DNA from: Desulfoscipio geothermicus DSM 3669
GTDB taxonomy: Bacteria; Bacillota; Desulfotomaculia; Desulfotomaculales; Desulfallaceae
Assembly: GCF_900115975.1 (NCBI RefSeq)
Contig: NZ_FOYM01000021.1
Coordinates: 1 to 63,353, forward strand
Reading direction: 5' to 3'
Length of the DNA stretch: 63,353 bases
Position numbers and translations under genes: made by a program. The notes under the pieces are model-generated. The model worked only from the letters and a program-made list of their open reading frames with translations. It was not told where the DNA came from and searched no databases. Shown here in pieces: positions 1 to 63,353 of this stretch. Position 1 is the stretch's first letter. Each line of letters opens with the position of its first letter.

Positions 1-1
1 T

Positions 2-133
2 GTAATGACGGACATCTTTAGACTAATTAAGCTGATGATAAAACATATGCGTGCTACCGTTATTCCAAAGGAACGGGATGAGTTTTTGAATAAAATGCGA
101 ATCAATAGTTTTACACACCCGGTTGGTGTATAA
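2..133 (+). CDS. Possible C-terminal end of a gene cut by the window start
   Basis: An open frame enters from the left edge and stops with TAA at 131-133, giving 43 residues that end in FTHPVGV. It is basic and partly helical (MTDIFRLIKLMIKHMRATV). No family is recognised. It could be the tail of a real upstream gene or a chance frame. The following 240 bases to the next gene are AT-rich and hold nothing I can name. Confidence 0.25.
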   Translation, partial: VMTDIFRLIKLMIKHMRATVIPKERDEFLNKMRINSFTHPVGV

Positions 134-376
134 AACTAAATTCATACCTGAAAAAACATTATCCACAATCCACAGGATATCTCTGTCCAATTTTAAGCGC
201 AATTTACGTGATAATATTGTTTAGCATAAATAGACATGATTTTTGTCAAAATAGCCATGGTATTTTTGGTAATTATTTCTTTATTTTTCATGATAGAGAC
301 GGGCTTTTCGAACAGGCTCTTATATTATAATTAAGCATATAATTAATTAGACTTCGTTAAAGAGAGATAAGATAGC

Positions 377-1015
377 ATGTTGCAACCACACCAAAAGCCG
401 GTAGTTAAAAGATTTCCCGATATTTTACCCGTACTCCTGCTGACCCTGTTTTTCAACATCCTGGCCTGGGGAGTGGTTACCGGTGCAATTGCCCCCATAG
501 ACAGGGTAATAACCGATGCCGTAAGGTACTTAACCAGCCCGCAGTTAACCGCATCCATGAAGTTTATCACCTTCTGGGGGAACACAGGCACACTATGGAT
601 AATAGTCCCCTTGACCATTATAGCGGTTTTTTTGCTGGGGCGAAGACTGGCGGGAACACTTTTGCCGGCTTTTTCCGTAACGGGAGGCTGGGTTTTAACC
701 GAAGCTTTAAAATGGCTTTTTCACCGGCCCCGCCCGAATGAAAATCCGCTGGTCCCGGCTGACGGATTCAGTTTTCCCAGCGGGCATGCCCTGATGGCCG
801 TGGTTTTTTACGGTGCCATAGCTTACCTGCTTTTTATCAACCTCTCTCCCTCAGCACTGCGCCGCCTGGTAACCGCAGGTTTGGCCCTGCTGATCTTATT
901 GATCGGCATCAGCCGGGTTTATTTGGGCGTGCACTACCCCAGCGACGTGCTGGCCGGTTTCGTTGCCGGCGGGGCATGGTTGATTACTTGCGTAATAGTG
1001 ATACAAAAAAAGTAA
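377..1015 (+). CDS. PAP2-family membrane phosphatase
   Basis: A 212-residue integral membrane protein with about six hydrophobic segments. It carries the three phosphatase motifs of the PAP2 (type 2 phosphatidic acid phosphatase) superfamily in order: KWLFHRPRP near residue 113, PSGH near 135 and SRVYLGVHYPSD near 175, including the catalytic histidines. Family members dephosphorylate undecaprenyl diphosphate or lipid phosphates on the outer face of the membrane. The exact substrate cannot be read from sequence. It appears to be monocistronic: the next genes lie on the opposite strand and converge on it. Confidence 0.88.
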   Translation: MLQPHQKPVVKRFPDILPVLLLTLFFNILAWGVVTGAIAPIDRVITDAVRYLTSPQLTASMKFITFWGNTGTLWIIVPLTIIAVFLLGRRLAGTLLPAFSVTGGWVLTEALKWLFHRPRPNENPLVPADGFSFPSGHALMAVVFYGAIAYLLFINLSPSALRRLVTAGLALLILLIGISRVYLGVHYPSDVLAGFVAGGAWLITCVIVIQKK

Positions 1016-1079
1016 TATAACCTGGCATAACATGACCTCCTTATTCCAAACCGGAATTGGGGGTTTACAGCATCATCCA

Positions 1080-2627
1080 CTACGATTCAATATCCCCGCT
1101 GGCGCTGACCTGATAGGTCTCACGCAGCACTCTCTTAAGCACCTTGCCGGAAGCATTACGGGGCAAAAATTTGATAAACTTGTATATCCGCGGGATCTTG
1201 TAATCCGCCAAGCGGTTGGCACAAAAGGCTTTAAGTTCCTCACCGGTAACAGTCGCCCCCGGTTTGTGGCACACAACCGCAGTGACTGTTTCTCCCCATA
1301 CCGGATGCCGCACCCCGATTACTGCCGCCTCCAGTACTCCCGGGTGTTGATGCAGCACCTGCTCCACTTCGGTGGAATAAACGTTTTCCCCGCCGGTAAT
1401 AATCATGTCCTTTTTGCGATCCACCAAAGAAATATAGCCTTCTTCGTCGATAGTGGCCAGGTCCCCGGTATGAAGCCATCCCTCCCGCAAAGTTTCAGCT
1501 GTGGCATCGGGATTTTTATAATAACATTTCATGACAGTCTCCCCCCGGAGGATAAACTCTCCTACATGGCCGGGAAGCACATCTTGACCGGCTTCGTCAA
1601 CCACCCGGGCCTCGGAACCGATTATTGCCTTGCCTCCAGCCCCCGGCTTTCGCAGTTGGTCCTCGGGTTCAAGCAAAACCCCGCTTGGCCCTCCTTCGGT
1701 CAGACCGCATAAGTTGTAGAAACGGTTGGTGGGAAACTTGGCCAGCGCCCGTCGAACCAGTTCCGTAGGCATCGGAGCAGCTCCGTATCCAAAGCGGGTA
1801 ACGGAGCTGATATCATAGCTGTCAAAATCCGGGACCTGCAACATAAAGTTATACATGGTGGGTACTCCGAAAAAAAGCGTTATGCGTTCTCGCTGCAAAG
1901 TTTCCAATACCGCCCGGGGATCGAAAGCCCGCATCACCACGTGGGTAGCCCCTGCGTACATGCCCGAAACCATGAACAGGTTTAACTGCGCAGAGTGGAA
2001 CAACGGAGCGACATGAAGAAGCCGGTCCCCGGGATTGACCCCCAGGTGCACCACCATGGTTAACGCTACATGCAATATGCGGTGGTGATCAAAAAGTGCT
2101 CCCTTTGGGCGCCCGGTGGTACCGGAGGTGTACAGTATTTCGCAATCGTCAGCCTCATCCACCACCCCCCCCGGTTCGGTGGGTGAAGCCACAGCCACCA
2201 ATCGGTCCCAGCCAAGAACATCGCCCGGCTGCTCCCCGGCCCCGGCTAAAATCAGATAACGCACCCGGGGCAGTTTTTCCTTTACAGACGCAACCAGTTC
2301 CCCGTATTCCGGGTCATAAATAAACACCACGCTATCCGAATGATTGACTATATATTCCACTTCCGGTGCTGCCAGACGGAAGTTAACAGGCACCGCCACC
2401 GCCCCCAGCTTCATAACCGCCATAAAAGTTATTACGTATCGGTCGGAGTTTTGCATCATAAATGCCACTTTTTCGCCCTTTTGTACCCCCAAACCCACCA
2501 GGGCGTTGGCCAGACAATTAACTGACTCGTTCAGTTGCCGGTAATTGTAACGCCGGTCTCCATAAACCAGGGCTTCTTTTTCCGGGTGCCGCCGGGCGTT
2601 TCTGGCCAGCATACCGCCAATATCCAT
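1080..2627 (-). CDS. Acyl-CoA synthetase (AMP-forming), medium/long chain type
   Basis: A 515-residue ANL-superfamily enzyme that activates a carboxylic acid to its CoA thioester through an acyl-AMP. The P-loop YTSGTTGRPKG is at residues 166-176. The hinge region contains GWLHTGDLATIDEEG and DRKKDMIITGGENVYSTEVE. The C-terminal PRNASGKVLKR supplies the catalytic lysine. The start follows GGGAGG. It lies 83 bases downstream of a second ligase on the same strand, so the two are probably co-transcribed. Both diverge from the beta-oxidation operon at 4724 and probably feed it CoA esters (inference). The substrate is unknown. Confidence 0.9.
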   Translation of the reverse strand: MDIGGMLARNARRHPEKEALVYGDRRYNYRQLNESVNCLANALVGLGVQKGEKVAFMMQNSDRYVITFMAVMKLGAVAVPVNFRLAAPEVEYIVNHSDSVVFIYDPEYGELVASVKEKLPRVRYLILAGAGEQPGDVLGWDRLVAVASPTEPGGVVDEADDCEILYTSGTTGRPKGALFDHHRILHVALTMVVHLGVNPGDRLLHVAPLFHSAQLNLFMVSGMYAGATHVVMRAFDPRAVLETLQRERITLFFGVPTMYNFMLQVPDFDSYDISSVTRFGYGAAPMPTELVRRALAKFPTNRFYNLCGLTEGGPSGVLLEPEDQLRKPGAGGKAIIGSEARVVDEAGQDVLPGHVGEFILRGETVMKCYYKNPDATAETLREGWLHTGDLATIDEEGYISLVDRKKDMIITGGENVYSTEVEQVLHQHPGVLEAAVIGVRHPVWGETVTAVVCHKPGATVTGEELKAFCANRLADYKIPRIYKFIKFLPRNASGKVLKRVLRETYQVSASGDIES

Positions 2628-2710
2628 TTATCAAACCTCCCATAATCAAAAATTGCTGCTTATTTTTAAGATTCTGAAAGTTTCAGGGTTTATCATTATA
2701 TATAAAACGG

Positions 2711-4378
2711 TTATATTTTGGTACTATTTATCAAGTAGTTTTTATACTTCTCTCTTAAAACTTTTTTATTGAATTTGCCCACACTTGTTTTAGGTATTTC
2801 ATCTAAAAACAGCACATCATCAGGCAGTTGCCATTTGGCAAATTGGATTGCCAAATAATCAATTATTTCTCCTTTAGTAACACGGTCTTTAAATTCATCT
2901 TTAAGAACTACAAAGGCCAGGGGGCGCTCCTCCCATTTGGGATGATGAACGCCGGTTACAGTAGCCTCAAGTACCTTTGGGTGGCTCATTATGGCGTTCT
3001 CCAAATCAACGGAAGATATCCATTCCCCTCCGCTTTTTATCAGGTCCTTAACCCGGTCGGTAATTTTTACATAACCCTCTGGATCTATTACTCCCGCGTC
3101 ACCACTTCTCCAATAGCCATCCAAAAAGGAGTCCCGGGTCCTGGGGTCATTGTAATAACTGCCGGTAATCCACGGCCCGCGAATTAATATTTCGCCGGAG
3201 GATTTGCCGTCACGAGGCAGTTCATTTCCCTCGGAATCCACTATTTTAATGTCCATCCCAGTGACAGGTAGACCTTGTTTTCTTTTAAGGTTCCATTTCT
3301 CTTCTTCCGATAACTTTTTTACCAAATCCGGTTTAATAAAGTTGTAGGTGGACAGCGGAGCGGTTTCAGTAGAGCCGTAGGCATGAATAATATCGGCTCC
3401 GGTCAACTCCTTCCATTCCTTCATCATAATCAAAGGCGGTTCAGTAGCCCCGGATATGAACCGGGCTCCGCTGAAAGAAGGTTTTTCTTTTAATGTTTTG
3501 ATATAATTGAGCATGGGCATGAATACAGCCGGCGCACCGCATCCGATAGACACTTGCTCCTCAATCATCAAGTCAACCAGTGATTTTAAATCTTCCACCA
3601 TATAACGTCCCGGCAAAACAATCCTAGACCCCATAAAAGTAGCTGAGAAGAAAAATCCCCATCCCTGTGCATGAAACATTGGTACTATCTGCATAAAACT
3701 ATCCTTCCATGAAATACCTGCGTAACATATAGCTTCCATGGCATGAAGGTATATACAACGGTGGGAATAGTAAACCCCTTTTGGTTTTCCGGTAGTCCCG
3801 GTGGTATAACAGGCACTATAGGCAGAGGTTTCGTCAATCATGGGCCAATCATAATAAGGCTCTTCTTGATCTAGCAAATTTTCATAACTATAAACCGGAT
3901 TAAGTTCTGTTTTTATATCAGCCAAATTTTTATTTGTCATGATTATATAACCTTTTACCGTTTTCAGGCCGGGAGCAATGGCTTCGGCAAGCGGAATAAG
4001 AGATTCGTCCACAAAAACTAATTTTGCTTCGCTATGGTTAACCACATAAATTAATTCATCCGGCGTAATACGCAGGTTCATCTGTAGTAATACCGCTCCT
4101 ATACCGGGAATTGCATAATATAATTCATAAAAACGATGGGTATTCCATTCCAGCACCCCTATTCTATCCCCGGTTTTCATCCCAAGTTTTTCCAAAGCAT
4201 TGGCCATTTTTTGTATTCTTGCATAAGCCTCTGCATAATTGTAACGAAAAACACCTTCGGAGGTACGGTAAACAATTTCCCGCTCAGGGAAATTTCTAGC
4301 TGCATGCCTGATAATGGTTGTGGTATTTAGCTGGTAGTCGTTCATGGATGTTGAGGGAAAGCCCTTAATAATATTCAT
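2711..4378 (-). CDS. Acyl-CoA synthetase (AMP-forming), fatty-acid ligase type
   Basis: A 555-residue AMP-forming CoA ligase with the P-loop YTTGTTGKPKGVYYSHR around residue 190, the motif YGSTETAPLSTYN, GYWRSGDAGVIDPEGYVKI, DLIKSGGEWISSVDLE and C-terminal PKTSVGKFNKK. The GGEWISS hinge and length resemble the AlkK/FadD13-like long-chain branch (inference). The start follows TAGGAGGT. It is AT-richer than the neighbouring ligase, so the pair is unlikely to be a recent duplication. Upstream of it lies a C-terminal scrap of a third ligase (4400-4477). Confidence 0.9.
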   Translation of the reverse strand: MNIIKGFPSTSMNDYQLNTTTIIRHAARNFPEREIVYRTSEGVFRYNYAEAYARIQKMANALEKLGMKTGDRIGVLEWNTHRFYELYYAIPGIGAVLLQMNLRITPDELIYVVNHSEAKLVFVDESLIPLAEAIAPGLKTVKGYIIMTNKNLADIKTELNPVYSYENLLDQEEPYYDWPMIDETSAYSACYTTGTTGKPKGVYYSHRCIYLHAMEAICYAGISWKDSFMQIVPMFHAQGWGFFFSATFMGSRIVLPGRYMVEDLKSLVDLMIEEQVSIGCGAPAVFMPMLNYIKTLKEKPSFSGARFISGATEPPLIMMKEWKELTGADIIHAYGSTETAPLSTYNFIKPDLVKKLSEEEKWNLKRKQGLPVTGMDIKIVDSEGNELPRDGKSSGEILIRGPWITGSYYNDPRTRDSFLDGYWRSGDAGVIDPEGYVKITDRVKDLIKSGGEWISSVDLENAIMSHPKVLEATVTGVHHPKWEERPLAFVVLKDEFKDRVTKGEIIDYLAIQFAKWQLPDDVLFLDEIPKTSVGKFNKKVLREKYKNYLINSTKI

Positions 4379-4399
4379 CAGATACCTCCTAAACTTTTT

Positions 4400-4477
4400 T
4401 TAACCAATCCGTAACACATTTTTCAGCACCTTACCCGAGGCATTCCGTGGCAGCGCATTCACTAAACGGACAAAAAC
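4400..4477 (-). pseudogene. C-terminal remnant of a third acyl-CoA synthetase
   Basis: Read on the minus strand, 25 codons end in PRNASGKVLKNVLRIG and a TAA. This is the catalytic-lysine motif that terminates AMP-forming CoA ligases, nearly matching the ligase at 1080-2627 (PRNASGKVLKRVLRE). The frame is closed by a stop immediately upstream and no other ligase motifs follow, so only the last few per cent of the gene survives. It sits between the intact ligase and the sigma-54 promoter. Confidence 0.75.
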
Positions 4478-4569
4478 TTAACTCGCAAGATTCATGCCCG
4501 GAAATAAGATGTCATAATTACCAATCTGAAAATTCTAAATAATTGTTTAATGTGCCGTTTTCCATACAC

Positions 4570-4593
4570 CTGTCCTGATTTCCATACGGACAG
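4570..4593. promoter_or_regulatory. Candidate activator site (inverted repeat) upstream of sigma-54 promoter
   Basis: A 6-base inverted repeat CTGTCC-N12-GGACAG lies about 60 bases upstream of the -24 element. A second imperfect one, GCATA-N7-TATGC, is at 4615-4631. Bacterial enhancer-binding proteins bind dyads 80-150 bases upstream of the start point. Assignment to the activator at 10488-12569 is inference. Confidence 0.3.
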
Positions 4594-4651
4594 TGGACAA
4601 TTTGACTTACTTCAGCATAGTTTAATTATGCAGTTTCTTGGACATAAGGTT

Positions 4652-4667
4652 TGGCACATAATTTGCG
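4652..4667 (+). promoter_or_regulatory. Sigma-54 (-24/-12) promoter
   Basis: TGGCAC-ATAAT-TTGCG matches the sigma-54 consensus TGGCAC-N5-TTGCW, with the GG and GC dinucleotides exactly ten bases apart. The predicted transcription start is near 4678. It is followed by AAGGAGG at 4708-4713 and ATG at 4724, a short leader. It drives the operon 4724-10481, whose convergent neighbour is a sigma-54 activator. Confidence 0.85.
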
Positions 4668-4723
4668 GTTATGGTTTTTCCAAAGCTCAAAGCATTTTAG
4701 ATAAACAAGGAGGTTTTTGCAAA

Positions 4724-6136
4724 ATGGTGGGTATTACTGCCTTTGGCGCCTATATTCCGTTTAACCGACTGGAACGAAGACGCCTGGCCGAAGCCTTTGG
4801 CGAACCGGCTCTGCCGGGAGAAAAGGCTGTGGCCAATTACGACGAGGACAGTGTAACCATGGCGGTGGAAGCAGCTCGGGATTGCCTGAACGGGATCAAG
4901 CCCGCTGACCTGGAGGGTATCTATTTTGCCACCACCACGCCGCCTTATCTGGAAAAACAATCTTCCACCACGATAACAGCAGCCCTGGACGCACCGGAAA
5001 CAGCGCGCACCGCTGATTTCACCTCCACCCTGCGGGCCGGATCAACTGCCCTGCTGTCTGCTGTTGACAGTGTTAAGGCTGGAGCTGAAAACGTACTGGT
5101 AACTGCGGCTGACTGCCGTCCGGGCGCAGCCAGGGGGCAGTTTGAACAGCTTTTCGGGGACGGAGCTGCCGCCTTCGTCATAGGAAGAGAAAATGTTCTT
5201 GCCGAGATAGAAGACTCAACAACCGTTGCCGGGGATGTGCTGACCCAGTGGCGTGACACCGGCGACCGCTACGTGCGTACATGGGAGGAACGTTTCGTAA
5301 TTACCAGGGGTTATGGTCCCCTGGTTACCAAAGCCCTCTCCGCTCTTGCCGCCAGGCTCAAAATAACCCCGGCAGAAGTCAATAAGCTGGTGCTTTACGC
5401 GCCGTCCCCCCGCTACCAAGCAGGAACCGCCCGGTCCCTGGGCTTTAGGCAGCATCAAATACAGGACGGACTGTTCGATACAGTGGGTTTGACCGGGGCC
5501 GCCCATGCACCCCTGATGCTGGCCGCGGCCCTGGAAAAAGCAGAACCGGGAGATCGCCTGTTGATGGTTACTTTCGGCGAAGGAGCGGATGCTATTCTCA
5601 TGCGTGTAACGGAAAACATAAAAAAATTCTCTCCGCGCCGGGGAGTGTCCGGTTACCTGACATCCAAAAAGACTACTTTGAGTTACCAAACCTACCTGCG
5701 CTGGAAAAACATGCTGAACCACGAACCGCCCCGGCGACCGGACCCGGAACGCCCTTCAGCTCCGGCCATGTGGCGCAATGCCAAAAAGAACCTGGCCTTT
5801 TACGGCTGTCGCTGCACCCGCTGCGGCACTCCCCAAATACCGGCCCAAAGAATATGCGTACACTGCCAGGCTAAAGATGAAACGGAACTTTACCGTTTTG
5901 CCGACATTAATGCCCGCATCGCCACCTATACAATTGATTATTTGACTTTCTCGCAGGATCCGCCTACGGTATTTTCCGTTATCGACTTTGCCGGCGGGGG
6001 AAGACTGCTGTGCGAAATGACCGACTGCGAACCCGACAAGGTGGCCATTGATACGGAAGTGGAAATGACCTTCCGGTGCCTCTACAAGGCCGGAGGCATT
6101 CATAATTATTACTGGAAAGCCAGGCCCAAAAGGTAA
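4724..6136 (+). CDS. HMG-CoA-synthase-like thiolase fold fused to DUF35 (Zn ribbon/OB fold)
   Basis: A 470-residue protein. Residues 1 to about 330 resemble archaeal-type HMG-CoA synthase (GAYIPFNRL, DEDSVTMAVEAA, GDGAAAFVIG). The last 130 residues are a DUF35 module with a CxxC...CxxC zinc ribbon (CRCTRCGTPQIP, RICVHC) and an OB fold. By my alignment the catalytic residues are replaced: the active-site Cys region reads STLRAGSTAL (Leu for Cys), the His of HQPN is APSP, and the Glu region reads FATTTPP. It is therefore probably a non-catalytic scaffold. Archaeal thiolase/DUF35/HMG-CoA synthase complexes use DUF35 to share a CoA site, and here the partner thiolase follows after 12 bases. The start at 4724 is chosen because AAGGAGG precedes it; an upstream in-frame ATG at 4550 lies before the promoter. 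Confidence 0.82.
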   Translation: MVGITAFGAYIPFNRLERRRLAEAFGEPALPGEKAVANYDEDSVTMAVEAARDCLNGIKPADLEGIYFATTTPPYLEKQSSTTITAALDAPETARTADFTSTLRAGSTALLSAVDSVKAGAENVLVTAADCRPGAARGQFEQLFGDGAAAFVIGRENVLAEIEDSTTVAGDVLTQWRDTGDRYVRTWEERFVITRGYGPLVTKALSALAARLKITPAEVNKLVLYAPSPRYQAGTARSLGFRQHQIQDGLFDTVGLTGAAHAPLMLAAALEKAEPGDRLLMVTFGEGADAILMRVTENIKKFSPRRGVSGYLTSKKTTLSYQTYLRWKNMLNHEPPRRPDPERPSAPAMWRNAKKNLAFYGCRCTRCGTPQIPAQRICVHCQAKDETELYRFADINARIATYTIDYLTFSQDPPTVFSVIDFAGGGRLLCEMTDCEPDKVAIDTEVEMTFRCLYKAGGIHNYYWKARPKR

Positions 6137-6148
6137 AGGAGGGATCAC

Positions 6149-7324
6149 ATGAGCATAAGGGATAAAGTAGCCATAGTGGGCATGGGATGCACCAACTTTG
6201 GCGAACACTGGGACAAAAGCGCCGGCGACATGCTGGTGGAAGCCGCCTACGAAGCTCTGGGGGACGCCGGTCTGAGTCCGGAAGATATACAGGCTTACTG
6301 GCTGGGCACCTGCGCTTCAGGCTGGGCGGGCATCAGCCTGTCCGAGCCGTTGAAAACACAATACAAACCGGTTACCCGGGTGGAAAACTTTTGCGCCACC
6401 GGCACCGACGCTTTCAGGAACGCGTGTTATGCCGTGGCCTCCGGGGCATATGATATCGCCATGGCTATCGGAGTGGAAAAATTAAAAGACTCCGGCTACA
6501 GCGGCCTGGTCATCACCCCGCCTCCGGGAGACGGCACCGCTCCCAACTACTCCGCCCCGGCAGCCTTTTCACTTCTGGCTCCGGCCTATTTTAAAAAATA
6601 CGGGTTAGACCCGAAAACCGGCAAAAAGGTACTGGCCCGTATCGCCTACAAAAACCACAAAAACGGGGCACTGAACCCCAAGGCGCAATTTCGCAAAGAA
6701 ATACCCATGGAGAAAATAATCAATTCACCCATTGTAGCGGCACCGTTGGGAGTTATGGATTGCTCGGGAGTTGCCGACGGTTCAGCCGCAGCAATAATAG
6801 TGCGGGCGGAAGACGCCAAAAAATATAATAAGGACCCGATATACGTCAAGGCCCTTTCGGTAGTTTGCGGCCCGGGACACGGAGCGATGCATCAGGACTT
6901 TGACTTTACCTCCATAAGGGAAACTTATCACGCCGGAATGGATGCATATCGCCAGGCGGGCATCACAAACCCGCGCCGGGAAATCAGCATGGCCGAGGTG
7001 CACGATTGTTTCACCCCCACCGAACTGGTCATATACGAAGACCTGGGTTTCAGCGAGCGGGGGCAGGCCTGGCGCGACGTACTGGACGGCGTTTTCGACC
7101 TGGACGGTGAATTGCCGGTGAACCCGGACGGGGGTCTTAAATCCTTCGGACATCCCATCGGTGCCAGCGGCTTGCGCATGCTTTATGAAATGTACCTGCA
7201 GTTAAGAGGAATGGCCGGTCCCAGGCAGATTGACAACCCCAAACTGGGTCTTACCCATAACCTGGGGGGCTTTCCTTGGGAGGCCGTATGCTCTGTATGC
7301 ATAGTAGGTAAAGAAAACAGTTGA
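6149..7324 (+). CDS. SCP2-type thiolase / acyl-CoA acetyltransferase
   Basis: A 391-residue thiolase-superfamily enzyme of the sterol-carrier-protein-x type. It has the nucleophile Cys in ENFCATGTDAF near residue 80, EVHDCFTPTEL near 285 and the catalytic His in KSFGHPIGASG near 335. The C-terminus reads THNLGGFPWEAV instead of the CxG of classical thiolases, as in the SCP2 branch. It probably cleaves a beta-ketoacyl-CoA to a shorter acyl-CoA plus acetyl-CoA or another acyl-CoA, in complex with the DUF35 protein encoded just upstream (GGAGGG before ATG). A retro-aldolase role, as in Ltp2 of steroid degradation, cannot be excluded, although the retained Cys favours thiolysis. Confidence 0.88.
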   Translation: MSIRDKVAIVGMGCTNFGEHWDKSAGDMLVEAAYEALGDAGLSPEDIQAYWLGTCASGWAGISLSEPLKTQYKPVTRVENFCATGTDAFRNACYAVASGAYDIAMAIGVEKLKDSGYSGLVITPPPGDGTAPNYSAPAAFSLLAPAYFKKYGLDPKTGKKVLARIAYKNHKNGALNPKAQFRKEIPMEKIINSPIVAAPLGVMDCSGVADGSAAAIIVRAEDAKKYNKDPIYVKALSVVCGPGHGAMHQDFDFTSIRETYHAGMDAYRQAGITNPRREISMAEVHDCFTPTELVIYEDLGFSERGQAWRDVLDGVFDLDGELPVNPDGGLKSFGHPIGASGLRMLYEMYLQLRGMAGPRQIDNPKLGLTHNLGGFPWEAVCSVCIVGKENS

Positions 7325-7349
7325 TTAACCAACCGGAAGTGAAAATTAT

Positions 7350-7565
7350 ATGTATACCATCATGATCAATAATCATTATTGCCCGGTAACCGACAGAGAA
7401 ATTCAGGTGGAAGAACTTTACAATTTGGAGGGTACCAACACCTGCCAAATAGCTACCCGGCTGCTTTCCTGGCGCTGCCTGAACAAAAACTGCCCGGACT
7501 CAGCGCCATGCCCGCTATACAGTTTATACACCGGCACCGGGGAAAAATCACTGCCGGACATATAA
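7350..7565 (+). CDS. Small cysteine-rich protein of unknown function
   Basis: A 71-residue frame fills the gap between thiolase and hydratase genes in the operon. It contains five cysteines (NHYCPVTDRE, TNTCQIATR, SWRCLNKNCPDSAPCPLY) with a CxxxxC-x5-C pattern that could bind a metal. The ribosome site (GGAAGTG) is weak. The composition and acidic/hydrophobic alternation look protein-like. No family is recognised. A role as a zinc or Fe-S accessory of the pathway is only a guess. Confidence 0.5.
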   Translation: MYTIMINNHYCPVTDREIQVEELYNLEGTNTCQIATRLLSWRCLNKNCPDSAPCPLYSLYTGTGEKSLPDI

Positions 7566-7581
7566 GAAAAGGAGGGTTGAA

Positions 7582-8022
7582 ATGAGCGATCTCAGTAAAA
7601 TGATCGGTACAGAGCTAACCAGTTTCTCATACGCGGTGGAGCGGGGCAAAATACGAGAAACAGCCCTCGCCATAGGAGATGAAAACCCTTTGTATACCGA
7701 TCCGGAATATGCCCGTGCCCGGGGTTACCGGGACGTTATCGCCCCGCCCACTTTCGGCATCTGCATCGACTTCTGGGGCGGCCAGGATTTTATGGCCCTG
7801 TGCCGCAAACTTCAGTTAAACCCTGTTAAGGTGCTGCACGGGGAACAAGAATATCAATACTTTGGCGAAATATACCCGGGTGATACCCTTAATGCCTGTT
7901 GTTTGCTAAAAAATTACATTGAAAAACCCCAAATGAGTATTTTTATACTGGAAACCACTTATAGCAATCAAAATGGAGAAAAAGTCCTGGTTTCCAGGAG
8001 TACGGTAATTGAAAAAAAATAA
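7582..8022 (+). CDS. FAS1-like dehydratase / hotdog hydratase subunit (HadA-like)
   Basis: A 146-residue hotdog-fold protein of the N-terminal MaoC/FAS1-dehydratase type (RGKIRETALAIGDENPLYTD, APPTFGICIDFWG, LHGEQEYQYFGEIYPGD). In this family the partner lacking the complete catalytic motif pairs with a MaoC subunit to hydrate trans-2-enoyl-CoA to a 3-hydroxyacyl-CoA. The partner gene follows at 8053. AAGGAGGGT precedes the ATG. The two-subunit arrangement resembles HadAB and the ChsH1-ChsH2 type hydratases for bulky or branched substrates (known family feature; application here is inference). Confidence 0.82.
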   Translation: MSDLSKMIGTELTSFSYAVERGKIRETALAIGDENPLYTDPEYARARGYRDVIAPPTFGICIDFWGGQDFMALCRKLQLNPVKVLHGEQEYQYFGEIYPGDTLNACCLLKNYIEKPQMSIFILETTYSNQNGEKVLVSRSTVIEKK

Positions 8023-8052
8023 AAAACAGTTTTACACCCGGGAGGTAACCAT

Positions 8053-8511
8053 ATGGACAACCAAGTATATTATGAAGAATTTAACATGGAAAATCCCCTG
8101 CCTCCACTTACCAAACCACCGGTAGACAAAATACAGCTGGTCAAATATGCAGGGGCGTCCGGCGACTTCAACCCCTTGCATTACATGGATGAAGTGGGGC
8201 AAATGGCCGGAACCGGCGGCGTGATTGCCCACGGCATGCTTATAATGGGTTTTGTGGGCCAGGCGGTTACCCGGTGGATACCCAACCGTAATTTAAAACG
8301 CCTGGCAGTACGATTTGTGGACATCACCAAACCGGGAGACAAGATAACCGTAACCGGTAAGATAGTTGATAAACAAATTAAAGAAGGACTCGGAATAATA
8401 ACCGGTGAGGTTATTGCCGCCGACCAAAACGGCGGTGTGAAAATCAAGGGTATGTTTGAAGCATCCCTGCCTCTTAAGGAGCATGGGGGAAAAATCAAGG
8501 AGGTTTTTTAA
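8053..8511 (+). CDS. MaoC-type enoyl-CoA hydratase, catalytic subunit
   Basis: A 152-residue hotdog hydratase carrying the hydratase-2 motif YAGASGDFNPLHY near residue 36 (catalytic Asp and His) and the following GVIAHGMLIMGFVGQ. It should form a heterodimer with the 7582-8022 product and perform the hydration step of beta-oxidation, probably giving an (R)-3-hydroxyacyl-CoA. A GGGAGGT site precedes the ATG, and its stop abuts the ATG of the SDR gene. Confidence 0.87.
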   Translation: MDNQVYYEEFNMENPLPPLTKPPVDKIQLVKYAGASGDFNPLHYMDEVGQMAGTGGVIAHGMLIMGFVGQAVTRWIPNRNLKRLAVRFVDITKPGDKITVTGKIVDKQIKEGLGIITGEVIAADQNGGVKIKGMFEASLPLKEHGGKIKEVF

Positions 8512-9336
8512 ATGGATTTGATGTTGAAAGATAAAACATGCATAATAACCGGAGCCGGACGGGGCATCGGAAGGGCTGCGGCGCTGTTATTCGCCCGGGA
8601 AGGCGGTCGGGTGGTAATCAGCGACTTGGACGAAGCTCCGGCCATGGAAGTTGTGGAGGAAATCAAAGCCGGCGGAGGTAAAGCCGTAGCCTGCGTGGGA
8701 GACGTCACCGCCGATGACTTTGCCGAAAAACTCATCAATACCGCCGTGAAATCCTTCGGCCCCGGCATTGACGTAATCGTTAACAACGCCGGTTACACCT
8801 GGGACGGGGTAATTCATAAAATGACCGATCAGCAGTGGGAGGCCATGCTCAAAGTGCATATCACAGCTCCCTTCCGTATCATCAGAGCTGCAGCTCCGTA
8901 TATCAGGGACGCCGCCAAAAAAGAAAAGGAAGCAGGCATACGGGTGACCCGTAAAATTATTAACATTTCCTCAGTGGCCGGGCTTGACGGCAATGCCGGC
9001 CAGGCCAACTACTCCAGCGCCAAAGCCGCTGTGGTGGGCCTGACCAAGACATTGGCCAAAGAATGGGGACCCTTTAATGTCTGCGTGAACACTGTGGCCT
9101 TCGGCTTTATCGAAACCCGTCTCACCCAGGCCAAAGAAAAAGGCGAAGCCATAAAACTGGATAACCAAGAAGTAGCCATCGGCATTCCGGACAGTATGAG
9201 AAAAATGTTTACAGCCCTGATACCATTGAGAAGGCCGGGCACCCCGGAGGAGGCTGCCAACGCTATTTTGCTCATGGCTTCCCCCCTTGCGGATTATATC
9301 AGCGGTGAAGTGCTGCGCGTGACCGGGGGAATGTGA
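8512..9336 (+). CDS. Short-chain dehydrogenase (3-hydroxyacyl-CoA dehydrogenase-like)
   Basis: A 274-residue classical SDR. It has the cofactor motif GAGRGIGRAA near residue 14, NNAG near 94, catalytic Ser in ISSVAG and YxxxK as YSSAKAA near 166. The C-terminal VTGGM is typical of FabG-like enzymes. In this operon it most likely oxidises the 3-hydroxyacyl-CoA made by the MaoC pair to the 3-oxoacyl-CoA for thiolysis (inference). The start follows AAGGAGGT with no gap after the previous stop. The end overlaps the next gene. Confidence 0.87.
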   Translation: MDLMLKDKTCIITGAGRGIGRAAALLFAREGGRVVISDLDEAPAMEVVEEIKAGGGKAVACVGDVTADDFAEKLINTAVKSFGPGIDVIVNNAGYTWDGVIHKMTDQQWEAMLKVHITAPFRIIRAAAPYIRDAAKKEKEAGIRVTRKIINISSVAGLDGNAGQANYSSAKAAVVGLTKTLAKEWGPFNVCVNTVAFGFIETRLTQAKEKGEAIKLDNQEVAIGIPDSMRKMFTALIPLRRPGTPEEAANAILLMASPLADYISGEVLRVTGGM

Positions 9337-10481
9337 ATATGACTCTCAATCTCAATACCGGTGATTACAAAATTTTTAGAGACGCATTTAAAAAATTCCT
9401 CCGGACCGAGGTTATTCCCTACTACGAGCAGTGGGAAAAAGAGGGTGCAGTACCGCGGGAAATATGGAAGAAGGCCGGCGAACACGGCTTTTTGTGTCCC
9501 TGGGTAGATGAAGAGTACGGCGGAGCGGGTGCCGGTTTTGAATACTCGGCAATCATTACCGAGGAACTGGCTAAGGCGGGCACCCATGTAATGTTTCCCC
9601 TGCACAGCGATATCGTGGTGCCTTACATCTCAACCTACGGCACCGAAGAACAAAAACAAAAGTGGCTGCCAGGATGCGCGTCCGGGGACATCATCGCCGC
9701 AGTGGCCATGACCGAACCCGATACCGGTTCGGATCTGGCCGCCATCCGTACCATTGCTGTTCGGGAAGGGAATTATTACGTAATTAACGGCACCAAAACT
9801 TTTATCTCCAACGGTATGCTGGCGGATCTGGTTGTCATAGCTTGCAAAACAGATCCCGGCGCCACCCCCCCTCACCGGGGCATCAGCCTTATGGTGGTTG
9901 AAAAAAACAGCCCGGGATTTTCACGCGGACGCAAATTGGAAAAAATGGGACTTCACAGCCAGGATACCGCTGAGCTAATCTTTGAAGACTGCCGGGTACC
10001 GGCGGATAACCTGCTGGGGCAGGAAAATAAGGGCTTTTTGTACCTGATGGAGAAACTGCAGCAAGAACGGCTGGTCTGCTCCATAATGGCCCAGGGCCTT
10101 GCTGAAAGAATGTTAAACTACACAGTGGAATATTGCCAAAACCGTTACGTTTTTGGCAAACCGGTAAGCAAACACCAGCATAATACCTTCAAACTGGCTG
10201 AAATGGCCACGGAAATAGAATTGGGACGCGCCTTCTTATTGCAATTATTGGAAAAACATATACTTAAAGAACGGATAGTCAAAGAGGTGTCCATGGCCAA
10301 GTGGTGGATAACCGAGATGGCCAACCGGGTATCTTACCATTGCTTACAGCTTCACGGGGGTTACGGTTATTGTGAGGAATACCCGATTTGCCGTGACAGC
10401 CGGGACGTGCGAATTTTCAATATTTTCGCCGGTACCACCGAAGTCATGAAAAGCATTGTAGCTAAAGAGCTGGGGCTGTAG
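9333..10481 (+). CDS. Acyl-CoA dehydrogenase, LCAD/IVD-type catalytic base
   Basis: A 382-residue FAD acyl-CoA dehydrogenase. It shows AMTEPDTGSDLA near 125, the FAD/ETF motif RYVFGKPVSKHQ and LQLHGGYGYCEEYP. The usual catalytic Glu of the YEGT motif is Ala (FAGTTEV). Instead QQERL places a Glu at residue 245, as in long-chain and isovaleryl-CoA dehydrogenases where the base sits on another helix. The first oxidation step of the pathway is assigned to it, with electrons passing to ETF encoded elsewhere. The GTG start at 9333 overlaps the SDR stop by four bases; an ATG lies six bases later. Confidence 0.88.
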   Translation: MNMTLNLNTGDYKIFRDAFKKFLRTEVIPYYEQWEKEGAVPREIWKKAGEHGFLCPWVDEEYGGAGAGFEYSAIITEELAKAGTHVMFPLHSDIVVPYISTYGTEEQKQKWLPGCASGDIIAAVAMTEPDTGSDLAAIRTIAVREGNYYVINGTKTFISNGMLADLVVIACKTDPGATPPHRGISLMVVEKNSPGFSRGRKLEKMGLHSQDTAELIFEDCRVPADNLLGQENKGFLYLMEKLQQERLVCSIMAQGLAERMLNYTVEYCQNRYVFGKPVSKHQHNTFKLAEMATEIELGRAFLLQLLEKHILKERIVKEVSMAKWWITEMANRVSYHCLQLHGGYGYCEEYPICRDSRDVRIFNIFAGTTEVMKSIVAKELGL

Positions 10482-10506
10482 CCTGCGCTACAGCCCCAGC
10501 TTTTTT
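10469..10506. terminator. Bidirectional terminator built into both stop regions
   Basis: A perfect 13-base stem GCTGGGGCTGTAG / CTACAGCCCCAGC with a 6-base loop is followed by TTTTTT on the plus strand. The left arm encodes the last codons of the acyl-CoA dehydrogenase (LGL-stop). The right arm encodes, on the other strand, the last codons of the activator (also LGL-stop). Confidence 0.85.
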
Positions 10507-12569
10507 AGTTTTTCGTACAAACGGGAGCGGCTGATACCAAGAATGCGCGCGGCTTTGGTCTTGTTGCCCCCGGCCGCTTTAATGGCGGAAAAAATAATCT
10601 CCCGTTCAGCCTCCCCCAGGCGGTCCCGGTAATTTGCCACTACAGCCCTTTTTCCCGCCGGTTCATCGACCCGGCTCAAATACGCCGGTAAATCCTTAAC
10701 CCTGATGATTCCGCCGGTGGCAAAATTAATCGCCCGCTCGATAACATTTTCCAGTTCCCGCACATTGCCCGGCCAGTGATAGGCCCTTAAAACCTCAATT
10801 GTTTCCGGGGCGAGGTCTGACACGTTCATTCCGCACAGAGAGTTATATTTTTGCAAAAAACAATGTACCAGTGGTAAAATGTCTTCCTGCCGCTCCCGTA
10901 ACGGGGGAACGGCAAGGGCAATGACATTCAGCCGGTAAAACAAATCTTCCCGAAAATCACCTTTGGCTACCATATCCTCCAAGTCCCGGTTGGTGGCTGC
11001 TATAACGCGTACATCCACCTGTATGGGGCGCGTGCCGCCCACCCGCTCGAATTCCCGGTCTTGCAGCACTCGGAGCAGCTTGGCCTGCAGGCCCGGACTC
11101 ATATCTCCTATCTCATCCAGAAATATAGTCCCACCGTGGGCCAACTCAAAACGCCCCGGTTTGCCGCCCCGCTGAGCCCCGGTAAAGGCACCCGGAGCGT
11201 AACCGAAGAACTCGGATTCCAAAAGATGCTCAGGAATGGCTGCGCAATTAACCTTGATAAAAGGGCCGCCCCGCCTGGGACTGGCGGCATGGATGGCCTG
11301 GGCGAAAAGGTCCTTGCCGGTACCGCTTTCCCCCCGGAGAAGAACAGTGGATACACCCCGTGCCGCCTGCAATGCCTCCCTTTTTAAATTTATCATTGAC
11401 GGACTGACCATAATAATATTGTCAAAAGTATAATGATTGCCACCTGCTTTACGCAGTTCCTCGCGGTAGTAATTCAGCTCGTTTTCCAGCGCATCCATAC
11501 GCCGGGCCAGCTCCCTGATCTCTTCCAGGTTGCGAAACATCATTTTGCCCACCGCACCGACAACCTGACCGTTTTCCACAATGGGCAGACGGGAAACCAC
11601 GTAATAGCTCCCCCCAACCTGCTGCAGTCGGGCATTTTCGGGCACCCCGGTGCGCGCCACAATATGCAGGCGGCTGTTCTCCAACACTCCGGTAACATGT
11701 CTCCCTACCGCATCCCCGGGATCGAATCCAAAAAAATCAGCCAGTGACTGATTAATAAAGGTTATCATGCCTTCCTTGTTCACTACGACAATACCGTCAT
11801 ATGCTATATCCAACACAGTCTGCAAAGTGTTTTTCAGGGTTCGCACGCTTTCCAGTTCCGCCGCCACCTGTTCAAGTTCGGTGAGATCCTGAAAAATAGC
11901 CATGGCTCCCATGATAATCCCGTTATCCGCTATAGGTGTGCTGTTGACTAACAGCGCCCGCCCGGCCACCAGGCATTTTTTACCCACTTCCCCCCGGTCG
12001 GTTTCTATAACGCCGGTCAAATCCAAACCCGGCAGCGCACTGGCAACATGCTTATCAAGAACATCTTTCTCACGCACACCCAGAAGCAATTCCGCCGCAG
12101 GATTCAACATTGTTATACACCCTGCTTCATCTACCGACACAATACCATTGTGCATGGCCTGGTACACGGCCCGCAACCGGGCGCTTAACAGATCCGACTC
12201 CCGAAAAAGGGCCGTGATCATATCCACTTTGGTAAAAACCCCTCGTACGCGATTATTATTGTCAACCACAACCCCCATGCCCACAGGGCTTGTCTTCACC
12301 GACTCCACCACTTCCTGATAGGGGGTATCCAGGTATACTGTGACTACCTTGCGGGTTAAAAAATCATCTACAGTTTTATGTAAATCAAAACCCTCCAACA
12401 ACGCATCAAATAAGTTAACTCTGGTTAACAGACCTACCAGAAAGCCTTTTTCATTCACAACCGGGATGCCGTCAAGACGGGTTTGTCGAAAAAGCTCAAC
12501 CGCTCGCCTGAGATTATCACCCGGTTGCAAAGCTGGCACATCCGGGGTCATAAAATCTTTCATGCGCAT
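10488..12569 (-). CDS. Sigma-54-dependent transcriptional activator with CBS and PAS domains
   Basis: A 693-residue enhancer-binding protein. An N-terminal CBS pair (MTPDVPALQPGDNL, LDGIPVVNEKG) is followed by two PAS domains (from about residue 130 and 260). The AAA+ domain has Walker A GESGTGKD, the sigma-54 loop GAFTGAQ and Walker B IFLDEIGDM. A Fis-type helix-turn-helix (NKTKAARILGISRSRLYEKLK) is at the end. CBS domains often sense adenosyl nucleotides and PAS domains small ligands, so it may respond to energy state or pathway CoA esters (inference). The target is probably the sigma-54 promoter at 4652. The start at 12569 is preferred over 12614 because GGAGGGG lies five bases upstream. 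Confidence 0.9.
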   Translation of the reverse strand: MRMKDFMTPDVPALQPGDNLRRAVELFRQTRLDGIPVVNEKGFLVGLLTRVNLFDALLEGFDLHKTVDDFLTRKVVTVYLDTPYQEVVESVKTSPVGMGVVVDNNNRVRGVFTKVDMITALFRESDLLSARLRAVYQAMHNGIVSVDEAGCITMLNPAAELLLGVREKDVLDKHVASALPGLDLTGVIETDRGEVGKKCLVAGRALLVNSTPIADNGIIMGAMAIFQDLTELEQVAAELESVRTLKNTLQTVLDIAYDGIVVVNKEGMITFINQSLADFFGFDPGDAVGRHVTGVLENSRLHIVARTGVPENARLQQVGGSYYVVSRLPIVENGQVVGAVGKMMFRNLEEIRELARRMDALENELNYYREELRKAGGNHYTFDNIIMVSPSMINLKREALQAARGVSTVLLRGESGTGKDLFAQAIHAASPRRGGPFIKVNCAAIPEHLLESEFFGYAPGAFTGAQRGGKPGRFELAHGGTIFLDEIGDMSPGLQAKLLRVLQDREFERVGGTRPIQVDVRVIAATNRDLEDMVAKGDFREDLFYRLNVIALAVPPLRERQEDILPLVHCFLQKYNSLCGMNVSDLAPETIEVLRAYHWPGNVRELENVIERAINFATGGIIRVKDLPAYLSRVDEPAGKRAVVANYRDRLGEAEREIIFSAIKAAGGNKTKAARILGISRSRLYEKLKKLGL

Positions 12570-12614
12570 GGCATCCCCTCCTGCGTCAAAGGTTATTAAT
12601 TTCCTCTTCTCCAT

Positions 12615-12969
12615 TGCACCATAATTTCCTCTTCATCACTCCCGGCAAAAAACACATAATAAAATCCGGTAACGCTGTTTAGTTTACTGGCATCTTTAAA
12701 TTCCAGCTGCAAAAAAACCGGTTTTTTAACCCGGGTTAAAAATCATAATTATTGGATAAGCATGATTGTTTTAATATTTTGTGTTAATTTCGTATCAATT
12801 TCGCAATTAAGGTTATGTAAGATTGTATATAGAAAAAGTTACATATCCAGGGAAAATATATTATGTCGTTGGGCGTAATTTATTTTGTCAATTAAACTTC
12901 AGTAAAGGGGGGATGTTGAGAAAAAAATTGTTAATTTATTTAGCATGAATAACGGACAAAGGAGGTGAA
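12615..12969. other. Intergenic region without recognisable gene
   Basis: About 350 bases between the divergent activator gene and the secreted-protein gene. It is AT-rich toward the right and ends in GGAGGTG before 12970. No sigma-54 motif, riboswitch or conserved RNA was recognised. It should hold promoters for both flanking genes, but none is convincing by eye. Confidence 0.4.
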
Positions 12970-14862
12970 ATGATGAAATTATACAGAACTCGTAAAATCC
13001 ACGCGATACTTGCAATATTTCTGGCAATGACTCTGATTATACCGCAAATGGCCCTTGCCGATACGTCGTCTACGGTAACCGACCAGCTTGGTACCGTATC
13101 TCAAACAGTTTATGGCGATCAGTCAAGTACCGTATCCGGAACGGTTTATGGTGATCTACCAGGTGACACATCCGAAGCGGCCAATGATGAACAAACAGGT
13201 TCCGTATCCCAGGCGGCCGATGAGGGGCAATCTGTAGTGGATAAAGTATACAATGCTGTTGGCAACACGCCTCTTACGGTTTCGATAACCAAAGCTGTTT
13301 TACCTGATGGTAACGTTATATCAGATGGTCAAAGCGTTACGGCCGGGAGCAAAATTACTGTTTATGCTTCTGTTTACGGTGAGAACATCATCCAAATATC
13401 CTTTGAATGTAAATTTGGCAATTCGGTGCAAGAGGTTGTTTATTCCGTTGAAAACGGGTATTACAAAACGTTGCATCAACCCACGTTACCGGGAGCCCAC
13501 GAGATGATGGTTTCCGCCAGGGATTCAGAAGGGAACGAGGTTACTGACAGTCTCAGCATGATGGTGAAGACCCCGCAGGTTATTTTCACGGCCGGTGACT
13601 CTGAAGCCAATGCCGACACGGACAAGGTATATTATAACCGGAAATCGGGCAACAACGACGTGCTGTCTTTCGAACTTTCAGGTCTGGCGCCGGGTGTTCC
13701 TTACGCGGTGGAATTCGGCTACATTGAAGATGAAACGTTCACCGTCTCGGGAGCCGTATATGATGGCATACTAAGCGGTGTTGAGACAGGCTCCGGAACT
13801 TATGCCTTTTCCACGCCGATAATGAATAGGCACAATAACGGTATGCACCCGTTGGCCGCCCGGTTATATGACGGCATGCATGAACAACCCAGCGTCCCGT
13901 TCCCCATCAGTGAGGTTGACCAGGATGGCAGCACTACCGACTCTTATGTCAACATCAACCTGCCTCTTCCCGAAGGCTACGCATCAATTGATTTGTCAGC
14001 TGAAGATGAGGATGATCTGAGAAATGTAAATGAAAGTACGCTTACATTGACGCCGGTAGCTTCCGGTGAGGCAACCTTAACAGTAATCGCAAATGACGGC
14101 AACGGCAGGAATGCATCTACAACCTTCAATGTTACCGTGGACGAGGACAGCAATGACAGCGACACACCTCCAACCGCGGACGAGGGCAGCAACGACAGCA
14201 ACAGCTCTCAAACCGGTAGCAGCAATGAATCTTCCGATAACAATCAGGGTGCCGGTGAGATTAACCTCACCGACAACACCGCAGCCGAGGTTCAAGTGGA
14301 TGACGCAGGCCGGACTGTGGCCACGGTTAGGCTGGACGAACAGTCCGTGCTTCAAGCCATTGAATCTGGTGCAGACCTTAGCATAGCCGTTATTGAAGTT
14401 GGCGGCTCGGTTGATGAAGCCAAGGCGGAAATACCGGCCGGCGTAATCTCCAGGCTGGCGGATAACGGTACGCTGATCGAACAAAGAACTGAACTGGGTA
14501 ATTATAGGATACCGGCAAAGGCGTTGCAACAACAAGTGGATATGATAGCCGCTCAGCTGGGTGTCGACCCTGCCCGGGTTCAGGTGACTGTCACGATTAA
14601 AAAAGCAGGAGATAACCAGGTTAAAGAAATAAATAATACTGTTGCCGCTATGGTGGGCGGAAGGCTTCTGGCCCGACCCGTGGATTTCTCCGTGCAAGTT
14701 ACAGCCGGAAACCAAACCGTGGAAGTGCCTTCATTTGGTAGAATTTACATAGAAAGAAGCATTGCCGTTTCAGAAATAGGGGACGCCAACCGGGTTACGG
14801 GTGCGGTGTTGCGTAACGGCGAGCTCAATCAATGGCCGGCGGGGATTTTTCCCAAAGAGTAA
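12970..14862 (+). CDS. Secreted cell-surface protein, 3' end rearranged
   Basis: A 630-residue exported protein. A signal peptide of about 30 residues ends in QMALA. Then come a D/S/G-rich stretch with repeated TVSGTVYGD-like units, Ig/cadherin-like beta domains (LTLTPVASGEATLTVIANDG near 360), an acidic Ser/Asn-rich linker, and a module with AEIPAGVISRLADNG and FGRIYIERSIAVSEI as seen in surface proteins of Peptococcaceae-type bacteria. In such proteins I expect this module to continue, often into SLH anchors. Here it ends abruptly (NQWPAGIFPKE) where histidine-kinase coding sequence begins in another frame. No anchor is visible. The protein is probably truncated; function unknown. Confidence 0.72.
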   Translation: MMKLYRTRKIHAILAIFLAMTLIIPQMALADTSSTVTDQLGTVSQTVYGDQSSTVSGTVYGDLPGDTSEAANDEQTGSVSQAADEGQSVVDKVYNAVGNTPLTVSITKAVLPDGNVISDGQSVTAGSKITVYASVYGENIIQISFECKFGNSVQEVVYSVENGYYKTLHQPTLPGAHEMMVSARDSEGNEVTDSLSMMVKTPQVIFTAGDSEANADTDKVYYNRKSGNNDVLSFELSGLAPGVPYAVEFGYIEDETFTVSGAVYDGILSGVETGSGTYAFSTPIMNRHNNGMHPLAARLYDGMHEQPSVPFPISEVDQDGSTTDSYVNINLPLPEGYASIDLSAEDEDDLRNVNESTLTLTPVASGEATLTVIANDGNGRNASTTFNVTVDEDSNDSDTPPTADEGSNDSNSSQTGSSNESSDNNQGAGEINLTDNTAAEVQVDDAGRTVATVRLDEQSVLQAIESGADLSIAVIEVGGSVDEAKAEIPAGVISRLADNGTLIEQRTELGNYRIPAKALQQQVDMIAAQLGVDPARVQVTVTIKKAGDNQVKEINNTVAAMVGGRLLARPVDFSVQVTAGNQTVEVPSFGRIYIERSIAVSEIGDANRVTGAVLRNGELNQWPAGIFPKE

Positions 14863-14975
14863 AGGCTGTTTCCCGTGATGAAGTGAGCCAACTGGCAAAA
14901 AGTTTTAATTTTATGGCTGATCAACTGCGAAAAGTGGAACAAACTAGGCGTGAGTTCCTCGCCAACGTTTCTCAT
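14832..14975 (+). pseudogene. Histidine-kinase fragment (HAMP end plus start of H-box)
   Basis: In the frame starting at 14832 the translation reads GGDFSQRVKAVSRDEVSQLA then SFNFMADQLRKVE and RREFLANVSH. That is the second half of a HAMP linker followed by the start of a HisKA domain. The expected ELRTPL after SH is missing: the text switches to unrelated sequence ten bases before the stop of the cyclase gene. It overlaps the last 30 bases of the secreted-protein gene in a different frame. Only about 48 codons of the kinase remain. Confidence 0.8.
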
Positions 14976-14985
14976 GGCTTGTTTT

Positions 14986-16173
14986 CTATAAATTGTTTTG
15001 CTGGCTTGATAAATAATGACTCATTGTCACCAGGGGCCAAACATGGCGATAACTGTGATAGTGGATGTAAAATCCCCCGGGAAGACCTGCTCCCGTCGGG
15101 TAGTTGGTCGCCGGGTCGTCCTTATCCATTAATGCAAGCAATGTTCCCATACCGCGGGCCACGGCGGGGCTTTCCCGCATTCCGGCGGCAATCAGGGCGT
15201 CAAGGGCCCAGGCCGTCTGGGACGGTGTACTGAAAGCCAATGGGACGTACCGTGACGCGCTGTCACTCAAGCATGATTCACCCCAGCCGCCGTCGGGATT
15301 CTGCACGGAAAGCAGCCAATTGACCGCTTTTCGAATCGCCTGGTGCTGCGGGTTGACACCCACCGCCCTCAAACCGGTTACCGCCGCCCACGTACCGTAA
15401 ATATAAGCAATCCCCCACCTCCCGTACCAGGAACCGTCGGGGCGCTGGTTTTGCAGCAACCACCGGACACCCTTGCGAAGCTGGCTACTGCTTAATGACA
15501 TACCTGCATAGCAGCCCAAAAACTCGAGGGTCCGCCCGGTCAGGTCAGCAGAGGACGGATCGGTTAAAACAGGCTTGGCATCGGGCATGGGCAGCAGGTC
15601 CGGCCATTTCTTGTCGGTATTTTTTTCAAAGGCCGGCCATCCCCCGTCGCTGTTTTGCATGGATAAAAGCCAGTCAAGCCCGGCCTTCCAAGCCGGACCG
15701 TAAGTTTCAGGCCGGTATGACGCTCGCCGGTAAAGGGCGCGCAAAGCGTATGTCGTGTCATCCACATCCGGGTTAATGGCATTGGAGTGGGAAAACCCCC
15801 ATCCCCCGGGCCGTCCCTCATGGTTATGCACCTGCCAGTCGCCGTATTTTGTATGCTGCCTGGATAACAGGTAAGCAGCGGCCCCGGCAATTACCGGGTG
15901 GTTATGCAAAAATCCGGCTTTTTGTAAAGCATAGGCGATTAATGCCGTATCCCATACAGTGGATGTCGTTTCCTGCTGGTGATAATTACTACCCGTATAA
16001 CAGACCATTGCCCTAAGGCCCTCAACCGCCTTTACAATCACCGGGTGCCTGCTGTCATAACCCAGGGCCAACAAGGCAAATATCATTAAGAAAGTACTGG
16101 TAAAATAACTATAAAGGGTTCCGTCCATTTCCGTTCTGGCCAGCATAAATCTTTCCAACTTTTTCATTGCCAT
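14986..16173 (-). pseudogene. Squalene/hopene-type triterpene cyclase, C-terminal two thirds
   Basis: A 395-residue piece of a class II terpene cyclase (SHC or sporulenol-synthase family). It contains the protonating DxDD motif as NPDVDDTTYAL, QW repeats (QNSDGGWPAFE, QRPDGSWYGRWG, QNPDGGWGES) and the terminal PGGFYIHYHSYRH. The frame remains open upstream of its first ATG (IAKLIQLLPFPLSEIRN), continuing the sequence of the 16221-16874 piece. Restoring one base near 16222-16232 joins both into a roughly 630-residue enzyme of normal length. Either a recent frameshift mutation, a sequencing error, or less likely recoding. The intact enzyme cyclises squalene or a polyprenyl to hopanoid-like membrane lipids. 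Confidence 0.82.
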
Positions 16174-16220
16174 ATTTCTTATTTCAGACAGCGGAAACGG
16201 CAGCAGTTGAATTAATTTTG

Positions 16221-16874
16221 CTATCTCAATTGTAAAATTTGCGGCGACTCGGAAGGTGGTACCTGCCGGGATCCGGAGGGGTAAAGGTCAATCAAATCAT
16301 AACCGGGCAGCTTATGCGAGTATTTATTAGCGGCGCATATTAAAATCGGCGCTGAATGGACCCTGGCGTACCCGACAAAATCGTAAAAGTTGACAGGGAA
16401 CCACGTGGGCAGCAGCACGATTTCCACCGGAATATCCGGCAGGTTGTTCCAATCGTAATGGCCGGTAAGAGCAAGCATCACCCTCGTCAACGAACCGGCC
16501 TCGTGAGGTCCGCCCATGGACCGGATAAAATCCCCGGCCTTTTTCAGTATCGGACCTTCCTTGTTGTAACCGGCCAGGAGAAGGGCATAATAGCATTCAA
16601 TGGTCGCCGACAGGTTACCCCGGGGTTCGTCATAAAAGAGCTTCCACGCTCCGGACCGCTGTTGTTTGGAAATTATTCTAGCAACCAATTGGTTGATATA
16701 TGTTTCATCATGGATATTTAAATGGCGCAGTAAAATAATCATATACGCATCAGTTACCGTGCCGCTTTCAAAACAGTAACGCCAGGCACCGTCAGTCCCC
16801 TGGACGCCGGCCAGTTTTTCAGCAACCTGCTTTATTTTTGTGTGAACCTTCTCTTGCAGGTAACTTCCAGCCAA
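16221..16874 (-). pseudogene. Squalene/hopene-type triterpene cyclase, N-terminal third
   Basis: A 217-residue frame with the N-terminal features of the family: a first QW-like repeat GVQGTDGAWRY, KQQRSGAWKLF, NLSATIECYYALLLAGY and LLPTWFPVNFYDFVGYARVH. It ends in SESPQILQLR-stop, exactly where the next reading frame takes over the expected sequence (EIAKLIQLLPF). A one-base deletion at the junction explains the split. Upstream, the M48 protease gene on the same strand ends only 70 bases away and could be co-transcribed. Confidence 0.82.
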
Positions 16875-16942
16875 AACAAATAACCCCTTTGCTTTTTCCT
16901 TAATTTATGCAGCATAAAAGAAAAAGGAAACAATAACTATCA

Positions 16943-18169
16943 TTAATTGCCCTTACTCAATTGACTGCCGGCCCGCTTGACAACTTGAATGCGGGTCAGA
17001 GCGGAGGGGTGACTGTGGCTGAACCATTCGATAAAAGCCGGCGGCGACACGTCTGACATGTTTTTGACGGCCAGATTCACTTCCAGGCGAACCGCTGCCC
17101 GGACGTCATCCGTCAGTTGCACCGCAACCCGGTCCGCCTCCTTTTCCATACCCCTTGAAATATAGTTTTGCAGTGGGCTGGAAGCAAAGGAAATCAAAGA
17201 AAAGAACAACAGCATCACCGCCCAGGTGTAAGGCGGGAAGTAAGCGGTTTTGGGGATGGTGGTGCGCAAAACCACAAACAACATGGCCCAGATAAAAAAG
17301 TTACCAAGCACGCCCAGGCCCAACCCCTTGATAATATGCCCCTGCCGCCAGTGGGCCATTTCGTGCGCCACCACCGCTTTCACCTCATCCAGCGGGTAAT
17401 CATTCAGCAGATTATCGTACAGTACAATGCGCTTTGTCCCGCCCAGTCCGGTGAAGTAGGCGTTGGCCCTGGTGGTGCGCCTGCTGGCGTCCATCACCAG
17501 CACCTGGTCCACCGGCAGCCGGGCTTTCCGGGATAATTCCCGGACCATGGACACAACCGCCGGGTCTTTGGCCGGCTCAAAGCGATTGAACAGGGGCGAA
17601 ACCACCACCGGCCAAAGAAAACTCTGCACCACCAGCCACAGGGACAAAAACCCCGCGCCGAGCAACCACCAGGTGCCCGGCCAGCGGTGCATGACCCAGA
17701 ACAGCAAGGCCACCCCGACAGCGGATAAAACCAGTTCCAATCCCGCCCCCTTCAAATAATCCACCCACCAGGAACCCAGGGTCTGGGTGGAAAACCCCCA
17801 CCGGTGCTGCCAGTAAAAGCTGCCAAATAGTCTGAAAGGCAAATTAATCAGCCGTAGCATTAACCAGAGAATGAAAAAAAACAACAGGTAGCCCCACAGG
17901 CTGCCGCCGGTAACGTTTTGGGCCCAGCGGGAAATAGCCGCAGCCTTGCCGCCAAACACCAGCCAAATTAAAAAGACCGTCTCAATAATAAAACCAATGA
18001 TAAACACTATGCGTAGAACCTGGTTGTACGCCCGGCCCTGGCTCACCTGCCGGGCATTGAAATACTGCCAAATTTCGGGATTGACTCGTCCGGGAAATAA
18101 CGTAAACCACAGGTAAAGCAGGCTGAATACTCCCACCAGAACAATGAGCGACAACCAGATAATGTTCAT
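16943..18169 (-). CDS. M48-family membrane zinc metalloprotease (Ste24/HtpX-like)
   Basis: A 408-residue integral membrane protein with several N-terminal transmembrane segments. The zinc motif VVAHEMAHWRQGH is near residue 265 and the third ligand region GMEKEADRVAV near 350. This is the layout of the Ste24/CAAX-protease branch of M48, in which the catalytic chamber lies within the membrane helices. Bacterial members take part in membrane-protein quality control; the substrate here is unknown. It precedes the broken cyclase on the same strand. Confidence 0.87.
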   Translation of the reverse strand: MNIIWLSLIVLVGVFSLLYLWFTLFPGRVNPEIWQYFNARQVSQGRAYNQVLRIVFIIGFIIETVFLIWLVFGGKAAAISRWAQNVTGGSLWGYLLFFFILWLMLRLINLPFRLFGSFYWQHRWGFSTQTLGSWWVDYLKGAGLELVLSAVGVALLFWVMHRWPGTWWLLGAGFLSLWLVVQSFLWPVVVSPLFNRFEPAKDPAVVSMVRELSRKARLPVDQVLVMDASRRTTRANAYFTGLGGTKRIVLYDNLLNDYPLDEVKAVVAHEMAHWRQGHIIKGLGLGVLGNFFIWAMLFVVLRTTIPKTAYFPPYTWAVMLLFFSLISFASSPLQNYISRGMEKEADRVAVQLTDDVRAAVRLEVNLAVKNMSDVSPPAFIEWFSHSHPSALTRIQVVKRAGSQLSKGN

Positions 18170-18303
18170 TTTGGGTTGCAGTTTTCATCCCCCCGTTCTT
18201 TGTCCATTAATTCTTCTCATTCCCACTGTTATCAGTAATTCCATCCGGTATTTCGGCATAGCAGCTGTTGTGGATGAGACAATAATAATAGGAGGTGAGT
18301 GTT

Positions 18304-18468
18304 ATGAAAGGCACCAAAACAAGCTGGATCATTTTGGGCACCGGCGCCGCCGTGGCGGGACTGGGCAGACTGGTGGGCGGCAGCCTGGGAGCCGGCATCA
18401 CCGGTTTTGGCCTGGCACACGTCGCGCTGGGTATACTTGATCAATTCCGGCCCAGTGTCAGGTATTAA
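18304..18468 (+). CDS. 54-residue glycine-rich membrane-type protein
   Basis: ATG at 18304 follows a strong AGGAGGTGAG. The product is 54 residues: a basic N-terminus (MKGTKTSWIIL), a Gly/Ala-rich hydrophobic span (GTGAAVAGLGRLVGG, LGAGITGFGLAHVALGIL) and a polar tail DQFRPSVRY. It is probably a small membrane-associated protein, and a terminator directly follows. No function is known to me. Small size and good signals argue for a real gene. Confidence 0.7.
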   Translation: MKGTKTSWIILGTGAAVAGLGRLVGGSLGAGITGFGLAHVALGILDQFRPSVRY

Positions 18469-18481
18469 AAATAAATAAAAT

Positions 18482-18538
18482 AATTAAAGCCTCCCGGTTT
18501 ATTTTATCTTGACCGGGGGGCTTTAATTATAACTTTTT
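18482..18538. terminator. Bidirectional rho-independent terminator
   Basis: Arms AATTAAAGCCTCCCGGT (18482-18498) and ACCGGGGGGCTTTAATT (18512-18528) pair with one mismatch. A T-rich tract (CTTTTTT) follows on the plus strand and an A/T-rich one flanks the other side. It serves the small gene at 18304 and the convergent permease gene. Confidence 0.8.
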
Positions 18539-18566
18539 TGTGCCAAATTTAATTTAGCGTTATTAT

Positions 18567-19850
18567 TTAATTGTCGGTTGAAACACCCAACGCATCAAAC
18601 AGTCTGAAAGCCAGGCTCAACAGTATGGCCACCACCGTGGCCAGCCCCATACCTTTCAGGCTTACCGCCCCCAGTTCCACGTGGGCGCCGCTCACCCCGA
18701 CAATCAGCACCACGGAAGTCAAAATCAGGTTGCGGGCCTTGTTATAATCCACCTTCGCTTCCACCAGCATCCGCACCCCGGAAGCGGCGATGACACCGAA
18801 CAGCAGCAGGGACACCCCGCCCATCACCGGCGTGGGGATACTCCTGATAATATCCGCCAGTATGCCTACAAATGACAGCAATATGGCAATTACAGCCGCG
18901 CCGCCGATAACCCAAACGCTGTATACTTTGCTTATGGCCATGACGCCGATATTTTCGCCATAGGTGGTGTTGGGAGTGGAACCAAAAAACCCGGAAAGCA
19001 AAGTGGAAAGCCCGTTCCCCAGCAAGGAGCGGTGCAACCCGGGTTCTTTGGCCAGGTCCCGGCCCACAATGTTACTGGTTACAAACAGGTGTCCGATGTG
19101 TTCGGCGATCACCACCAGAGCCGCGGGTAAAACAACGGCGATGGCCGCCGGGTTAAATTCTGGTTTGTAAAAAGTAGGCTTGACAAATAGTGAACTGAAC
19201 AACTCTTGAAGAGAACCGTGATTGGTGTACGCCGCCATAAAAGAGGTATCAACCATGCCCATGAACAAGGCCAGGACATAACCGGACACAATGCCGACCA
19301 GAATGGGAATGATGGCCAGAAAGCCTCGGAACAGCACGGAACTCAATATGGTTACCGCCAGGGTGAACAATGACACCGTAATTACCGCGGGGTCCGGTTT
19401 TTCCGCGGTCAGCCCGGCCATATCCGCCGCCACCGGGGCCAGTTCCAGGCCGATGACCGCCACGATGGCGCCCATGGCCGCCGGCGGGAACACCACGTCA
19501 ATCCACCCGGTGCCGGTGGCGCCGATAATCAGGGCCACGGCGCTGAACACCAGGCCCACAGCGATGAAACCGCCCAGCGCCGCCTCGTAGCCGTATTTTG
19601 GCAGCACCACCAGTACAGGTGATATAAACGCAAAACTGGAACCAAGGTAAGCCGGAATCCGGCCCTTGCAGATGACCAGGTATAACAGGGTGCCGATACC
19701 GTTAAAAAGTAGCACCGTGGCCGGGTCCACTTCAAATATCATGGGCACCAGCACGGTCGCTCCGAACATGGCGAAGAGGTGCTGCAGGCTCAGGGGCAAA
19801 GATTGCAGCAGCGGCAGGCGTTCTTCCACCTGAATAACTCTCTTGGACAA
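18567..19850 (-). CDS. uraA: Uracil/xanthine permease (NCS2 family)
   Basis: A roughly 427-residue transporter with 12-14 hydrophobic segments and NAT/NCS2 motifs: SLQHLFAMFGATVLVP at the N-terminus, AEHIGHLFVTSNIVG near 250 and GNGLSTLLSGFFGSTPNTTY near 285. Members are proton-coupled uracil or xanthine importers in the cytoplasmic membrane. The gene immediately downstream of uracil phosphoribosyltransferase on the same strand identifies uracil as the likely substrate. A TTG start at 19850 is preferred because GGAGGG lies six bases before it. Confidence 0.9.
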   Translation of the reverse strand: MSKRVIQVEERLPLLQSLPLSLQHLFAMFGATVLVPMIFEVDPATVLLFNGIGTLLYLVICKGRIPAYLGSSFAFISPVLVVLPKYGYEAALGGFIAVGLVFSAVALIIGATGTGWIDVVFPPAAMGAIVAVIGLELAPVAADMAGLTAEKPDPAVITVSLFTLAVTILSSVLFRGFLAIIPILVGIVSGYVLALFMGMVDTSFMAAYTNHGSLQELFSSLFVKPTFYKPEFNPAAIAVVLPAALVVIAEHIGHLFVTSNIVGRDLAKEPGLHRSLLGNGLSTLLSGFFGSTPNTTYGENIGVMAISKVYSVWVIGGAAVIAILLSFVGILADIIRSIPTPVMGGVSLLLFGVIAASGVRMLVEAKVDYNKARNLILTSVVLIVGVSGAHVELGAVSLKGMGLATVVAILLSLAFRLFDALGVSTDN

Positions 19851-19922
19851 AGCTGTTTCCCTCCAAATCAACCGTCTAATGGATACTTGCTGCCGGCAAC
19901 CGGCCTTATTGCTGCTTCCATC

Positions 19923-20561
19923 TTAAATTAAATTCAGGCGATCCCCGGCATCACCCAGGCCGGGTACTATATATGCTTTCTCATTCAATTCCGGGTCAAT
20001 GACCGCGGTGACGATTTTTACAGCGGGGAACTTGCCGTGCACCTGCTCAATACCCCGGTTTACCGCCAGGGCGCAGACCAAGGTAATTTGCTCCGGCCTG
20101 TAACCCTTGCCGGTAATTACTTCCAGGGTCTTGACGCTACTGTTGCCCGTGGCCAGCATGGGGTCCACCACAAAAACCCGGTCGAAGGCAGCCGGATTAT
20201 CGGGCACGGTATCCAGGTAAGTGATGGCCTCCAGGGTGTCGTGATCCCGGGACACCCCCACGTGGGCCACCTTGGCGGCCGGGAAAATATCCAGGAAGCT
20301 GTCCACAAAACCTAGCCCCGCCCGTAAAATGGGCACCAAAAGTATCCTGTCGTCCTTTATCCTGGGACAATTTACCTGCACGTCCAGCGGAGTTACCACG
20401 GCATCCATGGCGTACTCGATATCCCTGGTAGCCTCTATGGCCAAAAGCCAGCCCAATCTTTTCATTTCCTTGCGGAAACCCTCGGTTTCCGTCCGCCGGT
20501 CACGCAGGATTCTCAGGCAGTTTCCGGCTACGGGGTGATCCACTACACAAACCGAACTCAA
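19923..20561 (-). CDS. upp: Uracil phosphoribosyltransferase
   Basis: About 212 residues. It converts uracil and PRPP to UMP in pyrimidine salvage. Recognisable elements are VVDHPVAGNCLRILRD at the N-terminus, VPILRAGLGFVD, the PRPP loop VVDPMLATGNSS and the uracil-binding C-terminus YIVPGLGDAGDR. A TTG start at 20561, with GGAGGG upstream, gives the usual family length. The longer frame from 20618 adds 19 residues without family similarity. The permease gene follows in the same direction, so the two form a salvage unit. Confidence 0.9.
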   Translation of the reverse strand: MSSVCVVDHPVAGNCLRILRDRRTETEGFRKEMKRLGWLLAIEATRDIEYAMDAVVTPLDVQVNCPRIKDDRILLVPILRAGLGFVDSFLDIFPAAKVAHVGVSRDHDTLEAITYLDTVPDNPAAFDRVFVVDPMLATGNSSVKTLEVITGKGYRPEQITLVCALAVNRGIEQVHGKFPAVKIVTAVIDPELNEKAYIVPGLGDAGDRLNLI

Positions 20562-20710
20562 TTTTTTCCCTCCATCTCCTAAAGCATTTTCAGGCAAATC
20601 CCACATTATTTTCGACAATAAACATCATTTTCCTTTATGCCAAATCAATTATTTTACATGCAGTATTAATGTGCCCCGAAAATAATGCCGACACACCCTT
20701 TTCTTCCGTG

Positions 20711-20734
20711 GCCCCCCGGTCGGGGGCGTTTTTT
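20711..20734 (+). terminator. Terminator-like hairpin without an obvious upstream gene
   Basis: GCCCCC-CGGTC-GGGGGC followed by GTTTTTT on the plus strand. The nearest upstream plus-strand gene ends at 18468, so this is either a leader attenuator of the 20850 gene or a leftover of a lost gene. Confidence 0.6.
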
Positions 20735-20849
20735 AAATAATCATTAAAAACCGTTTGCGCAATGGGCTCAGGTTTGTTATTATTTAGTTAATATATTTAT
20801 TATTAACTAATAAACTTTTTATTACAGGGATTATATCAAGGGGGTAATT

Positions 20850-21047
20850 ATGAATCGGCGCGAACTGGAAAAAAAGCTGGAAAACTTACAGGAAGATCTT
20901 GAGGATCTCAAGCAAGAAAGGCACTTTATGCTGGAAAAAACTACTATTCACGTCCCCGGGCACGCCAGACACAGGTATGAAGCCGAGATAAAGGAACTGG
21001 AAGAGAAAATTAAAGAAATAGAAAAACTGCTGGCGGAAAATAAATAA
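20850..21047 (+). CDS. Small coiled-coil protein
   Basis: A 65-residue, highly charged protein (RRELEKKLENLQEDLEDLKQ; EAEIKELEEKIKEIEKLL) with two heptad-rich helices separated by HVPGHARHRYE, so probably a helical hairpin. A GGGGG ribosome site precedes the ATG. It lies 31 bases upstream of an AhpD-like gene on the same strand and may be co-expressed with it. No enzymatic motif is visible. Function unknown. Confidence 0.7.
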   Translation: MNRRELEKKLENLQEDLEDLKQERHFMLEKTTIHVPGHARHRYEAEIKELEEKIKEIEKLLAENK

Positions 21048-21078
21048 TATACATTTTACCATGAGGAGGCATTATATT

Positions 21079-21411
21079 ATGAACAAAGGCGAGACATTGC
21101 TTAACCAACTGGCTGAAGGAAAAGTTTTATTACAAAAGGAATTGCCCGAAGCAATGACCAAGTTTCAGGAACTGCACGACACAATTCTAAAAGACGGCAA
21201 GCTTTCGGTCAGGCAAAAAAGGCTGATCGGACTAGGCATGGCCCTGGTTCTCAAGTGCGATTACTGTATCGCCATCCACCTCAAGGCCATAAAAGATATG
21301 GGCATCGGTTTCGACGAAGTCCTTGAGGTTTGCAGCATGGCCATGCTGATGCACGGAGGCCCGGGTTTTGCCTACAGCACTCTGGTGGCCCGGTTGTGGA
21401 ACGAAATCTAA
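21079..21411 (+). CDS. Carboxymuconolactone-decarboxylase/AhpD-like protein
   Basis: A 110-residue all-helical AhpD-fold protein with the redox motif LKCDYCIAIHLKAI near residue 60 (CxxC followed by His). In the family this catalyses thiol-disulfide chemistry with alkylhydroperoxides or decarboxylation. The CxxC points to the AhpD-like peroxidase/disulfide branch. The start at 21079 is chosen over 21061 because GAGGAGG lies directly upstream. Confidence 0.85.
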   Translation: MNKGETLLNQLAEGKVLLQKELPEAMTKFQELHDTILKDGKLSVRQKRLIGLGMALVLKCDYCIAIHLKAIKDMGIGFDEVLEVCSMAMLMHGGPGFAYSTLVARLWNEI

Positions 21412-21431
21412 AGGCATCGCCACTTGGAGCG

Positions 21432-21510
21432 GGGCCGGTAGTTTTTCCGCTTGCTTGCGTATCTGTGGACGGCAGCGCTCGATACATCGCTTGCGAAAAA
21501 CTACTGGCCC
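21432..21510. repeat. Long imperfect inverted repeat between convergent genes
   Basis: The segment starting GGGCCGGTAGTTTTTCCGC (21432) is nearly the reverse complement of GCGAAAAACTACTGGCCC (21493-21510), with a 40-base loop. It may terminate transcription from both the AhpD-like gene and deoC, or fold as a structured RNA. Confidence 0.5.
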
Positions 21511-21561
21511 TGTGTACCTTTCATGCCCTGCTGACTCATGCGTTCATACAAAACAGTAAGC

Positions 21562-22239
21562 CTACAGATTTCTTATTATTTCCACCCCCGCGCTGGCCCC
21601 GATACGCGTGGCGCCGGCTTCGATCATCGCCAGGGCCTGCTGAACGTTTTTTATGCCGCCGGAGGCCTTAACCCCCATACTCGGCCCCACAGTTTCCCGC
21701 ATCAGCATTACATCCTCCACTGTCGCGCCGCCCGGCCCGAAACCGGTGCTGGTTTTAACATAATGCGCGCCCGCCTGCCCGGCCAACCGGCAGGCCATTA
21801 TTTTTTCTTCCCGGGTCAAATAGCCGGTCTCAATAATCACTTTGGTGACAGCATCCGCTTCCTGCGAGCGAACCGCCTCCACAACCGCCCTGATATCCTC
21901 TAAAACAACACCCTCGCGGCCTTCTTTCAGCGCGCCGATATTGATAACCATGTCCACCTCCCGGGCGCCGTTTTTGACGGCCTCAGCGGCTTCAAAGGCT
22001 TTGCTGGCCATGGATGCGCTGCCCAGGGGAAAACCGATGACAGTGCATACCAGCACGCCGGAATCCTTTAAATTTTTCGCCGCCAGCTGTACGTAAAACG
22101 GGTTAATACAGACGGCGGCGAAACTGTATTCCCGGGCTTCGCTGCACAGTTTAATAATATCCTCGCGGGTTGCCGTCGGTTTCAGCAGAGTATGGTCAAT
22201 CATTTTAGCCATTTTTTTTTGAGGTATTTGCATAATCAT
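21562..22239 (-). CDS. deoC: Deoxyribose-phosphate aldolase
   Basis: A 225-residue class I aldolase that splits 2-deoxyribose-5-phosphate into acetaldehyde and glyceraldehyde-3-phosphate. It shows [12 protein letters not shown] at the N-terminus, [10 protein letters not shown], and the Schiff-base lysine region [18 protein letters not shown], then GVKASGGIK for phosphate binding. The start at 22239 follows AGAGGAG. It links nucleoside salvage to central carbon metabolism, as do upp and the permease nearby. Confidence 0.92.
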
Positions 22240-22327
22240 GATAACTCCTCTTTGCATTTACGTAATTGCAATAATTTATGCTATTACGTATTTACCGATA
22301 TACTGAAAAAGTTTTTTAATACATTTT

Positions 22328-25003
22328 TTACTGCCGCGCGGCTTTTCGGAAATGACTGTCAATATCCTTTTTTACACCCGGCAATAGAGCGAACTGCTCG
22401 TCCGAACCCGTAATAAACCCCCTGTCCCGCAGATTGCGCAAAGACAACCTGTACATTACGGACCACTGGGTGCATTGCGCCACGGCCTGTTTCAAAACCC
22501 GGCCCGGAACGGGTTTGCCGGTGCAGGATATCAAGAGGTATAACACCGCCAGCAGCGTAGCCTCCTGTTTAATTAATCTCCTGCCGTAAAGAGATTTAAC
22601 GCATTCCACTACCGCAGGCAAGTGCGTCCTGGCGTGATCAACGGCCCTGGCATACTCTTGCAATTCCATTTCCAGCGCCCGGGCTTCCAACCGGATATCG
22701 GCCCGGCTTTTAGCTTTTACCGTCATATTTTCTTTATCCGACCGGATGGGGATATGCATCCGGGATGTTTCTTTGCCCAAAATCCCGGCCAGTAGTTTTA
22801 TAGCGCCCTCCTTGCTCAGCCGTTCATTGGCCTGCAGGCACTGGGGAATAATGATGCATGACGGACACCCCCCGGTACACCCGCAGCCCTTCACCAGTTC
22901 ATAGCAACGCTCCAAAATCCGTTTGATATCGGCAAAGGCCGATTCAGCCAACCCCACGCCGCCGGCATAGTTGTCATATATAAATATCCGGGCATTATCG
23001 CCTTCAACCAGCATGCTGGCCCCCAGATCATGACGCTCGCACATCACCTCCAGTGGAATCACAATGTGCAGCAAGTGCTTCAGCGCATGTACGGCCTCAT
23101 ATTTCAGAGCGGGGATCAGGTTACTCAAATCTATGTCCAGCCAGATGCCGGCGGTGGGAAAATCAATGGGTTTAACAGGCTGCTTCGGTTCATAAATGTT
23201 TTTGGTTTCATTTTTCACATCCACCAGGGTGTAACCTGTAAAACTTTTATGGATGTTGAGAACGCCGGCGTGAACAGTAAAGTTATCCTCTTGCCGGGTG
23301 CGGTCCACCTTTTCCACGGTAATCCGGGAATTTATAACAGCCCTGGTATAGCAGCCAATCATTTGTTGGGGCAAATCCTTTAACTTAATGATTTTCCGGT
23401 CGAAATCAATTTCATCCACCAGATACATCCGGTCATAAACGGGCAATATGGCCCCCGGGTAGGCATCTTTCAACACATCGTCATAATTATATTGTTCAAC
23501 AATACGACCGTCCGGATCGAGGGTTTGGTAATTATCGCTTTCCCCGCGCAGGCTGAAGAATTCCGGGTCCTCCGCCGAGCCGTAGGTTTTCGGCCGGTCG
23601 GTGATGAGCCTCAGCCGCCCGTGCTTCAACAGCAGCTTCACTGCTTCGTAGTAAATGCCTTGCTCCCAGTAGGCAGTATCCTCTTTGCGTAGGGGCAGTT
23701 CGGCAGCGGCCAGGGGCAAGTGGTCCACCAGGAACTGCATTTTTTCGCTTACCACCGCCTTTTCAAAGGGCTGGCCGAAGAAATAATGCGGGTGGCGCAC
23801 GATATAAAAGTCCAGCGGGTCTTCGTTGGCCATCAACACAATCAGTGATTTTTGCCCCTTGCGCCCGACCCGCCCCGCCTGCTGCCAGGTGGATGAAATG
23901 CTCCCGGCAAACCCGGCCAGAATGCAGGTATCCAGGTCGCCGACGTTGATACCCAGTTCCAGGGCGTTGGTGGTGATAACCCCTTTCAGTTTGCCGGTAA
24001 ACAGCCTGTTTTCAATTTCCCGACGAAATTGCGGCGAGTAAGTCCCTTTATAGGTGGTAACCTGGCCGGATGTGCCGGAGAAGTTTTCCTGCAATTTGCG
24101 GTAAGCAGATTCCACAACCCGCCGGGAACGGCAGAACATTATCGTCCGCCGCCCGGCTTCCACGTACCGCCCCACGGCCCTGGCCGCTTCAAAGTGGGTC
24201 AACCGGCGTTTGGTTTGTCCATCCTCGGTTTCATAGGTGGGGGGCTCATAAAAAGCCACCGTTTTTTCACCGGCCGCGGACGTTTCACCGGTCACCGCCC
24301 GGAACGGCAGGCCGGTCAAGTTCCCGGCAAACTCCCCGGGGTTGGCGATGGTCGCCGTGCACAGAATGAACACCGGGCGGGCGCCGTAATAATCACAAAT
24401 GCGCCTGAGCCGGCGAAAAACCTGCAGGCAATGGCAGCCCATCACGCCTTTTAATACGTGGGCCTCGTCAATTATTACATACTGCAGGCCCGTAAAAAAG
24501 CCGGGCCAACTCCGGTGTCTGGGCAGCAGGCAGGCGTGGATGAAATCCGGGGTAGTGATGATCACACCGGATTCGTTGATAATTCCCCGCCGCTCGTTTT
24601 GCGACGTATCACCGTCACAGGTGGTTATGACCGGCCTGCCCCGGGGCCAGTCAATTTGCGCCGCCAGTTCGTTCATGGCACCCGCCTGGTTCTGCCCCAG
24701 GGCCTTGGCCGGGGATATGTACAGGGCCCGGGTTCGCGGGTTATTGAACAGGGCGCTGAAAACCGGAATGGTATAGACCATAGATTTGCCGCTGGACGTG
24801 CCGGTGGTTATAATCACATTCCGGCCGGCCATGATGTGCCCTGCAGCCTCCGACTGGTGAGCATATAGTTTTTTGATGCCCTGCCGGGCCAGCACCCTGA
24901 TAAGATCATCCGGAACGCCGGGCGGGAAAGGCCCGTATTGTGCCTTCCTGGGTTTTATGGTATGTACGGAATTTATGCCTCGCTGGTCCAACAACCTGTG
25001 CAT
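22328..25003 (-). CDS. DEAH-box helicase with DUF1998-type zinc domain (MrfA/YprA family)
   Basis: An 891-residue superfamily 2 helicase. Walker A is TGTSSGKSM near residue 66, DEAH is VIIDEAHVLKG near 180 and the helicase C motif QQAGRVGRKGQ near 390. The four-cysteine domain GCGCTGGCPSCIIIPQC is near 715. Bacillus MrfA of this architecture repairs mitomycin C adducts with the exonuclease MrfB; no mrfB is visible here. About 140 residues follow the Cys motif, more than I expect, including a wHTH-like end (GKPVPGRVLKQAVAQ). The start at 25003 has GGGAGGA just upstream; the GTG at 25060 does not. Confidence 0.85.
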   Translation of the reverse strand: MHRLLDQRGINSVHTIKPRKAQYGPFPPGVPDDLIRVLARQGIKKLYAHQSEAAGHIMAGRNVIITTGTSSGKSMVYTIPVFSALFNNPRTRALYISPAKALGQNQAGAMNELAAQIDWPRGRPVITTCDGDTSQNERRGIINESGVIITTPDFIHACLLPRHRSWPGFFTGLQYVIIDEAHVLKGVMGCHCLQVFRRLRRICDYYGARPVFILCTATIANPGEFAGNLTGLPFRAVTGETSAAGEKTVAFYEPPTYETEDGQTKRRLTHFEAARAVGRYVEAGRRTIMFCRSRRVVESAYRKLQENFSGTSGQVTTYKGTYSPQFRREIENRLFTGKLKGVITTNALELGINVGDLDTCILAGFAGSISSTWQQAGRVGRKGQKSLIVLMANEDPLDFYIVRHPHYFFGQPFEKAVVSEKMQFLVDHLPLAAAELPLRKEDTAYWEQGIYYEAVKLLLKHGRLRLITDRPKTYGSAEDPEFFSLRGESDNYQTLDPDGRIVEQYNYDDVLKDAYPGAILPVYDRMYLVDEIDFDRKIIKLKDLPQQMIGCYTRAVINSRITVEKVDRTRQEDNFTVHAGVLNIHKSFTGYTLVDVKNETKNIYEPKQPVKPIDFPTAGIWLDIDLSNLIPALKYEAVHALKHLLHIVIPLEVMCERHDLGASMLVEGDNARIFIYDNYAGGVGLAESAFADIKRILERCYELVKGCGCTGGCPSCIIIPQCLQANERLSKEGAIKLLAGILGKETSRMHIPIRSDKENMTVKAKSRADIRLEARALEMELQEYARAVDHARTHLPAVVECVKSLYGRRLIKQEATLLAVLYLLISCTGKPVPGRVLKQAVAQCTQWSVMYRLSLRNLRDRGFITGSDEQFALLPGVKKDIDSHFRKAARQ

Positions 25004-25071
25004 GATTTCCTCCCGGGGGTCAGACCCGTCGTAACTGTAATTAGTATAAAGCAAGCACACTTTTTAATAAG

Positions 25072-25342
25072 TTAATTGCCGCTTATCGACTTGTCAACTA
25101 TTTTCAAATTCCGCAGATAGATAACTGCCAGGGCCAAAAAGATTGCAGACATACCGAGATACAACCATATTTCCCCGGCGTCCCCGGCCTGGTTATAGAG
25201 CGGGTTTCAGAATTCCGCCCAGGGCCACCGAAAAAAGCAAGGTCCCCAGATAAAGATAGTGGAAATCAATAATAAACCGAAGCCTTCTTTTTTTGGTGGC
25301 CATGATGGCGATGATGATAAATACAGGGAATAAAAAACACAT
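25072..25342 (-). pseudogene. Membrane-protein remnant with frameshift
   Basis: Downstream of the methyltransferase fragment the frame continues with FLFPVFIIIAIMATKKRRL and YLYLGTLLFSVALGGIL. After a one-base shift near 25195-25200 it continues NQAGDAGEIWLYLGMSAIF and LALAVIYLRNLKIVDKS before a TAA at 25072. It holds about three hydrophobic helices of a small membrane protein of unknown family. Its 5' part is lost by fusion to unrelated coding sequence. Confidence 0.6.
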
Positions 25343-25588
25343 ATCCAGATAAACTATCCTCTCCGGCTTCATGGATGTTACAGTATCAAGCAGTACCCTG
25401 TCACAGCCCTTCCTTGGAGGGTCCAGTACTACCACATCAGCCCATATTTCTTTTGCATGCATCTCCGGCACTACTTTCTCGGCCTGGCCGGAGATAAATT
25501 CAACATTTAAGATCCGGTTTAGTCTGGCATTTTCTCTAGCATCTTCTACCGCTTGCTTATCCCTTAACCCTTCCCAACCGGAAACACT
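25343..25588 (-). pseudogene. Fragment of a TrmA/RlmD-family RNA (uracil-5)-methyltransferase
   Basis: An open frame without start after a TAA reads QAVEDARENARLNRILNVEF, then SGQAEKVVPEM and ADVVVLDPPRKGCD followed by PERIVYLDM. These are motifs of the SAM-binding C-terminal domain. The catalytic Cys motif (normally VSCNPATLARD) should follow but the sequence switches to a membrane-protein frame. The first 300 residues are absent too. A second, different fragment of the same family is at 31086-31451. Confidence 0.78.
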
Positions 25589-25649
25589 TTACTTTCATCT
25601 TCCCCTTATATCCAAATATTTATCTACTATCCCCATAGTAACGCCTCTT

Positions 25650-27470
25650 TCATATTTTTAATGAAAGCTCGGCTCCATCTCTTATGGCTTCGACGGCCGT
25701 TGCCATTACATTGCAATCGCCTATAAAGATGTACTTATCATTGCCTTTTAATTCTTTGAAGGTCTCATCCGGTTTGTTCCCTATTGCTATAACAATATCG
25801 TCAAATTTTATTTCTTTTTCAATTCCACCCACATTATATGACAATTTTTTATCTGATATATGGTTTATTGCGGCCTTCGTAATTATGCCCACATTCAGTT
25901 TTTGGAGTCTGATTAAAAGCAGCTTCCTTACCATCGGAAATACTCCATCCCCTACTTCATCTTTTGCCTCCAGCACAGTTACATTTTTGCCTTTTTCCGC
26001 AAGGAATTCAGCGGTTTCAAGGCCTGTAAGGCCCCCGCCAATTACGATAATACCTGTGCCCTCCGGCAAATCGCCGGACAAAACATCGACGGCTTGATAG
26101 GAGACTATGTCCATATCCCCATTGATTTTCCTGGGAACAGAACCGGCTGCAATCACAACTTTATCAAAAGGCATATTTTTTATTTCTTCAACTGTTACGT
26201 TCCTGTTCAAGTGTACGGCGATATTATTTTTTCTTAGTTCTCTCTCTAAATACTCTACAACCCTGCCTATTTCTCCTTTATGTGGCGGTATTTTTGCTGT
26301 ATTCAACTGGCCACCAAGTTTATCGCTTTTTTCAAATAACTCGACTCTATGACCTTTTTTCGCAAGATACACGGCCGCGGCCATACCCGCCGGGCCACCG
26401 CCTATCACCGCGATGTCTAAAGGATTATCTGTTTTAACTTCAAATTCTTTCTCTCTTCCCACCTCCGGGTTTATCATACAGGAGACGGGAAGCCCCTTTA
26501 AGATATATGCTATACATGCCTGATTGCAGTGTATGCAATATCTTATGTCATTGCCGTTTCCCTTTTTAAGCTTTGCAACGCAATCAGGATCGCCAATAAG
26601 GCCCCTGGCTATTCCTATAAAGTCGGCCGCATTATCCTTTAATATTTGTTCCCAGTTTTCTGCAAACCCAAGCTTGTTGGCCGCTATCACAGGTATGCCG
26701 ACATTGTTTTTTATCCTCTTTACAAGTTTCAATAAAGGCATGTCCTCTATACTCATCGGCGATATATGGTATTCCGATGTGGAACCCACACCCGCGGAAA
26801 TATTAAGCCCGTTGGCGCCGTTTTCTTCAAGCATTTTTGCAAACTCAACACTTTCTTCTATATTAAATCCTCCACATGTAATATCGTCGGCATTGATCCT
26901 GCATATAACCGCTATATCAGGGACATAAGTCTTAACTTTGCGCAGTATCTCCAGGGCAAACTTAGTCCTTCCTTCAAAACTTCCGCCGTATTCATCTGTC
27001 CTTTTGTTTACATCTGGTGATAAAAACTGATTCACAAACCATCCATGGGCAAAATGAAGCTCTACCATGTCAAAACCGGCCTTTTTTGCCCTCACTGCCG
27101 CCTTTGCAAAATCTTCTATAAACCCCTGTACCTCTTCTTTTGAAAAGTCTGCAGGCTTAAACTTTGGATTATGCATGGCAAGCTGTATTCCCGCTTTTGC
27201 CCCATTTTGATGGATTATATTTGATAACTTTTTAAGTCCGTCAATCTTTTCATCGCTGTCTATTCCAAGTTGATTGTTAAAAAATCTGCCAAAAATATTT
27301 ACGTAACTTGCTTCTACTATGACCAGTGATACATCCGTTGATCTCCTGTTATAGTATTCTATTTCTCTATCGGTAACAAATCCATCTTGTGCAAGATTTG
27401 TTACCGTAGGCAACATAACCAATCGGTTTTTCAGATTGATATTTCCTATTTTTCCTTCGTTAAAGAGCAT
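25650..27470 (-). CDS. Fe-S flavoenzyme of the 2,4-dienoyl-CoA reductase / old yellow enzyme family
   Basis: A 606-residue enzyme. The N-terminal TIM barrel binds FMN (NLKNRLVMLPTVTN, ELHFAHGWFVNQFLSP). The 4Fe-4S motif YCIHCNQACI-x11-C is near residue 320. FAD and NAD(P) Rossmann domains follow (DIAVIGGGPAGMAAAVYLAK near 350, IIVIGGGLTGLETAEFL near 460). Family members reduce 2,4-dienoyl-CoA or other enoates, or trimethylamine-type substrates; the substrate here is not evident. Composition is clearly AT-richer than the flanking operons, and it sits among gene fragments, suggesting acquisition by transfer. The start follows GAGGTGATAT. Confidence 0.87.
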   Translation of the reverse strand: MLFNEGKIGNINLKNRLVMLPTVTNLAQDGFVTDREIEYYNRRSTDVSLVIVEASYVNIFGRFFNNQLGIDSDEKIDGLKKLSNIIHQNGAKAGIQLAMHNPKFKPADFSKEEVQGFIEDFAKAAVRAKKAGFDMVELHFAHGWFVNQFLSPDVNKRTDEYGGSFEGRTKFALEILRKVKTYVPDIAVICRINADDITCGGFNIEESVEFAKMLEENGANGLNISAGVGSTSEYHISPMSIEDMPLLKLVKRIKNNVGIPVIAANKLGFAENWEQILKDNAADFIGIARGLIGDPDCVAKLKKGNGNDIRYCIHCNQACIAYILKGLPVSCMINPEVGREKEFEVKTDNPLDIAVIGGGPAGMAAAVYLAKKGHRVELFEKSDKLGGQLNTAKIPPHKGEIGRVVEYLERELRKNNIAVHLNRNVTVEEIKNMPFDKVVIAAGSVPRKINGDMDIVSYQAVDVLSGDLPEGTGIIVIGGGLTGLETAEFLAEKGKNVTVLEAKDEVGDGVFPMVRKLLLIRLQKLNVGIITKAAINHISDKKLSYNVGGIEKEIKFDDIVIAIGNKPDETFKELKGNDKYIFIGDCNVMATAVEAIRDGAELSLKI

Positions 27471-27702
27471 TTATATCACCTCATATCTTATGCTTTAACA
27501 CCTATTTCTGTATTAGTAAAGTAACTATTCAAGTACCACCAGGAAATCGTCAAAGTCATTTTTATAATTGGGCTTGATGTAACTTTTTCGAAATATAGTC
27601 GAAATAATCTCATTACGTGTTCGGTAGTTGTCTTGATAGCCGGGTACATTACAATTCTTACATTGCCACTTAGACTATGTTGCCCATCAAACCGAGTAAA
27701 TA

Positions 27703-28307
27703 TTACTCTGCTACATGTAAGGAGTAACATCGTGGTGGGTTCGGGTGGAGGCGGAACCAGGATGCAACAGTTATGTTATCCAAATCGTAATTTATCGGAA
27801 ATATAGGTGATTCTGTAAACTTGCCCACAAAAAAACGGAGCTCTGGAGGTGAATTCCGCTCATCTACATAGATTTTCCAGGGCTTGCTCATGCCGTGAAC
27901 GAGCATTAGGCCCTCTGGGGTAAGAATGCTACGGCAATCCCGGAACAGCTTAGGCAGATCCAATATATGTTCAATCGCCCCAATCGTAACAATTTTGTCG
28001 AAGAATCCCTTTGCGAAAGGCATTTCCAGCAAGGATATGGACCTTGCGGAATGAACTTTTTAACCTTTTCGGTTATATGGTGCGTGGGGAACAGAACCTC
28101 ACGCTCATAGATGATCTTCTCAGCCAGATGCCGCAGAAATATTTCCCGTTCCTTGGGTATCCAGGTTTGTCTGGCGTGATGAATCATGCCGAGAATCAGT
28201 CGGTTTAAATCGGCTAAATAGAGATACGTCTCTACTCTACCCGTCTCAGGCTGCGGATGGTAAGCTTCTTGTAGTGCGAACCGGGACAAACGAGGGTCAC
28301 TGAACAT
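27703..28307 (-). pseudogene. Class I SAM-methyltransferase remnants, frameshifted
   Basis: Frame 28032 to 27703 contains EMPFAKGFFDKIVTIGAIEH and CRSILTPEGLMLVHG, the post-motif-I part of a small-molecule methyltransferase. The glycine-rich motif I is missing. Frame 28307 to about 28050 encodes an unrelated-looking N-terminal part (LADLNRLILGMIHHARQTW) joined in a different phase. Downstream, 27490-27680 carries a further open frame with KWQCKNCNVPGYQDNY. I read this as a decayed gene or genes; no functional product is expected. Confidence 0.55.
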
Positions 28308-28430
28308 TTACTTTTTTCTATATTACTACTATAAACCTAAGAATTTGCACTTACAATCGAAATGTCTTATCCCAATAATTAGGTTCTTTAATAAGAGGCT
28401 CTATTCTAGATTAATGGTTCTTGATTTATC

Positions 28431-28592
28431 CTACACATTCTTTTCCGTGCAGCTTTCCCTTTCTCCCGCCAGCAACCTCACAAGAATCTCCACAAGGTGC
28501 GGGTCAAACTGGCTCCCCGCACATCTCTTCAGCTCCTCTAGGCTTGCGTTGTACAGCGACCAGGCAAGCCTAACACGCCCTTTCTTTAGGTT
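28431..28592 (-). pseudogene. C-terminal fragment of an HD-GYP domain
   Basis: Fifty-three codons read LEELKRCAGSQFDPHLVEIL then VRLLAGERESC before TAG. This is the conserved tail of HD-GYP cyclic-di-GMP phosphodiesterase domains (ELKRCAGTQFDP type). The frame is closed by a stop at once upstream, where another open frame takes over. No catalytic HD or GYP motif remains. Confidence 0.75.
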
Positions 28593-28923
28593 CTATTATA
28601 ACAACCTTTCTGCGTGTCCAGTAAACCGAGTACAGTCCAATATTATCTGTACTGACCTTACTAGACAACAGATTAAAGCTCCTTTTTAGCGATTCAAGTT
28701 TTGTTTTTTGAGTACTTAGAATCTTAATCAAGTCAACAGGATTTGTACTTTGAAGTTCCTTTATTTTATTATCTATACATTCTATTTGTATATCAGCATC
28801 TTCTGGGACTGAATAATTAACTCCTAAAAAACCTTCAATTTTTTCAACACTGGATACATTGCTTGTAATAACTGCTATATCCCCGGTAATTATTGAAAAA
28901 GAGCTATCAGCAAATATTTTATT
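28570..28923 (-). pseudogene. Unidentified open frame lacking a start codon
   Basis: A 117-codon open frame between two stops without an ATG. It reads SSFSIITGDIAVITSNVSSV, then EKIEGFLGVNYSVPEDADIQ and later LIKILSTQKTKLESLKRSF. The amphipathic, low-rare-residue composition looks like genuine protein, probably the C-terminal part of a lost gene. It overlaps the HD-GYP fragment by 23 bases in another frame, marking a recombination joint. No family recognised. Confidence 0.4.
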
Positions 28924-29030
28924 CTACTTTAATTAATAGTTATTAAGTAAGCGTCAAATAGTACCCACATAGCAACATCTTCTCGTTTATGCGATAATCC
29001 TTCTCAAGACACTAAGATAGGAGGATTTAT

Positions 29031-29326
29031 ATGACAAGAGCAGAGCTAAGAAAAGAATGGGAGGCGCGGGTAGCCGCTTTTAGGGCCAGCGACCAGAGCG
29101 CATCAACATGGTGTACAGCCCATGACTTAAAACCCATCAGTTACGATATTGGCTCAAGAAGCTTGAACCCAAAGAAGCTGCCGTGATACCATCACCCAAG
29201 TGGGTATCGGTAGAAGTAGACGAAGAACCTTTTGAGTCAAGAAGTAGTCTACTCATAAGAGTGAGTCAAGCCACCATAGAGGTAAAGCTGGGCTTTGATC
29301 CAGCGCTGCTTTCACCAAATGGATAG
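29031..29326 (+). pseudogene. IS66-family TnpA-like protein, frameshifted
   Basis: After AGGAGGATTTAT the ATG opens MTRAELRKEWEARVAAFRAS and WCTAHDLKP. The frame then shifts by one base and continues HQLRYWLKKLEPKEAAVIPS, KWVSVEVDEEPFESRSSLLI and SQATIEVKLGFDPALL to a TAG at 29324-29326. This is the small first ORF of IS66-type elements. No tnpB or tnpC and no terminal inverted repeats follow, so it is a stranded, inactive remnant. Confidence 0.75.
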
Positions 29327-29390
29327 TGATCGCCTTTAGTTGGTTGCTGGTTCTTTGGATTAAGTTCAAGAAAATATAGTTCAGAATATT

Positions 29391-29699
29391 CTATCTTTCT
29401 CTATGCTTATGTTTTAAAACAAGGCGAGCCTTATTAACTAATTTATAATATGTGTGGTTCATATGTTTTGGTTTATAAAGATCCTTACGTTTAAGAAAAG
29501 TCCCTTTTACACGCTCTAAAAATCCTAATTTTTCTAAATGTTTTAGACGCTGCATTGTTTCTCCTAAGTTTATCTTCAATTTACGACTTATAAATTTGGC
29601 GCAATCTGCTTCAATATTGTACAGATATTCTAAAAGTTTAAAATCTAATTCTTCTAAAATATCCCAGTTTAATACCGTTTTATTGTTATTCCCTTTCAT
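29391..29699 (-). CDS. Small winged-helix protein, DUF2250-like
   Basis: A 102-residue basic protein. EELDFKLLEYLYNIEADCAK, ISRKLKINLGETMQRLKHLE and LGFLERVKGTFLKRKDLYKP describe a winged-helix DNA-binding domain of the DUF2250 type, found mostly in archaea and thermophilic Firmicutes (from memory). AAAGGGA precedes the ATG. AT-rich like the surrounding accessory region. Target and regulation unknown. Confidence 0.65.
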   Translation of the reverse strand: MKGNNNKTVLNWDILEELDFKLLEYLYNIEADCAKFISRKLKINLGETMQRLKHLEKLGFLERVKGTFLKRKDLYKPKHMNHTYYKLVNKARLVLKHKHRER

Positions 29700-30116
29700 A
29701 AATATTCCCTTTCCTAAAAAGATTTGTTTGTAAATATTATAAAACTATTTTAGACTCTTCGTCATCTAGTATTAGTATTTAAAAATAAGACTAGGTTAAA
29801 TAGATAATTTTCCTTACAGCCTTTTCTAGACTGACGTAGTATTCCAGCAATATATGCTGATATTTACTTTTTAAAATGGTGCCAATGGTCGATGTAGCCA
29901 AATCATTAAAAAGACATGAAGAACTAAGCCATTATTTCTTTATATTTGGCCATCATTTTATAATTGTAGGTCATTATTTTCATGTGTATCCAGATTTTTG
30001 AGCGCACGGATCCTCTGACAGGGATACGATTCATATCATATCCACGTCGAAGAGAGGAAACGCTACCTTCAACCCCGGCCTTTTACCATATAATTCTTTT
30101 GGATATGGTATAATGT
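29700..30116. other. AT-rich intergenic stretch
   Basis: About 415 bases with no open frame that looks coding. It contains short near-repeats around GGTCATTATTTT and ATTTGGCCATCATTTT (29935-29985). I see no RNA gene, terminal repeat or CRISPR unit. Confidence 0.4.
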
Positions 30117-30428
30117 TTATAATTTTTTCCTTTTAATAGATTTAGCTATTGTTTCGGTGTATTCCCCCATAGTATATATGCGAATTTTATGACTACGGGG
30201 AAATTCTTTCTTAAGAATTACTTTAAATAGTTTTTTTAGTTTTGCCAAATTTACACGAAATTCTTCTCTGAAAAAACCGTCTTCTATAACTAAGAACAAA
30301 TCATCTTCTTCTTTAATCAGCAATACAGTACGATTTCTTTTATAACTTCTGATATCTAAATAATGTCCAATGGGAAGTTTCTTAGCTTTTTCTATCAAGG
30401 TCTTTATAAAAATATTTTTATCTATCAT
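30117..30428 (-). CDS. Hypothetical basic protein
   Basis: A 103-residue protein, rich in Lys/Arg and hydrophobic strands (YLDIRSYKRNRTVLLIKEED, LFLVIEDGFFREEFRVNLAK). It probably forms a small alpha/beta fold. GGTGAG lies eight bases before the ATG. No family recognised. Its genomic setting next to a Cro/C1-type regulator and a GNAT module would suit an accessory or defence-related role, but there is no direct evidence. Confidence 0.5.
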   Translation of the reverse strand: MIDKNIFIKTLIEKAKKLPIGHYLDIRSYKRNRTVLLIKEEDDLFLVIEDGFFREEFRVNLAKLKKLFKVILKKEFPRSHKIRIYTMGEYTETIAKSIKRKKL

Positions 30429-30651
30429 TTAATTCTCACCACTAGCATCGTAGTAATAAAAATATAATTTGTCAATTCTTCTAACAGGTTTGAGGATATT
30501 TCTTTTAACGTTTTTCACATTATTTAGTTTCTTTATAAACTTATGAATTTATTATTGCAAGTGGTTTTTAAACTCGTACGTTTTTTATTCCAATTTCAGT
30601 TGATACTTTACACTAATTAGTGTATATTATAGTATAGGACGGTGATTGAAA

Positions 30652-30867
30652 ATGCATCTAACTATGGGTGAAAAAATCCGTATTTTGATAAAACGAAAAA
30701 AGGTAACTATATCTGAACTTGCAAAAATAATCGGTACATCAAACCAGAACCTATCAAATAAATTCTCCCGCGATAATTTTTCAGAGCAGGAATTACATCA
30801 AATTGCTGAAGCTCTTGGATGTAAGTTTGAGGGTTATTTTGTTTTTGAAGATGGGGAAAGAATCTAA
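30652..30867 (+). CDS. Cro/C1-type helix-turn-helix regulator
   Basis: About 71 residues: MGEKIRILIKRKKVTISELA, KIIGTSNQNLSNKFSRDNFS and EQELHQIAEALGCKFEGYFV form a complete XRE-type HTH domain with no extra module. Such single-domain proteins act as antitoxins or regulators of small mobile loci. Preceded by GGACGGTG; a TTG six bases upstream is an alternative start. Followed by a strong terminator. Confidence 0.8.
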   Translation: MHLTMGEKIRILIKRKKVTISELAKIIGTSNQNLSNKFSRDNFSEQELHQIAEALGCKFEGYFVFEDGERI

Positions 30868-30881
30868 ATTCTTAACCTTTT

Positions 30882-30936
30882 GAGCAATAAAAAATGGCTA
30901 CAATACATTTTGCATCGTAGCCATTTTTTGTTGCTC
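30882..30936. terminator. Strong terminator hairpin
   Basis: A 20-base arm GAGCAATAAAAAATGGCTAC pairs with GTAGCCATTTTTTGTTGCTC (one mismatch) around a 15-base loop. A/T runs within the stem give termination signals in both directions. Confidence 0.8.
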
Positions 30937-31085
30937 ACTTTTATTATGTTTTTCCCTCTGATATGTCTACTCATTCTATATCCGAACTGCAATACTGACT
31001 TCAAGCTCGCCAATTGGTCGTTTATTCCTAAAATCAGGCCCATCCATATCAAAGGTATTACTGTCCGAAACCCGCTTGAATACTG

Positions 31086-31451
31086 CTATTTCGTAGATCT
31101 TACCCTTTGTATTCCTATTACACACTCCACATGGGCGGTGTGGGGGAACATGTCCACGGGCTGGACTTTGGCCTGTGCGTAGCCCTGGGCGGCCAAGCGA
31201 GCGATGTCCTGGGCCAGGGTGGCCGGGTCGCAGGAGACGTATACCACCCGGCGAGCGCAGCTTTGGGCCACAGCTTCCAGCACTGCCGAGCGGCGACCCG
31301 CCCGGGGCGGGTCCAACACCACCACATTCGGCCGGTAACCCGCGGCCACCTGTTCCGGCAGCACCTTTTCCACAAACCAGGCGTAAAGCCGGGTATTTTT
31401 AATTCCGTTCAGAGAATCGTTGGCCCGGGCATCCTTCACAGCCCGGGGCAA
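31086..31451 (-). pseudogene. C-terminal fragment of a second RlmD/TrmA-family methyltransferase
   Basis: About 120 codons retain PRAVKDARANDSLNGIKNTR, VVVLDPPRAG, the catalytic-cysteine motif VVYVSCDPATLAQDI and the terminal MFPHTAHVECVIGIQR. Family proteins are about 400-460 residues, so the N-terminal two thirds (TRAM and Fe-S region) are missing. The fragment opens without a proper start. It is GC-rich, unlike its AT-rich surroundings, and differs from the 25343-25588 fragment, so two separate paralogues have decayed. Confidence 0.8.
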
Positions 31452-31486
31452 ACTGTACTTTTACTGACCTTTTCGGTAATTTATTC

Positions 31487-32053
31487 TCACTTAAGCAAAC
31501 GAACCATTTGAATTAACTTATCATCAGGGTCCTGGCGGAACACCTTAAAACCGTTTCTCGAATAGAACTCTTTGAGCTCGAGCTTGTCCTGACATTCTAT
31601 ATAAACAATCCTCCCGCCTATTATTTCCTGTGCTCTTAATATAACCGAAAGTGCGTAGTCTATTATCTCGTCTCCAGCTATCTCACCTGCATATGAATCG
31701 TTCTTCCCAAGCTGACCTATTAAAAAGGCAGGTATTTCGGTAATCAAACCGTCACCTTTTCTTGAATAAAGGCCATCAAGCCTACGAATTTGAGAAGGAC
31801 TTGTACCTTCAGGAATTTTAAGCGTCTGCATGGCTATTGCAAAATATGCGAGAAGCCTAAATTATCCTGCCAGTTTTGCCTCTTCATCAAATATCAAGTG
31901 TGTACGGCTCTTGGCTTTCCTCTCATAGATAATAGCCTTATCTTTTATAAAATTTTCTATATCGGGGTCTTTTTTGCATTTAAAAACAGAAATGACTTCC
32001 GATACCTTTTCCTCGGAAGCCATCTCTAAGAATTTTTCGAGAGCGATAAGCAA
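31487..32053 (-). pseudogene. GNAT acetyltransferase (toxin-like) interrupted by an in-frame stop
   Basis: Two halves lie in the same frame, separated by a TAA at 31862-31864. The first 63 residues contain VISVFKCKKDPDIENFIKDK and THLIFDEEAKLAG. After the stop come AYFAIAMQTLKIPEG, PAFLIGQLGKND and IIGGRIVYIECQDKLELKEF then YSRNGFKVFRQD. Together they make a GNAT domain of the type found as toxins with a short upstream antitoxin. Comparison with the family suggests the stop lies in about six extra codons between LAG and YFAIAM. The antitoxin frame overlaps the first half. Confidence 0.72.
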
Positions 32054-32235
32054 CGTTTTAATACTTCCTCACCCCTCGCCATCGCCTCTGCGGAAGCCAG
32101 TTTTCTGTTGACAGGCTTCACGTCTTTGGATAAAAGCACCTCTATCAACTTCTCAACCGCTTCCGGTTCCCTGATAATAACGTTCTTATCAAAGGAAATA
32201 GTTGCCATTGGTTCCACCTTCTTTTCAATATACAT
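32026..32235 (-). CDS. Putative antitoxin of the GNAT module
   Basis: About 69 residues: MYIEKKVEPMATISFDKNVI, EPEAVEKLIEVLLSKDVKPV and ASAEAMARGEEVLKRCLSLS. A beta-strand start followed by helices and a C-terminal segment matches small DNA-binding antitoxins in general shape. It overlaps the GNAT frame by 28 bases, typical of toxin-antitoxin operons. An ATG at 32208 (GAAGGTGG upstream) and one at 32259 are alternative starts. Confidence 0.55.
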   Translation of the reverse strand: MYIEKKVEPMATISFDKNVIIREPEAVEKLIEVLLSKDVKPVNRKLASAEAMARGEEVLKRCLSLSKNS

Positions 32236-32259
32236 CTTTTCACCTTTATTATATGCCAT

Positions 32260-32664
32260 ATCGCTTTAATATTCAAAGAGATTTTGCTGGGCTCGGATGG
32301 AAAAATATAATCGTCTGTTAGAATAACTTCTCATAAAATAATAGTCCCGCCTTGGTACGGATTACTAAGAGGCGAGGCGCCGTAAAAATTCAAACCCCAA
32401 GCCCGAATTATCGCCCGGGCCTACCGGCCGGAAAACATTCATAAAATTAAGCAAGCCGGCGCTGCAACGTAGAACACTTCCCGTTCAACCGCAGCGGCGT
32501 CTCCCCATAGCACCGCGCCCCATCAAGTGCCCTATGTGTTCCGGGGACGAAATTTAAACTCCTTGGGATATGCCATTTATTGGTTTAGCCATATCGCAAG
32601 AAGGATTTTAGAATATTGCAAAGAAACAAAAATATTATTTAAAGTTGAAGGAGGTTAATATCCT
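32260..32664. other. Intergenic region upstream of uspA
   Basis: About 400 bases. The middle (32340-32540) is GC-rich and may be decayed coding sequence, but I find no recognisable motif. The right end supplies AAGGAGG before the uspA start. Confidence 0.4.
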
Positions 32665-33087
32665 ATGTATGATAAAATACTGGTTCCCATTGACGGTTCG
32701 GAAAGCTCAATGGAGACCGCCAAGCATGCAGCTGAATTTGCATCCAAACTGGGCGGGGCCGTCACCTTGTTTCACGTGGTTTCGCCTCTGCCCGCCGCCA
32801 TTCAGGGCACCAGCCATGCCCGAAAGTTTTTGGAAGAAATGCTGCGGCATGGCGAAGAAGCACTGAAAGATGCTAAAAAGGAAATAGCATCTTTTAACCT
32901 GCAGGTTGACCTGGATATGGTGGTGGGCGGCCCGGCAGTGGAGATATGCCAGAAGGCGGAGAATGAACAGTATGATCTAATCATCATCGGCAGCAAGGGC
33001 TTGAGCAAAAACCGCGGTTTTAAAATGGGCAGCGTGAGCAAACGCGTGGTCCGCCACGCCCATTGCCCTGTGCTCATAGTCCGGTAA
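32665..33087 (+). CDS. Universal stress protein, UspA family
   Basis: A 140-residue Usp-domain protein with KILVPIDGSESSMETAKHAA at the start and the ATP-binding pattern IIGSKGLSKNRGFKMGSVS near 110-128 (G-x2-G-x9-G-S). It is therefore probably the ATP-binding subclass. It acts in the cytoplasm in stress survival or energy-state sensing; partner unknown. AAGGAGGT precedes the ATG. Monocistronic. Confidence 0.9.
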   Translation: MYDKILVPIDGSESSMETAKHAAEFASKLGGAVTLFHVVSPLPAAIQGTSHARKFLEEMLRHGEEALKDAKKEIASFNLQVDLDMVVGGPAVEICQKAENEQYDLIIIGSKGLSKNRGFKMGSVSKRVVRHAHCPVLIVR

Positions 33088-33212
33088 ACCCCGACTTTAT
33101 TTTGGACACCTACTTGGCGCGAAGATCTGACAAGCACATGCTACCGGCTCGTTTTTTTCATCTCCCCGATCACGCATGTATGCACGTCACAGGAAACCTA
33201 CCCTAAAAGAAT

Positions 33213-34409
33213 TTACTTTATAACATCCACCACCGTCCCACCGGTAATGGCTTGCAGCTTGGCAAAGGTAACGGGCAGAGCGGAACGGTCCGTGCCCGCC
33301 GCCGGATAAAATACGTCAAAGCGCTGCAGGGATTCATCCAGGTAAATGGGAATATCTGTGGCCAGGGCAAAGGGACAAACCCCGCCCACCCGGTATCCGG
33401 TAATTTCTTCGACTTCTTCGGGAGTGGCCATTCTGGGCTTGCCGCCGCCCAGCAGCGCTTTCACCTTTTTGGTGTTCACCCGCACGTCACCCGCCATGAC
33501 AAAAAGCCCATACTTTTCCCCCGCCCGGAATAACAGGGTTTTGGCTATCCGGCCCGGTTCCACGCCCAGCGTCCGGGCCGCTTCCTCCACCGTACTGGTA
33601 TCTTCCTTGAATTCAATGGGTTCCAAATTCGGGTCAAACACCTGCACAAATTTACGCACCCGTTCAACGGCCTGTTTTTCTTGTTCTATCTTCTCCCGGC
33701 CGGCGCCGGCCAGCCAGCCGGCCAACTCAGCCAGGGTGCCGTACCCGTCAGCCAGTTTTTGATAGTCCACCCGCGTGGGGTTAATCAGGTAATCAGTGAC
33801 CAGGTAGGTCCGCATACCCGGGGTGGAAGCCGCCAGGTCTTTTTGTACGTCATTGCCCACCATCAAGCAATCTTCGGGTTTGAGTTCCAAAAGTTCCGCG
33901 ATCTCCCGGTAGTATTCGGGATGCGGCTTGCAAAAGTGCATTTCCTCGTAACCGGTCACCAGTTCCCAGGGCAGGTCGGCCACGCCGGCCCAGGCCATGC
34001 GGTCGCGGATGGCCGACCGGGGAAATATCGCGTTGGTGGCCAGTACTATGCGCAGGCCCCGGTCCAATGCTGCCTGCACCGCCCGCCGGGCCTGCGGGCA
34101 AGGCCGGGCGACCCGCGACAAATTTATAAATTTATGGGCGTAAAAATCCTCAATCAACGGTTCTAAATCAGTTATGCAATCACCCAAGCGGGTGCGAAAA
34201 TCCGCCCAAAAAACCTCCGCGTTGGTTAACGCGGGGTCGCGGTTTACCAGCATGGCATTGGTACTGGCCAGAAGGGCCCTGACAAACCGGCCCGGCTCCA
34301 CTACAGAGGCCACTGTTTGGGATAATTCTTTCAAGTATTCGTTCATAAAATCCTCGGTATCCATTTGAAGTAAGGTCCCGTCCAGATCAAAAAGGACTGC
34401 CTGTAACAC
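33213..34409 (-). CDS. HAD-family hydrolase fused to a YbaK/ProX aminoacyl-tRNA deacylase domain
   Basis: About 398 residues in two parts. The N-terminal half is a HAD phosphatase: nucleophile motif VLFDLDGTLLQMD, LATNAIFPRSA and MVGNDVQKDLAAS. The C-terminal 150 residues are a YbaK/EbsC domain (IAKTLLFRAGEKYGLFVMAG, VRVNTKKVKALLGG, GVCPFALATDIPIYLDESLQ) that in relatives hydrolyses mischarged tRNA such as Cys-tRNAPro. The fusion is unusual to me. The GTG start at 34409 is chosen for AAAGGAAG upstream; a GTG at 34430 is possible. It overlaps an EamA remnant in another frame. Confidence 0.82.
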   Translation of the reverse strand: MLQAVLFDLDGTLLQMDTEDFMNEYLKELSQTVASVVEPGRFVRALLASTNAMLVNRDPALTNAEVFWADFRTRLGDCITDLEPLIEDFYAHKFINLSRVARPCPQARRAVQAALDRGLRIVLATNAIFPRSAIRDRMAWAGVADLPWELVTGYEEMHFCKPHPEYYREIAELLELKPEDCLMVGNDVQKDLAASTPGMRTYLVTDYLINPTRVDYQKLADGYGTLAELAGWLAGAGREKIEQEKQAVERVRKFVQVFDPNLEPIEFKEDTSTVEEAARTLGVEPGRIAKTLLFRAGEKYGLFVMAGDVRVNTKKVKALLGGGKPRMATPEEVEEITGYRVGGVCPFALATDIPIYLDESLQRFDVFYPAAGTDRSALPVTFAKLQAITGGTVVDVIK

Positions 34410-34572
34410 CCGAAAACACTTCCTTTCCACATTTCCTGTGCAACCAGTTCAGGAGGAAAAAAGCAACCACTGAGGACAGCAGGCCCAGATATAAAAGACC
34501 GATAAGTACCGGCAGGTATTGTAGGGCGGCGATGTAATTGGTTAGCTGTCCGGAACAATACCATAGTAATAC
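34387..34572 (-). pseudogene. EamA/DMT transporter C-terminal remnant
   Basis: A 61-codon open frame after a TAG, without a start: LLWYCSGQLTNYIAALQYLP then VLIGLLYLGLLSSVVAFFLL and NWLHRK. The pattern matches the last two helices of EamA-domain drug/metabolite transporters. The frame runs on into the 5' end of the HAD-YbaK gene in another phase and stops at 34387, so the transporter's end was overwritten by the fusion gene's start. Confidence 0.5.
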
Positions 34573-34618
34573 CTAAGCCCCGGGCATCAGTTTATATTTT
34601 ATGGTATTAAGATTCTTT

Positions 34619-35500
34619 TTACTTGCGAGTTTTTAAATCAGTTACCGGGTTGGCCAGCTTTTCAAAGCCATCAATAATACATTCCACCACGTCGCCTTCC
34701 TGAATCACGACCGCTCCCGGGGTACCGGTGGAAATAATGTCTCCCGGCAGCATGGTCATGACTTTTGAGTGAAACGAAACCAGGAAATACGGGTTAAAAG
34801 TCATATTTGATACTACATTTTCCCTGTACACTCGACCGTTAATTACAGTTGCCACTTTTAGGCTCATGACATCTTCAACCTCGTCGGGTGTAACCAGCAC
34901 CGGGCCGAAGCTGAAGAATGTATCAAAGCTCTTGGACCTGGTAAGGTATCTCGGGTTTTTCCGCAGGATATCTTCGGCCGTCATGTCAATAATGGTAGTA
35001 TATCCCGCAATGACGCCAGGGGCATCTTTTTCCTCCACTTCCTTGCACTTTTTGCCGATAATTACCCCCAATTCGCCTTCAGCAGTGGTCTTTTCAGACT
35101 GCACGGGGATCTTGATCAGGTCATGGGGGCCAATAATTGCCGTGTCGGGTTTCATAAAACTTGCCGGCTCGGCGTCAGGTGCCTTTTCCGCCAAGTCAGC
35201 AGCGTGCTCTACGTAGTTAAGGCCGATGCCCCAAATTTTATGCGGGCGGCGATATAGCGGGCCAAACCGGACCTCCTCTTTGGGAATCGCATTCATCGAC
35301 AAGGATGATAACTCATTTTTCCCTCCCTGGCGGTACCAATCGTTCAGTTGTTTCAGTTGCCCGGTCCATATAAGCTCAAAAAGATCAGTAGGATAATTAT
35401 AAGAAAGTTTTTCATTAATAACTTTTATTGGAATCAATCCCGCTTCCACCATAATAGCGGCTGTTTCGGTATTATTTTGCTTAATTGTTGCTACACGCAT
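34619..35500 (-). CDS. Fumarylacetoacetate-hydrolase-family protein
   Basis: A 293-residue protein with the FAH catalytic core: KIWGIGLNYVEHAAD near residue 88, GELGVIIGKKCKEV with metal-binding acidic residues, and MLPGDIISTGTPGAV near 252. The family includes acylpyruvate hydrolases, oxaloacetate decarboxylases and 2-hydroxyhepta-diene isomerases. Substrate not predictable. AGAGGAG precedes the ATG. It stands apart from its neighbours, 85 bases upstream of the EamA remnant. Confidence 0.85.
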   Translation of the reverse strand: MRVATIKQNNTETAAIMVEAGLIPIKVINEKLSYNYPTDLFELIWTGQLKQLNDWYRQGGKNELSSLSMNAIPKEEVRFGPLYRRPHKIWGIGLNYVEHAADLAEKAPDAEPASFMKPDTAIIGPHDLIKIPVQSEKTTAEGELGVIIGKKCKEVEEKDAPGVIAGYTTIIDMTAEDILRKNPRYLTRSKSFDTFFSFGPVLVTPDEVEDVMSLKVATVINGRVYRENVVSNMTFNPYFLVSFHSKVMTMLPGDIISTGTPGAVVIQEGDVVECIIDGFEKLANPVTDLKTRK

Positions 35501-35584
35501 ATGAATCTCCTCTTTTCATTGTTTTCCCTTCCGTAGGGATCATTATATCACGGAACAGATGTGTTGGTAAAAAAAGGGGCTTTT

Positions 35585-37153
35585 TCACTTATCCTTATCT
35601 TCAAGATTTTCCAATTGTTCAAGAATCAGGCGTTTTCTATCGTCCCCCATCTCCTCGCTCAAAATGCCCTCGTTCAGCAATCTTTCCACGGCCTGGTGCT
35701 CCGCGTATAACAGTTTTTTGCGGACGGAAGACTCCTGTTCAGTCAGCAGTTCAGGGTAATTACAGTAAAGCTCGTTTAACTCCCCATGGATACCGGTGAT
35801 GCGCTGTTCATTTTCACCCTGCAGCTTCTGGTATACGGGCGGGGAAACCCTCCCTTGCCGGTACAGGTGGTCCAGTTCATGCCTGGCGGCAAGCCCCTGC
35901 TGCAGCTCGAAGGTCAGGCGCTCGTAATCCTTCAGCCCCTGCACGGTCTTCATCAGCCCCAGGGAGCGGATTAACGGAGCGATGGTTAACCCCTGGACAA
36001 CCAGGGAGAAAAAGACCACGCCGAAGGTAAGGGCGATTATGGTTTCCCGACCGCCAAAACCATAGGGCAGGCTAAGGGCCAGGGCCAGTGAAAGGGAACC
36101 TTTCAAACCGCCCCAGTTCAGTATGTGTTTCCAAACCCGCGGCAGGCCGGAACCGGCGGTGGCGATATAAACGGCGACGCTGCGCCCCAACAGCACCAGC
36201 ACTATGGCTATTGAAATCTGTACCGCGTGTTCAACCATGTTAATGCGGGAAATTTCCAGGCCCACCAGGATAAATACCAACGAGTTGGCCACCGTTGTAA
36301 TGGTATCCCAGAACACAGTGATGCTCAGCCGGGTGGTGGGGGTCATCCCGATAACCTTGCCGTAGTTCCCCAGCACCAGCCCGGCGGCCACCACGGCGAT
36401 AACGCCGGATACTTCGAAATACTCAGCTATAAAATATGAACCGTAAAACAGCACCACGGAAAAGGCGTTTTCCAGTGGATAATCGTCATAATAACGGAAC
36501 ACCTGGGATAACAGAAATCCAAGAGATAAACCCACCACCATTCCGCCGGCAGCCACTTTAAAGAATGTTGCCAGCCCTACCGCAGCCCCCCACGGCCCCA
36601 GGGCGAATATCGAAGCCAGCGAAAAGGCGGAAATTTTAAATATCACAACGGAAACCCCGTCGTTAATCAGGCTTTCCCCTTCCATAATCACCGCCAGGCG
36701 CCGGTTAACGCCCAGGCTCTTAAACACGGATATGACACTGACCGGGTCGGTGGCCGCCATCAGCGCCCCGAACACCAGCGCCACCTGCAGGGGTATGTCG
36801 AGGACGTAATGCGCCAGACCGCCGGTTACCATAAAAGCGATAAAAGTGCCGGCGAAAGCAAGCATGATAATGGGACCGCGGTTTTCCCGGATGTGCCCGA
36901 AGGACAGTTTTAACGCCGCCTCTCCCAGCAGGGAGGGCAGGAAAATATCGATTATTACGGTGCGAAATACCTCGTCCGAGGCGAAATATGTTTTTAATTC
37001 CTCCAGGATCTCGCCGGCAGGGATAATGCCTATTAAGGCTCCCACCAATACCAGCGCGATGGGGTAGGGCTTATTTAACTTTTTCGCCAGGGCGGTCACG
37101 CCCACAGACAGGGCCACAAGCACCAAGACCAGTTCAATGTTGTGCAAAAGCAT
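35585..37153 (-). CDS. Na+/H+ antiporter, CPA1 (NhaP-like) family
   Basis: About 522 residues with 12-13 transmembrane segments and a cytoplasmic tail of about 130 residues. Recognisable are the CPA1 motifs FGALMAATDPVSVISVFKSL and EGESLINDGVSVVIFK (the ND pair replaces the DD of CPA2 members) and WGGLKGSLSLALALSLP. It exports Na+ in exchange for H+ across the cytoplasmic membrane. The charged C-terminal tail (LTFELQQGLAARHELDHLYR) is helical and probably regulatory. ATGs at 37177 and 37153 are both possible; AAGGGAG upstream favours 37153. Confidence 0.88.
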   Translation of the reverse strand: MLLHNIELVLVLVALSVGVTALAKKLNKPYPIALVLVGALIGIIPAGEILEELKTYFASDEVFRTVIIDIFLPSLLGEAALKLSFGHIRENRGPIIMLAFAGTFIAFMVTGGLAHYVLDIPLQVALVFGALMAATDPVSVISVFKSLGVNRRLAVIMEGESLINDGVSVVIFKISAFSLASIFALGPWGAAVGLATFFKVAAGGMVVGLSLGFLLSQVFRYYDDYPLENAFSVVLFYGSYFIAEYFEVSGVIAVVAAGLVLGNYGKVIGMTPTTRLSITVFWDTITTVANSLVFILVGLEISRINMVEHAVQISIAIVLVLLGRSVAVYIATAGSGLPRVWKHILNWGGLKGSLSLALALSLPYGFGGRETIIALTFGVVFFSLVVQGLTIAPLIRSLGLMKTVQGLKDYERLTFELQQGLAARHELDHLYRQGRVSPPVYQKLQGENEQRITGIHGELNELYCNYPELLTEQESSVRKKLLYAEHQAVERLLNEGILSEEMGDDRKRLILEQLENLEDKDK

Positions 37154-37293
37154 GCCGTTATTCGCTCCCTTGCTCATGCCGATTCAGTAAAACCATATGT
37201 AAATTATACCAGGAATTCGTGTTTTTGTTTAACCAACTTATTTTAATCCAGACGTAACACAATTATAATAGCGCCCAAGAACTGTTCCCTTAG

Positions 37294-37327
37294 ACAAAAA
37301 AATAGACCTGCTTAGTATGTGCAGGTC
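37294..37327 (-). terminator. Rho-independent terminator of the tusA-hdr-dsrE operon
   Basis: On the minus strand GACCTGC-N9-GCAGGTC is followed by TATTTTTTTG. It lies 80 bases after the dsrE stop and closes the leftward operon. Confidence 0.85.
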
Positions 37328-37407
37328 ATCCAGGCGCCTGAAAAACAGGGCCCTAAAAAGCATGCTGTAAGAGATTGAATTTTCAGCTGCCAAGTTAATA
37401 AATGGAG

Positions 37408-37884
37408 TTAGATAAACAGGTTTACGTTGGCTTCATCGGCTTCGCCCAGGTAGGTGGCCACCCCGGCAAATTCCAGGCCGTCGATCAGTTCTTCTTCCCG
37501 GATGCCCATGACATCCATAGACATGGTGCAGGCGATCATTTTAATGCCCTGCTCTTTGGCGGTCCGGATCAGTTCCGGCAGGGGAGTTACGTTTTGCTGT
37601 TTCATTACCATCTTCATCATTGTGGCGCCCATGCCGCCGAAGTTCATCTTGGATATGCCCAGTTTGTCGGCGCCCCGGGGCATCATTTTACCGAACATCC
37701 ACTGCAGGAAGCTCTTCTTGACCTTGATGTTCTCGGGTTTTCTGATGGCGTTGAGGCCCCAGAAGGTGAAGAACATGGTAACGTCGTCGCCCATGGCGGC
37801 GGCACCGTTGGCAATGATAAAGGCGGCCATCACCCTGTCGAGATCGCCGCTGAAGACAATTATGGTTTTTTTGGTCGTGTCCAT
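37408..37884 (-). CDS. DsrE/DsrF-like sulfur-carrier protein (DsrE3 type)
   Basis: A 158-residue protein of the DsrE/DrsE family: TIIVFSGDLDRVMAAFIIAN, VTMFFTFWGLNAIRKPE and the conserved-cysteine motif IKMIACTMSMDVMGI with Cys119. Family members accept persulfide sulfur from TusA-type carriers in the cytoplasm. It is the last gene of the leftward operon that begins with tusA, so donor and acceptor flank the Hdr genes. AAGGGGGT precedes the ATG. A 230-base gap with repeats separates it from hdrB. Confidence 0.87.
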   Translation of the reverse strand: MDTTKKTIIVFSGDLDRVMAAFIIANGAAAMGDDVTMFFTFWGLNAIRKPENIKVKKSFLQWMFGKMMPRGADKLGISKMNFGGMGATMMKMVMKQQNVTPLPELIRTAKEQGIKMIACTMSMDVMGIREEELIDGLEFAGVATYLGEADEANVNLFI

Positions 37885-37949
37885 TTAAAATTACCCCCTT
37901 GGGATTAAGAGTGTTCCGCGGGAAAACCTTCCTGTTATTTGGTAAAAAT

Positions 37950-38029
37950 TAGAATTCAGGAGTCAGAATTCAGAATTAATTTCCGGCTACTGACTCCCTC
38001 ATTCCTCTAATTCTACCGCGCCAGCGGTA
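37950..38029. repeat. Compact repeat region inside the operon gap
   Basis: AGAATTCAG occurs twice (37951, 37965). TAGAATT...GGAGTCAG pairs imperfectly with CTGACTCC...AATTCTA over about 66 bases. It is followed by a perfect hairpin TACCGC-GCCA-GCGGTA (38014-38029). The structure resembles REP/MITE-like intergenic elements; copies elsewhere in this window were not seen. Confidence 0.5.
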
Positions 38030-38115
38030 TAGGTGCCTGTATTTTAAACTCCTATCCACTGTATCCTGGCTCCTGTATTATTACAGAAAAACGTCTATAC
38101 CACGATCCAACTTGC

Positions 38116-39081
38116 CTACATACAATAAGCCTGTGTTAGCAAGTTGGAGATATCCTCCAGCTGCACCTCGCCCCGGGCCGCTTTTTGCAGGTTAACGTAA
38201 CAAATGGGACACATGGTAACCGCACCGGCGGCTGCACCGGCCTGTTTGATTTGCTCCACCCTCTGGCGCGCCCTTTCTTTGGCCTTTTTGGGGTACAGGG
38301 ATTCCGCCGGGCCGCCGCAGCACAGGGTAAATTTTCCTGAATCAGCCGGTTCCTTTATAGCCACCCCGGCGTTTTTCAGCAGAGTACGCTGCTCGTTCAA
38401 CACATTTTCGTACCGGGCGTACACGCAGGAATCGTGCATCACCACTTCCAGATCGAGCCGGCTTCGGGGCTCGATACCCCGCTCCACCAGCACTTCCAGG
38501 TAGCTTTGCACCTGCAGGTCATAGCCGTCAATCAGTTTTGGGTAAACCGACCTGAGCATGTTGGTGGTGTGGGGGTCGACGGTGATAACGTTTTGCACGC
38601 CGTACTTCTTAAAGACATCGTATACCTTGCGGGCGTGGGCTTTTAATACATCGTCCACACCCAGGTCATAAATCAACGCGCCGGAATAAAGCTCTTCCTC
38701 GTACAGATAGCCGAACTGCACCCCCGCCTGCTGCAAAAGCCGCGCAATATTTACAAGAATCCGGTTGTAGGATTCCTGCATACTTTTGGAGGGCAGGGCC
38801 ATAAAGCCGGATACATTGATGACCTTATTCACCTGCCGGCCCAGCTTAATAAAGTTGACCAGGAACGAATCCTCAATACCCTCCTGGGCTTTACCCATGG
38901 CCGCGATATAGGGAATGAGCTGGTACATCATCCCCGTGTATAAAACCGTTCTGGCTCCCTTGGGGATGTTCAGGCCCCTGGCCCACCTGGTGGCGCTCTT
39001 GGCGGAAATGGGCAGCACGGAATGCCTGATGCGCAAGTTATCCGCTAAAATTCCGATGGTATCGCCGGTTGGCAATGGCAT
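38116..39081 (-). CDS. HdrB/HdrD-like CCG-domain iron-sulfur protein
   Basis: A 321-residue protein. The C-terminal half has a complete CCG motif set: HDSCVYARYE, then TLCCGGPAESLY, then MCPICYVNL, which binds a non-cubane 4Fe-4S cluster in heterodisulfide reductases. The N-terminal copy is degenerate: the first Cys position reads YTGMMYQ and the CCG reads EEELYSGA. One active cluster is therefore predicted. In HdrB this site reduces a disulfide; here the substrate could be a low-molecular-weight or protein disulfide/persulfide (inference). AAGGAGAG precedes the ATG; hdrC lies 13 bases upstream. Confidence 0.82.
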   Translation of the reverse strand: MPLPTGDTIGILADNLRIRHSVLPISAKSATRWARGLNIPKGARTVLYTGMMYQLIPYIAAMGKAQEGIEDSFLVNFIKLGRQVNKVINVSGFMALPSKSMQESYNRILVNIARLLQQAGVQFGYLYEEELYSGALIYDLGVDDVLKAHARKVYDVFKKYGVQNVITVDPHTTNMLRSVYPKLIDGYDLQVQSYLEVLVERGIEPRSRLDLEVVMHDSCVYARYENVLNEQRTLLKNAGVAIKEPADSGKFTLCCGGPAESLYPKKAKERARQRVEQIKQAGAAAGAVTMCPICYVNLQKAARGEVQLEDISNLLTQAYCM

Positions 39082-39094
39082 GGCTGTACTCTCC

Positions 39095-39397
39095 TTAAAG
39101 TTTAAAAACTTTTTTATTAATGTAATATCGTAAAAACCTCACGTTTTCCGCTATATGCACCTGCGCCGGGCAGTTGGCCTCGCACATTTTACACAACAGG
39201 CAGGAGTAGATGGTCTCGGTGTTGGCCAAAACCTTGTCCTCCAGGCCCAGCAGTACATACCTGAACAGTTTGCGGGGGAGCAGCTCAAGGCCCATGGGAC
39301 ACACGGCGCTGCATACGCCGCAATTCATGCACGCGGAGGCGTTGAATTCTTCGGTACGCTTCACTTCATTGACAAAATCAGGGTTTACCAGTGCCAT
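39095..39397 (-). CDS. HdrC-like 4Fe-4S electron-transfer subunit
   Basis: A 100-residue ferredoxin-type protein with two clusters: CMNCGVCSAVCPMGLELLP and CLLCKMCEANCPAQVHIAE. This spacing and the following YYINKK helix are typical of HdrC, which passes electrons from HdrA to HdrB. It lies directly upstream of hdrB. Its ATG overlaps the stop of the small winged-helix gene (TAATG) with GAGGGG upstream. Confidence 0.88.
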   Translation of the reverse strand: MALVNPDFVNEVKRTEEFNASACMNCGVCSAVCPMGLELLPRKLFRYVLLGLEDKVLANTETIYSCLLCKMCEANCPAQVHIAENVRFLRYYINKKVFKL

Positions 39398-39639
39398 TAG
39401 TTCCCCTCCCCCGCTGCCGCCCGGTATTTATAGTAATCGCCGTCTTCTTCCGCCTCCGCAACCTGTCCGTACTTGCGCATGCCCATCACCCAGTACATCA
39501 CTTCGTACGGAGGGCAACCAAGGGCCTCGGCAATCTCAGGTATTGTTTTGGGGCCGTCCTGCAGGATTTGCAAGATTTTATCCCGCATCACCATTTCTTC
39601 CCTGATGACTTCCCTCGGATCTCTCACTTCGCCCTTCAT
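39397..39639 (-). CDS. Small winged-helix protein within the Hdr operon
   Basis: An 80-residue protein: EVIREEMVMRDKILQILQDG, KTIPEIAEALGCPPYEVMYW and VMGMRKYGQVAEAEEDGDYY form a winged helix-turn-helix without extra domain. It is translationally coupled to hdrC and sits two bases after hdrA. A DNA-binding regulator or a structural adaptor of the Hdr complex are both possible. I cannot decide. Confidence 0.75.
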   Translation of the reverse strand: MKGEVRDPREVIREEMVMRDKILQILQDGPKTIPEIAEALGCPPYEVMYWVMGMRKYGQVAEAEEDGDYYKYRAAAGEGN

Positions 39640-39641
39640 TT

Positions 39642-41372
39642 TTAGCCAATCTCCTTTAACATGGCATCAATCATGGATTCCATCTGCGCATCGGTATAGC
39701 CCTTGAGGTCGATGGCATTATCGGGACATAGCGGGGCGCAGCCACCGCAACCCTTGCAAACCGCCTCGTTAACCCGGGCCACTGTTTTACCCTGATAATG
39801 CTCCTGTTCAATGGCCGAATAAGGACAAGACTTGCTGCACACGTCGCAAAGCTTGCATTTTTTCGGGTCTATGACCGCTATCAGGGGTTCCAGTTCAACG
39901 AACCCTTTTTTGAGAATGGAAGCGCTCTGGGTCACCGCCGCCAGTGCGGAGGCCACGCTCTCGGCCGAGTTTTTGGGCCCCTGGCAGGCGCCGCAGATAA
40001 ACACCCCGTCCACCACCGTTTCCACCGGGCGCAACTTGGGGTGAATTTCATTGAAAAACCCGTCCCGGCCCACCGGTAACTTGAGTATATCCACCAGAGC
40101 ACTGTTTTCCCTGGGCATCATGCCGGTTACCAGTACCACTACATCCGCCGGTATTTCCACCTGTTCCCCGTAAGTCAGCAGGTCCTTGACCGTCACTTTC
40201 AACCTGCCGTCCGGACCCTTTTCCACCACCGGCGGCTCGTTGTCGTCAAACTTGAGAAATACGGAGCCCTTTTCCCTGGCCCGGCCGTACAGCAGCTCGA
40301 ACTTGCCGTAGGTGCGCATATCCCGGAAAAGGTGATACTGGTTAACTTGAGGATCTTTTTCCGCGGATTCAACAGCCGCGTGCACCCCGGCGTTGCAGCA
40401 GTAACGGGAGCAGTAGCGGTGTGGATTTTCCCCGGTTTGCTGCCTGCTGCCGACGCAGTAGATGTAAACCACGTTCTTTATCTCTTTACCATTAAACAAC
40501 ATTTTGTCGCCCGCGTTATCCAATATTTCCTTGTACTCCGGCAGGGTCACCACCCCGTCTATACCGTAGCCGTATTCTCCATCCCGGGGATGGTAACCGT
40601 CAAAGCCCGTGGCCACAATTATCGAACCCACATTGGTCGAGATTTCTTCAGTTTTTTGGCCGTTAACCCTGATTTTAACCTGGAAATTGCCAATGCTGCC
40701 GGATTTGGCCACCAGTTCGGCGTCGGTGAACAGGGTGATGTTTTCCCGGCGCTTAACTTTGTCAACCAGTTGTTTGATTAAAAGCCGGCCGGTTCTGTCG
40801 TGGGGATACATTTTGTTAAATCCCGCCACCCAGCCGCCGGGCGCAGCGGATTTTTCGGCCAGCAGCACGGATATGCCCAGGTCCGCAAGGCCGATGGCAG
40901 CCCGCAGGCCCGCAATACCCGCACCCACCACCAATACTTTGGGCACGGTATCAATTACGATCGGTTCCAGCGGCTCGGTCAGGGCGGTCCGGGCAACGCC
41001 GGCCCGGACCAAACGCACGGCCTTTTCCGTCGCCCCGGCCCGGTCATCGGTATGGGTCCAGGAACACTGTTCCCGCACATTCACCTGGGTGTACCGGTAA
41101 GGGTTCAACCCCGCCCGTTTGGCTACTTCCCGAAAGGTAAACAGGTGCAGTTTGGGCGAACAGGAGGCCACCACCAGGCCGTCCAGGTTTTGCTCCCGGA
41201 TATCCTCGATCATCTCCTGCTGCGTGGCGTCCGAGCAGGTAAACATGGCCGTTTTGGCCACCACCACGCCCGGCTCGACCTCCACGGCTTGCCGGACAGC
41301 TTCCACGTCCACGTAGTCGGAGATGTTCCCGCCGCAGTGACAAATGTATACGCCAATTCTCCGGTCACTCAT
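39642..41372 (-). CDS. HdrA-like flavoprotein
   Basis: A 576-residue FAD protein. The N-terminal YICHCGGNISDYVDV is followed by CSPKLHLFTFREVAKRAGLN as in HdrA. The Rossmann motif VLVVGAGIAGLRAAIGLADL is near residue 148, CSRYCCNAGVHAA near 325, and two C-terminal 4Fe-4S motifs (CKLCDVCSKSCPYS, CKGCGGCAPLCPDN). HdrA carries the flavin that can bifurcate electrons in methanogens. Whether this one bifurcates cannot be told. ATGA overlap couples it to the upstream HdrA/GltD fusion. Confidence 0.87.
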   Translation of the reverse strand: MSDRRIGVYICHCGGNISDYVDVEAVRQAVEVEPGVVVAKTAMFTCSDATQQEMIEDIREQNLDGLVVASCSPKLHLFTFREVAKRAGLNPYRYTQVNVREQCSWTHTDDRAGATEKAVRLVRAGVARTALTEPLEPIVIDTVPKVLVVGAGIAGLRAAIGLADLGISVLLAEKSAAPGGWVAGFNKMYPHDRTGRLLIKQLVDKVKRRENITLFTDAELVAKSGSIGNFQVKIRVNGQKTEEISTNVGSIIVATGFDGYHPRDGEYGYGIDGVVTLPEYKEILDNAGDKMLFNGKEIKNVVYIYCVGSRQQTGENPHRYCSRYCCNAGVHAAVESAEKDPQVNQYHLFRDMRTYGKFELLYGRAREKGSVFLKFDDNEPPVVEKGPDGRLKVTVKDLLTYGEQVEIPADVVVLVTGMMPRENSALVDILKLPVGRDGFFNEIHPKLRPVETVVDGVFICGACQGPKNSAESVASALAAVTQSASILKKGFVELEPLIAVIDPKKCKLCDVCSKSCPYSAIEQEHYQGKTVARVNEAVCKGCGGCAPLCPDNAIDLKGYTDAQMESMIDAMLKEIG

Positions 41373-44077
41373 TTGCTCATCCTTATCCTTTCCACGTAAG
41401 CTGCCGCCTGGGCCGCCGCTGAACCGGCGTGTAATATGGAGTCGGGTATATCCTTGGCGCCGGAGGCGGTCCCGGCCACAAAGACCCCGTCAATGCTGGT
41501 TTGCCCCGGGTTAATATCTTCGTCAACCTCTTTGACGTATGAGAAATCATCCGCGGCCAACTTTTCGCCGCTGAACAGCTTGAAAACTTCCGTATTGGGC
41601 AACAGCCCCGTCGCCAATACCACCAAATCGTGTTCGGCTTTTTGCAACTGACCGCCGTTGTCGATGTCTTCGTAATGGAGGATCAGGTTGCCGTCCGCCT
41701 TTTCATCTATTTTGGCCACCCGGCCCTTGACAAAGTTGGCCCCCATGGCGCCGGCCTGCCGGTAAAATTCTTCATAGCCCTTGCTGAAAGCTCTGATGTC
41801 GATATAATAAACCGTAACGTCCGCCAACGGCAGCGCCCCCATGATAAGCTGGTTGTGCTTCACCGAGTACATGCAGCACACCCGGGAACACAGCGGGTTA
41901 TCCACCGTACAATCCCTGGAGCCCGTACACAGCACAAAGGCAATGTTATCGGGGACCTTGCCGTCATAGGGTCGCAGCACCGTATTGTACGGCCTGGTGG
42001 GTGCCAGCAGTCTATCCATCTCCATGCCGGTGATCACGTTTTTAAACTTGCCGTAGCCGTAACGGGGCTTCAGATGGGCGTCAAACAGTTTAAAGCCCGT
42101 GGAAACAATTACGGAACTCACTTCCACTTCCCGGGTTTCTTCCCGCATACTCATGTCGATGGCATCGGCCGGACAGGCGGCGATGCACTGGTGACATTCC
42201 GAGCACACCCCGCAGTCCAGACACCGGCCGGCGCTGTACCGCGCTTCTTCTTCCGTGAGGGGCGGTTCAACTTCCGTAAAGTCGCTGACCCCCGGTTTTA
42301 AAATCTCCCGGCCTGGCACCGGTGCCAGGTTGCGGTAACTTTGCTGCCTGTTGATAACCGTTTGCTTATCCACCACCGGCAATTTTTCCTCAAAGGCGAC
42401 ACCGGCCAGGTCCTCTCCATTCAAGTAACGGTCAATGAAGAATGCGGCTCTTTTGCCCTGCCCCACAGCGTTGACGATCATCGAAGGGCCGCTAACCACA
42501 TCCCCGCCGGCAAAAATATACGGCACCGAGGTTTGCATAGTTTCGGGGTTGGCGGCAATTGTACCGTTTTGGTTCAGCTCCAGCGTACCGGCCAGGCAGC
42601 CGGTGTCCGGGGTCAACCCCACGGCGGTGATTACCACATCCGCGGGCATTCTGTAGGCCGATCCCTTGACCGGCACGGGTTTCCTGCGACCGCTGGAATC
42701 GGGCTTACCAAGCTCCATTTTCACACATTCGATTTCTGTCAACTTACCATTCTTACCGATAAACTTTTGGGGGGCACTGAGGTACCGGAACTCTACCCCT
42801 TCTTGCTCCGCCCCGGCTATTTCCCAGTCGTGAGCCGGCATTTCATCACGGCTTCTCCGGTACTGGACGATTACTTTTTGGGCGCCCAGCCTTACGGCCA
42901 CCCTGGCCGAGTCTATGGCCACGTTGCCCCCGCCGATTACCACCACTGTTTTATCCTTAAAGGAAATTTCTTTGTCCAGGTTGACGTCCCGCAGGAAATC
43001 AAGCGCACTGACCACGCCGGCCAGGTCTTCGCCCGCCACCCGCAGCCGGCGCGTTCCGGCGGTGCCGGTGGCCAGAAATACAGCGTCGAATCCCTTGTCC
43101 TTCAAAGCCGCCGGGTTTTCCACCCGAACACCGGTCTGGATTTCTACTCCCAGGTCCGTAACATTTCGGATGTCCCGGTCCACCACATCTTTGGGCAGCC
43201 GGTAGGACGGGATGGCCAACCGCAGCATGCCGCCGGGCCGGGCAGCGGCCTCGAAAATTTTCACCCGGTGACCTTTCCTGGCCAAATGCATGGCCGCGGT
43301 CAATCCCGCCGGACCCGAGCCCACAACGGCCACCTTTTTGCCGCTTGGCGCCGCAACGGGTTTACCGTCCGGTCCGGCATTTTCCCTGTAGCGGGTATCG
43401 GCCACAAAACGCTTCAGTTTTCTGATAGGCAGCGAGCCCTCAAGGTCGCCCCTGGTGCATTCCCCTTCACAGGGCGCGTAGCAAGCCCGGCCCAGGCTGC
43501 CGATTACCGGTGTGGTTTCCAGAATCAGATCAAAGGCTTCTTTATATTTCCCGCTCCGCACCAGGGCCACGTAACCGTGGGCCTTGATGCCCGCCGGGCA
43601 GGTGAATGAACAGGGCGAAGTGCCTGCCCGTTCAATAACCGCCTTTTTGGGCACGGCCTGGGGAAAGGCAATGAAAGCCGCCCGCCGGGCCACCATATCG
43701 GAATTGTACTGGTCGGGGACCGCCACGTTGCAGGTCATTTCACACTGCCGGCAGCCCGTGCAAAGGGTCTGATTTATAAAAGTAGGCTTTTTACGCACCT
43801 TGACGATAAATTGGCCGTCCTGGCCCCGCTTAATCTGCTCCACTTCTGAATATACCAATACATCGATATTAGGATGATGCGTAGTGGCGGCCATTTTGGG
43901 CGTGGAAATACAGCTGGCGCAATCCAGGGTGGGAAACACCTTGCTCAGCAGGATCATTTTGCCGCCCACGCTCGGTTCTTTCTCCACCACCAGCACCTTA
44001 TAACCCATATCACCGAGTTTCAGGGCGGATTCCATACCGCCGATACCACTACCGACAACCAGAACATCATAGTTCAT
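41369..44077 (-). CDS. HdrA-like protein with an inserted GltD-like NAD(P)H:acceptor oxidoreductase module
   Basis: A 902-residue multi-flavin protein. An HdrA-type FAD start (VLVVGSGIGGMESALKLGDM) leads to a 4Fe-4S site LCTGCRQCEMTCNV near 105. A glutamate-synthase-small-subunit-like block follows: SCSFTCPAGIKAHGYVALVR, RACYAPCEGECTRGD, FAD site VAVVGSGPAGLTAAMHLARK near 250 and NAD(P) site VVVIGGGNVAIDSARVAVR near 375. Then CLDCGVCSECHQCIAACPAD and the HdrA C-terminal part (VLCTGSRDC, VVLATGLLPNTEVF). Two FADs plus an NAD(P)H site and several clusters would let it feed NAD(P)H electrons into the Hdr chain. Coupled by ATGA to the next hdrA. Confidence 0.85.
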   Translation of the reverse strand: MNYDVLVVGSGIGGMESALKLGDMGYKVLVVEKEPSVGGKMILLSKVFPTLDCASCISTPKMAATTHHPNIDVLVYSEVEQIKRGQDGQFIVKVRKKPTFINQTLCTGCRQCEMTCNVAVPDQYNSDMVARRAAFIAFPQAVPKKAVIERAGTSPCSFTCPAGIKAHGYVALVRSGKYKEAFDLILETTPVIGSLGRACYAPCEGECTRGDLEGSLPIRKLKRFVADTRYRENAGPDGKPVAAPSGKKVAVVGSGPAGLTAAMHLARKGHRVKIFEAAARPGGMLRLAIPSYRLPKDVVDRDIRNVTDLGVEIQTGVRVENPAALKDKGFDAVFLATGTAGTRRLRVAGEDLAGVVSALDFLRDVNLDKEISFKDKTVVVIGGGNVAIDSARVAVRLGAQKVIVQYRRSRDEMPAHDWEIAGAEQEGVEFRYLSAPQKFIGKNGKLTEIECVKMELGKPDSSGRRKPVPVKGSAYRMPADVVITAVGLTPDTGCLAGTLELNQNGTIAANPETMQTSVPYIFAGGDVVSGPSMIVNAVGQGKRAAFFIDRYLNGEDLAGVAFEEKLPVVDKQTVINRQQSYRNLAPVPGREILKPGVSDFTEVEPPLTEEEARYSAGRCLDCGVCSECHQCIAACPADAIDMSMREETREVEVSSVIVSTGFKLFDAHLKPRYGYGKFKNVITGMEMDRLLAPTRPYNTVLRPYDGKVPDNIAFVLCTGSRDCTVDNPLCSRVCCMYSVKHNQLIMGALPLADVTVYYIDIRAFSKGYEEFYRQAGAMGANFVKGRVAKIDEKADGNLILHYEDIDNGGQLQKAEHDLVVLATGLLPNTEVFKLFSGEKLAADDFSYVKEVDEDINPGQTSIDGVFVAGTASGAKDIPDSILHAGSAAAQAAAYVERIRMSK

Positions 44078-44081
44078 AACA

Positions 44082-44510
44082 TTATCCCTTCCTGGCAGGT
44101 CCTAATTTTTTCAATGTTTCATAGTAATCTTTTATTTGACTGGTGAAAGGCCCGGCACATACCGAACAAATGGCGGACATCTTCAGTCTTTCGGGCTCGT
44201 AGCCCTTTTGCTTTAGCAAATCCTGGGCTTCCTTCACAATCCGGGAAGCCCTTTCGGAACAGTCCGGCAGATAGGCGCACTCTTCACCGTCAGCGGCGAT
44301 AAACACTCCGTCGAACCCCTTTTCCACCGCGTGTAAAATCCACCCGGGCTTGATACCGCTAGTGCAGGGCATGCTGATCACCATTACACTGGGGGGGTAG
44401 TGCATGTGCGAGCTGCCCGCCAGGTCAATACCCGGGTCGGAAATGTTATTTGTGGAAAAGGCAAGGATTTTCGGGACAAAATCCTTGCCTTCTTTGGTTG
44501 TGCCGCCCAT
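44082..44510 (-). CDS. MvhD/HdrA-associated iron-sulfur subunit, cysteine-poor variant
   Basis: A 142-residue protein aligning with MvhD, the small 2Fe-2S protein that joins hydrogenase or dehydrogenase to Hdr: DLAGSSHMHYPPSVMVISMP, GWILHAVEKGFDGVFIAADG and ICSVCAGPFTSQI. The usual N-terminal CxWCxxxG motif is replaced (STNNISDPGID), and the GCHxGDC region reads ADGEECAY, so cluster ligation must differ or be lost. It lies between tusA (2 bases) and the large HdrA fusion (4 bases). Confidence 0.82.
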   Translation of the reverse strand: MGGTTKEGKDFVPKILAFSTNNISDPGIDLAGSSHMHYPPSVMVISMPCTSGIKPGWILHAVEKGFDGVFIAADGEECAYLPDCSERASRIVKEAQDLLKQKGYEPERLKMSAICSVCAGPFTSQIKDYYETLKKLGPARKG

Positions 44511-44512
44511 AT

Positions 44513-44761
44513 TTACTTCATCCTCTTGATGTATAGTTTAATGTCACCCGCGTCTTCCAGCATGCCCATGAACTCATGCCCGGTTTTTTTGCACCAGGCG
44601 GGCAGGTCTTTTTTGGTGCCGGCATCGGAGGCCAGCACTTCCATGACCTGTCCGGGCTCAATTTCCGCGATGGATTTCTTGGCCGCCAAAATCGGTCCAG
44701 GGCAGGACGTGCCCCTTGCGTCAACCACCTTGTCGGCTTTAATGTTTTGCAATTCTGACAT
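44513..44761 (-). CDS. tusA: TusA-family sulfur carrier
   Basis: An 82-residue TusA/SirA-fold protein with the sulfur-binding motif ARGTSCPGPILAAKKSI (Cys at about residue 20) and EVLASDAGTKKDLPAWC, a second Cys often found in the YedF-like branch. It should carry sulfane sulfur as a persulfide in the cytoplasm and pass it to DsrE or to the Hdr complex. First gene of the leftward operon; AAAGGAGG precedes the ATG. Palindromic operator at 44875-44890 lies about 115 bases upstream. Confidence 0.9.
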   Translation of the reverse strand: MSELQNIKADKVVDARGTSCPGPILAAKKSIAEIEPGQVMEVLASDAGTKKDLPAWCKKTGHEFMGMLEDAGDIKLYIKRMK

Positions 44762-44874
44762 GAGACGTACCTCCTTTAATTAATGAAAAATTTTATACCT
44801 CACCAGGGTACTTGCGCATAACACATAAAAAATATTCCATATCCTTAGCAAACCCAAATTTTAGACATATACCC

Positions 44875-44890
44875 ATACCCCTATGGGTAT
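44875..44890. promoter_or_regulatory. CsoR/CstR-type operator 1 (tusA side)
   Basis: ATACCC-CTAT-GGGTAT is a 6-base perfect inverted repeat with a 4-base centre, the form recognised by CsoR/CstR repressors. It sits about 16 bases after a possible leftward promoter (TTGACA at 44934-44929, weak -10 TAATTT). A further ATACCC half-site flanks it on the left. Confidence 0.78.
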
Positions 44891-44956
44891 ATGATTGTTA
44901 ATAACAAATTACTATACTCGCACTGCTTTGTCAATCCCTAATTTTAAAAGTTTAAG

Positions 44957-44985
44957 TTGAACTTTATTAATGGATCAGCTATAAT
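44957..44985 (+). promoter_or_regulatory. Sigma-A type promoter of the CsoR-family gene
   Basis: TTGAAC (44957-44962), 17-base spacer, TATAAT (44980-44985). The predicted start point falls within operator 2, which begins six bases after the -10 box. Confidence 0.8.
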
Positions 44986-44991
44986 TCAAAT

Positions 44992-45007
44992 ATACCCTAC
45001 GGGGTAT
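44992..45007. promoter_or_regulatory. CsoR/CstR-type operator 2 (autoregulatory)
   Basis: ATACCC-TACG-GGGTAT has the same arms and spacing as operator 1. It overlaps the +1 region of the repressor's promoter, an arrangement suited to negative autoregulation. Confidence 0.8.
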
Positions 45008-45045
45008 AGGATAAAACAGCTACTCCTAAAAGAGAGGTTTTTTAA

Positions 45046-45399
45046 ATGGCAACTTTATCTAATGACGGATCTGATCGACACGGCGCAATCAACGAAGACA
45101 ACCGTGAGGCGAGGCAACATATACCCCTGGAAAGGGACCCGGCCACCATGAAGGAAATGATGAGCAGGTTGAAAAAAATTGAGGGGCAGGTGCGCGGGGT
45201 GCAGAAAATGGTCCAGGACTGCCGCGATTGCGGGGACATCGTCATCCAGTTGGCCGCCATCAAGGCGGCGGTCAACCGGGTAGGCATTACCATGCTGGCC
45301 TGCCACCTGGCCGACCAAATTAAAAACGACCAGCGTGAGGGCCGGAATATTAAAGAATCACTGCAAGAGTTTATCGCCATATTTAAGAAATTTTCCTAA
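45046..45399 (+). CDS. CsoR/CstR/FrmR-family (DUF156) repressor
   Basis: A 117-residue all-helical repressor with the family core RLKKIEGQVRGVQKMVQDCR, DCGDIVIQLAAIKAAVNRVG and ITMLACHLADQI, after a polar 35-residue extension. Key positions: Cys62 and His87 fit the first Cys and the His of the copper site, but the third ligand Cys is Gln91. An extra Cys86 precedes the His and Cys59 precedes Cys62. It therefore cannot form the classical Cys-His-Cys copper site. A thiol/persulfide or aldehyde sensor is likely, fitting control of the divergent tusA-hdr-dsrE operon. Confidence 0.87.
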   Translation: MATLSNDGSDRHGAINEDNREARQHIPLERDPATMKEMMSRLKKIEGQVRGVQKMVQDCRDCGDIVIQLAAIKAAVNRVGITMLACHLADQIKNDQREGRNIKESLQEFIAIFKKFS

Positions 45400-45471
45400 T
45401 TTAATGGGTTTTAAATATTTTGCCAATAGTTGTTTCAACCTATCTTATATTCTAGGACCGCCGAATAACAA

Positions 45472-45492
45472 GCCAGCAATCGAATTGCTGGC
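45472..45492. terminator. Hairpin between convergent genes
   Basis: GCCAGCAAT-CGA-ATTGCTGGC, a perfect 9-base stem. It is flanked by CCCTTTAATCTTT on the right and TTGTTATTC on the minus-strand side. Likely terminator for the fum-sdh operon and for the CsoR-family gene. Confidence 0.65.
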
Positions 45493-45503
45493 CCCTTTAA
45501 TCT

Positions 45504-46412
45504 TTAAATCTTCAGTGCTTCGGCTTTGGTCAACTTACCGGAAGCTGTAGCAATAATTTCACTGATTATCAGCAGGCGATACTCTTTGGTATCATATCGT
45601 TTATAATCCAAGTTGCTTAAATTCAATTCGATACTGTCTTCCATTAATTCGTAATAGTTTTTATCGGCAGTGATATTAACTACGGGAACAAGGGCATTGT
45701 TGGCGGAATATGAACTGCCTGTCGCAACTAAAACCACCTGTACGCCCTTTAAAATCATGCTTTTCATTATTTCATTGGGTTCCGGCGAAAATTCCAGCTC
45801 ATATAAACCACGGTCTCTTCCTACCGGATCGTCAATACCCAGTTTTTTAACTGCGTGAAGGTTATTCACTTTGTCTTTTTTGTTCAATACTTCCCTGGCT
45901 ATAACAATGCGCCCGTTGCTATTTTCAATAATATCCTGTATACAAGGCAATAGTAAATCAGCTGTTTTAGAATCTTCCTTATATATAATACCCAAAGTCA
46001 GCCTGGAAAAAAGCGATAACTGGCGCCTGTATGTGCTGATCTCCCTGGCTATGGCCATGGCGGCCCGGGTAGACCTGGCAACGGCTTGAACCGGCCCACC
46101 GGCGGCGCTTATGTCCACCACTTCCACGGGCTTGCCAATTAACGACATTTCTCCGGCAACTTTTTCACCTACGCCCTGTGGTTTGGGCTCCAGCAGTACC
46201 GCTCCCGCAGCATTTGGATTATTTATCATAGCAGAAAGATAATCGCCAAACAATTGATGCTTTGCTGGCCCGCAGACAACCGGAACGGCGTTATAAACGG
46301 CACCGGCAACCTTTAAACAGAGCCTATCCGTTGTTGGATCGGTGGATATCACCAGCAAATGACTACGGCATCCGACACTTCCATCCGGTCTAATGAACCC
46401 TAAAAACTCCAT
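45504..46412 (-). CDS. Short UxaA-family (altronate/galactarate dehydratase-like) protein
   Basis: About 302 residues. FLGFIRPDGSVGCRSHLLVI at the start and VATGSSYSANNALVPVVNIT with ELMEDSIELNLSNL near the end match the core domain of UxaA/GarD/SuyB hydro- or sulfo-lyases. However, SuyB-type proteins are about 390 residues and typical metal-binding stretches are not obvious. It may be an altered-function relative. It is the last gene of the fum-sdh-regulator unit; a substrate such as a 2-hydroxy or sulfonated acid is only a guess. The ATG at 46412 is preferred to the GTG at 46421. Confidence 0.6.
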   Translation of the reverse strand: MEFLGFIRPDGSVGCRSHLLVISTDPTTDRLCLKVAGAVYNAVPVVCGPAKHQLFGDYLSAMINNPNAAGAVLLEPKPQGVGEKVAGEMSLIGKPVEVVDISAAGGPVQAVARSTRAAMAIAREISTYRRQLSLFSRLTLGIIYKEDSKTADLLLPCIQDIIENSNGRIVIAREVLNKKDKVNNLHAVKKLGIDDPVGRDRGLYELEFSPEPNEIMKSMILKGVQVVLVATGSSYSANNALVPVVNITADKNYYELMEDSIELNLSNLDYKRYDTKEYRLLIISEIIATASGKLTKAEALKI

Positions 46413-46472
46413 AAGTATCACGCCTTAAACTAATTTTGCTCACGCCTTAGTTGGCATTTAGTTTGCCTTATA

Positions 46473-47180
46473 TTATTTTTCTATAGTTTTTTCTACGCTT
46501 TCAATATGTTCATACATAGCCTGCATGGCTTTTGGGGCATCGCGTTCTGCTATGGCCTTGGCAATGGCTTCATGGTCATTGATGGATTGGGCCGCACGTC
46601 CCGGCACAATTGCTGTCTTAGTACGGACCTTGTCCAGCACATCAAATAAACCCGACATTATTTTTACCAAAACTACGTTGTGTGATGCCTTGATTATCGC
46701 CCCGTGGAATCTTTCGTCGTATTCCCTTGCCAATGCAAGGTCAAGTTTTCTTTTTTTGGAAGACTTGACTTCGGATATAATTGTTTCCAATTCCTCTATT
46801 TCATCTTCACTGGCCCTCAGAGCTGCCCAGGCCGCAGCCTGGGTTTCAAGAACTTTTCTTATTTCAAATAGTTGTTTCATCTCTTCCTTGCTTAAAATTA
46901 GTGCATCTGCTACATTACTGATAACTGAATCAAGATTGGCTTCCTTCATAAACACACCATAACCTTTTTTTATCTCAACCAAGCCCATGGCGGACAGCGT
47001 CCTAATCGCTTCGCGCACTGACGTGCGGCTTACATTGAACATATTTGCCAGTTCACGCTCTGGAGGTAGTTTATCTCCTGCTTTTAATTTACCGTCAGCT
47101 AAAAGCTCTCGGATTTGCAATACAATCCTTTGGGACCTGCTAGTTTTTTCAGTCACAACTGGTTGGAAATGATTCTGCAT
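46473..47180 (-). CDS. GntR-family regulator, FadR/FCD subfamily
   Basis: About 235 residues. The N-terminal winged helix (GDKLPPERELANMFNVSRTS then VREAIRTLSAMGLVEIKKGY) is followed by an all-helical FCD ligand domain (FEIRKVLETQAAAWAALRAS, EYDERFHGAIIKASHNVVLV, INDHEAIAKAIAERDAPKAM) with the metal-binding Asp/His pattern. Members respond to organic acids such as lactate, pyruvate or malonate. Located after sdhA on the same strand, so it is probably expressed with, and regulates, the fumarase/SDH genes. AGGTGGG favours the start at 47180 over 47216. Confidence 0.85.
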   Translation of the reverse strand: MQNHFQPVVTEKTSRSQRIVLQIRELLADGKLKAGDKLPPERELANMFNVSRTSVREAIRTLSAMGLVEIKKGYGVFMKEANLDSVISNVADALILSKEEMKQLFEIRKVLETQAAAWAALRASEDEIEELETIISEVKSSKKRKLDLALAREYDERFHGAIIKASHNVVLVKIMSGLFDVLDKVRTKTAIVPGRAAQSINDHEAIAKAIAERDAPKAMQAMYEHIESVEKTIEK

Positions 47181-47275
47181 TTGCCCACCTGCAATCTTTG
47201 AAATATAGATATTCAAATTAATTTATAAATGCGACGTACTTCCATGGAAACAGGAAGCACGCCACATATTTAAAT

Positions 47276-49009
47276 TCAATATTTTATATTGGCCTTTCTT
47301 ATTTCTTCGGCGGAAAATCTTGAAGCGACTATGGGTTTGGTAAAACTCTCTATCTCTAAATTTCCCTTGTTTTTCAGGAAAATGTTGACCAGCCAGTTTT
47401 GGTTATCTGTGTCCACATAGTCAGTCCTATAATGGGATCCACGGCTTTCTGTTCTAAGCAAAGCTCCATTGGCCACAAGCCGTCCAACTGTTATCCAGTT
47501 GGTAACGTTGATAATATCGTTCCATTCCATATTATACCTGCTTAAAGTTCTATTTGCAACATATGCTTGCCCCGCCATTTCCAGCAGCTCATCCAACCTG
47601 GCCACCGCTTCCTGCAGCTTTTTGCCGTCACGCACCACGCCGACTTTTTCCCACATCAAAAGCTTGATTTCATCCCTGATGGGATAAATATCGACCCCGT
47701 CGGTGCGTTTATAGAACTTAAGCCAGCGCCTCTTAATTTCCTCAACCTGTTCCTGCCTGTACGGCCTTAAAACCTCCTGTTCGGCAAGGGCCGCCGCGGT
47801 GTCGCCGGCCCTGCGGCCAAACACGGTAGACTCGCAAATGCCGTTGCCGCCAAGACGGTTTGCGCCGTGTACCCCGCCCGAATCTTCACCTGCAACTAGT
47901 AATCCCTTTAAACTTGATTGACAATGAATATCTATTTTTACCCCGCCCATTTGGAAGTGCGCGGTTGGGCTGACCTCCACGGGCTCCCGGGCAAGGTCTT
48001 TACCAATATCTTTCACGCGTTCACACATGCCGGGGAACTTTTTCTCCACAAATTCGGCGCCCAGGTGGGTCATGTCAATCATTACACCCTCGTTCTCAGT
48101 GCCCCTGCCGGCCATGATTTCCATGTAACCAGCCCTGGCAACGCGGTCACGGGTTGAGCGTTCCATCCGCTCCGGGTCATAGCGTTCCATGTACCTCTCA
48201 CCCAGGCCGTTTATCATATAACCGCCCGCGCCCCGCAATCCTTCTTCCAGCACGCTTCCGCTCAGCCTTGACTGCCCGGCTAGCAACCCGGTCGGGTGGA
48301 ACTGCAACATTTCCATATCCACAAATTCTGCCCCGGCCCGAAAGCACATGGCCATACCGTCCCCGGTCTTGTCAAAGGAGGGGGCAGATATCTTATACAT
48401 GGAGGCTGCCCCGCCCGTAGCCACAACTACAACCTTGGCATTGACGACAAATATTTCACCTGTCCGAATATTGGCCATTACAGCGCCAACCACGCGGTCG
48501 CCCTCTTCAGTGGTAAGCAGATCCAGAGCCCGGGTTTCTTCAAGAACTTTGATCTTTTCTTCCCTGCGGAAAATCTGGTCGGTCAGTCGGGCTATAATTT
48601 GAATGCCACTGAGGTCAGCGACGTGTACGGTCCTGTCAAAGGATTGTCCCGCAAAAGCCTTCTGGTGGATTTTGCCGTCTTCCGCCCGGTCAAAAAAGCA
48701 ACCCACCTTAACTTCCAGCTCATGCACCGTTTTAGGGGCGTCGTTTACCAGCGTCCAAGCCAGGTCCTGGTTATTTACAAAACCGCCGCCCTTGATAGTA
48801 TCCATAAAGTGTTTGTCAACAGAGTCCGCCGGGTTAAGAACCACGTTCAACCCGCCCTGCACCATGCGGCTGCAGCCACATTTGCCGATCAATCCCTTTG
48901 TCGCCAGTACTACATTTAAGCTAGGGTTATTATCATAAACGTGCAACGCTGCAAATAAGCCTGCTCCACCACTACCCAGGATTAACACGTCAGTTTTAAT
49001 CTCATTCAC
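47276..49009 (-). CDS. sdhA: Succinate dehydrogenase/fumarate reductase flavoprotein subunit
   Basis: About 577 residues. FAD motif DVLILGSGGAGLFAALHVYD is at the start. The active-site residues of the family are visible: FHPTGL, LEEGLRGAGGYMIN, TAHFQMGGV and HGANRLGGNGI. The histidine that binds FAD covalently in most SdhA proteins (SHT...QGG) is replaced: the segment reads GCSRMVQGG, with Cys at the aligned position. It oxidises succinate to fumarate at the membrane face, last gene of sdhCDBA. The GTG start at 49009 has AAGGAG upstream. Confidence 0.87.
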   Translation of the reverse strand: MNEIKTDVLILGSGGAGLFAALHVYDNNPSLNVVLATKGLIGKCGCSRMVQGGLNVVLNPADSVDKHFMDTIKGGGFVNNQDLAWTLVNDAPKTVHELEVKVGCFFDRAEDGKIHQKAFAGQSFDRTVHVADLSGIQIIARLTDQIFRREEKIKVLEETRALDLLTTEEGDRVVGAVMANIRTGEIFVVNAKVVVVATGGAASMYKISAPSFDKTGDGMAMCFRAGAEFVDMEMLQFHPTGLLAGQSRLSGSVLEEGLRGAGGYMINGLGERYMERYDPERMERSTRDRVARAGYMEIMAGRGTENEGVMIDMTHLGAEFVEKKFPGMCERVKDIGKDLAREPVEVSPTAHFQMGGVKIDIHCQSSLKGLLVAGEDSGGVHGANRLGGNGICESTVFGRRAGDTAAALAEQEVLRPYRQEQVEEIKRRWLKFYKRTDGVDIYPIRDEIKLLMWEKVGVVRDGKKLQEAVARLDELLEMAGQAYVANRTLSRYNMEWNDIINVTNWITVGRLVANGALLRTESRGSHYRTDYVDTDNQNWLVNIFLKNKGNLEIESFTKPIVASRFSAEEIRKANIKY

Positions 49010-49056
49010 AAAAAGCCACACTCCTTAAGCGTCTTATTTCAAGACGTCTTTTGTGA

Positions 49057-49782
49057 TCATTTGAATATGCCGAACTTTTGCAGAACACAACGTTTCTTCA
49101 ACTGCTGAATTGATTTGGTGGGAACCAGCTTTTTGGGACATACTTCCGCACAGTTGAATTGGTCGTGGCATCTCCACACCCCGTAAGAACGCCCGACGAC
49201 ATTGATCCTTTCAATCCTGATGGCGTCACGCTTATCCGCAATTAGTGTATAAGCACGATTCAAAGCCGCCGGTCCGATATAATCTTCATTTGTGGCGACC
49301 ATGGAACAGGCGCCATAGCAGCACCCACAGGTTATACAATCCAGCATTTGATCAATGAATTCCCTCTCGCCTGAATCCGGCCTGATTACCGCCGGCTCGG
49401 TCAACTCGCTTTTGCCTACATAATAAGGTTTAATCTTTTTCCATTTCTCAAAAAACGGCTCCATATCCGTCGCCAGGTCCCTAATGATTGGTAAATTGGG
49501 GAGCGGCATGATAGTAATGTTGTTGGTTCCGAGGCTCTTAACCTGGGTGCGGCATGCCAGTCTCGGTTTGCCGTTGATGTACATGGCACATGAACCGCAC
49601 ATCCCGATGCGGCAGGAACAACGAAATGCCAAGGTTTTGTCGATATAGTTTTGTACGTGCATTACAACGTCCAGAACCGCCATATTATCAATCAAAGGCA
49701 CTTTAAATTCATCAAACCTGGGCTCAGCATCAACCTCTGGATCATAGCGGAATATCTTAGCATTAATTTCTCGCGAGGACAA
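49057..49782 (-). CDS. sdhB: Succinate dehydrogenase/fumarate reductase iron-sulfur subunit
   Basis: A 241-residue protein with three cluster sites in canonical order: 2Fe-2S (CSCRIGMCGSCAMYING), then CITCGCCYGACS and CHDQFNCAEVCPKKL for the 4Fe-4S and 3Fe-4S clusters. It relays electrons from the flavoprotein to the membrane anchors. TTG start with GGAGGCGG upstream. Lies between sdhD and sdhA. Confidence 0.92.
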   Translation of the reverse strand: MSSREINAKIFRYDPEVDAEPRFDEFKVPLIDNMAVLDVVMHVQNYIDKTLAFRCSCRIGMCGSCAMYINGKPRLACRTQVKSLGTNNITIMPLPNLPIIRDLATDMEPFFEKWKKIKPYYVGKSELTEPAVIRPDSGEREFIDQMLDCITCGCCYGACSMVATNEDYIGPAALNRAYTLIADKRDAIRIERINVVGRSYGVWRCHDQFNCAEVCPKKLVPTKSIQQLKKRCVLQKFGIFK

Positions 49783-49799
49783 TGTATCCGCCTCCTAAA

Positions 49800-50126
49800 T
49801 CACATAATGAATTGCACAACTGAATATAAACCAACGCCGAAAAGAGTTACTCCCAAGATAACCAGGATACTTATCGTAACAAGTCTCGCCCTCAGCCCCG
49901 TGTCAACCATAACCGTATACAATCCGTTTAGAGCATGAAACAAGCCGAACAATAATAACAATACATAAATAGTCACGTACGAACCGGTGACCAGCCTGGC
50001 CTTGGCCTCGGAAAATTGTATGATTTCAGCCGGGTTTGCAACATATAGAAGCCATAAATGCAGGCCGAGAACAACCAGCAACAAAGCGGCGCTAATTCTT
50101 TGCAATAACCACGTTATAGCGTTCAC
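49800..50126 (-). CDS. sdhD: Succinate dehydrogenase membrane anchor subunit (SdhD-like)
   Basis: About 108 residues with three hydrophobic helices: WLLQRISAALLLVVLGLHLW, YVTIYVLLLLFGLFHALNGL and LVTISILVILGVTLFGVGLY. Histidines in the first two helices (GLHLW, FHALNG) are candidates for heme or quinone binding. It should pair with the SdhC product to hold SdhAB at the membrane and pass electrons to the quinone pool. GTG starts at 50132 or 50126. Confidence 0.82.
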   Translation of the reverse strand: MNAITWLLQRISAALLLVVLGLHLWLLYVANPAEIIQFSEAKARLVTGSYVTIYVLLLLFGLFHALNGLYTVMVDTGLRARLVTISILVILGVTLFGVGLYSVVQFIM

Positions 50127-50153
50127 GAGCACACCTTCCCCCGTCGGTATTGT

Positions 50154-50543
50154 TTAGGAGAGTTTGATCATTATGACATATATCCACATTGCGGCGCCAA
50201 CAGCCATGGCCGACCAAAAAATCTCCTTTTGCCTGGAAAAACCTATTCCAATATCAAACAGCAACAGTCGGATTCCGTTTAAACCATGATAGATTACCGC
50301 TCCCACCAGAAGCAGTTCCATATAGTGCAGCACCGGATTGGTCATCAGTATAGTCAGCATGGCGTTAAAGGCTTCACTGCCTCTGATCAACGATGAAGCC
50401 ATGAGCGTGGTGTGAAGTAATATATATAACACAAGACCGATACCGGTTATGCGGTGTAGGATCCAAGCCCACATACCCACCGCACCCCAAACCTGGCTGT
50501 GTGTCGCATATCTCTGCGATGCTGCCATCTCCCGGTTGGGCAT
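50154..50543 (-). CDS. sdhC: Succinate dehydrogenase cytochrome b subunit (SdhC-like)
   Basis: A 129-residue membrane protein with three helices. It carries the family motif AWILHRITGIGLVLYILLHT near residue 27 (heme-ligand His) and AVIYHGLNGIRLLLFDIG near 85. AAGGAGG just upstream favours ATG at 50543. First gene of sdhCDBA, following fumarase beta after a hairpin. Confidence 0.87.
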   Translation of the reverse strand: MPNREMAASQRYATHSQVWGAVGMWAWILHRITGIGLVLYILLHTTLMASSLIRGSEAFNAMLTILMTNPVLHYMELLLVGAVIYHGLNGIRLLLFDIGIGFSRQKEIFWSAMAVGAAMWIYVIMIKLS

Positions 50544-50576
50544 AAGTATTTCCTCCTTAATAGTATTATATTTATA

Positions 50577-50609
50577 CAAGTCCGTGGACGCTTTAAATCC
50601 ACGGACTTG
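50577..50609. promoter_or_regulatory. Intercistronic hairpin between fumarase beta and sdhC
   Basis: CAAGTCCGTGGA / TCCACGGACTTG is a perfect 12-base stem with a 9-base loop. On the transcribed (minus) strand no T-run follows, so it probably stabilises or partially attenuates the mRNA rather than terminating it. Confidence 0.6.
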
Positions 50610-50616
50610 CTGTTAT

Positions 50617-51210
50617 TTATTCAGCTCCAATTTTTTTATAGATGTCGTCCAACTTGGCAGCTGCCTTGGCTTTAACGTCAAAGTATAAATTGTTGCCGTA
50701 GGAATCCATAGCCACGATCAGGGGACCGAAATTCTTGGTCCGGAATTTCCAAATGGCCTCGGGCATTAAGTCTTCCCACCAAACATCTTCAATCTCCAGA
50801 ATTCTTTCCGTTTCCCACGCCGCGGCTCCGCCCACGATGGCGAGGTAACAACCGCCGTGCTTCTTCATGGCTTCCATGCTAGCTTCCATCATACCCGCCT
50901 TGCCGATGATGGCGCGCACTCCGTATTGTTCCATTAAGCCCGGCGTGAACCTGTCCATACGGCTGCTGGTGGTTGTCCCGATACACACGGGCTCATATTT
51001 ACCTTCCCCAACTTTACGCACGTTCGGTGCGGTATGTATACAGGCCGCACCGGTTAGGTCGGTGGGGGCCGGTACTTTACCGTCAAACATGCGAATTAAA
51101 TTGGCATCCCTGATACCAAAAATAATGCCCTCCAGGGTAACTTTATCACCGACTTTAAGTTTTCTAACGTCTTCTTCAGATAATGGAGTTTTTAAAGTAT
51201 ACTCAGCCAT
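50617..51210 (-). CDS. Fumarate hydratase class I, beta (C-terminal) subunit
   Basis: A 197-residue Fe-S hydro-lyase beta domain: LKVGDKVTLEGIIFGIRDAN, the conserved IGTTTSSRMDRFTPGLMEQY and AIIGKAGMMEASMEAMKKHG then YLAIVGGAAAWETERI. With the alpha subunit it hydrates fumarate to malate in the cytoplasm. GGGGGT before the ATG; 15 bases after the alpha gene. Confidence 0.92.
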   Translation of the reverse strand: MAEYTLKTPLSEEDVRKLKVGDKVTLEGIIFGIRDANLIRMFDGKVPAPTDLTGAACIHTAPNVRKVGEGKYEPVCIGTTTSSRMDRFTPGLMEQYGVRAIIGKAGMMEASMEAMKKHGGCYLAIVGGAAAWETERILEIEDVWWEDLMPEAIWKFRTKNFGPLIVAMDSYGNNLYFDVKAKAAAKLDDIYKKIGAE

Positions 51211-51225
51211 TATTATACCCCCTTT

Positions 51226-52128
51226 CTAATAACCTACTTCGTACTTGCCGTCGGCGCTGAGGATAGCCCTTGCACGACGTGCCGGCCAACACTGTATATT
51301 GATTGCCACGGGGTTTTGGGTAATGTGAGTGTATGCATGCTCAACATTAACAGCAATCGCAGTGTTCAAACCACCCAAACCCATGGGGCCAATGCCCAGT
51401 TCATTGATCGCTTCAAACATTTCCTTTTCAAACGCCGCCATTTCCGGATCCGGATTGTGCGAGCCGATGGGACGGGTTACCGCGGCCATTTTGGCCAGTT
51501 TCACGCACATATCCGCGGTTCCCCCGATGCCGATGCCGACAACATAAGGAGGACACGGGTTCGCGCCAACGTTTTTGGCAATTGTTTCAAGGATGAATCT
51601 TTTTACGCCGCGCACCCCTTCAGCCGGAATTAACATTTTCAGGAAACTCATGTTTTCAGAACCGGATCCCTTGGGAACCATCAATATTTCCACTTTATCG
51701 TTGTCCTGCACCACATCGTAGTGTATCGATGGTATGCGGTATCCTGAGCTGTTTTGGTTGTTTTGACGTTTAAACGGCGAAACAACGCTGGAGCGCAGCG
51801 GGTGTTCCACGGTGGCCCTTTGGCAGCCCTTGATTATGGCTTCCTCAAGCTGTACGAAATCAACGCTGAGCTTGTTTCCCACCTTAACAAAATAAATGGG
51901 AATGCCTGTGTCCTGGCAGATCAAGCGATTGTTTTCATCGGCAATTTTTATGTTCTCCAGCATGGTAGCCAGAACTTGTTTGCCGGTTTCAGTCTCTTCC
52001 TTTTCATAAGCTGCTTGCAGTGTCGTCCTGACATCGGGCGGCAAATCCTTCAATGCTTTAATGTAGAGCTCCTTGCACAGCTCTTCAACAGTTTTGTAAA
52101 ATGAATCAGCAACAGATTGTTTTGACAC
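51226..52128 (-). CDS. Fumarate hydratase class I, alpha (N-terminal) subunit
   Basis: A 300-residue alpha subunit of the oxygen-sensitive 4Fe-4S fumarase. Cluster cysteines lie in ENNRLICQDTGIPIYFVKVG, NVGANPCPPYVVGIGIGG and further conserved blocks GLGGLNTAIAVNVEHAYTH. GTG start with AAGGAGG. First gene of the operon fum(alpha)-fum(beta)-sdhCDBA-regulator-UxaA-like. A separate-subunit fumarase next to SDH is a layout I associate with propionate/succinate-oxidising Peptococcaceae (inference). Confidence 0.92.
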   Translation of the reverse strand: MSKQSVADSFYKTVEELCKELYIKALKDLPPDVRTTLQAAYEKEETETGKQVLATMLENIKIADENNRLICQDTGIPIYFVKVGNKLSVDFVQLEEAIIKGCQRATVEHPLRSSVVSPFKRQNNQNSSGYRIPSIHYDVVQDNDKVEILMVPKGSGSENMSFLKMLIPAEGVRGVKRFILETIAKNVGANPCPPYVVGIGIGGTADMCVKLAKMAAVTRPIGSHNPDPEMAAFEKEMFEAINELGIGPMGLGGLNTAIAVNVEHAYTHITQNPVAINIQCWPARRARAILSADGKYEVGY

Positions 52129-52285
52129 TTTTTTCCCTCCTTATATATATGTTGCTAGACTAAAGTTTTTTAATAAAAACCGATTCCCCCCTTATTCTTT
52201 AATTATTTACCTATAAAATTTGTTCGTTATTTAGTTGAAGAGAACGTTTTCCGGTGAACTTAAAGATCGTATCTTATAGATGTTC

Positions 52286-52296
52286 TGGTATAACCT
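52286..52296. promoter_or_regulatory. Candidate FCD-regulator operator
   Basis: TGGTATAACCT matches 10 of 11 positions of the FadR-type half-palindrome TNGTNNNACNA. It lies about 25 bases downstream of the -10 box of the fumarase promoter, where a repressor would block transcription. Weak because the motif is short. Confidence 0.3.
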
Positions 52297-52317
52297 CTTG
52301 CCTCTGACATCATACTC

Positions 52318-52347
52318 ATTATAGCACCAATTTTTTTATTGATGCAA
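52318..52347 (-). promoter_or_regulatory. Sigma-A promoter of the fumarase/SDH operon
   Basis: On the minus strand TTGCAT (52347-52342), 18-base spacer, TATAAT (52323-52318). The leader of about 180 bases down to the GTG at 52128 is AT-rich and ends in AAGGAGGG. I see no riboswitch in it. Confidence 0.7.
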
Positions 52348-52528
52348 TAGCGATTTTACAACTATTGTTTAATAACTACATGTGCCTATTACTACCGAAT
52401 ACATATCGATATCAATTAACTAATCAAAAATTACGTTGGGTTTACAATTGGTTATTGACATTTTTATAATGCTATTGCATTAATCGTCACACCTCTGATA
52501 TTTCTCCTTCCTTTACCCAAAAACCTCA

Positions 52529-52583
52529 AGGGATTCCGGCTCCAATGGATGCTTAGTCCAAATCATAAATGGAGGGAATCCCT
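52529..52583 (-). terminator. Terminator-like hairpin after the LarA-like gene
   Basis: AGGGATTCC and GGAATCCCT (9 bases) plus inner CTCCA/TGGAG pair around a loop of about 25 bases. On the minus strand it is followed by TTGAGGTTTTTGG. It closes the korA-to-larA-like operon. Confidence 0.65.
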
Positions 52584-52616
52584 GTTCAAGGTATAGCATT
52601 TAATCCGCGCGGTTAA

Positions 52617-53816
52617 TTATTGATAACCGACGGTATCAAAGATACTGTTCACTTTTTTTATGATCTCAAGGTTTTTGACTTTCGCCAAAAGGGGTTCGGA
52701 AATCCACAGGTATTCAAGGTGCTTGGTATCCTTAATCCGAACCACCCGGCAGTCTTCACCGCGATGTAAATTACATGCCGTTTCAATGGCCTCGCGCTCC
52801 GTAGGCAGAGTGCACGGGATTTTTACCGAACTCAAATATCCTGTGGTCAGGGAGTTCTTGTAAGTGTTTTGGAAATCAATCTTATCCACCAAACTCTGGA
52901 TGGTTATATCGGCATACCCTATACCCAGGGCATTTCCTTTGGATTCAGGTGTCAAATCCAGTACCACAAGGGTTTCATAATTCTGCACCGGTTTACCACC
53001 CAACCGCCGGTGCATGCCGATTACGTTAACATCCATCCCCGACCCGCTGATGTTTTTACCCATTTCGTCCACTATCAGTACATGGAGATGATCAAAGGGA
53101 ATTTTGGGCAATTGCTGCCATGCCAGTTTCAACAATTCTTGTTCGGCGTTTTCGCGGTCTTCCGGCTTGACTCCTTTTAAAACCAAAGCATCACCCTGGA
53201 AGTTATCCACAGAGGCAATTCCACCCAGCAAATTTATTTTTTGGTCAATCACGCGGGCCATTTCCACCAGGACGTGCCCCAGCCCGGCACGGTGCGCCGC
53301 CTCGGCTCCCTTAACTTTACCGAGCCCCACGGACATCATCTTGGTTAAGCCGCTTTCGATCGGGGCGCGAAAACCGGTATGCGGCTTAACGCGGTTAAAC
53401 AAAAATACTCCGTCGGCCTCCAGCGCGTATTTATCGCAATACACCGGCACCCCGCCAGGAGTATCACCGAGATAGACCGAATCTACACAGGATTTAACGG
53501 GCACACCCAGACTCTCTTCGGTTATGCCCATTTTTTGCAGTACCTGAACCTGGCCTTCATCGGTCCCGCCGCCGTGACTTCCCATGGCGGGAACGATAAA
53601 AGGATCGGCTCCCCAGGCTTTAAAAACATCCACCAGGGTACGGATTACGCGCAAGCCATAAGGGAACCCCCTTGAGCCATAAGTCAGGCATATTTTCATT
53701 CCGGGAGTGACGCGATCCCGCAAGCCCATGCCGTTTAACTCGGAACGAACATGCGCTTCCACATCGATAATGGAACTGCAATCGAGGTTTTGCTTTACCA
53801 AATACATGGGAAACAT
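52617..53816 (-). CDS. LarA-like (DUF2088, lactate-racemase-domain) protein
   Basis: A 399-residue protein of the lactate-racemase-domain superfamily: VPAMGSHGGGTDEGQVQVLQ near residue 75, LFNRVKPHTGFRAPIESGLT near 140 and GLGKVKGAEAAHRAGLGH. True LarA is a nickel-pincer enzyme that racemises lactate using two His and a Lys. The Lys-Pro-His region is present here but full conservation cannot be judged. Directly after an Ldh2-family dehydrogenase gene, it may interconvert isomers of the 2-hydroxy acid that enzyme oxidises (inference). AAGGAG precedes the ATG. Confidence 0.72.
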   Translation of the reverse strand: MFPMYLVKQNLDCSSIIDVEAHVRSELNGMGLRDRVTPGMKICLTYGSRGFPYGLRVIRTLVDVFKAWGADPFIVPAMGSHGGGTDEGQVQVLQKMGITEESLGVPVKSCVDSVYLGDTPGGVPVYCDKYALEADGVFLFNRVKPHTGFRAPIESGLTKMMSVGLGKVKGAEAAHRAGLGHVLVEMARVIDQKINLLGGIASVDNFQGDALVLKGVKPEDRENAEQELLKLAWQQLPKIPFDHLHVLIVDEMGKNISGSGMDVNVIGMHRRLGGKPVQNYETLVVLDLTPESKGNALGIGYADITIQSLVDKIDFQNTYKNSLTTGYLSSVKIPCTLPTEREAIETACNLHRGEDCRVVRIKDTKHLEYLWISEPLLAKVKNLEIIKKVNSIFDTVGYQ

Positions 53817-53861
53817 ATTAATTAGCTCCTTCGATTGATCTCCTGCGGCTTTTTAACACAA

Positions 53862-54893
53862 TTACTTATTCAGTTCTTCCATGCATTTCTTGATCTTTTC
53901 CCACATAGCATCATCCACCGGTATGCCCTCGGCTTTGCGAAGAGTCTCTTTTTGGAATTCCAGTTCCCCGGGATACAATACCTCCTGGACACCGGGCACA
54001 GGCTTGACGCCCTTTATGGTTCCAATGAATTGATCCATCATATCATAATATTGATCCATCGGGAGGAAGGATTCAATGGATATGGCCCCGAGGAAATGGC
54101 CAACGTTTTGGGAGCGGGAGAAGTCATCCACCAGTCCCCCAACCCGGGTTGTAAATGCGGCGCCTGTAAGAACAGCAGAAAGCACTTCCGCGATAATGGC
54201 CAATCCATAGCCTTTGACCCCGGCAGCGGGAAGCAGCACGCCTTCATAACCTTCATCCGCCGTTTTCGCCATATACCCTTCCTTGCTCAAGGCCCAACCT
54301 TCGGGTATTTCCTGTTTCTCGGCGGCCATGTTCCGCAACTTAGTCCGAGCTATGGCGCTGGTGGCAAAGTCGATGACAATGTCTGGCCTGTCCTTGACCG
54401 GAAAAGCAAAGGATATGGGGTTTGTCCCAAACAGGGGTTCCATGCCGCCAAACGGGGCAACGCTTGACGGAGCGTTGGTCATGGCCAGGCCGATGCAGTT
54501 GTTCTTGGCTGCCTGCATGGTATAATAAGATACCATCCCGAAATGTCCCGAATTGCGTAAGCCCACAAATCCAGTATTGGATGCAAGGGCTTTTTTCACC
54601 GCCAGATTCATGGCAAAGACACCGCCAACCTGTCCCAGCCCGTTTTTGCAGTCTACCACGGCAGTGTTAGCCGTTTCCGTGACTATTTCAGGTTGAGCCT
54701 TGGGATCCACGACTCCCCGCTTGATTCTTTCCACATATACCGGCAGGTATGCGATACCATGCGAATCAATTCCACGCAGGCTTGCGGAAATCATCACTGA
54801 TGCCGTAATATCCGCATTTTCTTCCGGTACACCATAACCCTTTAATACATCAACACATATTTTTTTCAAATCTGCAGCCGGGTAATGTTTCAT
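53862..54893 (-). CDS. Ldh2-family (malate/lactate/sulfolactate) dehydrogenase
   Basis: A 343-residue NAD(P)-dependent 2-hydroxyacid dehydrogenase of the YlbC/ComC/MdhII fold, unrelated to Rossmann-type LDH. Features are SLRGIDSHGIAYLPVYVERI, LRNSGHFGMVSYYTMQAAKN, PFGGMEPLFGTNPISFAFPV and LLPAAGVKGYGLAIIAEVLS. Members oxidise malate, L-sulfolactate, ureidoglycolate or 2,3-diketogulonate-like compounds; the substrate here is open. It sits downstream of a TAXI-TRAP importer, so it probably acts on the imported acid. AAAGGAG precedes the ATG. Confidence 0.87.
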   Translation of the reverse strand: MKHYPAADLKKICVDVLKGYGVPEENADITASVMISASLRGIDSHGIAYLPVYVERIKRGVVDPKAQPEIVTETANTAVVDCKNGLGQVGGVFAMNLAVKKALASNTGFVGLRNSGHFGMVSYYTMQAAKNNCIGLAMTNAPSSVAPFGGMEPLFGTNPISFAFPVKDRPDIVIDFATSAIARTKLRNMAAEKQEIPEGWALSKEGYMAKTADEGYEGVLLPAAGVKGYGLAIIAEVLSAVLTGAAFTTRVGGLVDDFSRSQNVGHFLGAISIESFLPMDQYYDMMDQFIGTIKGVKPVPGVQEVLYPGELEFQKETLRKAEGIPVDDAMWEKIKKCMEELNK

Positions 54894-54925
54894 TTTACAG
54901 ATACTCCTTTGTAAAAACTGTGAAT

Positions 54926-56881
54926 TTAAACACTCTGGCTTAGAGATTTTTGGCCCGTCATTCTCCTGCTCTGCAGCAGATAGATAAGAACCGCGGCCGC
55001 CAAACCGGTCAGGTCGGTGGCCAATTCAGGAATGATCAGTGCAAACGCGCCAATAAACAGCACAACCCGTTCAAAAGCGGTACAGTTGACACGGAAATAA
55101 CCTATGACCGCACAGCCAAGCAAGATTACACCCAGTACTGCCGGCACCACTGCCAGCAACGTCTCTACCGCCGATCCCCTGACAATCAAGAGCGCCGGTT
55201 CAAGCACAAACATATACGGGATGATGAACCCACCCAAAGCAAGCCTCAACGCCGCCCAACCGGTGCTGAACACAGGTGAACCGGCTAATCCCGCGGCTGC
55301 ATACGCTGCTATGGCCACCGGCGGTGTCAGGGTCGAAAGAATGGCGTAGTAAAACACGAACAGGTTGGCCGCCAGGTCGTCCACGCCCAGGGCGATAAGC
55401 GCCGGAACTGCTATTGTGGCTGCCATAATATACGCCGGAGTGGTCGGCAGGCCCATGCCCAGGATGATACATGCCACCATGGTCAGAAATAGGGTGGGAA
55501 TGAGCATCCCGTCGGTAAAGCCGATAATGCTATCAGTAAATACTACACCTACGCTTGTAAGTGACACAACACCGATAACAAAACCCACCACGGCGCAGGC
55601 GACTGCCACGGCCAACGCCGTCCTGCCCCCGTCTATCATTGCCTTGACGATTTGAGGCAGGCTCATCCGTGTCTCCTTGCGCAGGGAAGCCACCAGCAGC
55701 GTGGAAAGAATGCCGTAAAAGGCAGCGTACATGGGTGAAAAACCTTTTATCAAAATGGCAACAATTACCACCAGGGGAACCAGCATGTGCCCCCTGACCT
55801 TAAGAACATCCTTCAATCTGGGAATGTCCGATACGTCCATGCCTTGAAGTTCAAGTCTTCTGGCTTCGCGGTCAACCATTGTCCAAACAGCTAGATAATA
55901 AAGCAAGGCCGGAACAATTGCCGCGATCATCACTGTTCCATAAGGAATTCCCGTCAGTTCTGCCAACACAAAGGCTGCAGCTCCCATGACGGGAGGCATG
56001 ATCTGCCCGCCGCAGGATGAGGTTGCTTCCACCGCGCCGGCAAATCTGGGTCTGTAACCAACCTTTTTCATCAGGGGTATCGTAAATGCTCCCGTGGTCA
56101 CCACGTTAGCCACCGCGGCGCCGTTGATGGTGGCCATAATGCTGCTGCCCAGGATCGCAACCTTGGCCGGACCTCCTGGCGATTTGCCGGCCATAGCCAG
56201 GGAACCGTCATTTATCAGCCTGCCCATGCCCGACGCAGACATAAATGAGCCGAATAGGACAAACAGAAAAATGTACTGTGCGGAAACCCCCAGAGCGATG
56301 CTGAATATACCTTCAGTGCTAATGTACATTTGTTCTATGATTCTGGGGTAAGTAAAGTTCATATGACCGAATACGCCGGGAATCCATTCGCCGTACATGG
56401 CATAAAGCACGGATAGAATGGCCAGGCCTGGGAGAATCATGCCCATGGTCCGCCTGCCCGCCTCCAGCACCAGCAACATTAAAATGGTGCCCAGGATAAT
56501 GTCGGTGTAATTAGCCATTCCGGCCCGCATGGCGATATCCTCAAAGAAAAACACAAGGTAGCCGCATGTGACAACGCCCAGCAGCGCTAACACAACATCG
56601 ATAACACTGGGTTTCCCCATGGGCGAACGTTTTTTACTCGCTGGGTATAACAGGAACACCATGAACAGAACCGCTCCAAGGTGGATGGAACGCTGCTTGA
56701 TGGCCAGCAGCAGACCAAACCCGGACGTATACAGGTGAAATAGAGATAAGCCTATCGCGGCAACGGCAACTACATAAAACCAGAATTTTGAGTCAAATTC
56801 CCGGTAGTTGCTTTCGCTGGAATACTTCTTCAATATCTCCTGCTGCTTCTCTTTACTGATAACTATTTCCTGTTCATTCAA
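54926..56881 (-). CDS. TRAP transporter fused small/large permease (TAXI type)
   Basis: About 651 residues with 16-18 transmembrane segments. An N-terminal DctQ-like region is fused to a DctM-like region: NFTYPRIIEQMYISTEGIFS, SGMGRLINDGSLAMAGKSPG, ATINGAAVANVVTTGAFTIP, CILGMGLPTTPAYIMAATIA and LSTLTPPVAIAAYAAAGLAG. It uses a cation gradient to import an organic acid delivered by the TAXI binding protein encoded upstream. The TTG start at 56881 has AAGAGGT upstream. Confidence 0.9.
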   Translation of the reverse strand: MNEQEIVISKEKQQEILKKYSSESNYREFDSKFWFYVVAVAAIGLSLFHLYTSGFGLLLAIKQRSIHLGAVLFMVFLLYPASKKRSPMGKPSVIDVVLALLGVVTCGYLVFFFEDIAMRAGMANYTDIILGTILMLLVLEAGRRTMGMILPGLAILSVLYAMYGEWIPGVFGHMNFTYPRIIEQMYISTEGIFSIALGVSAQYIFLFVLFGSFMSASGMGRLINDGSLAMAGKSPGGPAKVAILGSSIMATINGAAVANVVTTGAFTIPLMKKVGYRPRFAGAVEATSSCGGQIMPPVMGAAAFVLAELTGIPYGTVMIAAIVPALLYYLAVWTMVDREARRLELQGMDVSDIPRLKDVLKVRGHMLVPLVVIVAILIKGFSPMYAAFYGILSTLLVASLRKETRMSLPQIVKAMIDGGRTALAVAVACAVVGFVIGVVSLTSVGVVFTDSIIGFTDGMLIPTLFLTMVACIILGMGLPTTPAYIMAATIAVPALIALGVDDLAANLFVFYYAILSTLTPPVAIAAYAAAGLAGSPVFSTGWAALRLALGGFIIPYMFVLEPALLIVRGSAVETLLAVVPAVLGVILLGCAVIGYFRVNCTAFERVVLFIGAFALIIPELATDLTGLAAAVLIYLLQSRRMTGQKSLSQSV

Positions 56882-56916
56882 GATGCAGGTCACCTCTTTC
56901 TGATGGCCCTATTGAT

Positions 56917-56948
56917 GGAATCTAAGGGCTATGAAGCCCTTAGATTCC
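56917..56948. promoter_or_regulatory. Intercistronic hairpin between binding-protein and permease genes
   Basis: GGAATCTAAGGGCT-ATGA-AGCCCTTAGATTCC, a perfect 14-base stem with a 4-base loop. There is no T-run on the transcribed minus strand. It probably protects the 3' end of the binding-protein message, raising its level over that of the permease. Confidence 0.65.
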
Positions 56949-56978
56949 CATTTCTATTAAGTTGTTCATTTGATCTAT

Positions 56979-58016
56979 CTACTTCAACTTTAAATTGTCG
57001 GGAACTGTTACTCCATTATCTTCAAAGAACTTGACCGCTCCCGGGTGCAGAGGCAAGGTCATACCGTTCAGCCCGTTTTCAATTTTGAAATTGGCTGCCC
57101 CTTTATAAGAGTTGGCGAGGGTGTCCTTATTGGCATAGATGCTTTCCAGCATTTTATACACCAGGTCTTCATCGACATCTTTCCGGACGACCAGGATATT
57201 ACCAACGGCTACCGTTTCCACAGGTTCAGTCTGTCCCTTGTAGGAGTTGGCTGGCACTTCAATCGGGAAATAAGCGGGAAATTGCTTAATCAGCTTGTCC
57301 CTTACATCACCTTTGACTTCCAATATTTTTGCGTCCACACGGGTCATCATTTCCGTTACAGCAGCGTGGGGAATACCGCCGGCAATAAAGGCCATATCAG
57401 TCTGCCTGTCCGTAAATTTTTGAGCGGCTTCCGCATTTGAAACATAGTTGGCAGTAGCATCTTTATTGTTTTGATAATCAATGCCGACTACGGATAGAAT
57501 CTGGCGGGCGTTCAGTTCAGTGCCGCTTCCTACGGGACCGGGTATAATGTTTTTGCCTTTCAGGTCCGCCAGTTCGTTAATGCCTGAATTGGCAGGCACA
57601 ACGAAGTAGCAAAGGTTGGGATAGAGGTAAGTCATGCCGACAAAATCTTTTTTGGGTTTCCCTTCAAAAACGTTTTCGCCGTTCCAGGCATCCCCGGCCA
57701 CTCCGTTTTGCATAAAAGCAACCTGGGCTTCGTTCCTGGTAAGCAGTTCAACATTTTGTGCAGAACCCGCGGTGGATTGAACGGACGCCTGGATCCCGTC
57801 CACTTTTTCGTTCCACATGTTGGTAATGGCGTTACCCAGCGCATAATAAATCCCTGCTGTTGTGGCAGTGGCCATATTAATATAAGTTTTTTTACCGGAT
57901 GAACTGGACTGGCCGCCTTCGGAACCATCACCGGAAGACTTGTTACTGCTACAACCCATCACTCCAAAGAGCACCAGGCTCAAACTTAAAACAATGGCAA
58001 GCAGTTTTTTGTTCAT
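56979..58016 (-). CDS. TAXI-family TRAP solute-binding lipoprotein
   Basis: A 345-residue exported lipoprotein. The signal peptide ends in the lipobox VMGC near residue 22, followed by a Ser/Gly linker. The TAXI core is MATATTAGIYYALGNAITNM, SVQSTAGSAQNVELLTRNEA, GPVGSGTELNARQILSVVG and FIAGGIPHAAVTEM. It captures the substrate outside the membrane and hands it to the fused permease. TAXI systems are known or predicted for glutamate/2-oxoglutarate and other carboxylates; the operon (Kor, SucCD) is compatible with a C4/C5 acid. Confidence 0.9.
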   Translation of the reverse strand: MNKKLLAIVLSLSLVLFGVMGCSSNKSSGDGSEGGQSSSSGKKTYINMATATTAGIYYALGNAITNMWNEKVDGIQASVQSTAGSAQNVELLTRNEAQVAFMQNGVAGDAWNGENVFEGKPKKDFVGMTYLYPNLCYFVVPANSGINELADLKGKNIIPGPVGSGTELNARQILSVVGIDYQNNKDATANYVSNAEAAQKFTDRQTDMAFIAGGIPHAAVTEMMTRVDAKILEVKGDVRDKLIKQFPAYFPIEVPANSYKGQTEPVETVAVGNILVVRKDVDEDLVYKMLESIYANKDTLANSYKGAANFKIENGLNGMTLPLHPGAVKFFEDNGVTVPDNLKLK

Positions 58017-58152
58017 TTGCTTCCTCCTTTTACTTTTAGGGTCAATAAGGGTTGGCCGCTAAAAAGTAGTCACTCACAATCTGCAAAAACGCCGGGGTTA
58101 TTTCCACCCCCCCTCTCACAGCCTACTTGAAACACCTATTACAGGCCAAACT

Positions 58153-59013
58153 TTACTGAACCGCCTGCAGCAGTTCGTCCAGCGTTCTGACCACGGTAAT
58201 GCCGGCTTCGCCCAAACTCTTGATTTTGGACTCCGCGGTACCGAATCCTTCCGATACAATGGCCCCTGCGTGCCCCATCTTTTTGCCGGCGGGCGCCGTC
58301 TGGCCAGCGATAAAGGCTACGATTTTTTTGGGGTACCCGTTTTCGATTACGTATTTTGCAGCTAGTTCCTCACCGGCGCCGCCAATCTCGCCGATCATAA
58401 CGACGGTTTCGGTCTGGTCGTCATCCCGGAACAGGTGCAGGGCGTCGACAAAATCGGTTCCTTTGACGGGATCCCCGCCAATGCACACGCAGGTGGACTG
58501 GCCGATCCCTTTATAGGTCAAGTTTGAGGAAACTTCGTGGGTCAAAGTGCCGCTGCGGGATATGATGCCTACGCTGCCCTCGCTGTAAATGTAACCGGGC
58601 ATGATACCTACTTTGCCCTTACCGGGGCTGATAACGCCGATGGTATTGGGGCCGATTACGCGCACGCCCGCTTTACGAGCCATGTTTCTTATCACCAGGC
58701 TGTCGTGAACGGGCACGAATTCGGTGATGATAACAATCAGCGGTATTTTATTGTCAATGGCTTCGATGGCCGCGCTCAACACACCGGCGGGCGGTACCAT
58801 AATCATAGAGGCGTCAACCTGGTGTTCTTTTTTAGCCGCCGCCACGGTATCGTACACGGTGACGCCGTGCACTTTTTGGCCACCCTTGCCGGGCGTTACT
58901 CCACCGACGACGTGAACGTTGTATTCCAGCATCTTCAGCGCGTGGTAGGTGCCCTGCTTGCCGGTTATTCCCTGGATGATGACGCGGGTATCCGGATTAA
59001 CTAAAATGGCCAT
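58153..59013 (-). CDS. sucD: Succinyl-CoA synthetase alpha subunit
   Basis: A 286-residue protein with the CoA-binding N-terminus VIIQGITGKQGTYHALKM, IGPNTIGVISPGKGKVGIMP, SRSGTLTHEVSSNLTYKGIG and the phosphohistidine motif MGHAGAIVSEGFGT near residue 247. With SucC it converts succinyl-CoA to succinate with substrate-level ATP or GTP formation. Its start overlaps the sucC stop by 17 bases. Confidence 0.93.
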   Translation of the reverse strand: MAILVNPDTRVIIQGITGKQGTYHALKMLEYNVHVVGGVTPGKGGQKVHGVTVYDTVAAAKKEHQVDASMIMVPPAGVLSAAIEAIDNKIPLIVIITEFVPVHDSLVIRNMARKAGVRVIGPNTIGVISPGKGKVGIMPGYIYSEGSVGIISRSGTLTHEVSSNLTYKGIGQSTCVCIGGDPVKGTDFVDALHLFRDDDQTETVVMIGEIGGAGEELAAKYVIENGYPKKIVAFIAGQTAPAGKKMGHAGAIVSEGFGTAESKIKSLGEAGITVVRTLDELLQAVQ

Positions 59014-60172
59014 GGTCAGTCACCCTCTTTTTGTTCATTTGTTCCAGCAGCAGGATAACTGCTTCCTCGGTTGTACCGAATTTGATAATGGGTATGTTTT
59101 TGCTTTCTAAAATGGCCCAGCCTTCATCCTGGGAGTGGCCTCTCATTTTGACCACAATGGCCTGGGTGGGCTGGAGTTCGTCAATGACCTGAGCGATCCC
59201 CTTGGCCATTTGTTCGCAGTTATTGATTCCGCCAAACAGGTTGATGAAAACTCCCTCGACACCGGGGGTTTTGAGCACTACCCGCAGCGCGTCAGCCGTC
59301 TTTTCCATGGTGGCATCTCCACCAAGGTCCAAAAAGTTGGCCGGCACGCCGCCATGTGCCGAGATCATATCCATGGAAGCCATGCCCAGACCGGCGCCGC
59401 CGGCGATAAGACCAATGTTGCCTTTACCCATACCCACATAGGATATGCCCAGGGACTTGGCTTCCGCTTCCAGCGGGTCGGAAATCTCGGTCTTCCGTTC
59501 AAAGCCCTGCACAGCCTTGATCCTGAATAGAGCCGAGTCGTCGATCTCCACCTTGGAATCGGCAGCCAACACATTACCGGACGCATCAATGACCAGCGGG
59601 TTGATTTCCGCAGTTATCGCGTTATATGCAAAATAACTGCGCACCAGGTTATGCAATATTTTGGCCGCTTGTACCAGTTGCTTGCCCTGCAGGCCTGTTT
59701 TTAGCAACAGGTCGAGCATCTGGTTCATCCGGGGCTGCGCCAGCGGGTCAAGGTGCATTTTAAACAGTTGATGGGGGTAGTCCCGAGCCACTTGCTCGAT
59801 ATCCATGCCGCCCTGGGCGGAGACCATCAATAGCGGCAGTGATTCCCGGGGGTCCAGGGTTATCCCCATGTAGAACTCCCGTGCTATGTCCAGCTTTTCT
59901 TCGATAAGAATTATTTCCACACGCTCGCCGGACAGCTCCATGGATTGCAGGTCCGCAACAGCTTGCACCAGTTCCTGTTCATCCGCGGCGAATTTGATGC
60001 CGCCCGCCTTACCGCGTCCACCGCGCAGCACCTGGCTTTTAACCACTACGGAATAGCCTATTTCCCGGGCCGCTTCAATGGCCGCCTGCGCAGTGCGCAC
60101 GGCTGTACCTCGAGGGGTGGGAATACCAGCTTGGCTAAAGATTTGTTTTCCTTCGAATTCATATAATTTCAT
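58997..60172 (-). CDS. sucC: Succinyl-CoA synthetase beta subunit
   Basis: A 391-residue ATP-grasp subunit: MKLYEFEGKQIFSQAGIPTP, VVKSQVLRGGRGKAGGIKFA, AEINPLVIDASGNVLAADSK and NLFGGINNCEQMAKGI. It binds the nucleotide and succinate. ATGA overlap with korC upstream and overlap with sucD downstream indicate tight translational coupling of 2-oxoglutarate oxidation with ATP formation. Confidence 0.93.
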   Translation of the reverse strand: MKLYEFEGKQIFSQAGIPTPRGTAVRTAQAAIEAAREIGYSVVVKSQVLRGGRGKAGGIKFAADEQELVQAVADLQSMELSGERVEIILIEEKLDIAREFYMGITLDPRESLPLLMVSAQGGMDIEQVARDYPHQLFKMHLDPLAQPRMNQMLDLLLKTGLQGKQLVQAAKILHNLVRSYFAYNAITAEINPLVIDASGNVLAADSKVEIDDSALFRIKAVQGFERKTEISDPLEAEAKSLGISYVGMGKGNIGLIAGGAGLGMASMDMISAHGGVPANFLDLGGDATMEKTADALRVVLKTPGVEGVFINLFGGINNCEQMAKGIAQVIDELQPTQAIVVKMRGHSQDEGWAILESKNIPIIKFGTTEEAVILLLEQMNKKRVTDHGHFS

Positions 60173-60720
60173 TGTTTACCACCTTGCTGCTCACAGTATT
60201 CCAGCGCCACATCGACGGCCTTCATGTTCACCGCCTGGATCTTGGCCGGCAAGTTCCCGGCAATGGTGTTTTTCAGCGCTTCCAGAGATACCATTTTGGT
60301 GGCATTAACCAGCGCGGTGAGCATAATTGTGTTAGCGACCATTTTGTTGCCCACTTTTTCTTCGGCCAGCTTGGTAGCGGACACCCGGTGCAATTTCTTA
60401 ATTCCTTCCGGTATTTCTGTTACCAGGGTATCGTCAATGAATATATCCGCAGTTTCAATGTTTATATCTTTAATGTATTTATCAAAGGCAGGCTGGGACA
60501 TGGCGACGAAAATATCTGGGTTCAATGTCTTGGTATAGTCGATTGGCTCATCGGAAATAACTACCTCGGCCCGGCAAGCGCCGCCCCGGGCTTCGGGACC
60601 GTAACTCTGGGTCTGGGCAACTTCTTTGTTTTCATGGTAGCCTGCAGCCTGGGCCAGCAGCACTCCCATCAGAATCACACCCTGACCGCCAAAACCCGCC
60701 AGTTTTATCTCGGTTCTCAA
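60169..60720 (-). CDS. korC: 2-oxoacid:ferredoxin oxidoreductase gamma subunit
   Basis: About 183 residues: IKLAGFGGQGVILMGVLLAQ, QTQSYGPEARGGACRAEVVI and IMLTALVNATKMVSLEALKN are typical of the gamma subunit. A TTG start at 60720 (GGAGGGA upstream) overlaps the korD stop by four bases; the longer frame from 60759 is less likely. With KorA, KorB and KorD it forms the ferredoxin-reducing, CoA-dependent 2-oxoglutarate oxidoreductase (substrate inferred from sucCD). Confidence 0.9.
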   Translation of the reverse strand: MRTEIKLAGFGGQGVILMGVLLAQAAGYHENKEVAQTQSYGPEARGGACRAEVVISDEPIDYTKTLNPDIFVAMSQPAFDKYIKDINIETADIFIDDTLVTEIPEGIKKLHRVSATKLAEEKVGNKMVANTIMLTALVNATKMVSLEALKNTIAGNLPAKIQAVNMKAVDVALEYCEQQGGKQ

Positions 60721-60923
60721 TTCGCTCCCTCCTCGACCGTCAAGGCTAATTCCGGACAAATAAGTTCACAGGTCTTGCATTTGGTGCATTCTTCAGGTTC
60801 GGCTATACAGGGAATAATATAGCCTTTACCGTTCCTTTTCCCGGATGGCTTGATGATTTTCTTCGGACAGTAATGGGAGCAAAGATAACAGCCTTTACAA
60901 TATAGCTCGTCTATAATTACCAT
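60717..60923 (-). CDS. korD: 2-oxoacid:ferredoxin oxidoreductase delta (ferredoxin) subunit
   Basis: About 68 residues with two 4Fe-4S motifs: CKGCYLCSHYCPKKIIKPS and CTKCKTCELICPELALTV. It serves as the electron-exit subunit of the Kor complex. ATG at 60923 is preferred (AGGACGGTG upstream) over the GTG at 60932. Confidence 0.9.
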   Translation of the reverse strand: MVIIDELYCKGCYLCSHYCPKKIIKPSGKRNGKGYIIPCIAEPEECTKCKTCELICPELALTVEEGAN

Positions 60924-60941
60924 TTTTTTCACCGTCCTTGT

Positions 60942-61763
60942 TTAATTGGCGGCTGCCGCTTTGTGGATTTTTTCGTAATAGTAGCCGGCAAATTCCGGAC
61001 GCTGCGTGTCGTGATGCAAAGTACCGATCAGGAATTTTCCCGCAAGCTCCTCTGCGCTCTTGTCCTTGGCCGCGTTTGCGCTGATGGTGTTAGCCTTGAT
61101 CATATCCAGCAGCTTGGCGGGATCTGCCGTGCCGTGGATTACTCGCCCGGCCTGGGTGGGACACTGGGTCAGCACTTCCACAAAGGAGAAACCCTGGTGG
61201 TCTATAGCTTCGGCTATGGCTTTGCTGAGCTGCCGCGGGTGTGCCGTTGTCCAGCGGGCGACGTAGGTGGCACCGGAGGCCCGGGCCAGTTCGCAGCCAT
61301 TAAAAGGCATTTCCGGGTTACCGTACGGCGATGTTTTGGTCTTGCTGGCCGTGGGCGTGGTGGGCGCCACCTGGCCGCCGGTCATGCCGTAGATTTGGTT
61401 ATGAACCATGATTACGGTTATGTCAATGTTGCGCCTGGCCCCGTGGATAAAATGGTTGCCGCCGATGCCCAGGCAGTCGCCGTCACCGCTGAATACGATG
61501 ACTTTACGGTTGGGGTCGCTCATCTTCAGGCCAGTGGCAAATGGGATGGCGCGACCGTGCAGCACGTGCAGTGTGTCCGCATCAATGTAAACCGGTATCC
61601 AGCCCGAGCAGCCGATGCCGCCCACCAGTGCCAGCCGGTCGCGGATGCCCAAGTTTTCGATGGCTCTGACTGTAGCGTTTAAGATGGTGCCGTTGCCGCA
61701 GCCGGGGCACCACAAAAGAGGCAGCGCGTTTTTCCTGAGGTATTTTTCTCCTAACGGGTGCAT
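60942..61763 (-). CDS. korB: 2-oxoacid:ferredoxin oxidoreductase beta (TPP) subunit
   Basis: A 273-residue TPP-binding subunit: PLLWCPGCGNGTILNATVRA, VFSGDGDCLGIGGNHFIHGA and VIMVHNQIYGMTGGQVAPTT (GDG...N thiamine-diphosphate motif). GAAAGGAGGG precedes the ATG; it overlaps the korA stop by 13 bases. The C-terminus (GTLHHDTQRPEFAGYYYEKI) is normal for the family. Confidence 0.93.
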   Translation of the reverse strand: MHPLGEKYLRKNALPLLWCPGCGNGTILNATVRAIENLGIRDRLALVGGIGCSGWIPVYIDADTLHVLHGRAIPFATGLKMSDPNRKVIVFSGDGDCLGIGGNHFIHGARRNIDITVIMVHNQIYGMTGGQVAPTTPTASKTKTSPYGNPEMPFNGCELARASGATYVARWTTAHPRQLSKAIAEAIDHQGFSFVEVLTQCPTQAGRVIHGTADPAKLLDMIKANTISANAAKDKSAEELAGKFLIGTLHHDTQRPEFAGYYYEKIHKAAAAN

Positions 61764-62908
61764 GCTTGGGCCCTCCTTTCGATTTCAGCCTGAATCTCGC
61801 CGGGAGTGTGCAGCAGTCCACCCAGCTTGGACAAGCCGACCACTTCCTTCTGGCCGCCAACTGCTCGCTTGACTTCGTTTACTACGCGACCAATGTTTAG
61901 TTCGGGTACGATGAGGGTGCGCGCGCCAGCGGTCAGTTCAACCAGTTTTGTTTCCGGAAACGGCCAGATAATGCGCAGTTTCAGGTAGCCCGCTTTGATA
62001 CCTTTGGCGCGAGCATCCTTAACCGCCCGCAGCGAGGGCCTAGATGGGCTCCCAAAGCTGACTACGATTATTTCTGCGTCTTCGAGATAGCTTGATTCTA
62101 TGTCAACGAGCTGGTCGGCGTGGTCGGATATTTTCCGGCACAGCCGTTCAGTAAGCCGCGCGCATACATCAGGCAGGTGGGCCGCACGGTTACCTTGCTC
62201 GTCGTGCAGTTGGCCGTCAATCAGCAGTCTATAGCCTTCGTTGAACCCGGGCATACCGTCCAGCAGCCCGTTTGCTTGGGCTTTGTAGGGTTGGAAGTTT
62301 TCTTTGGCCGGCTTTTTCCGCTCCACCGGGGACAGGTTTGCCGGTATCCGCACTTTCTCGCGGGTGTGGCCCACGATTTCGTCGGATAATACATAAACCG
62401 GCACCCGGTAATGTTCGGACAGTTCAAACGCCTTATATGTCAAATCAAAGGCCTCCTGGCACGAGGATGGCATTAGGGCGATAATTTCATAATCACCGTG
62501 CGAACCGTATTTGGCCTGCATAATATCCTGTTGGCCCACCGCGGTTGGCATCCCGGTAGCGGGTCCGCCACGCATGACGTTGATTACCACTATCGGCGCT
62601 TCCACCGCTGATGCGTAGCCCACGCCTTCCTGTTTCAAGCTGATGCCGGGACCGGAAGATGCCGTGCATGCTTTCAGGCCGCCGAAAGAGGCGCCGATGG
62701 TCGCACAAATGCTGGCGATCTCATCTTCCATTTGCATAAACACACCGCCTACCTGGGGCAGGCGCTGGGCCATCGTTTCAGCCACTTCCGAGGCTGGAGT
62801 TATCGGGTAACCCGCAAAAAACCTGCAGCCAGCAGCTACGGCAGCCTCAACGATGGCTTCATTTCCTTGCAAAATCTTAACTTTTTCGTTGTTGACTTCT
62901 TGTCCCAT
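61751..62908 (-). CDS. korA: 2-oxoacid:ferredoxin oxidoreductase alpha subunit
   Basis: About 385 residues: ILQGNEAIVEAAVAAGCRFF, AGYPITPASEVAETMAQRLP, ACTASSGPGISLKQEGVGYA and VVINVMRGGPATGMPTAVGQ are signature blocks of the alpha subunit. AAGGAGGT before ATG 62908 decides the start over 62929. It is the first enzyme gene of the long leftward operon that continues through korBDC, sucCD, the TRAP genes, the dehydrogenase and the LarA-like gene. Confidence 0.93.
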   Translation of the reverse strand: MGQEVNNEKVKILQGNEAIVEAAVAAGCRFFAGYPITPASEVAETMAQRLPQVGGVFMQMEDEIASICATIGASFGGLKACTASSGPGISLKQEGVGYASAVEAPIVVINVMRGGPATGMPTAVGQQDIMQAKYGSHGDYEIIALMPSSCQEAFDLTYKAFELSEHYRVPVYVLSDEIVGHTREKVRIPANLSPVERKKPAKENFQPYKAQANGLLDGMPGFNEGYRLLIDGQLHDEQGNRAAHLPDVCARLTERLCRKISDHADQLVDIESSYLEDAEIIVVSFGSPSRPSLRAVKDARAKGIKAGYLKLRIIWPFPETKLVELTAGARTLIVPELNIGRVVNEVKRAVGGQKEVVGLSKLGGLLHTPGEIQAEIERRAQACTR

Positions 62909-62972
62909 ACTTAACCTCCTTGTTGTCATTTATCACTATCATTGTGTAAACGGTCATATACTGTCTATTTCA

Positions 62973-63353
62973 TCACCTCTTTGTCTTGTTTTTTTCTATG
63001 TGGTTGATTAGAAAACTAATTCGGTTTAAGATTCCTCGAAACTGACGCGACCCCCAATGTTCCTGGTTAAAGCTATGGCCGCTTTTTTTTACATTTTTTA
63101 TCTTGACAGGCATTTCATCCGGAGAAAAGCGGTTTTCCGGACCCATGATCCCGATTGACGCCGTAACTCTTCCTTTGTAGTCGAATACCGGAGAACCGAT
63201 GGCCACGGTTCCCGGATTTACTTCACCAAAGCTTAGCGCGTAACCGTTTTTCCGAATCTGGCTCAATTCAGCCATAATACTTTCTTTATTAACCCTTTTT
63301 CCCCTGGCCCCTAAAATTTGTTCAATTTGGTCAAGTACGCGGCTTATTTCATC
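62973..63353 (-). CDS. IclR-family regulator, C-terminal part (cut by window end)
   Basis: The frame is open to the right edge. LSQIRKNGYALSFGEVNPGT, VAIGSPVFDYKGRVTASIGI and MGPENRFSPDEMPV match the effector-binding domain of IclR-type regulators, which bind small organic acids. The DNA-binding domain lies outside the window. It is positioned directly upstream of korA on the same strand with a 64-base gap, so it probably controls this operon (inference). The C-terminal tail NHIEKNKTKR is short and polar. Confidence 0.85.
   Translation of the reverse strand, partial: DEISRVLDQIEQILGARGKRVNKESIMAELSQIRKNGYALSFGEVNPGTVAIGSPVFDYKGRVTASIGIMGPENRFSPDEMPVKIKNVKKSGHSFNQEHWGSRQFRGILNRISFLINHIEKNKTKR

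Follow-up and report, generated by a model that had tools for sequence, protein, structure and literature searches.

We find that the Gram-positive sulfate reducer Desulfoscipio geothermicus DSM 3669 (genome 3.65 Mb) carries an operon of sulfur-carrier and Hdr genes, and the putative operator sites and divergent repressor gene beside it support the view that a dedicated switch serves this operon. We propose, at what we judge to be an even chance, that the switch responds to sulfane sulfur and controls an NAD(P)H-linked, Hdr-like complex that acts, probably reductively, on persulfide bound to TusA and DsrE2. We found no published description of the operon in the open-access literature. How sulfur disproportionation proceeds in some Bacillota without the YTD and MOLY clusters is an open question (PMC12998232), and the operon is a conserved, regulated candidate for sulfane sulfur handling in Gram-positive sulfate reducers.

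Gene content of the operon and its surroundings

The window, which is the whole 63,353-nucleotide stretch of DNA that we analysed, contains an operon of eight genes on the minus strand in the order tusA-flpD-hdrA/gltD-hdrA-HTH-hdrC-hdrB-dsrE2 (Table 1). A DUF156 repressor gene on the plus strand diverges from it, with operators in the intergenic region between the two (44762-45045). Pfam and NCBIfam searches confirmed the identities of the repressor gene and of the operon genes other than the winged-helix-like ORF, and with them the arrangement recognized in an earlier note on this DNA, in which tusA came first, Hdr genes lay in the middle and the repressor was divergent. The gene that the note placed last as dsrE does encode a DsrE-family carrier, although this is more precisely DsrE2. 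Missing from that account were a third operator and the 80-aa winged-helix-like ORF, which keeps its place in most of the complete operon copies. The likely operon terminator has a loop size beyond the limits of the terminator scan.

The region 3' of the repressor gene (45504-58016) carries genes for a UxaA-like protein, a FadR-type regulator, fumarate reductase/succinate dehydrogenase, fumarase, a LarA-like protein, malate/lactate dehydrogenases and a TRAP transporter. Mostly named from translations, this block is apparently a C4-dicarboxylate set with no evident tie to the operon.

Table 1. Features of the operon, the divergent repressor gene and the region between them.
Feature	Position	Strand	Description
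likely operon terminator	37297..37327	-	stem-loop GACCTGC/GCAGGTC, loop 9, then T run; read from the sequence
dsrE2	37408..37884	-	sulfur carrier, 158 aa, single Cys119; PF13686 225 bits; 3pnx E 4.6e-33
hdrB-like	38116..39081	-	321 aa; two CCG-type domains; PF02754 at residues 213-299 only
hdrC	39095..39397	-	2x[4Fe-4S], 100 aa; two CxxCxxCxxxC sets
winged-helix-like ORF	39397..39639	-	80 aa; weak HTH_20 match, E 2.6e-4, below cut-off
second hdrA	39642..41372	-	576 aa; N-terminal HdrA domain, C-terminal 2x[4Fe-4S] ferredoxin domain
hdrA/gltD	41369..44077	-	902 aa; HdrA core split by inserted NfnB/GltD-type NAD(P)H-FAD module
flpD/mvhD	44082..44510	-	[2Fe-2S] electron-transfer subunit, 142 aa; PF02662 111.6 bits
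tusA	44513..44761	-	sulfur carrier, 82 aa, CPGP active-site motif (Cys20); PF01206 80.5 bits
operator 3, GTACCCTGGTGAGGTAT	44795..44811	-	putative; one mismatch, 7-base spacer; ~35 bp upstream of tusA start codon
operator 1, ATACCCCTATGGGTAT	44875..44890		putative; exact palindrome upstream of tusA; kept in relatives at about -150 from tusA
candidate tusA promoter	44929..44934	-	perfect -35-like TTGACA, read from the sequence; not called by promoter scan
predicted repressor promoter	44957..44985	+	sigma-70-type TTGAAC-N17-TATAAT; 10 of 12 consensus matches; consensus only
operator 2, ATACCCTACGGGGTAT	44992..45007		putative; exact palindrome over predicted +1 of repressor promoter; position kept in relatives
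DUF156 (CsoR/RcnR superfamily) repressor	45046..45399	+	117 aa; PF02583 81.9 bits (cut-off 22.8)

Subunits and electron input of the predicted Hdr complex

The NAD(P)H-type module and MvhD that the earlier note had seen in the operon are borne out as an NfnB/GltD insert and FlpD/MvhD. As in HdrA and HdrL, the first HdrA protein (HdrA-GltD) combines an FAD core and the cluster motif C-x12-C-x3-CC with an inserted NAD(P)H module, here at about residues 150-620 and 40-42% identical to subunits of NfnABC/StnABC over about 460 residues; considered together, the two HdrA proteins of the operon carry C-x12/14-C-x3-CC. AlphaFold models of HdrA-GltD and HdrB served for fold matches only. The HdrA-GltD model (pLDDT 73) matched Nfn-ABC 9bov_A over residues 150-623 (Z 42.6, rmsd 1.9, 466 aligned) and HdrA 5odc_A over residues 2-902 (Z 29.9, rmsd 5.5, 378 aligned). 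Given the degree of identity to NfnABC/StnABC subunits, the inserted NfnB/GltD module is the likely point at which NAD(P)H enters.

The HdrB protein retains cysteines only in its C-terminal CCG domain (C219, C254, C255, C291 and C294, in 11/11 alignment rows). Its model (pLDDT 79) matched HdrB 5odc_B over residues 44-321 (Z 20.5, rmsd 2.4, 224 aligned) and EtfD 9ojn (Z 25.0, rmsd 2.4, 260 aligned). We rejected its identification as a canonical two-cluster HdrB, as it lacks the two cysteine-rich CCG sites even though its fold matches HdrB. A natural Hdr complex with a built-in NAD(P)H module and one HdrB site would be useful for defining the role of the second CCG cluster.

The same genome encodes a fused HdrA-GltD-HdrA protein (HdrL) of 1473 aa (C36:80000-98000), a paralogue of the 902- and 576-aa pair in the operon, and its gene adjoins flpD-like and metVF-like genes, which shows this type of HdrA to be a module joined to different partners. 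The HdrL/MetVF-MvhD-HdrA systems, such as HdrL of Desulfobacterium autotrophicum, likewise share with the operon an HdrA with a GltD/NfnB insert, a second HdrA core and FlpD. In contrast to HdrL, the operon divides these parts between two genes and has TusA, DsrE2, HdrC and a one-site HdrB in place of MetVF or formate dehydrogenase.

Predicted operators and their association with the repressor

Both palindromes that had been noted at 44875 and 44992 (operators 1 and 2) are there exactly, and they are the sole exact matches to the palindrome in the genome. The TTGAAC-N17-TATAAT promoter match linked earlier to operator 2, and the overlap of this operator with its +1, also stand, but the promoter would drive the repressor gene and not tusA. 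As it points to the repressor gene, we assign operator 2 as a putative autoregulatory site on the repressor's own start. A good -10 element looked for near the TTGACA of tusA, by promoter scan and by reading, was not found.

To describe the sites, we used an operator model of ATACC-N6/7-GGTAT with at most one mismatch, and first-order Markov shuffles as the null. Across 15 csoR-tusA intergenic regions we observed 28 exact and 35 total sites, compared with shuffle means of 0.06 and 1.0, respectively. These sites cluster at three positions that recur between regions, one close to the start of the repressor gene and the others at about -150 and about -60 from tusA, and a counterpart of operator 3 is present at -49 to -76 from tusA in 11 of the other 14 regions. 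The repressor and its predicted three-operator layout are recurrent in Desulfotomaculia.

A search with a five-row repressor alignment placed the repressor subfamily in 36 of 113 genomes of this class, with an E-value gap (about 1e-35 to 1e-20) parting it from ordinary CsoR proteins. Twenty-four genomes of the class carry the operon; when a site with at most one mismatch upstream of tusA is counted as an operator, all those with the repressor have one (19/19), compared with 1/5 of those that lack it. Fisher tests gave p 5e-4 for the association of repressor with operator and p 8e-8 for the co-occurrence of repressor with operon, neither value being corrected for kinship. In five of these 19 (G029, G060, G062, G063 and G065) the repressor gene lies elsewhere in the genome and tusA still carries an operator, and in G026/BRH_c4a operators are present and the repressor was not detected.

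Cysteine fingerprint of the repressor

The repressor has the PF02583 fold and an X cysteine (Cys62) that is invariant in the alignment, as in the DUF156/CsoR-RcnR family. Its fingerprint is completed by Y=His87 and Z=Gln91, with extra cysteines at positions 59 and 86. Among its homologues the X cysteine and Y histidine are conserved, the Z cysteine is absent in 35/35 (Z being Q, K, S, E, H and others) and a cysteine directly precedes the Y position in 33/35. In a repressor tree the subfamily stands apart from Cu-CsoR, CstR and InrS references with 89/97 support, although inner branches are weak and the bootstrap was not settled; the row from a Micromonosporaceae MAG (L024) formed a very long branch and was left unused.

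In the W-X-Y-Z scheme, the residues that matter are the cysteines at X and Z in CstR, and Pro2 together with X in FrmR (PMC5146963). The repressor had been taken for a CstR-type or persulfide-type protein, and as a sequence class this has to be given up, because the Z cysteine used by CstR is missing and Z is never Cys in the 35 homologues. We also rejected copper CsoR, which has C-H-C at X-Y-Z in our fingerprint table (Gln91 occupies Z here, and no copper gene adjoins the operon), and FrmR, as the repressor has no Pro2 and starts with Met-Ala, in a variable N-terminal extension of 30 aa. A DUF156 subfamily whose cysteine has moved would probe whether persulfide sensing needs an X-Z pair.

Two of the closest known systems are under DUF156 control. 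The CstR-controlled cst operon resembles this locus in its DUF156 repressor, its palindromic operators and its divergent targets, which include TusA and persulfide chemistry linked to NAD(P)H, but here Z is not a cysteine, a cysteine adjoins the Y histidine, and the predicted reductase is an Hdr complex, not CoADR. TTHA1953, a Thermus CsoR-family regulator of sox genes, is also a DUF156 repressor of a sulfur operon, and it differs from the D. geothermicus repressor in the canonical 29-residue spacing of its cysteines (C39/C68) and in its TACNNTACNNNNGTANNGTA site (PMC10318464).

Genomic context of the inducing signal

One alternative is a repressor that responds to a metal (Cu, Ni, Co or Zn) or to formaldehyde, with an operon that repairs damage instead of serving energy-related sulfur transfer. 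The conserved X cysteine and Y histidine are metal ligands in this family, and the operator resembles the palindrome at the genome's own copper CsoR gene, so the signal cannot be read from the operator alone. However, the Z cysteine ligand is absent in 35/35 homologues, Pro2 is lacking, and neither a metal transporter nor a formaldehyde gene occurs in any operon copy examined. The other CsoR of the genome (C82:34000-44000), which has the canonical C-H-C and a similar palindrome just before the CsoR core, lies directly upstream of a CopA-like P-type copper ATPase gene, and the presence of this separate protein disfavors copper as the signal. We give sensing of a metal or formaldehyde only a slim chance.

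With the Z cysteine missing, the case for persulfide sensing comes from genomic context and not from the family fingerprint. In genome G056 the same repressor subfamily, with two operators, diverges from the gene for an 848-aa CoADR-rhodanese-TusA-DsrE2 fusion (C1:3217000-3233000; 5445-7991), and in Enterococcus faecalis CstR is known to target CoA persulfide reductase (PMC9405070). A Lentisphaerae MAG has a CoADR-rhodanese gene directly upstream of the operon. Where the operon occurs without the repressor, ArsR-type genes (assigned by Pfam only) are found directly upstream in Desulfotomaculum copahuensis/G067, Pontiellaceae and RB_MAG, and in Anaerolineaceae upstream of a dsrEFH-tusA-dsrE2-hdr cluster; the ArsR-type regulators sHdrR and SoxR are sulfane-sulfur sensors (PMC12423496). 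Elsewhere in the subfamily, the repressor faces a Tat-signal 4Fe-4S ferredoxin and cytochrome b561 pair with operators between (L102, L103 and L105) or a NapH-like Fe-S membrane protein, and several loci face genes with no obvious sulfur role. From the targets in relatives, the ArsR genes and the analogy to CstR targets, sulfane sulfur is the most likely signal. The earlier suggestion of a sulfane-sulfur-induced pathway is thus strengthened by the fusion target and the upstream ArsR genes, although not by a CstR-type fingerprint.

Conservation of the operon in other genomes

We used the HdrA-GltD protein as query against 84,980 species genomes. The full block tusA-flpD-hdrA/gltD-hdrA-HTH-hdrC-hdrB-dsrE2 was found in the cultured Desulfotruncus alcoholivorax and D. 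arcticus, and in Desulfotomaculum copahuensis, Peptococcaceae MAGs, a Symbiobacterium MAG and a Deltaproteobacteria MAG. Desulfallas sp. Bu1-1 has a contig-edge copy that begins inside flpD, an Aminicenantes MAG has a truncated copy, and the copies in Pontiella/Pontiellaceae and Lentisphaerae MAGs are rearranged or cut by contig ends, with dsrE2 lying upstream of tusA in some of them. As judged from these gene orders, the operon is recurrent in several phyla, and the earlier note's hypothesis, which a lack of conserved order in relatives would have counted against, came through this comparison intact. We did not count second-tier HdrB matches in the phylum (E about 1e-60), which are a different protein, mostly beside a ~400-aa LutB-like gene and with no tusA; second-tier HdrA-GltD matches (about 890 bits, most frames close to 1480 aa) resemble the fused HdrL paralogue, and the one examined, from D. 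geothermicus itself, lies with metVF-like genes. In an Anaerolineaceae MAG (L018, 4902-6655), an ArsR gene is followed by DsrE-DsrF-DsrH-like, TusA, DsrE2 and Hdr genes, including one for an HdrA-GltD protein.

The complex might instead be an electron-bifurcating DsrC-trisulfide reductase of sulfate reduction, for which TusA and DsrE2 would be side carriers; its repressor would then sense the general thiol redox state. The genome does have two DsrC genes, but the conserved neighbors of the operon are TusA and DsrE2, not DsrC, and DsrC was not found in 6/14 operon carriers. Within the limits set by gaps in incomplete MAGs, this argues against accessory status of the operon within the Dsr pathway as such, and we consider a role in DsrC-trisulfide reduction improbable.

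Proposed function and comparison with known sulfur systems

From gene content, conservation, operators, fingerprint and repressor-operator covariation, all of which are read from the sequences, we infer an inducer, an electron path, a direction and possible bifurcation. At rest, the DUF156 repressor would occupy three operators, two upstream of tusA and one at the promoter of its own gene. When sulfane sulfur accumulates in the cytoplasm, it would modify the repressor at the conserved X cysteine, probably with involvement of the cysteine that adjoins the Y histidine, and release it from DNA. TusA and DsrE2 would then bring persulfide sulfur to the HdrABC-FlpD complex. Electrons from NAD(P)H could enter at the NfnB/GltD module of the first HdrA, pass through the two HdrA flavin/cluster cores to HdrC, and reach HdrB, whose one intact CCG cluster would be the site at which the carrier persulfide is reduced to H2S. 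With two HdrA cores and FlpD, the complex might also bifurcate or confurcate electrons with ferredoxin.

Given TusA and DsrE2 as carriers, reduction of a carrier persulfide by NAD(P)H at one cluster would be the simplest chemistry for such a complex. The NAD(P)H module, the energetics and the analogy to CoADR all point to the reductive direction. With NAD(P)H as the donor, such a reduction is energetically downhill. Sulfite/sulfate excepted, the couples of reduced sulfur have been noted to lie above NAD+/NADH (PMC6067878).

In the opposite direction, the operon could be a lipoate-free cousin of sHdr that oxidizes carrier sulfane sulfur towards sulfite and passes electrons to NAD(P)+ and ferredoxin, for example as the oxidizing arm of sulfur or thiosulfate disproportionation in Bacillota. 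TusA/DsrE carriers together with Hdr genes are a hallmark of sHdr oxidizers, and the disproportionation mechanism of Bacillota, where the YTD cluster is incomplete, is unknown (PMC12998232). Against oxidation, the operon has neither LbpA nor a lipoate ligase, the genome gives only partial GCV_H matches and no full-length GcvH/LbpA, the single HdrB has one CCG site, and NAD(P)+ is poorly reduced by sulfane sulfur (PMC6067878). We therefore regard an oxidative role as unlikely.

The comparison with sHdr (hdrC1B1A-hyp-hdrC2B2-lbpA with tusA/dsrE, in Hyphomicrobium, Metallosphaera and Sulfobacillus) also bears on our preferred, reductive reading. The two systems share TusA/DsrE-family sulfur carriers beside HdrA, HdrB and HdrC, and some sHdr members are under sulfane-sulfur-type repressor control, as we propose here. 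Unlike sHdr, however, the operon has one HdrB and one HdrC instead of two of each, two HdrA proteins, an NfnB-like NAD(P)H module, FlpD and a DUF156 repressor. We thus rejected identity with sHdr, in line with the earlier view that the gene set differs and that no lipoate-binding protein is encoded in it. By analogy, the operon resembles a merger of sHdr-style carriers and HdrL-style electron input under a CstR-like switch.

We also put forward, more tentatively than the functional proposal itself, that the operon could encode a previously undescribed Hdr complex, flavin-based and linked to NAD(P)H/ferredoxin, which would reduce (or, in reverse, oxidize) sulfur on TusA and DsrE2 and be governed by a new type of DUF156 persulfide sensor in which the second cysteine has moved from Z to just before the Y histidine. 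If true, it would be a sulfur-respiration or disproportionation module common to Gram-positive sulfate reducers and unrelated anaerobes without DsrC.

The YTD cluster (yedE-tusA-dsrE plus conserved hypothetical genes, now dsrEFH type II) resembles the operon in pairing TusA with a DsrE-family carrier in sulfate reducers. Identity with YTD was rejected, as the operon has neither yedE nor dsrEFH and its Hdr genes are additional. Elsewhere in the D. geothermicus genome, a YedE-like transporter gene adjoins a second tusA (C60:18000-28000; 5134-6415), a possible route of sulfur import.
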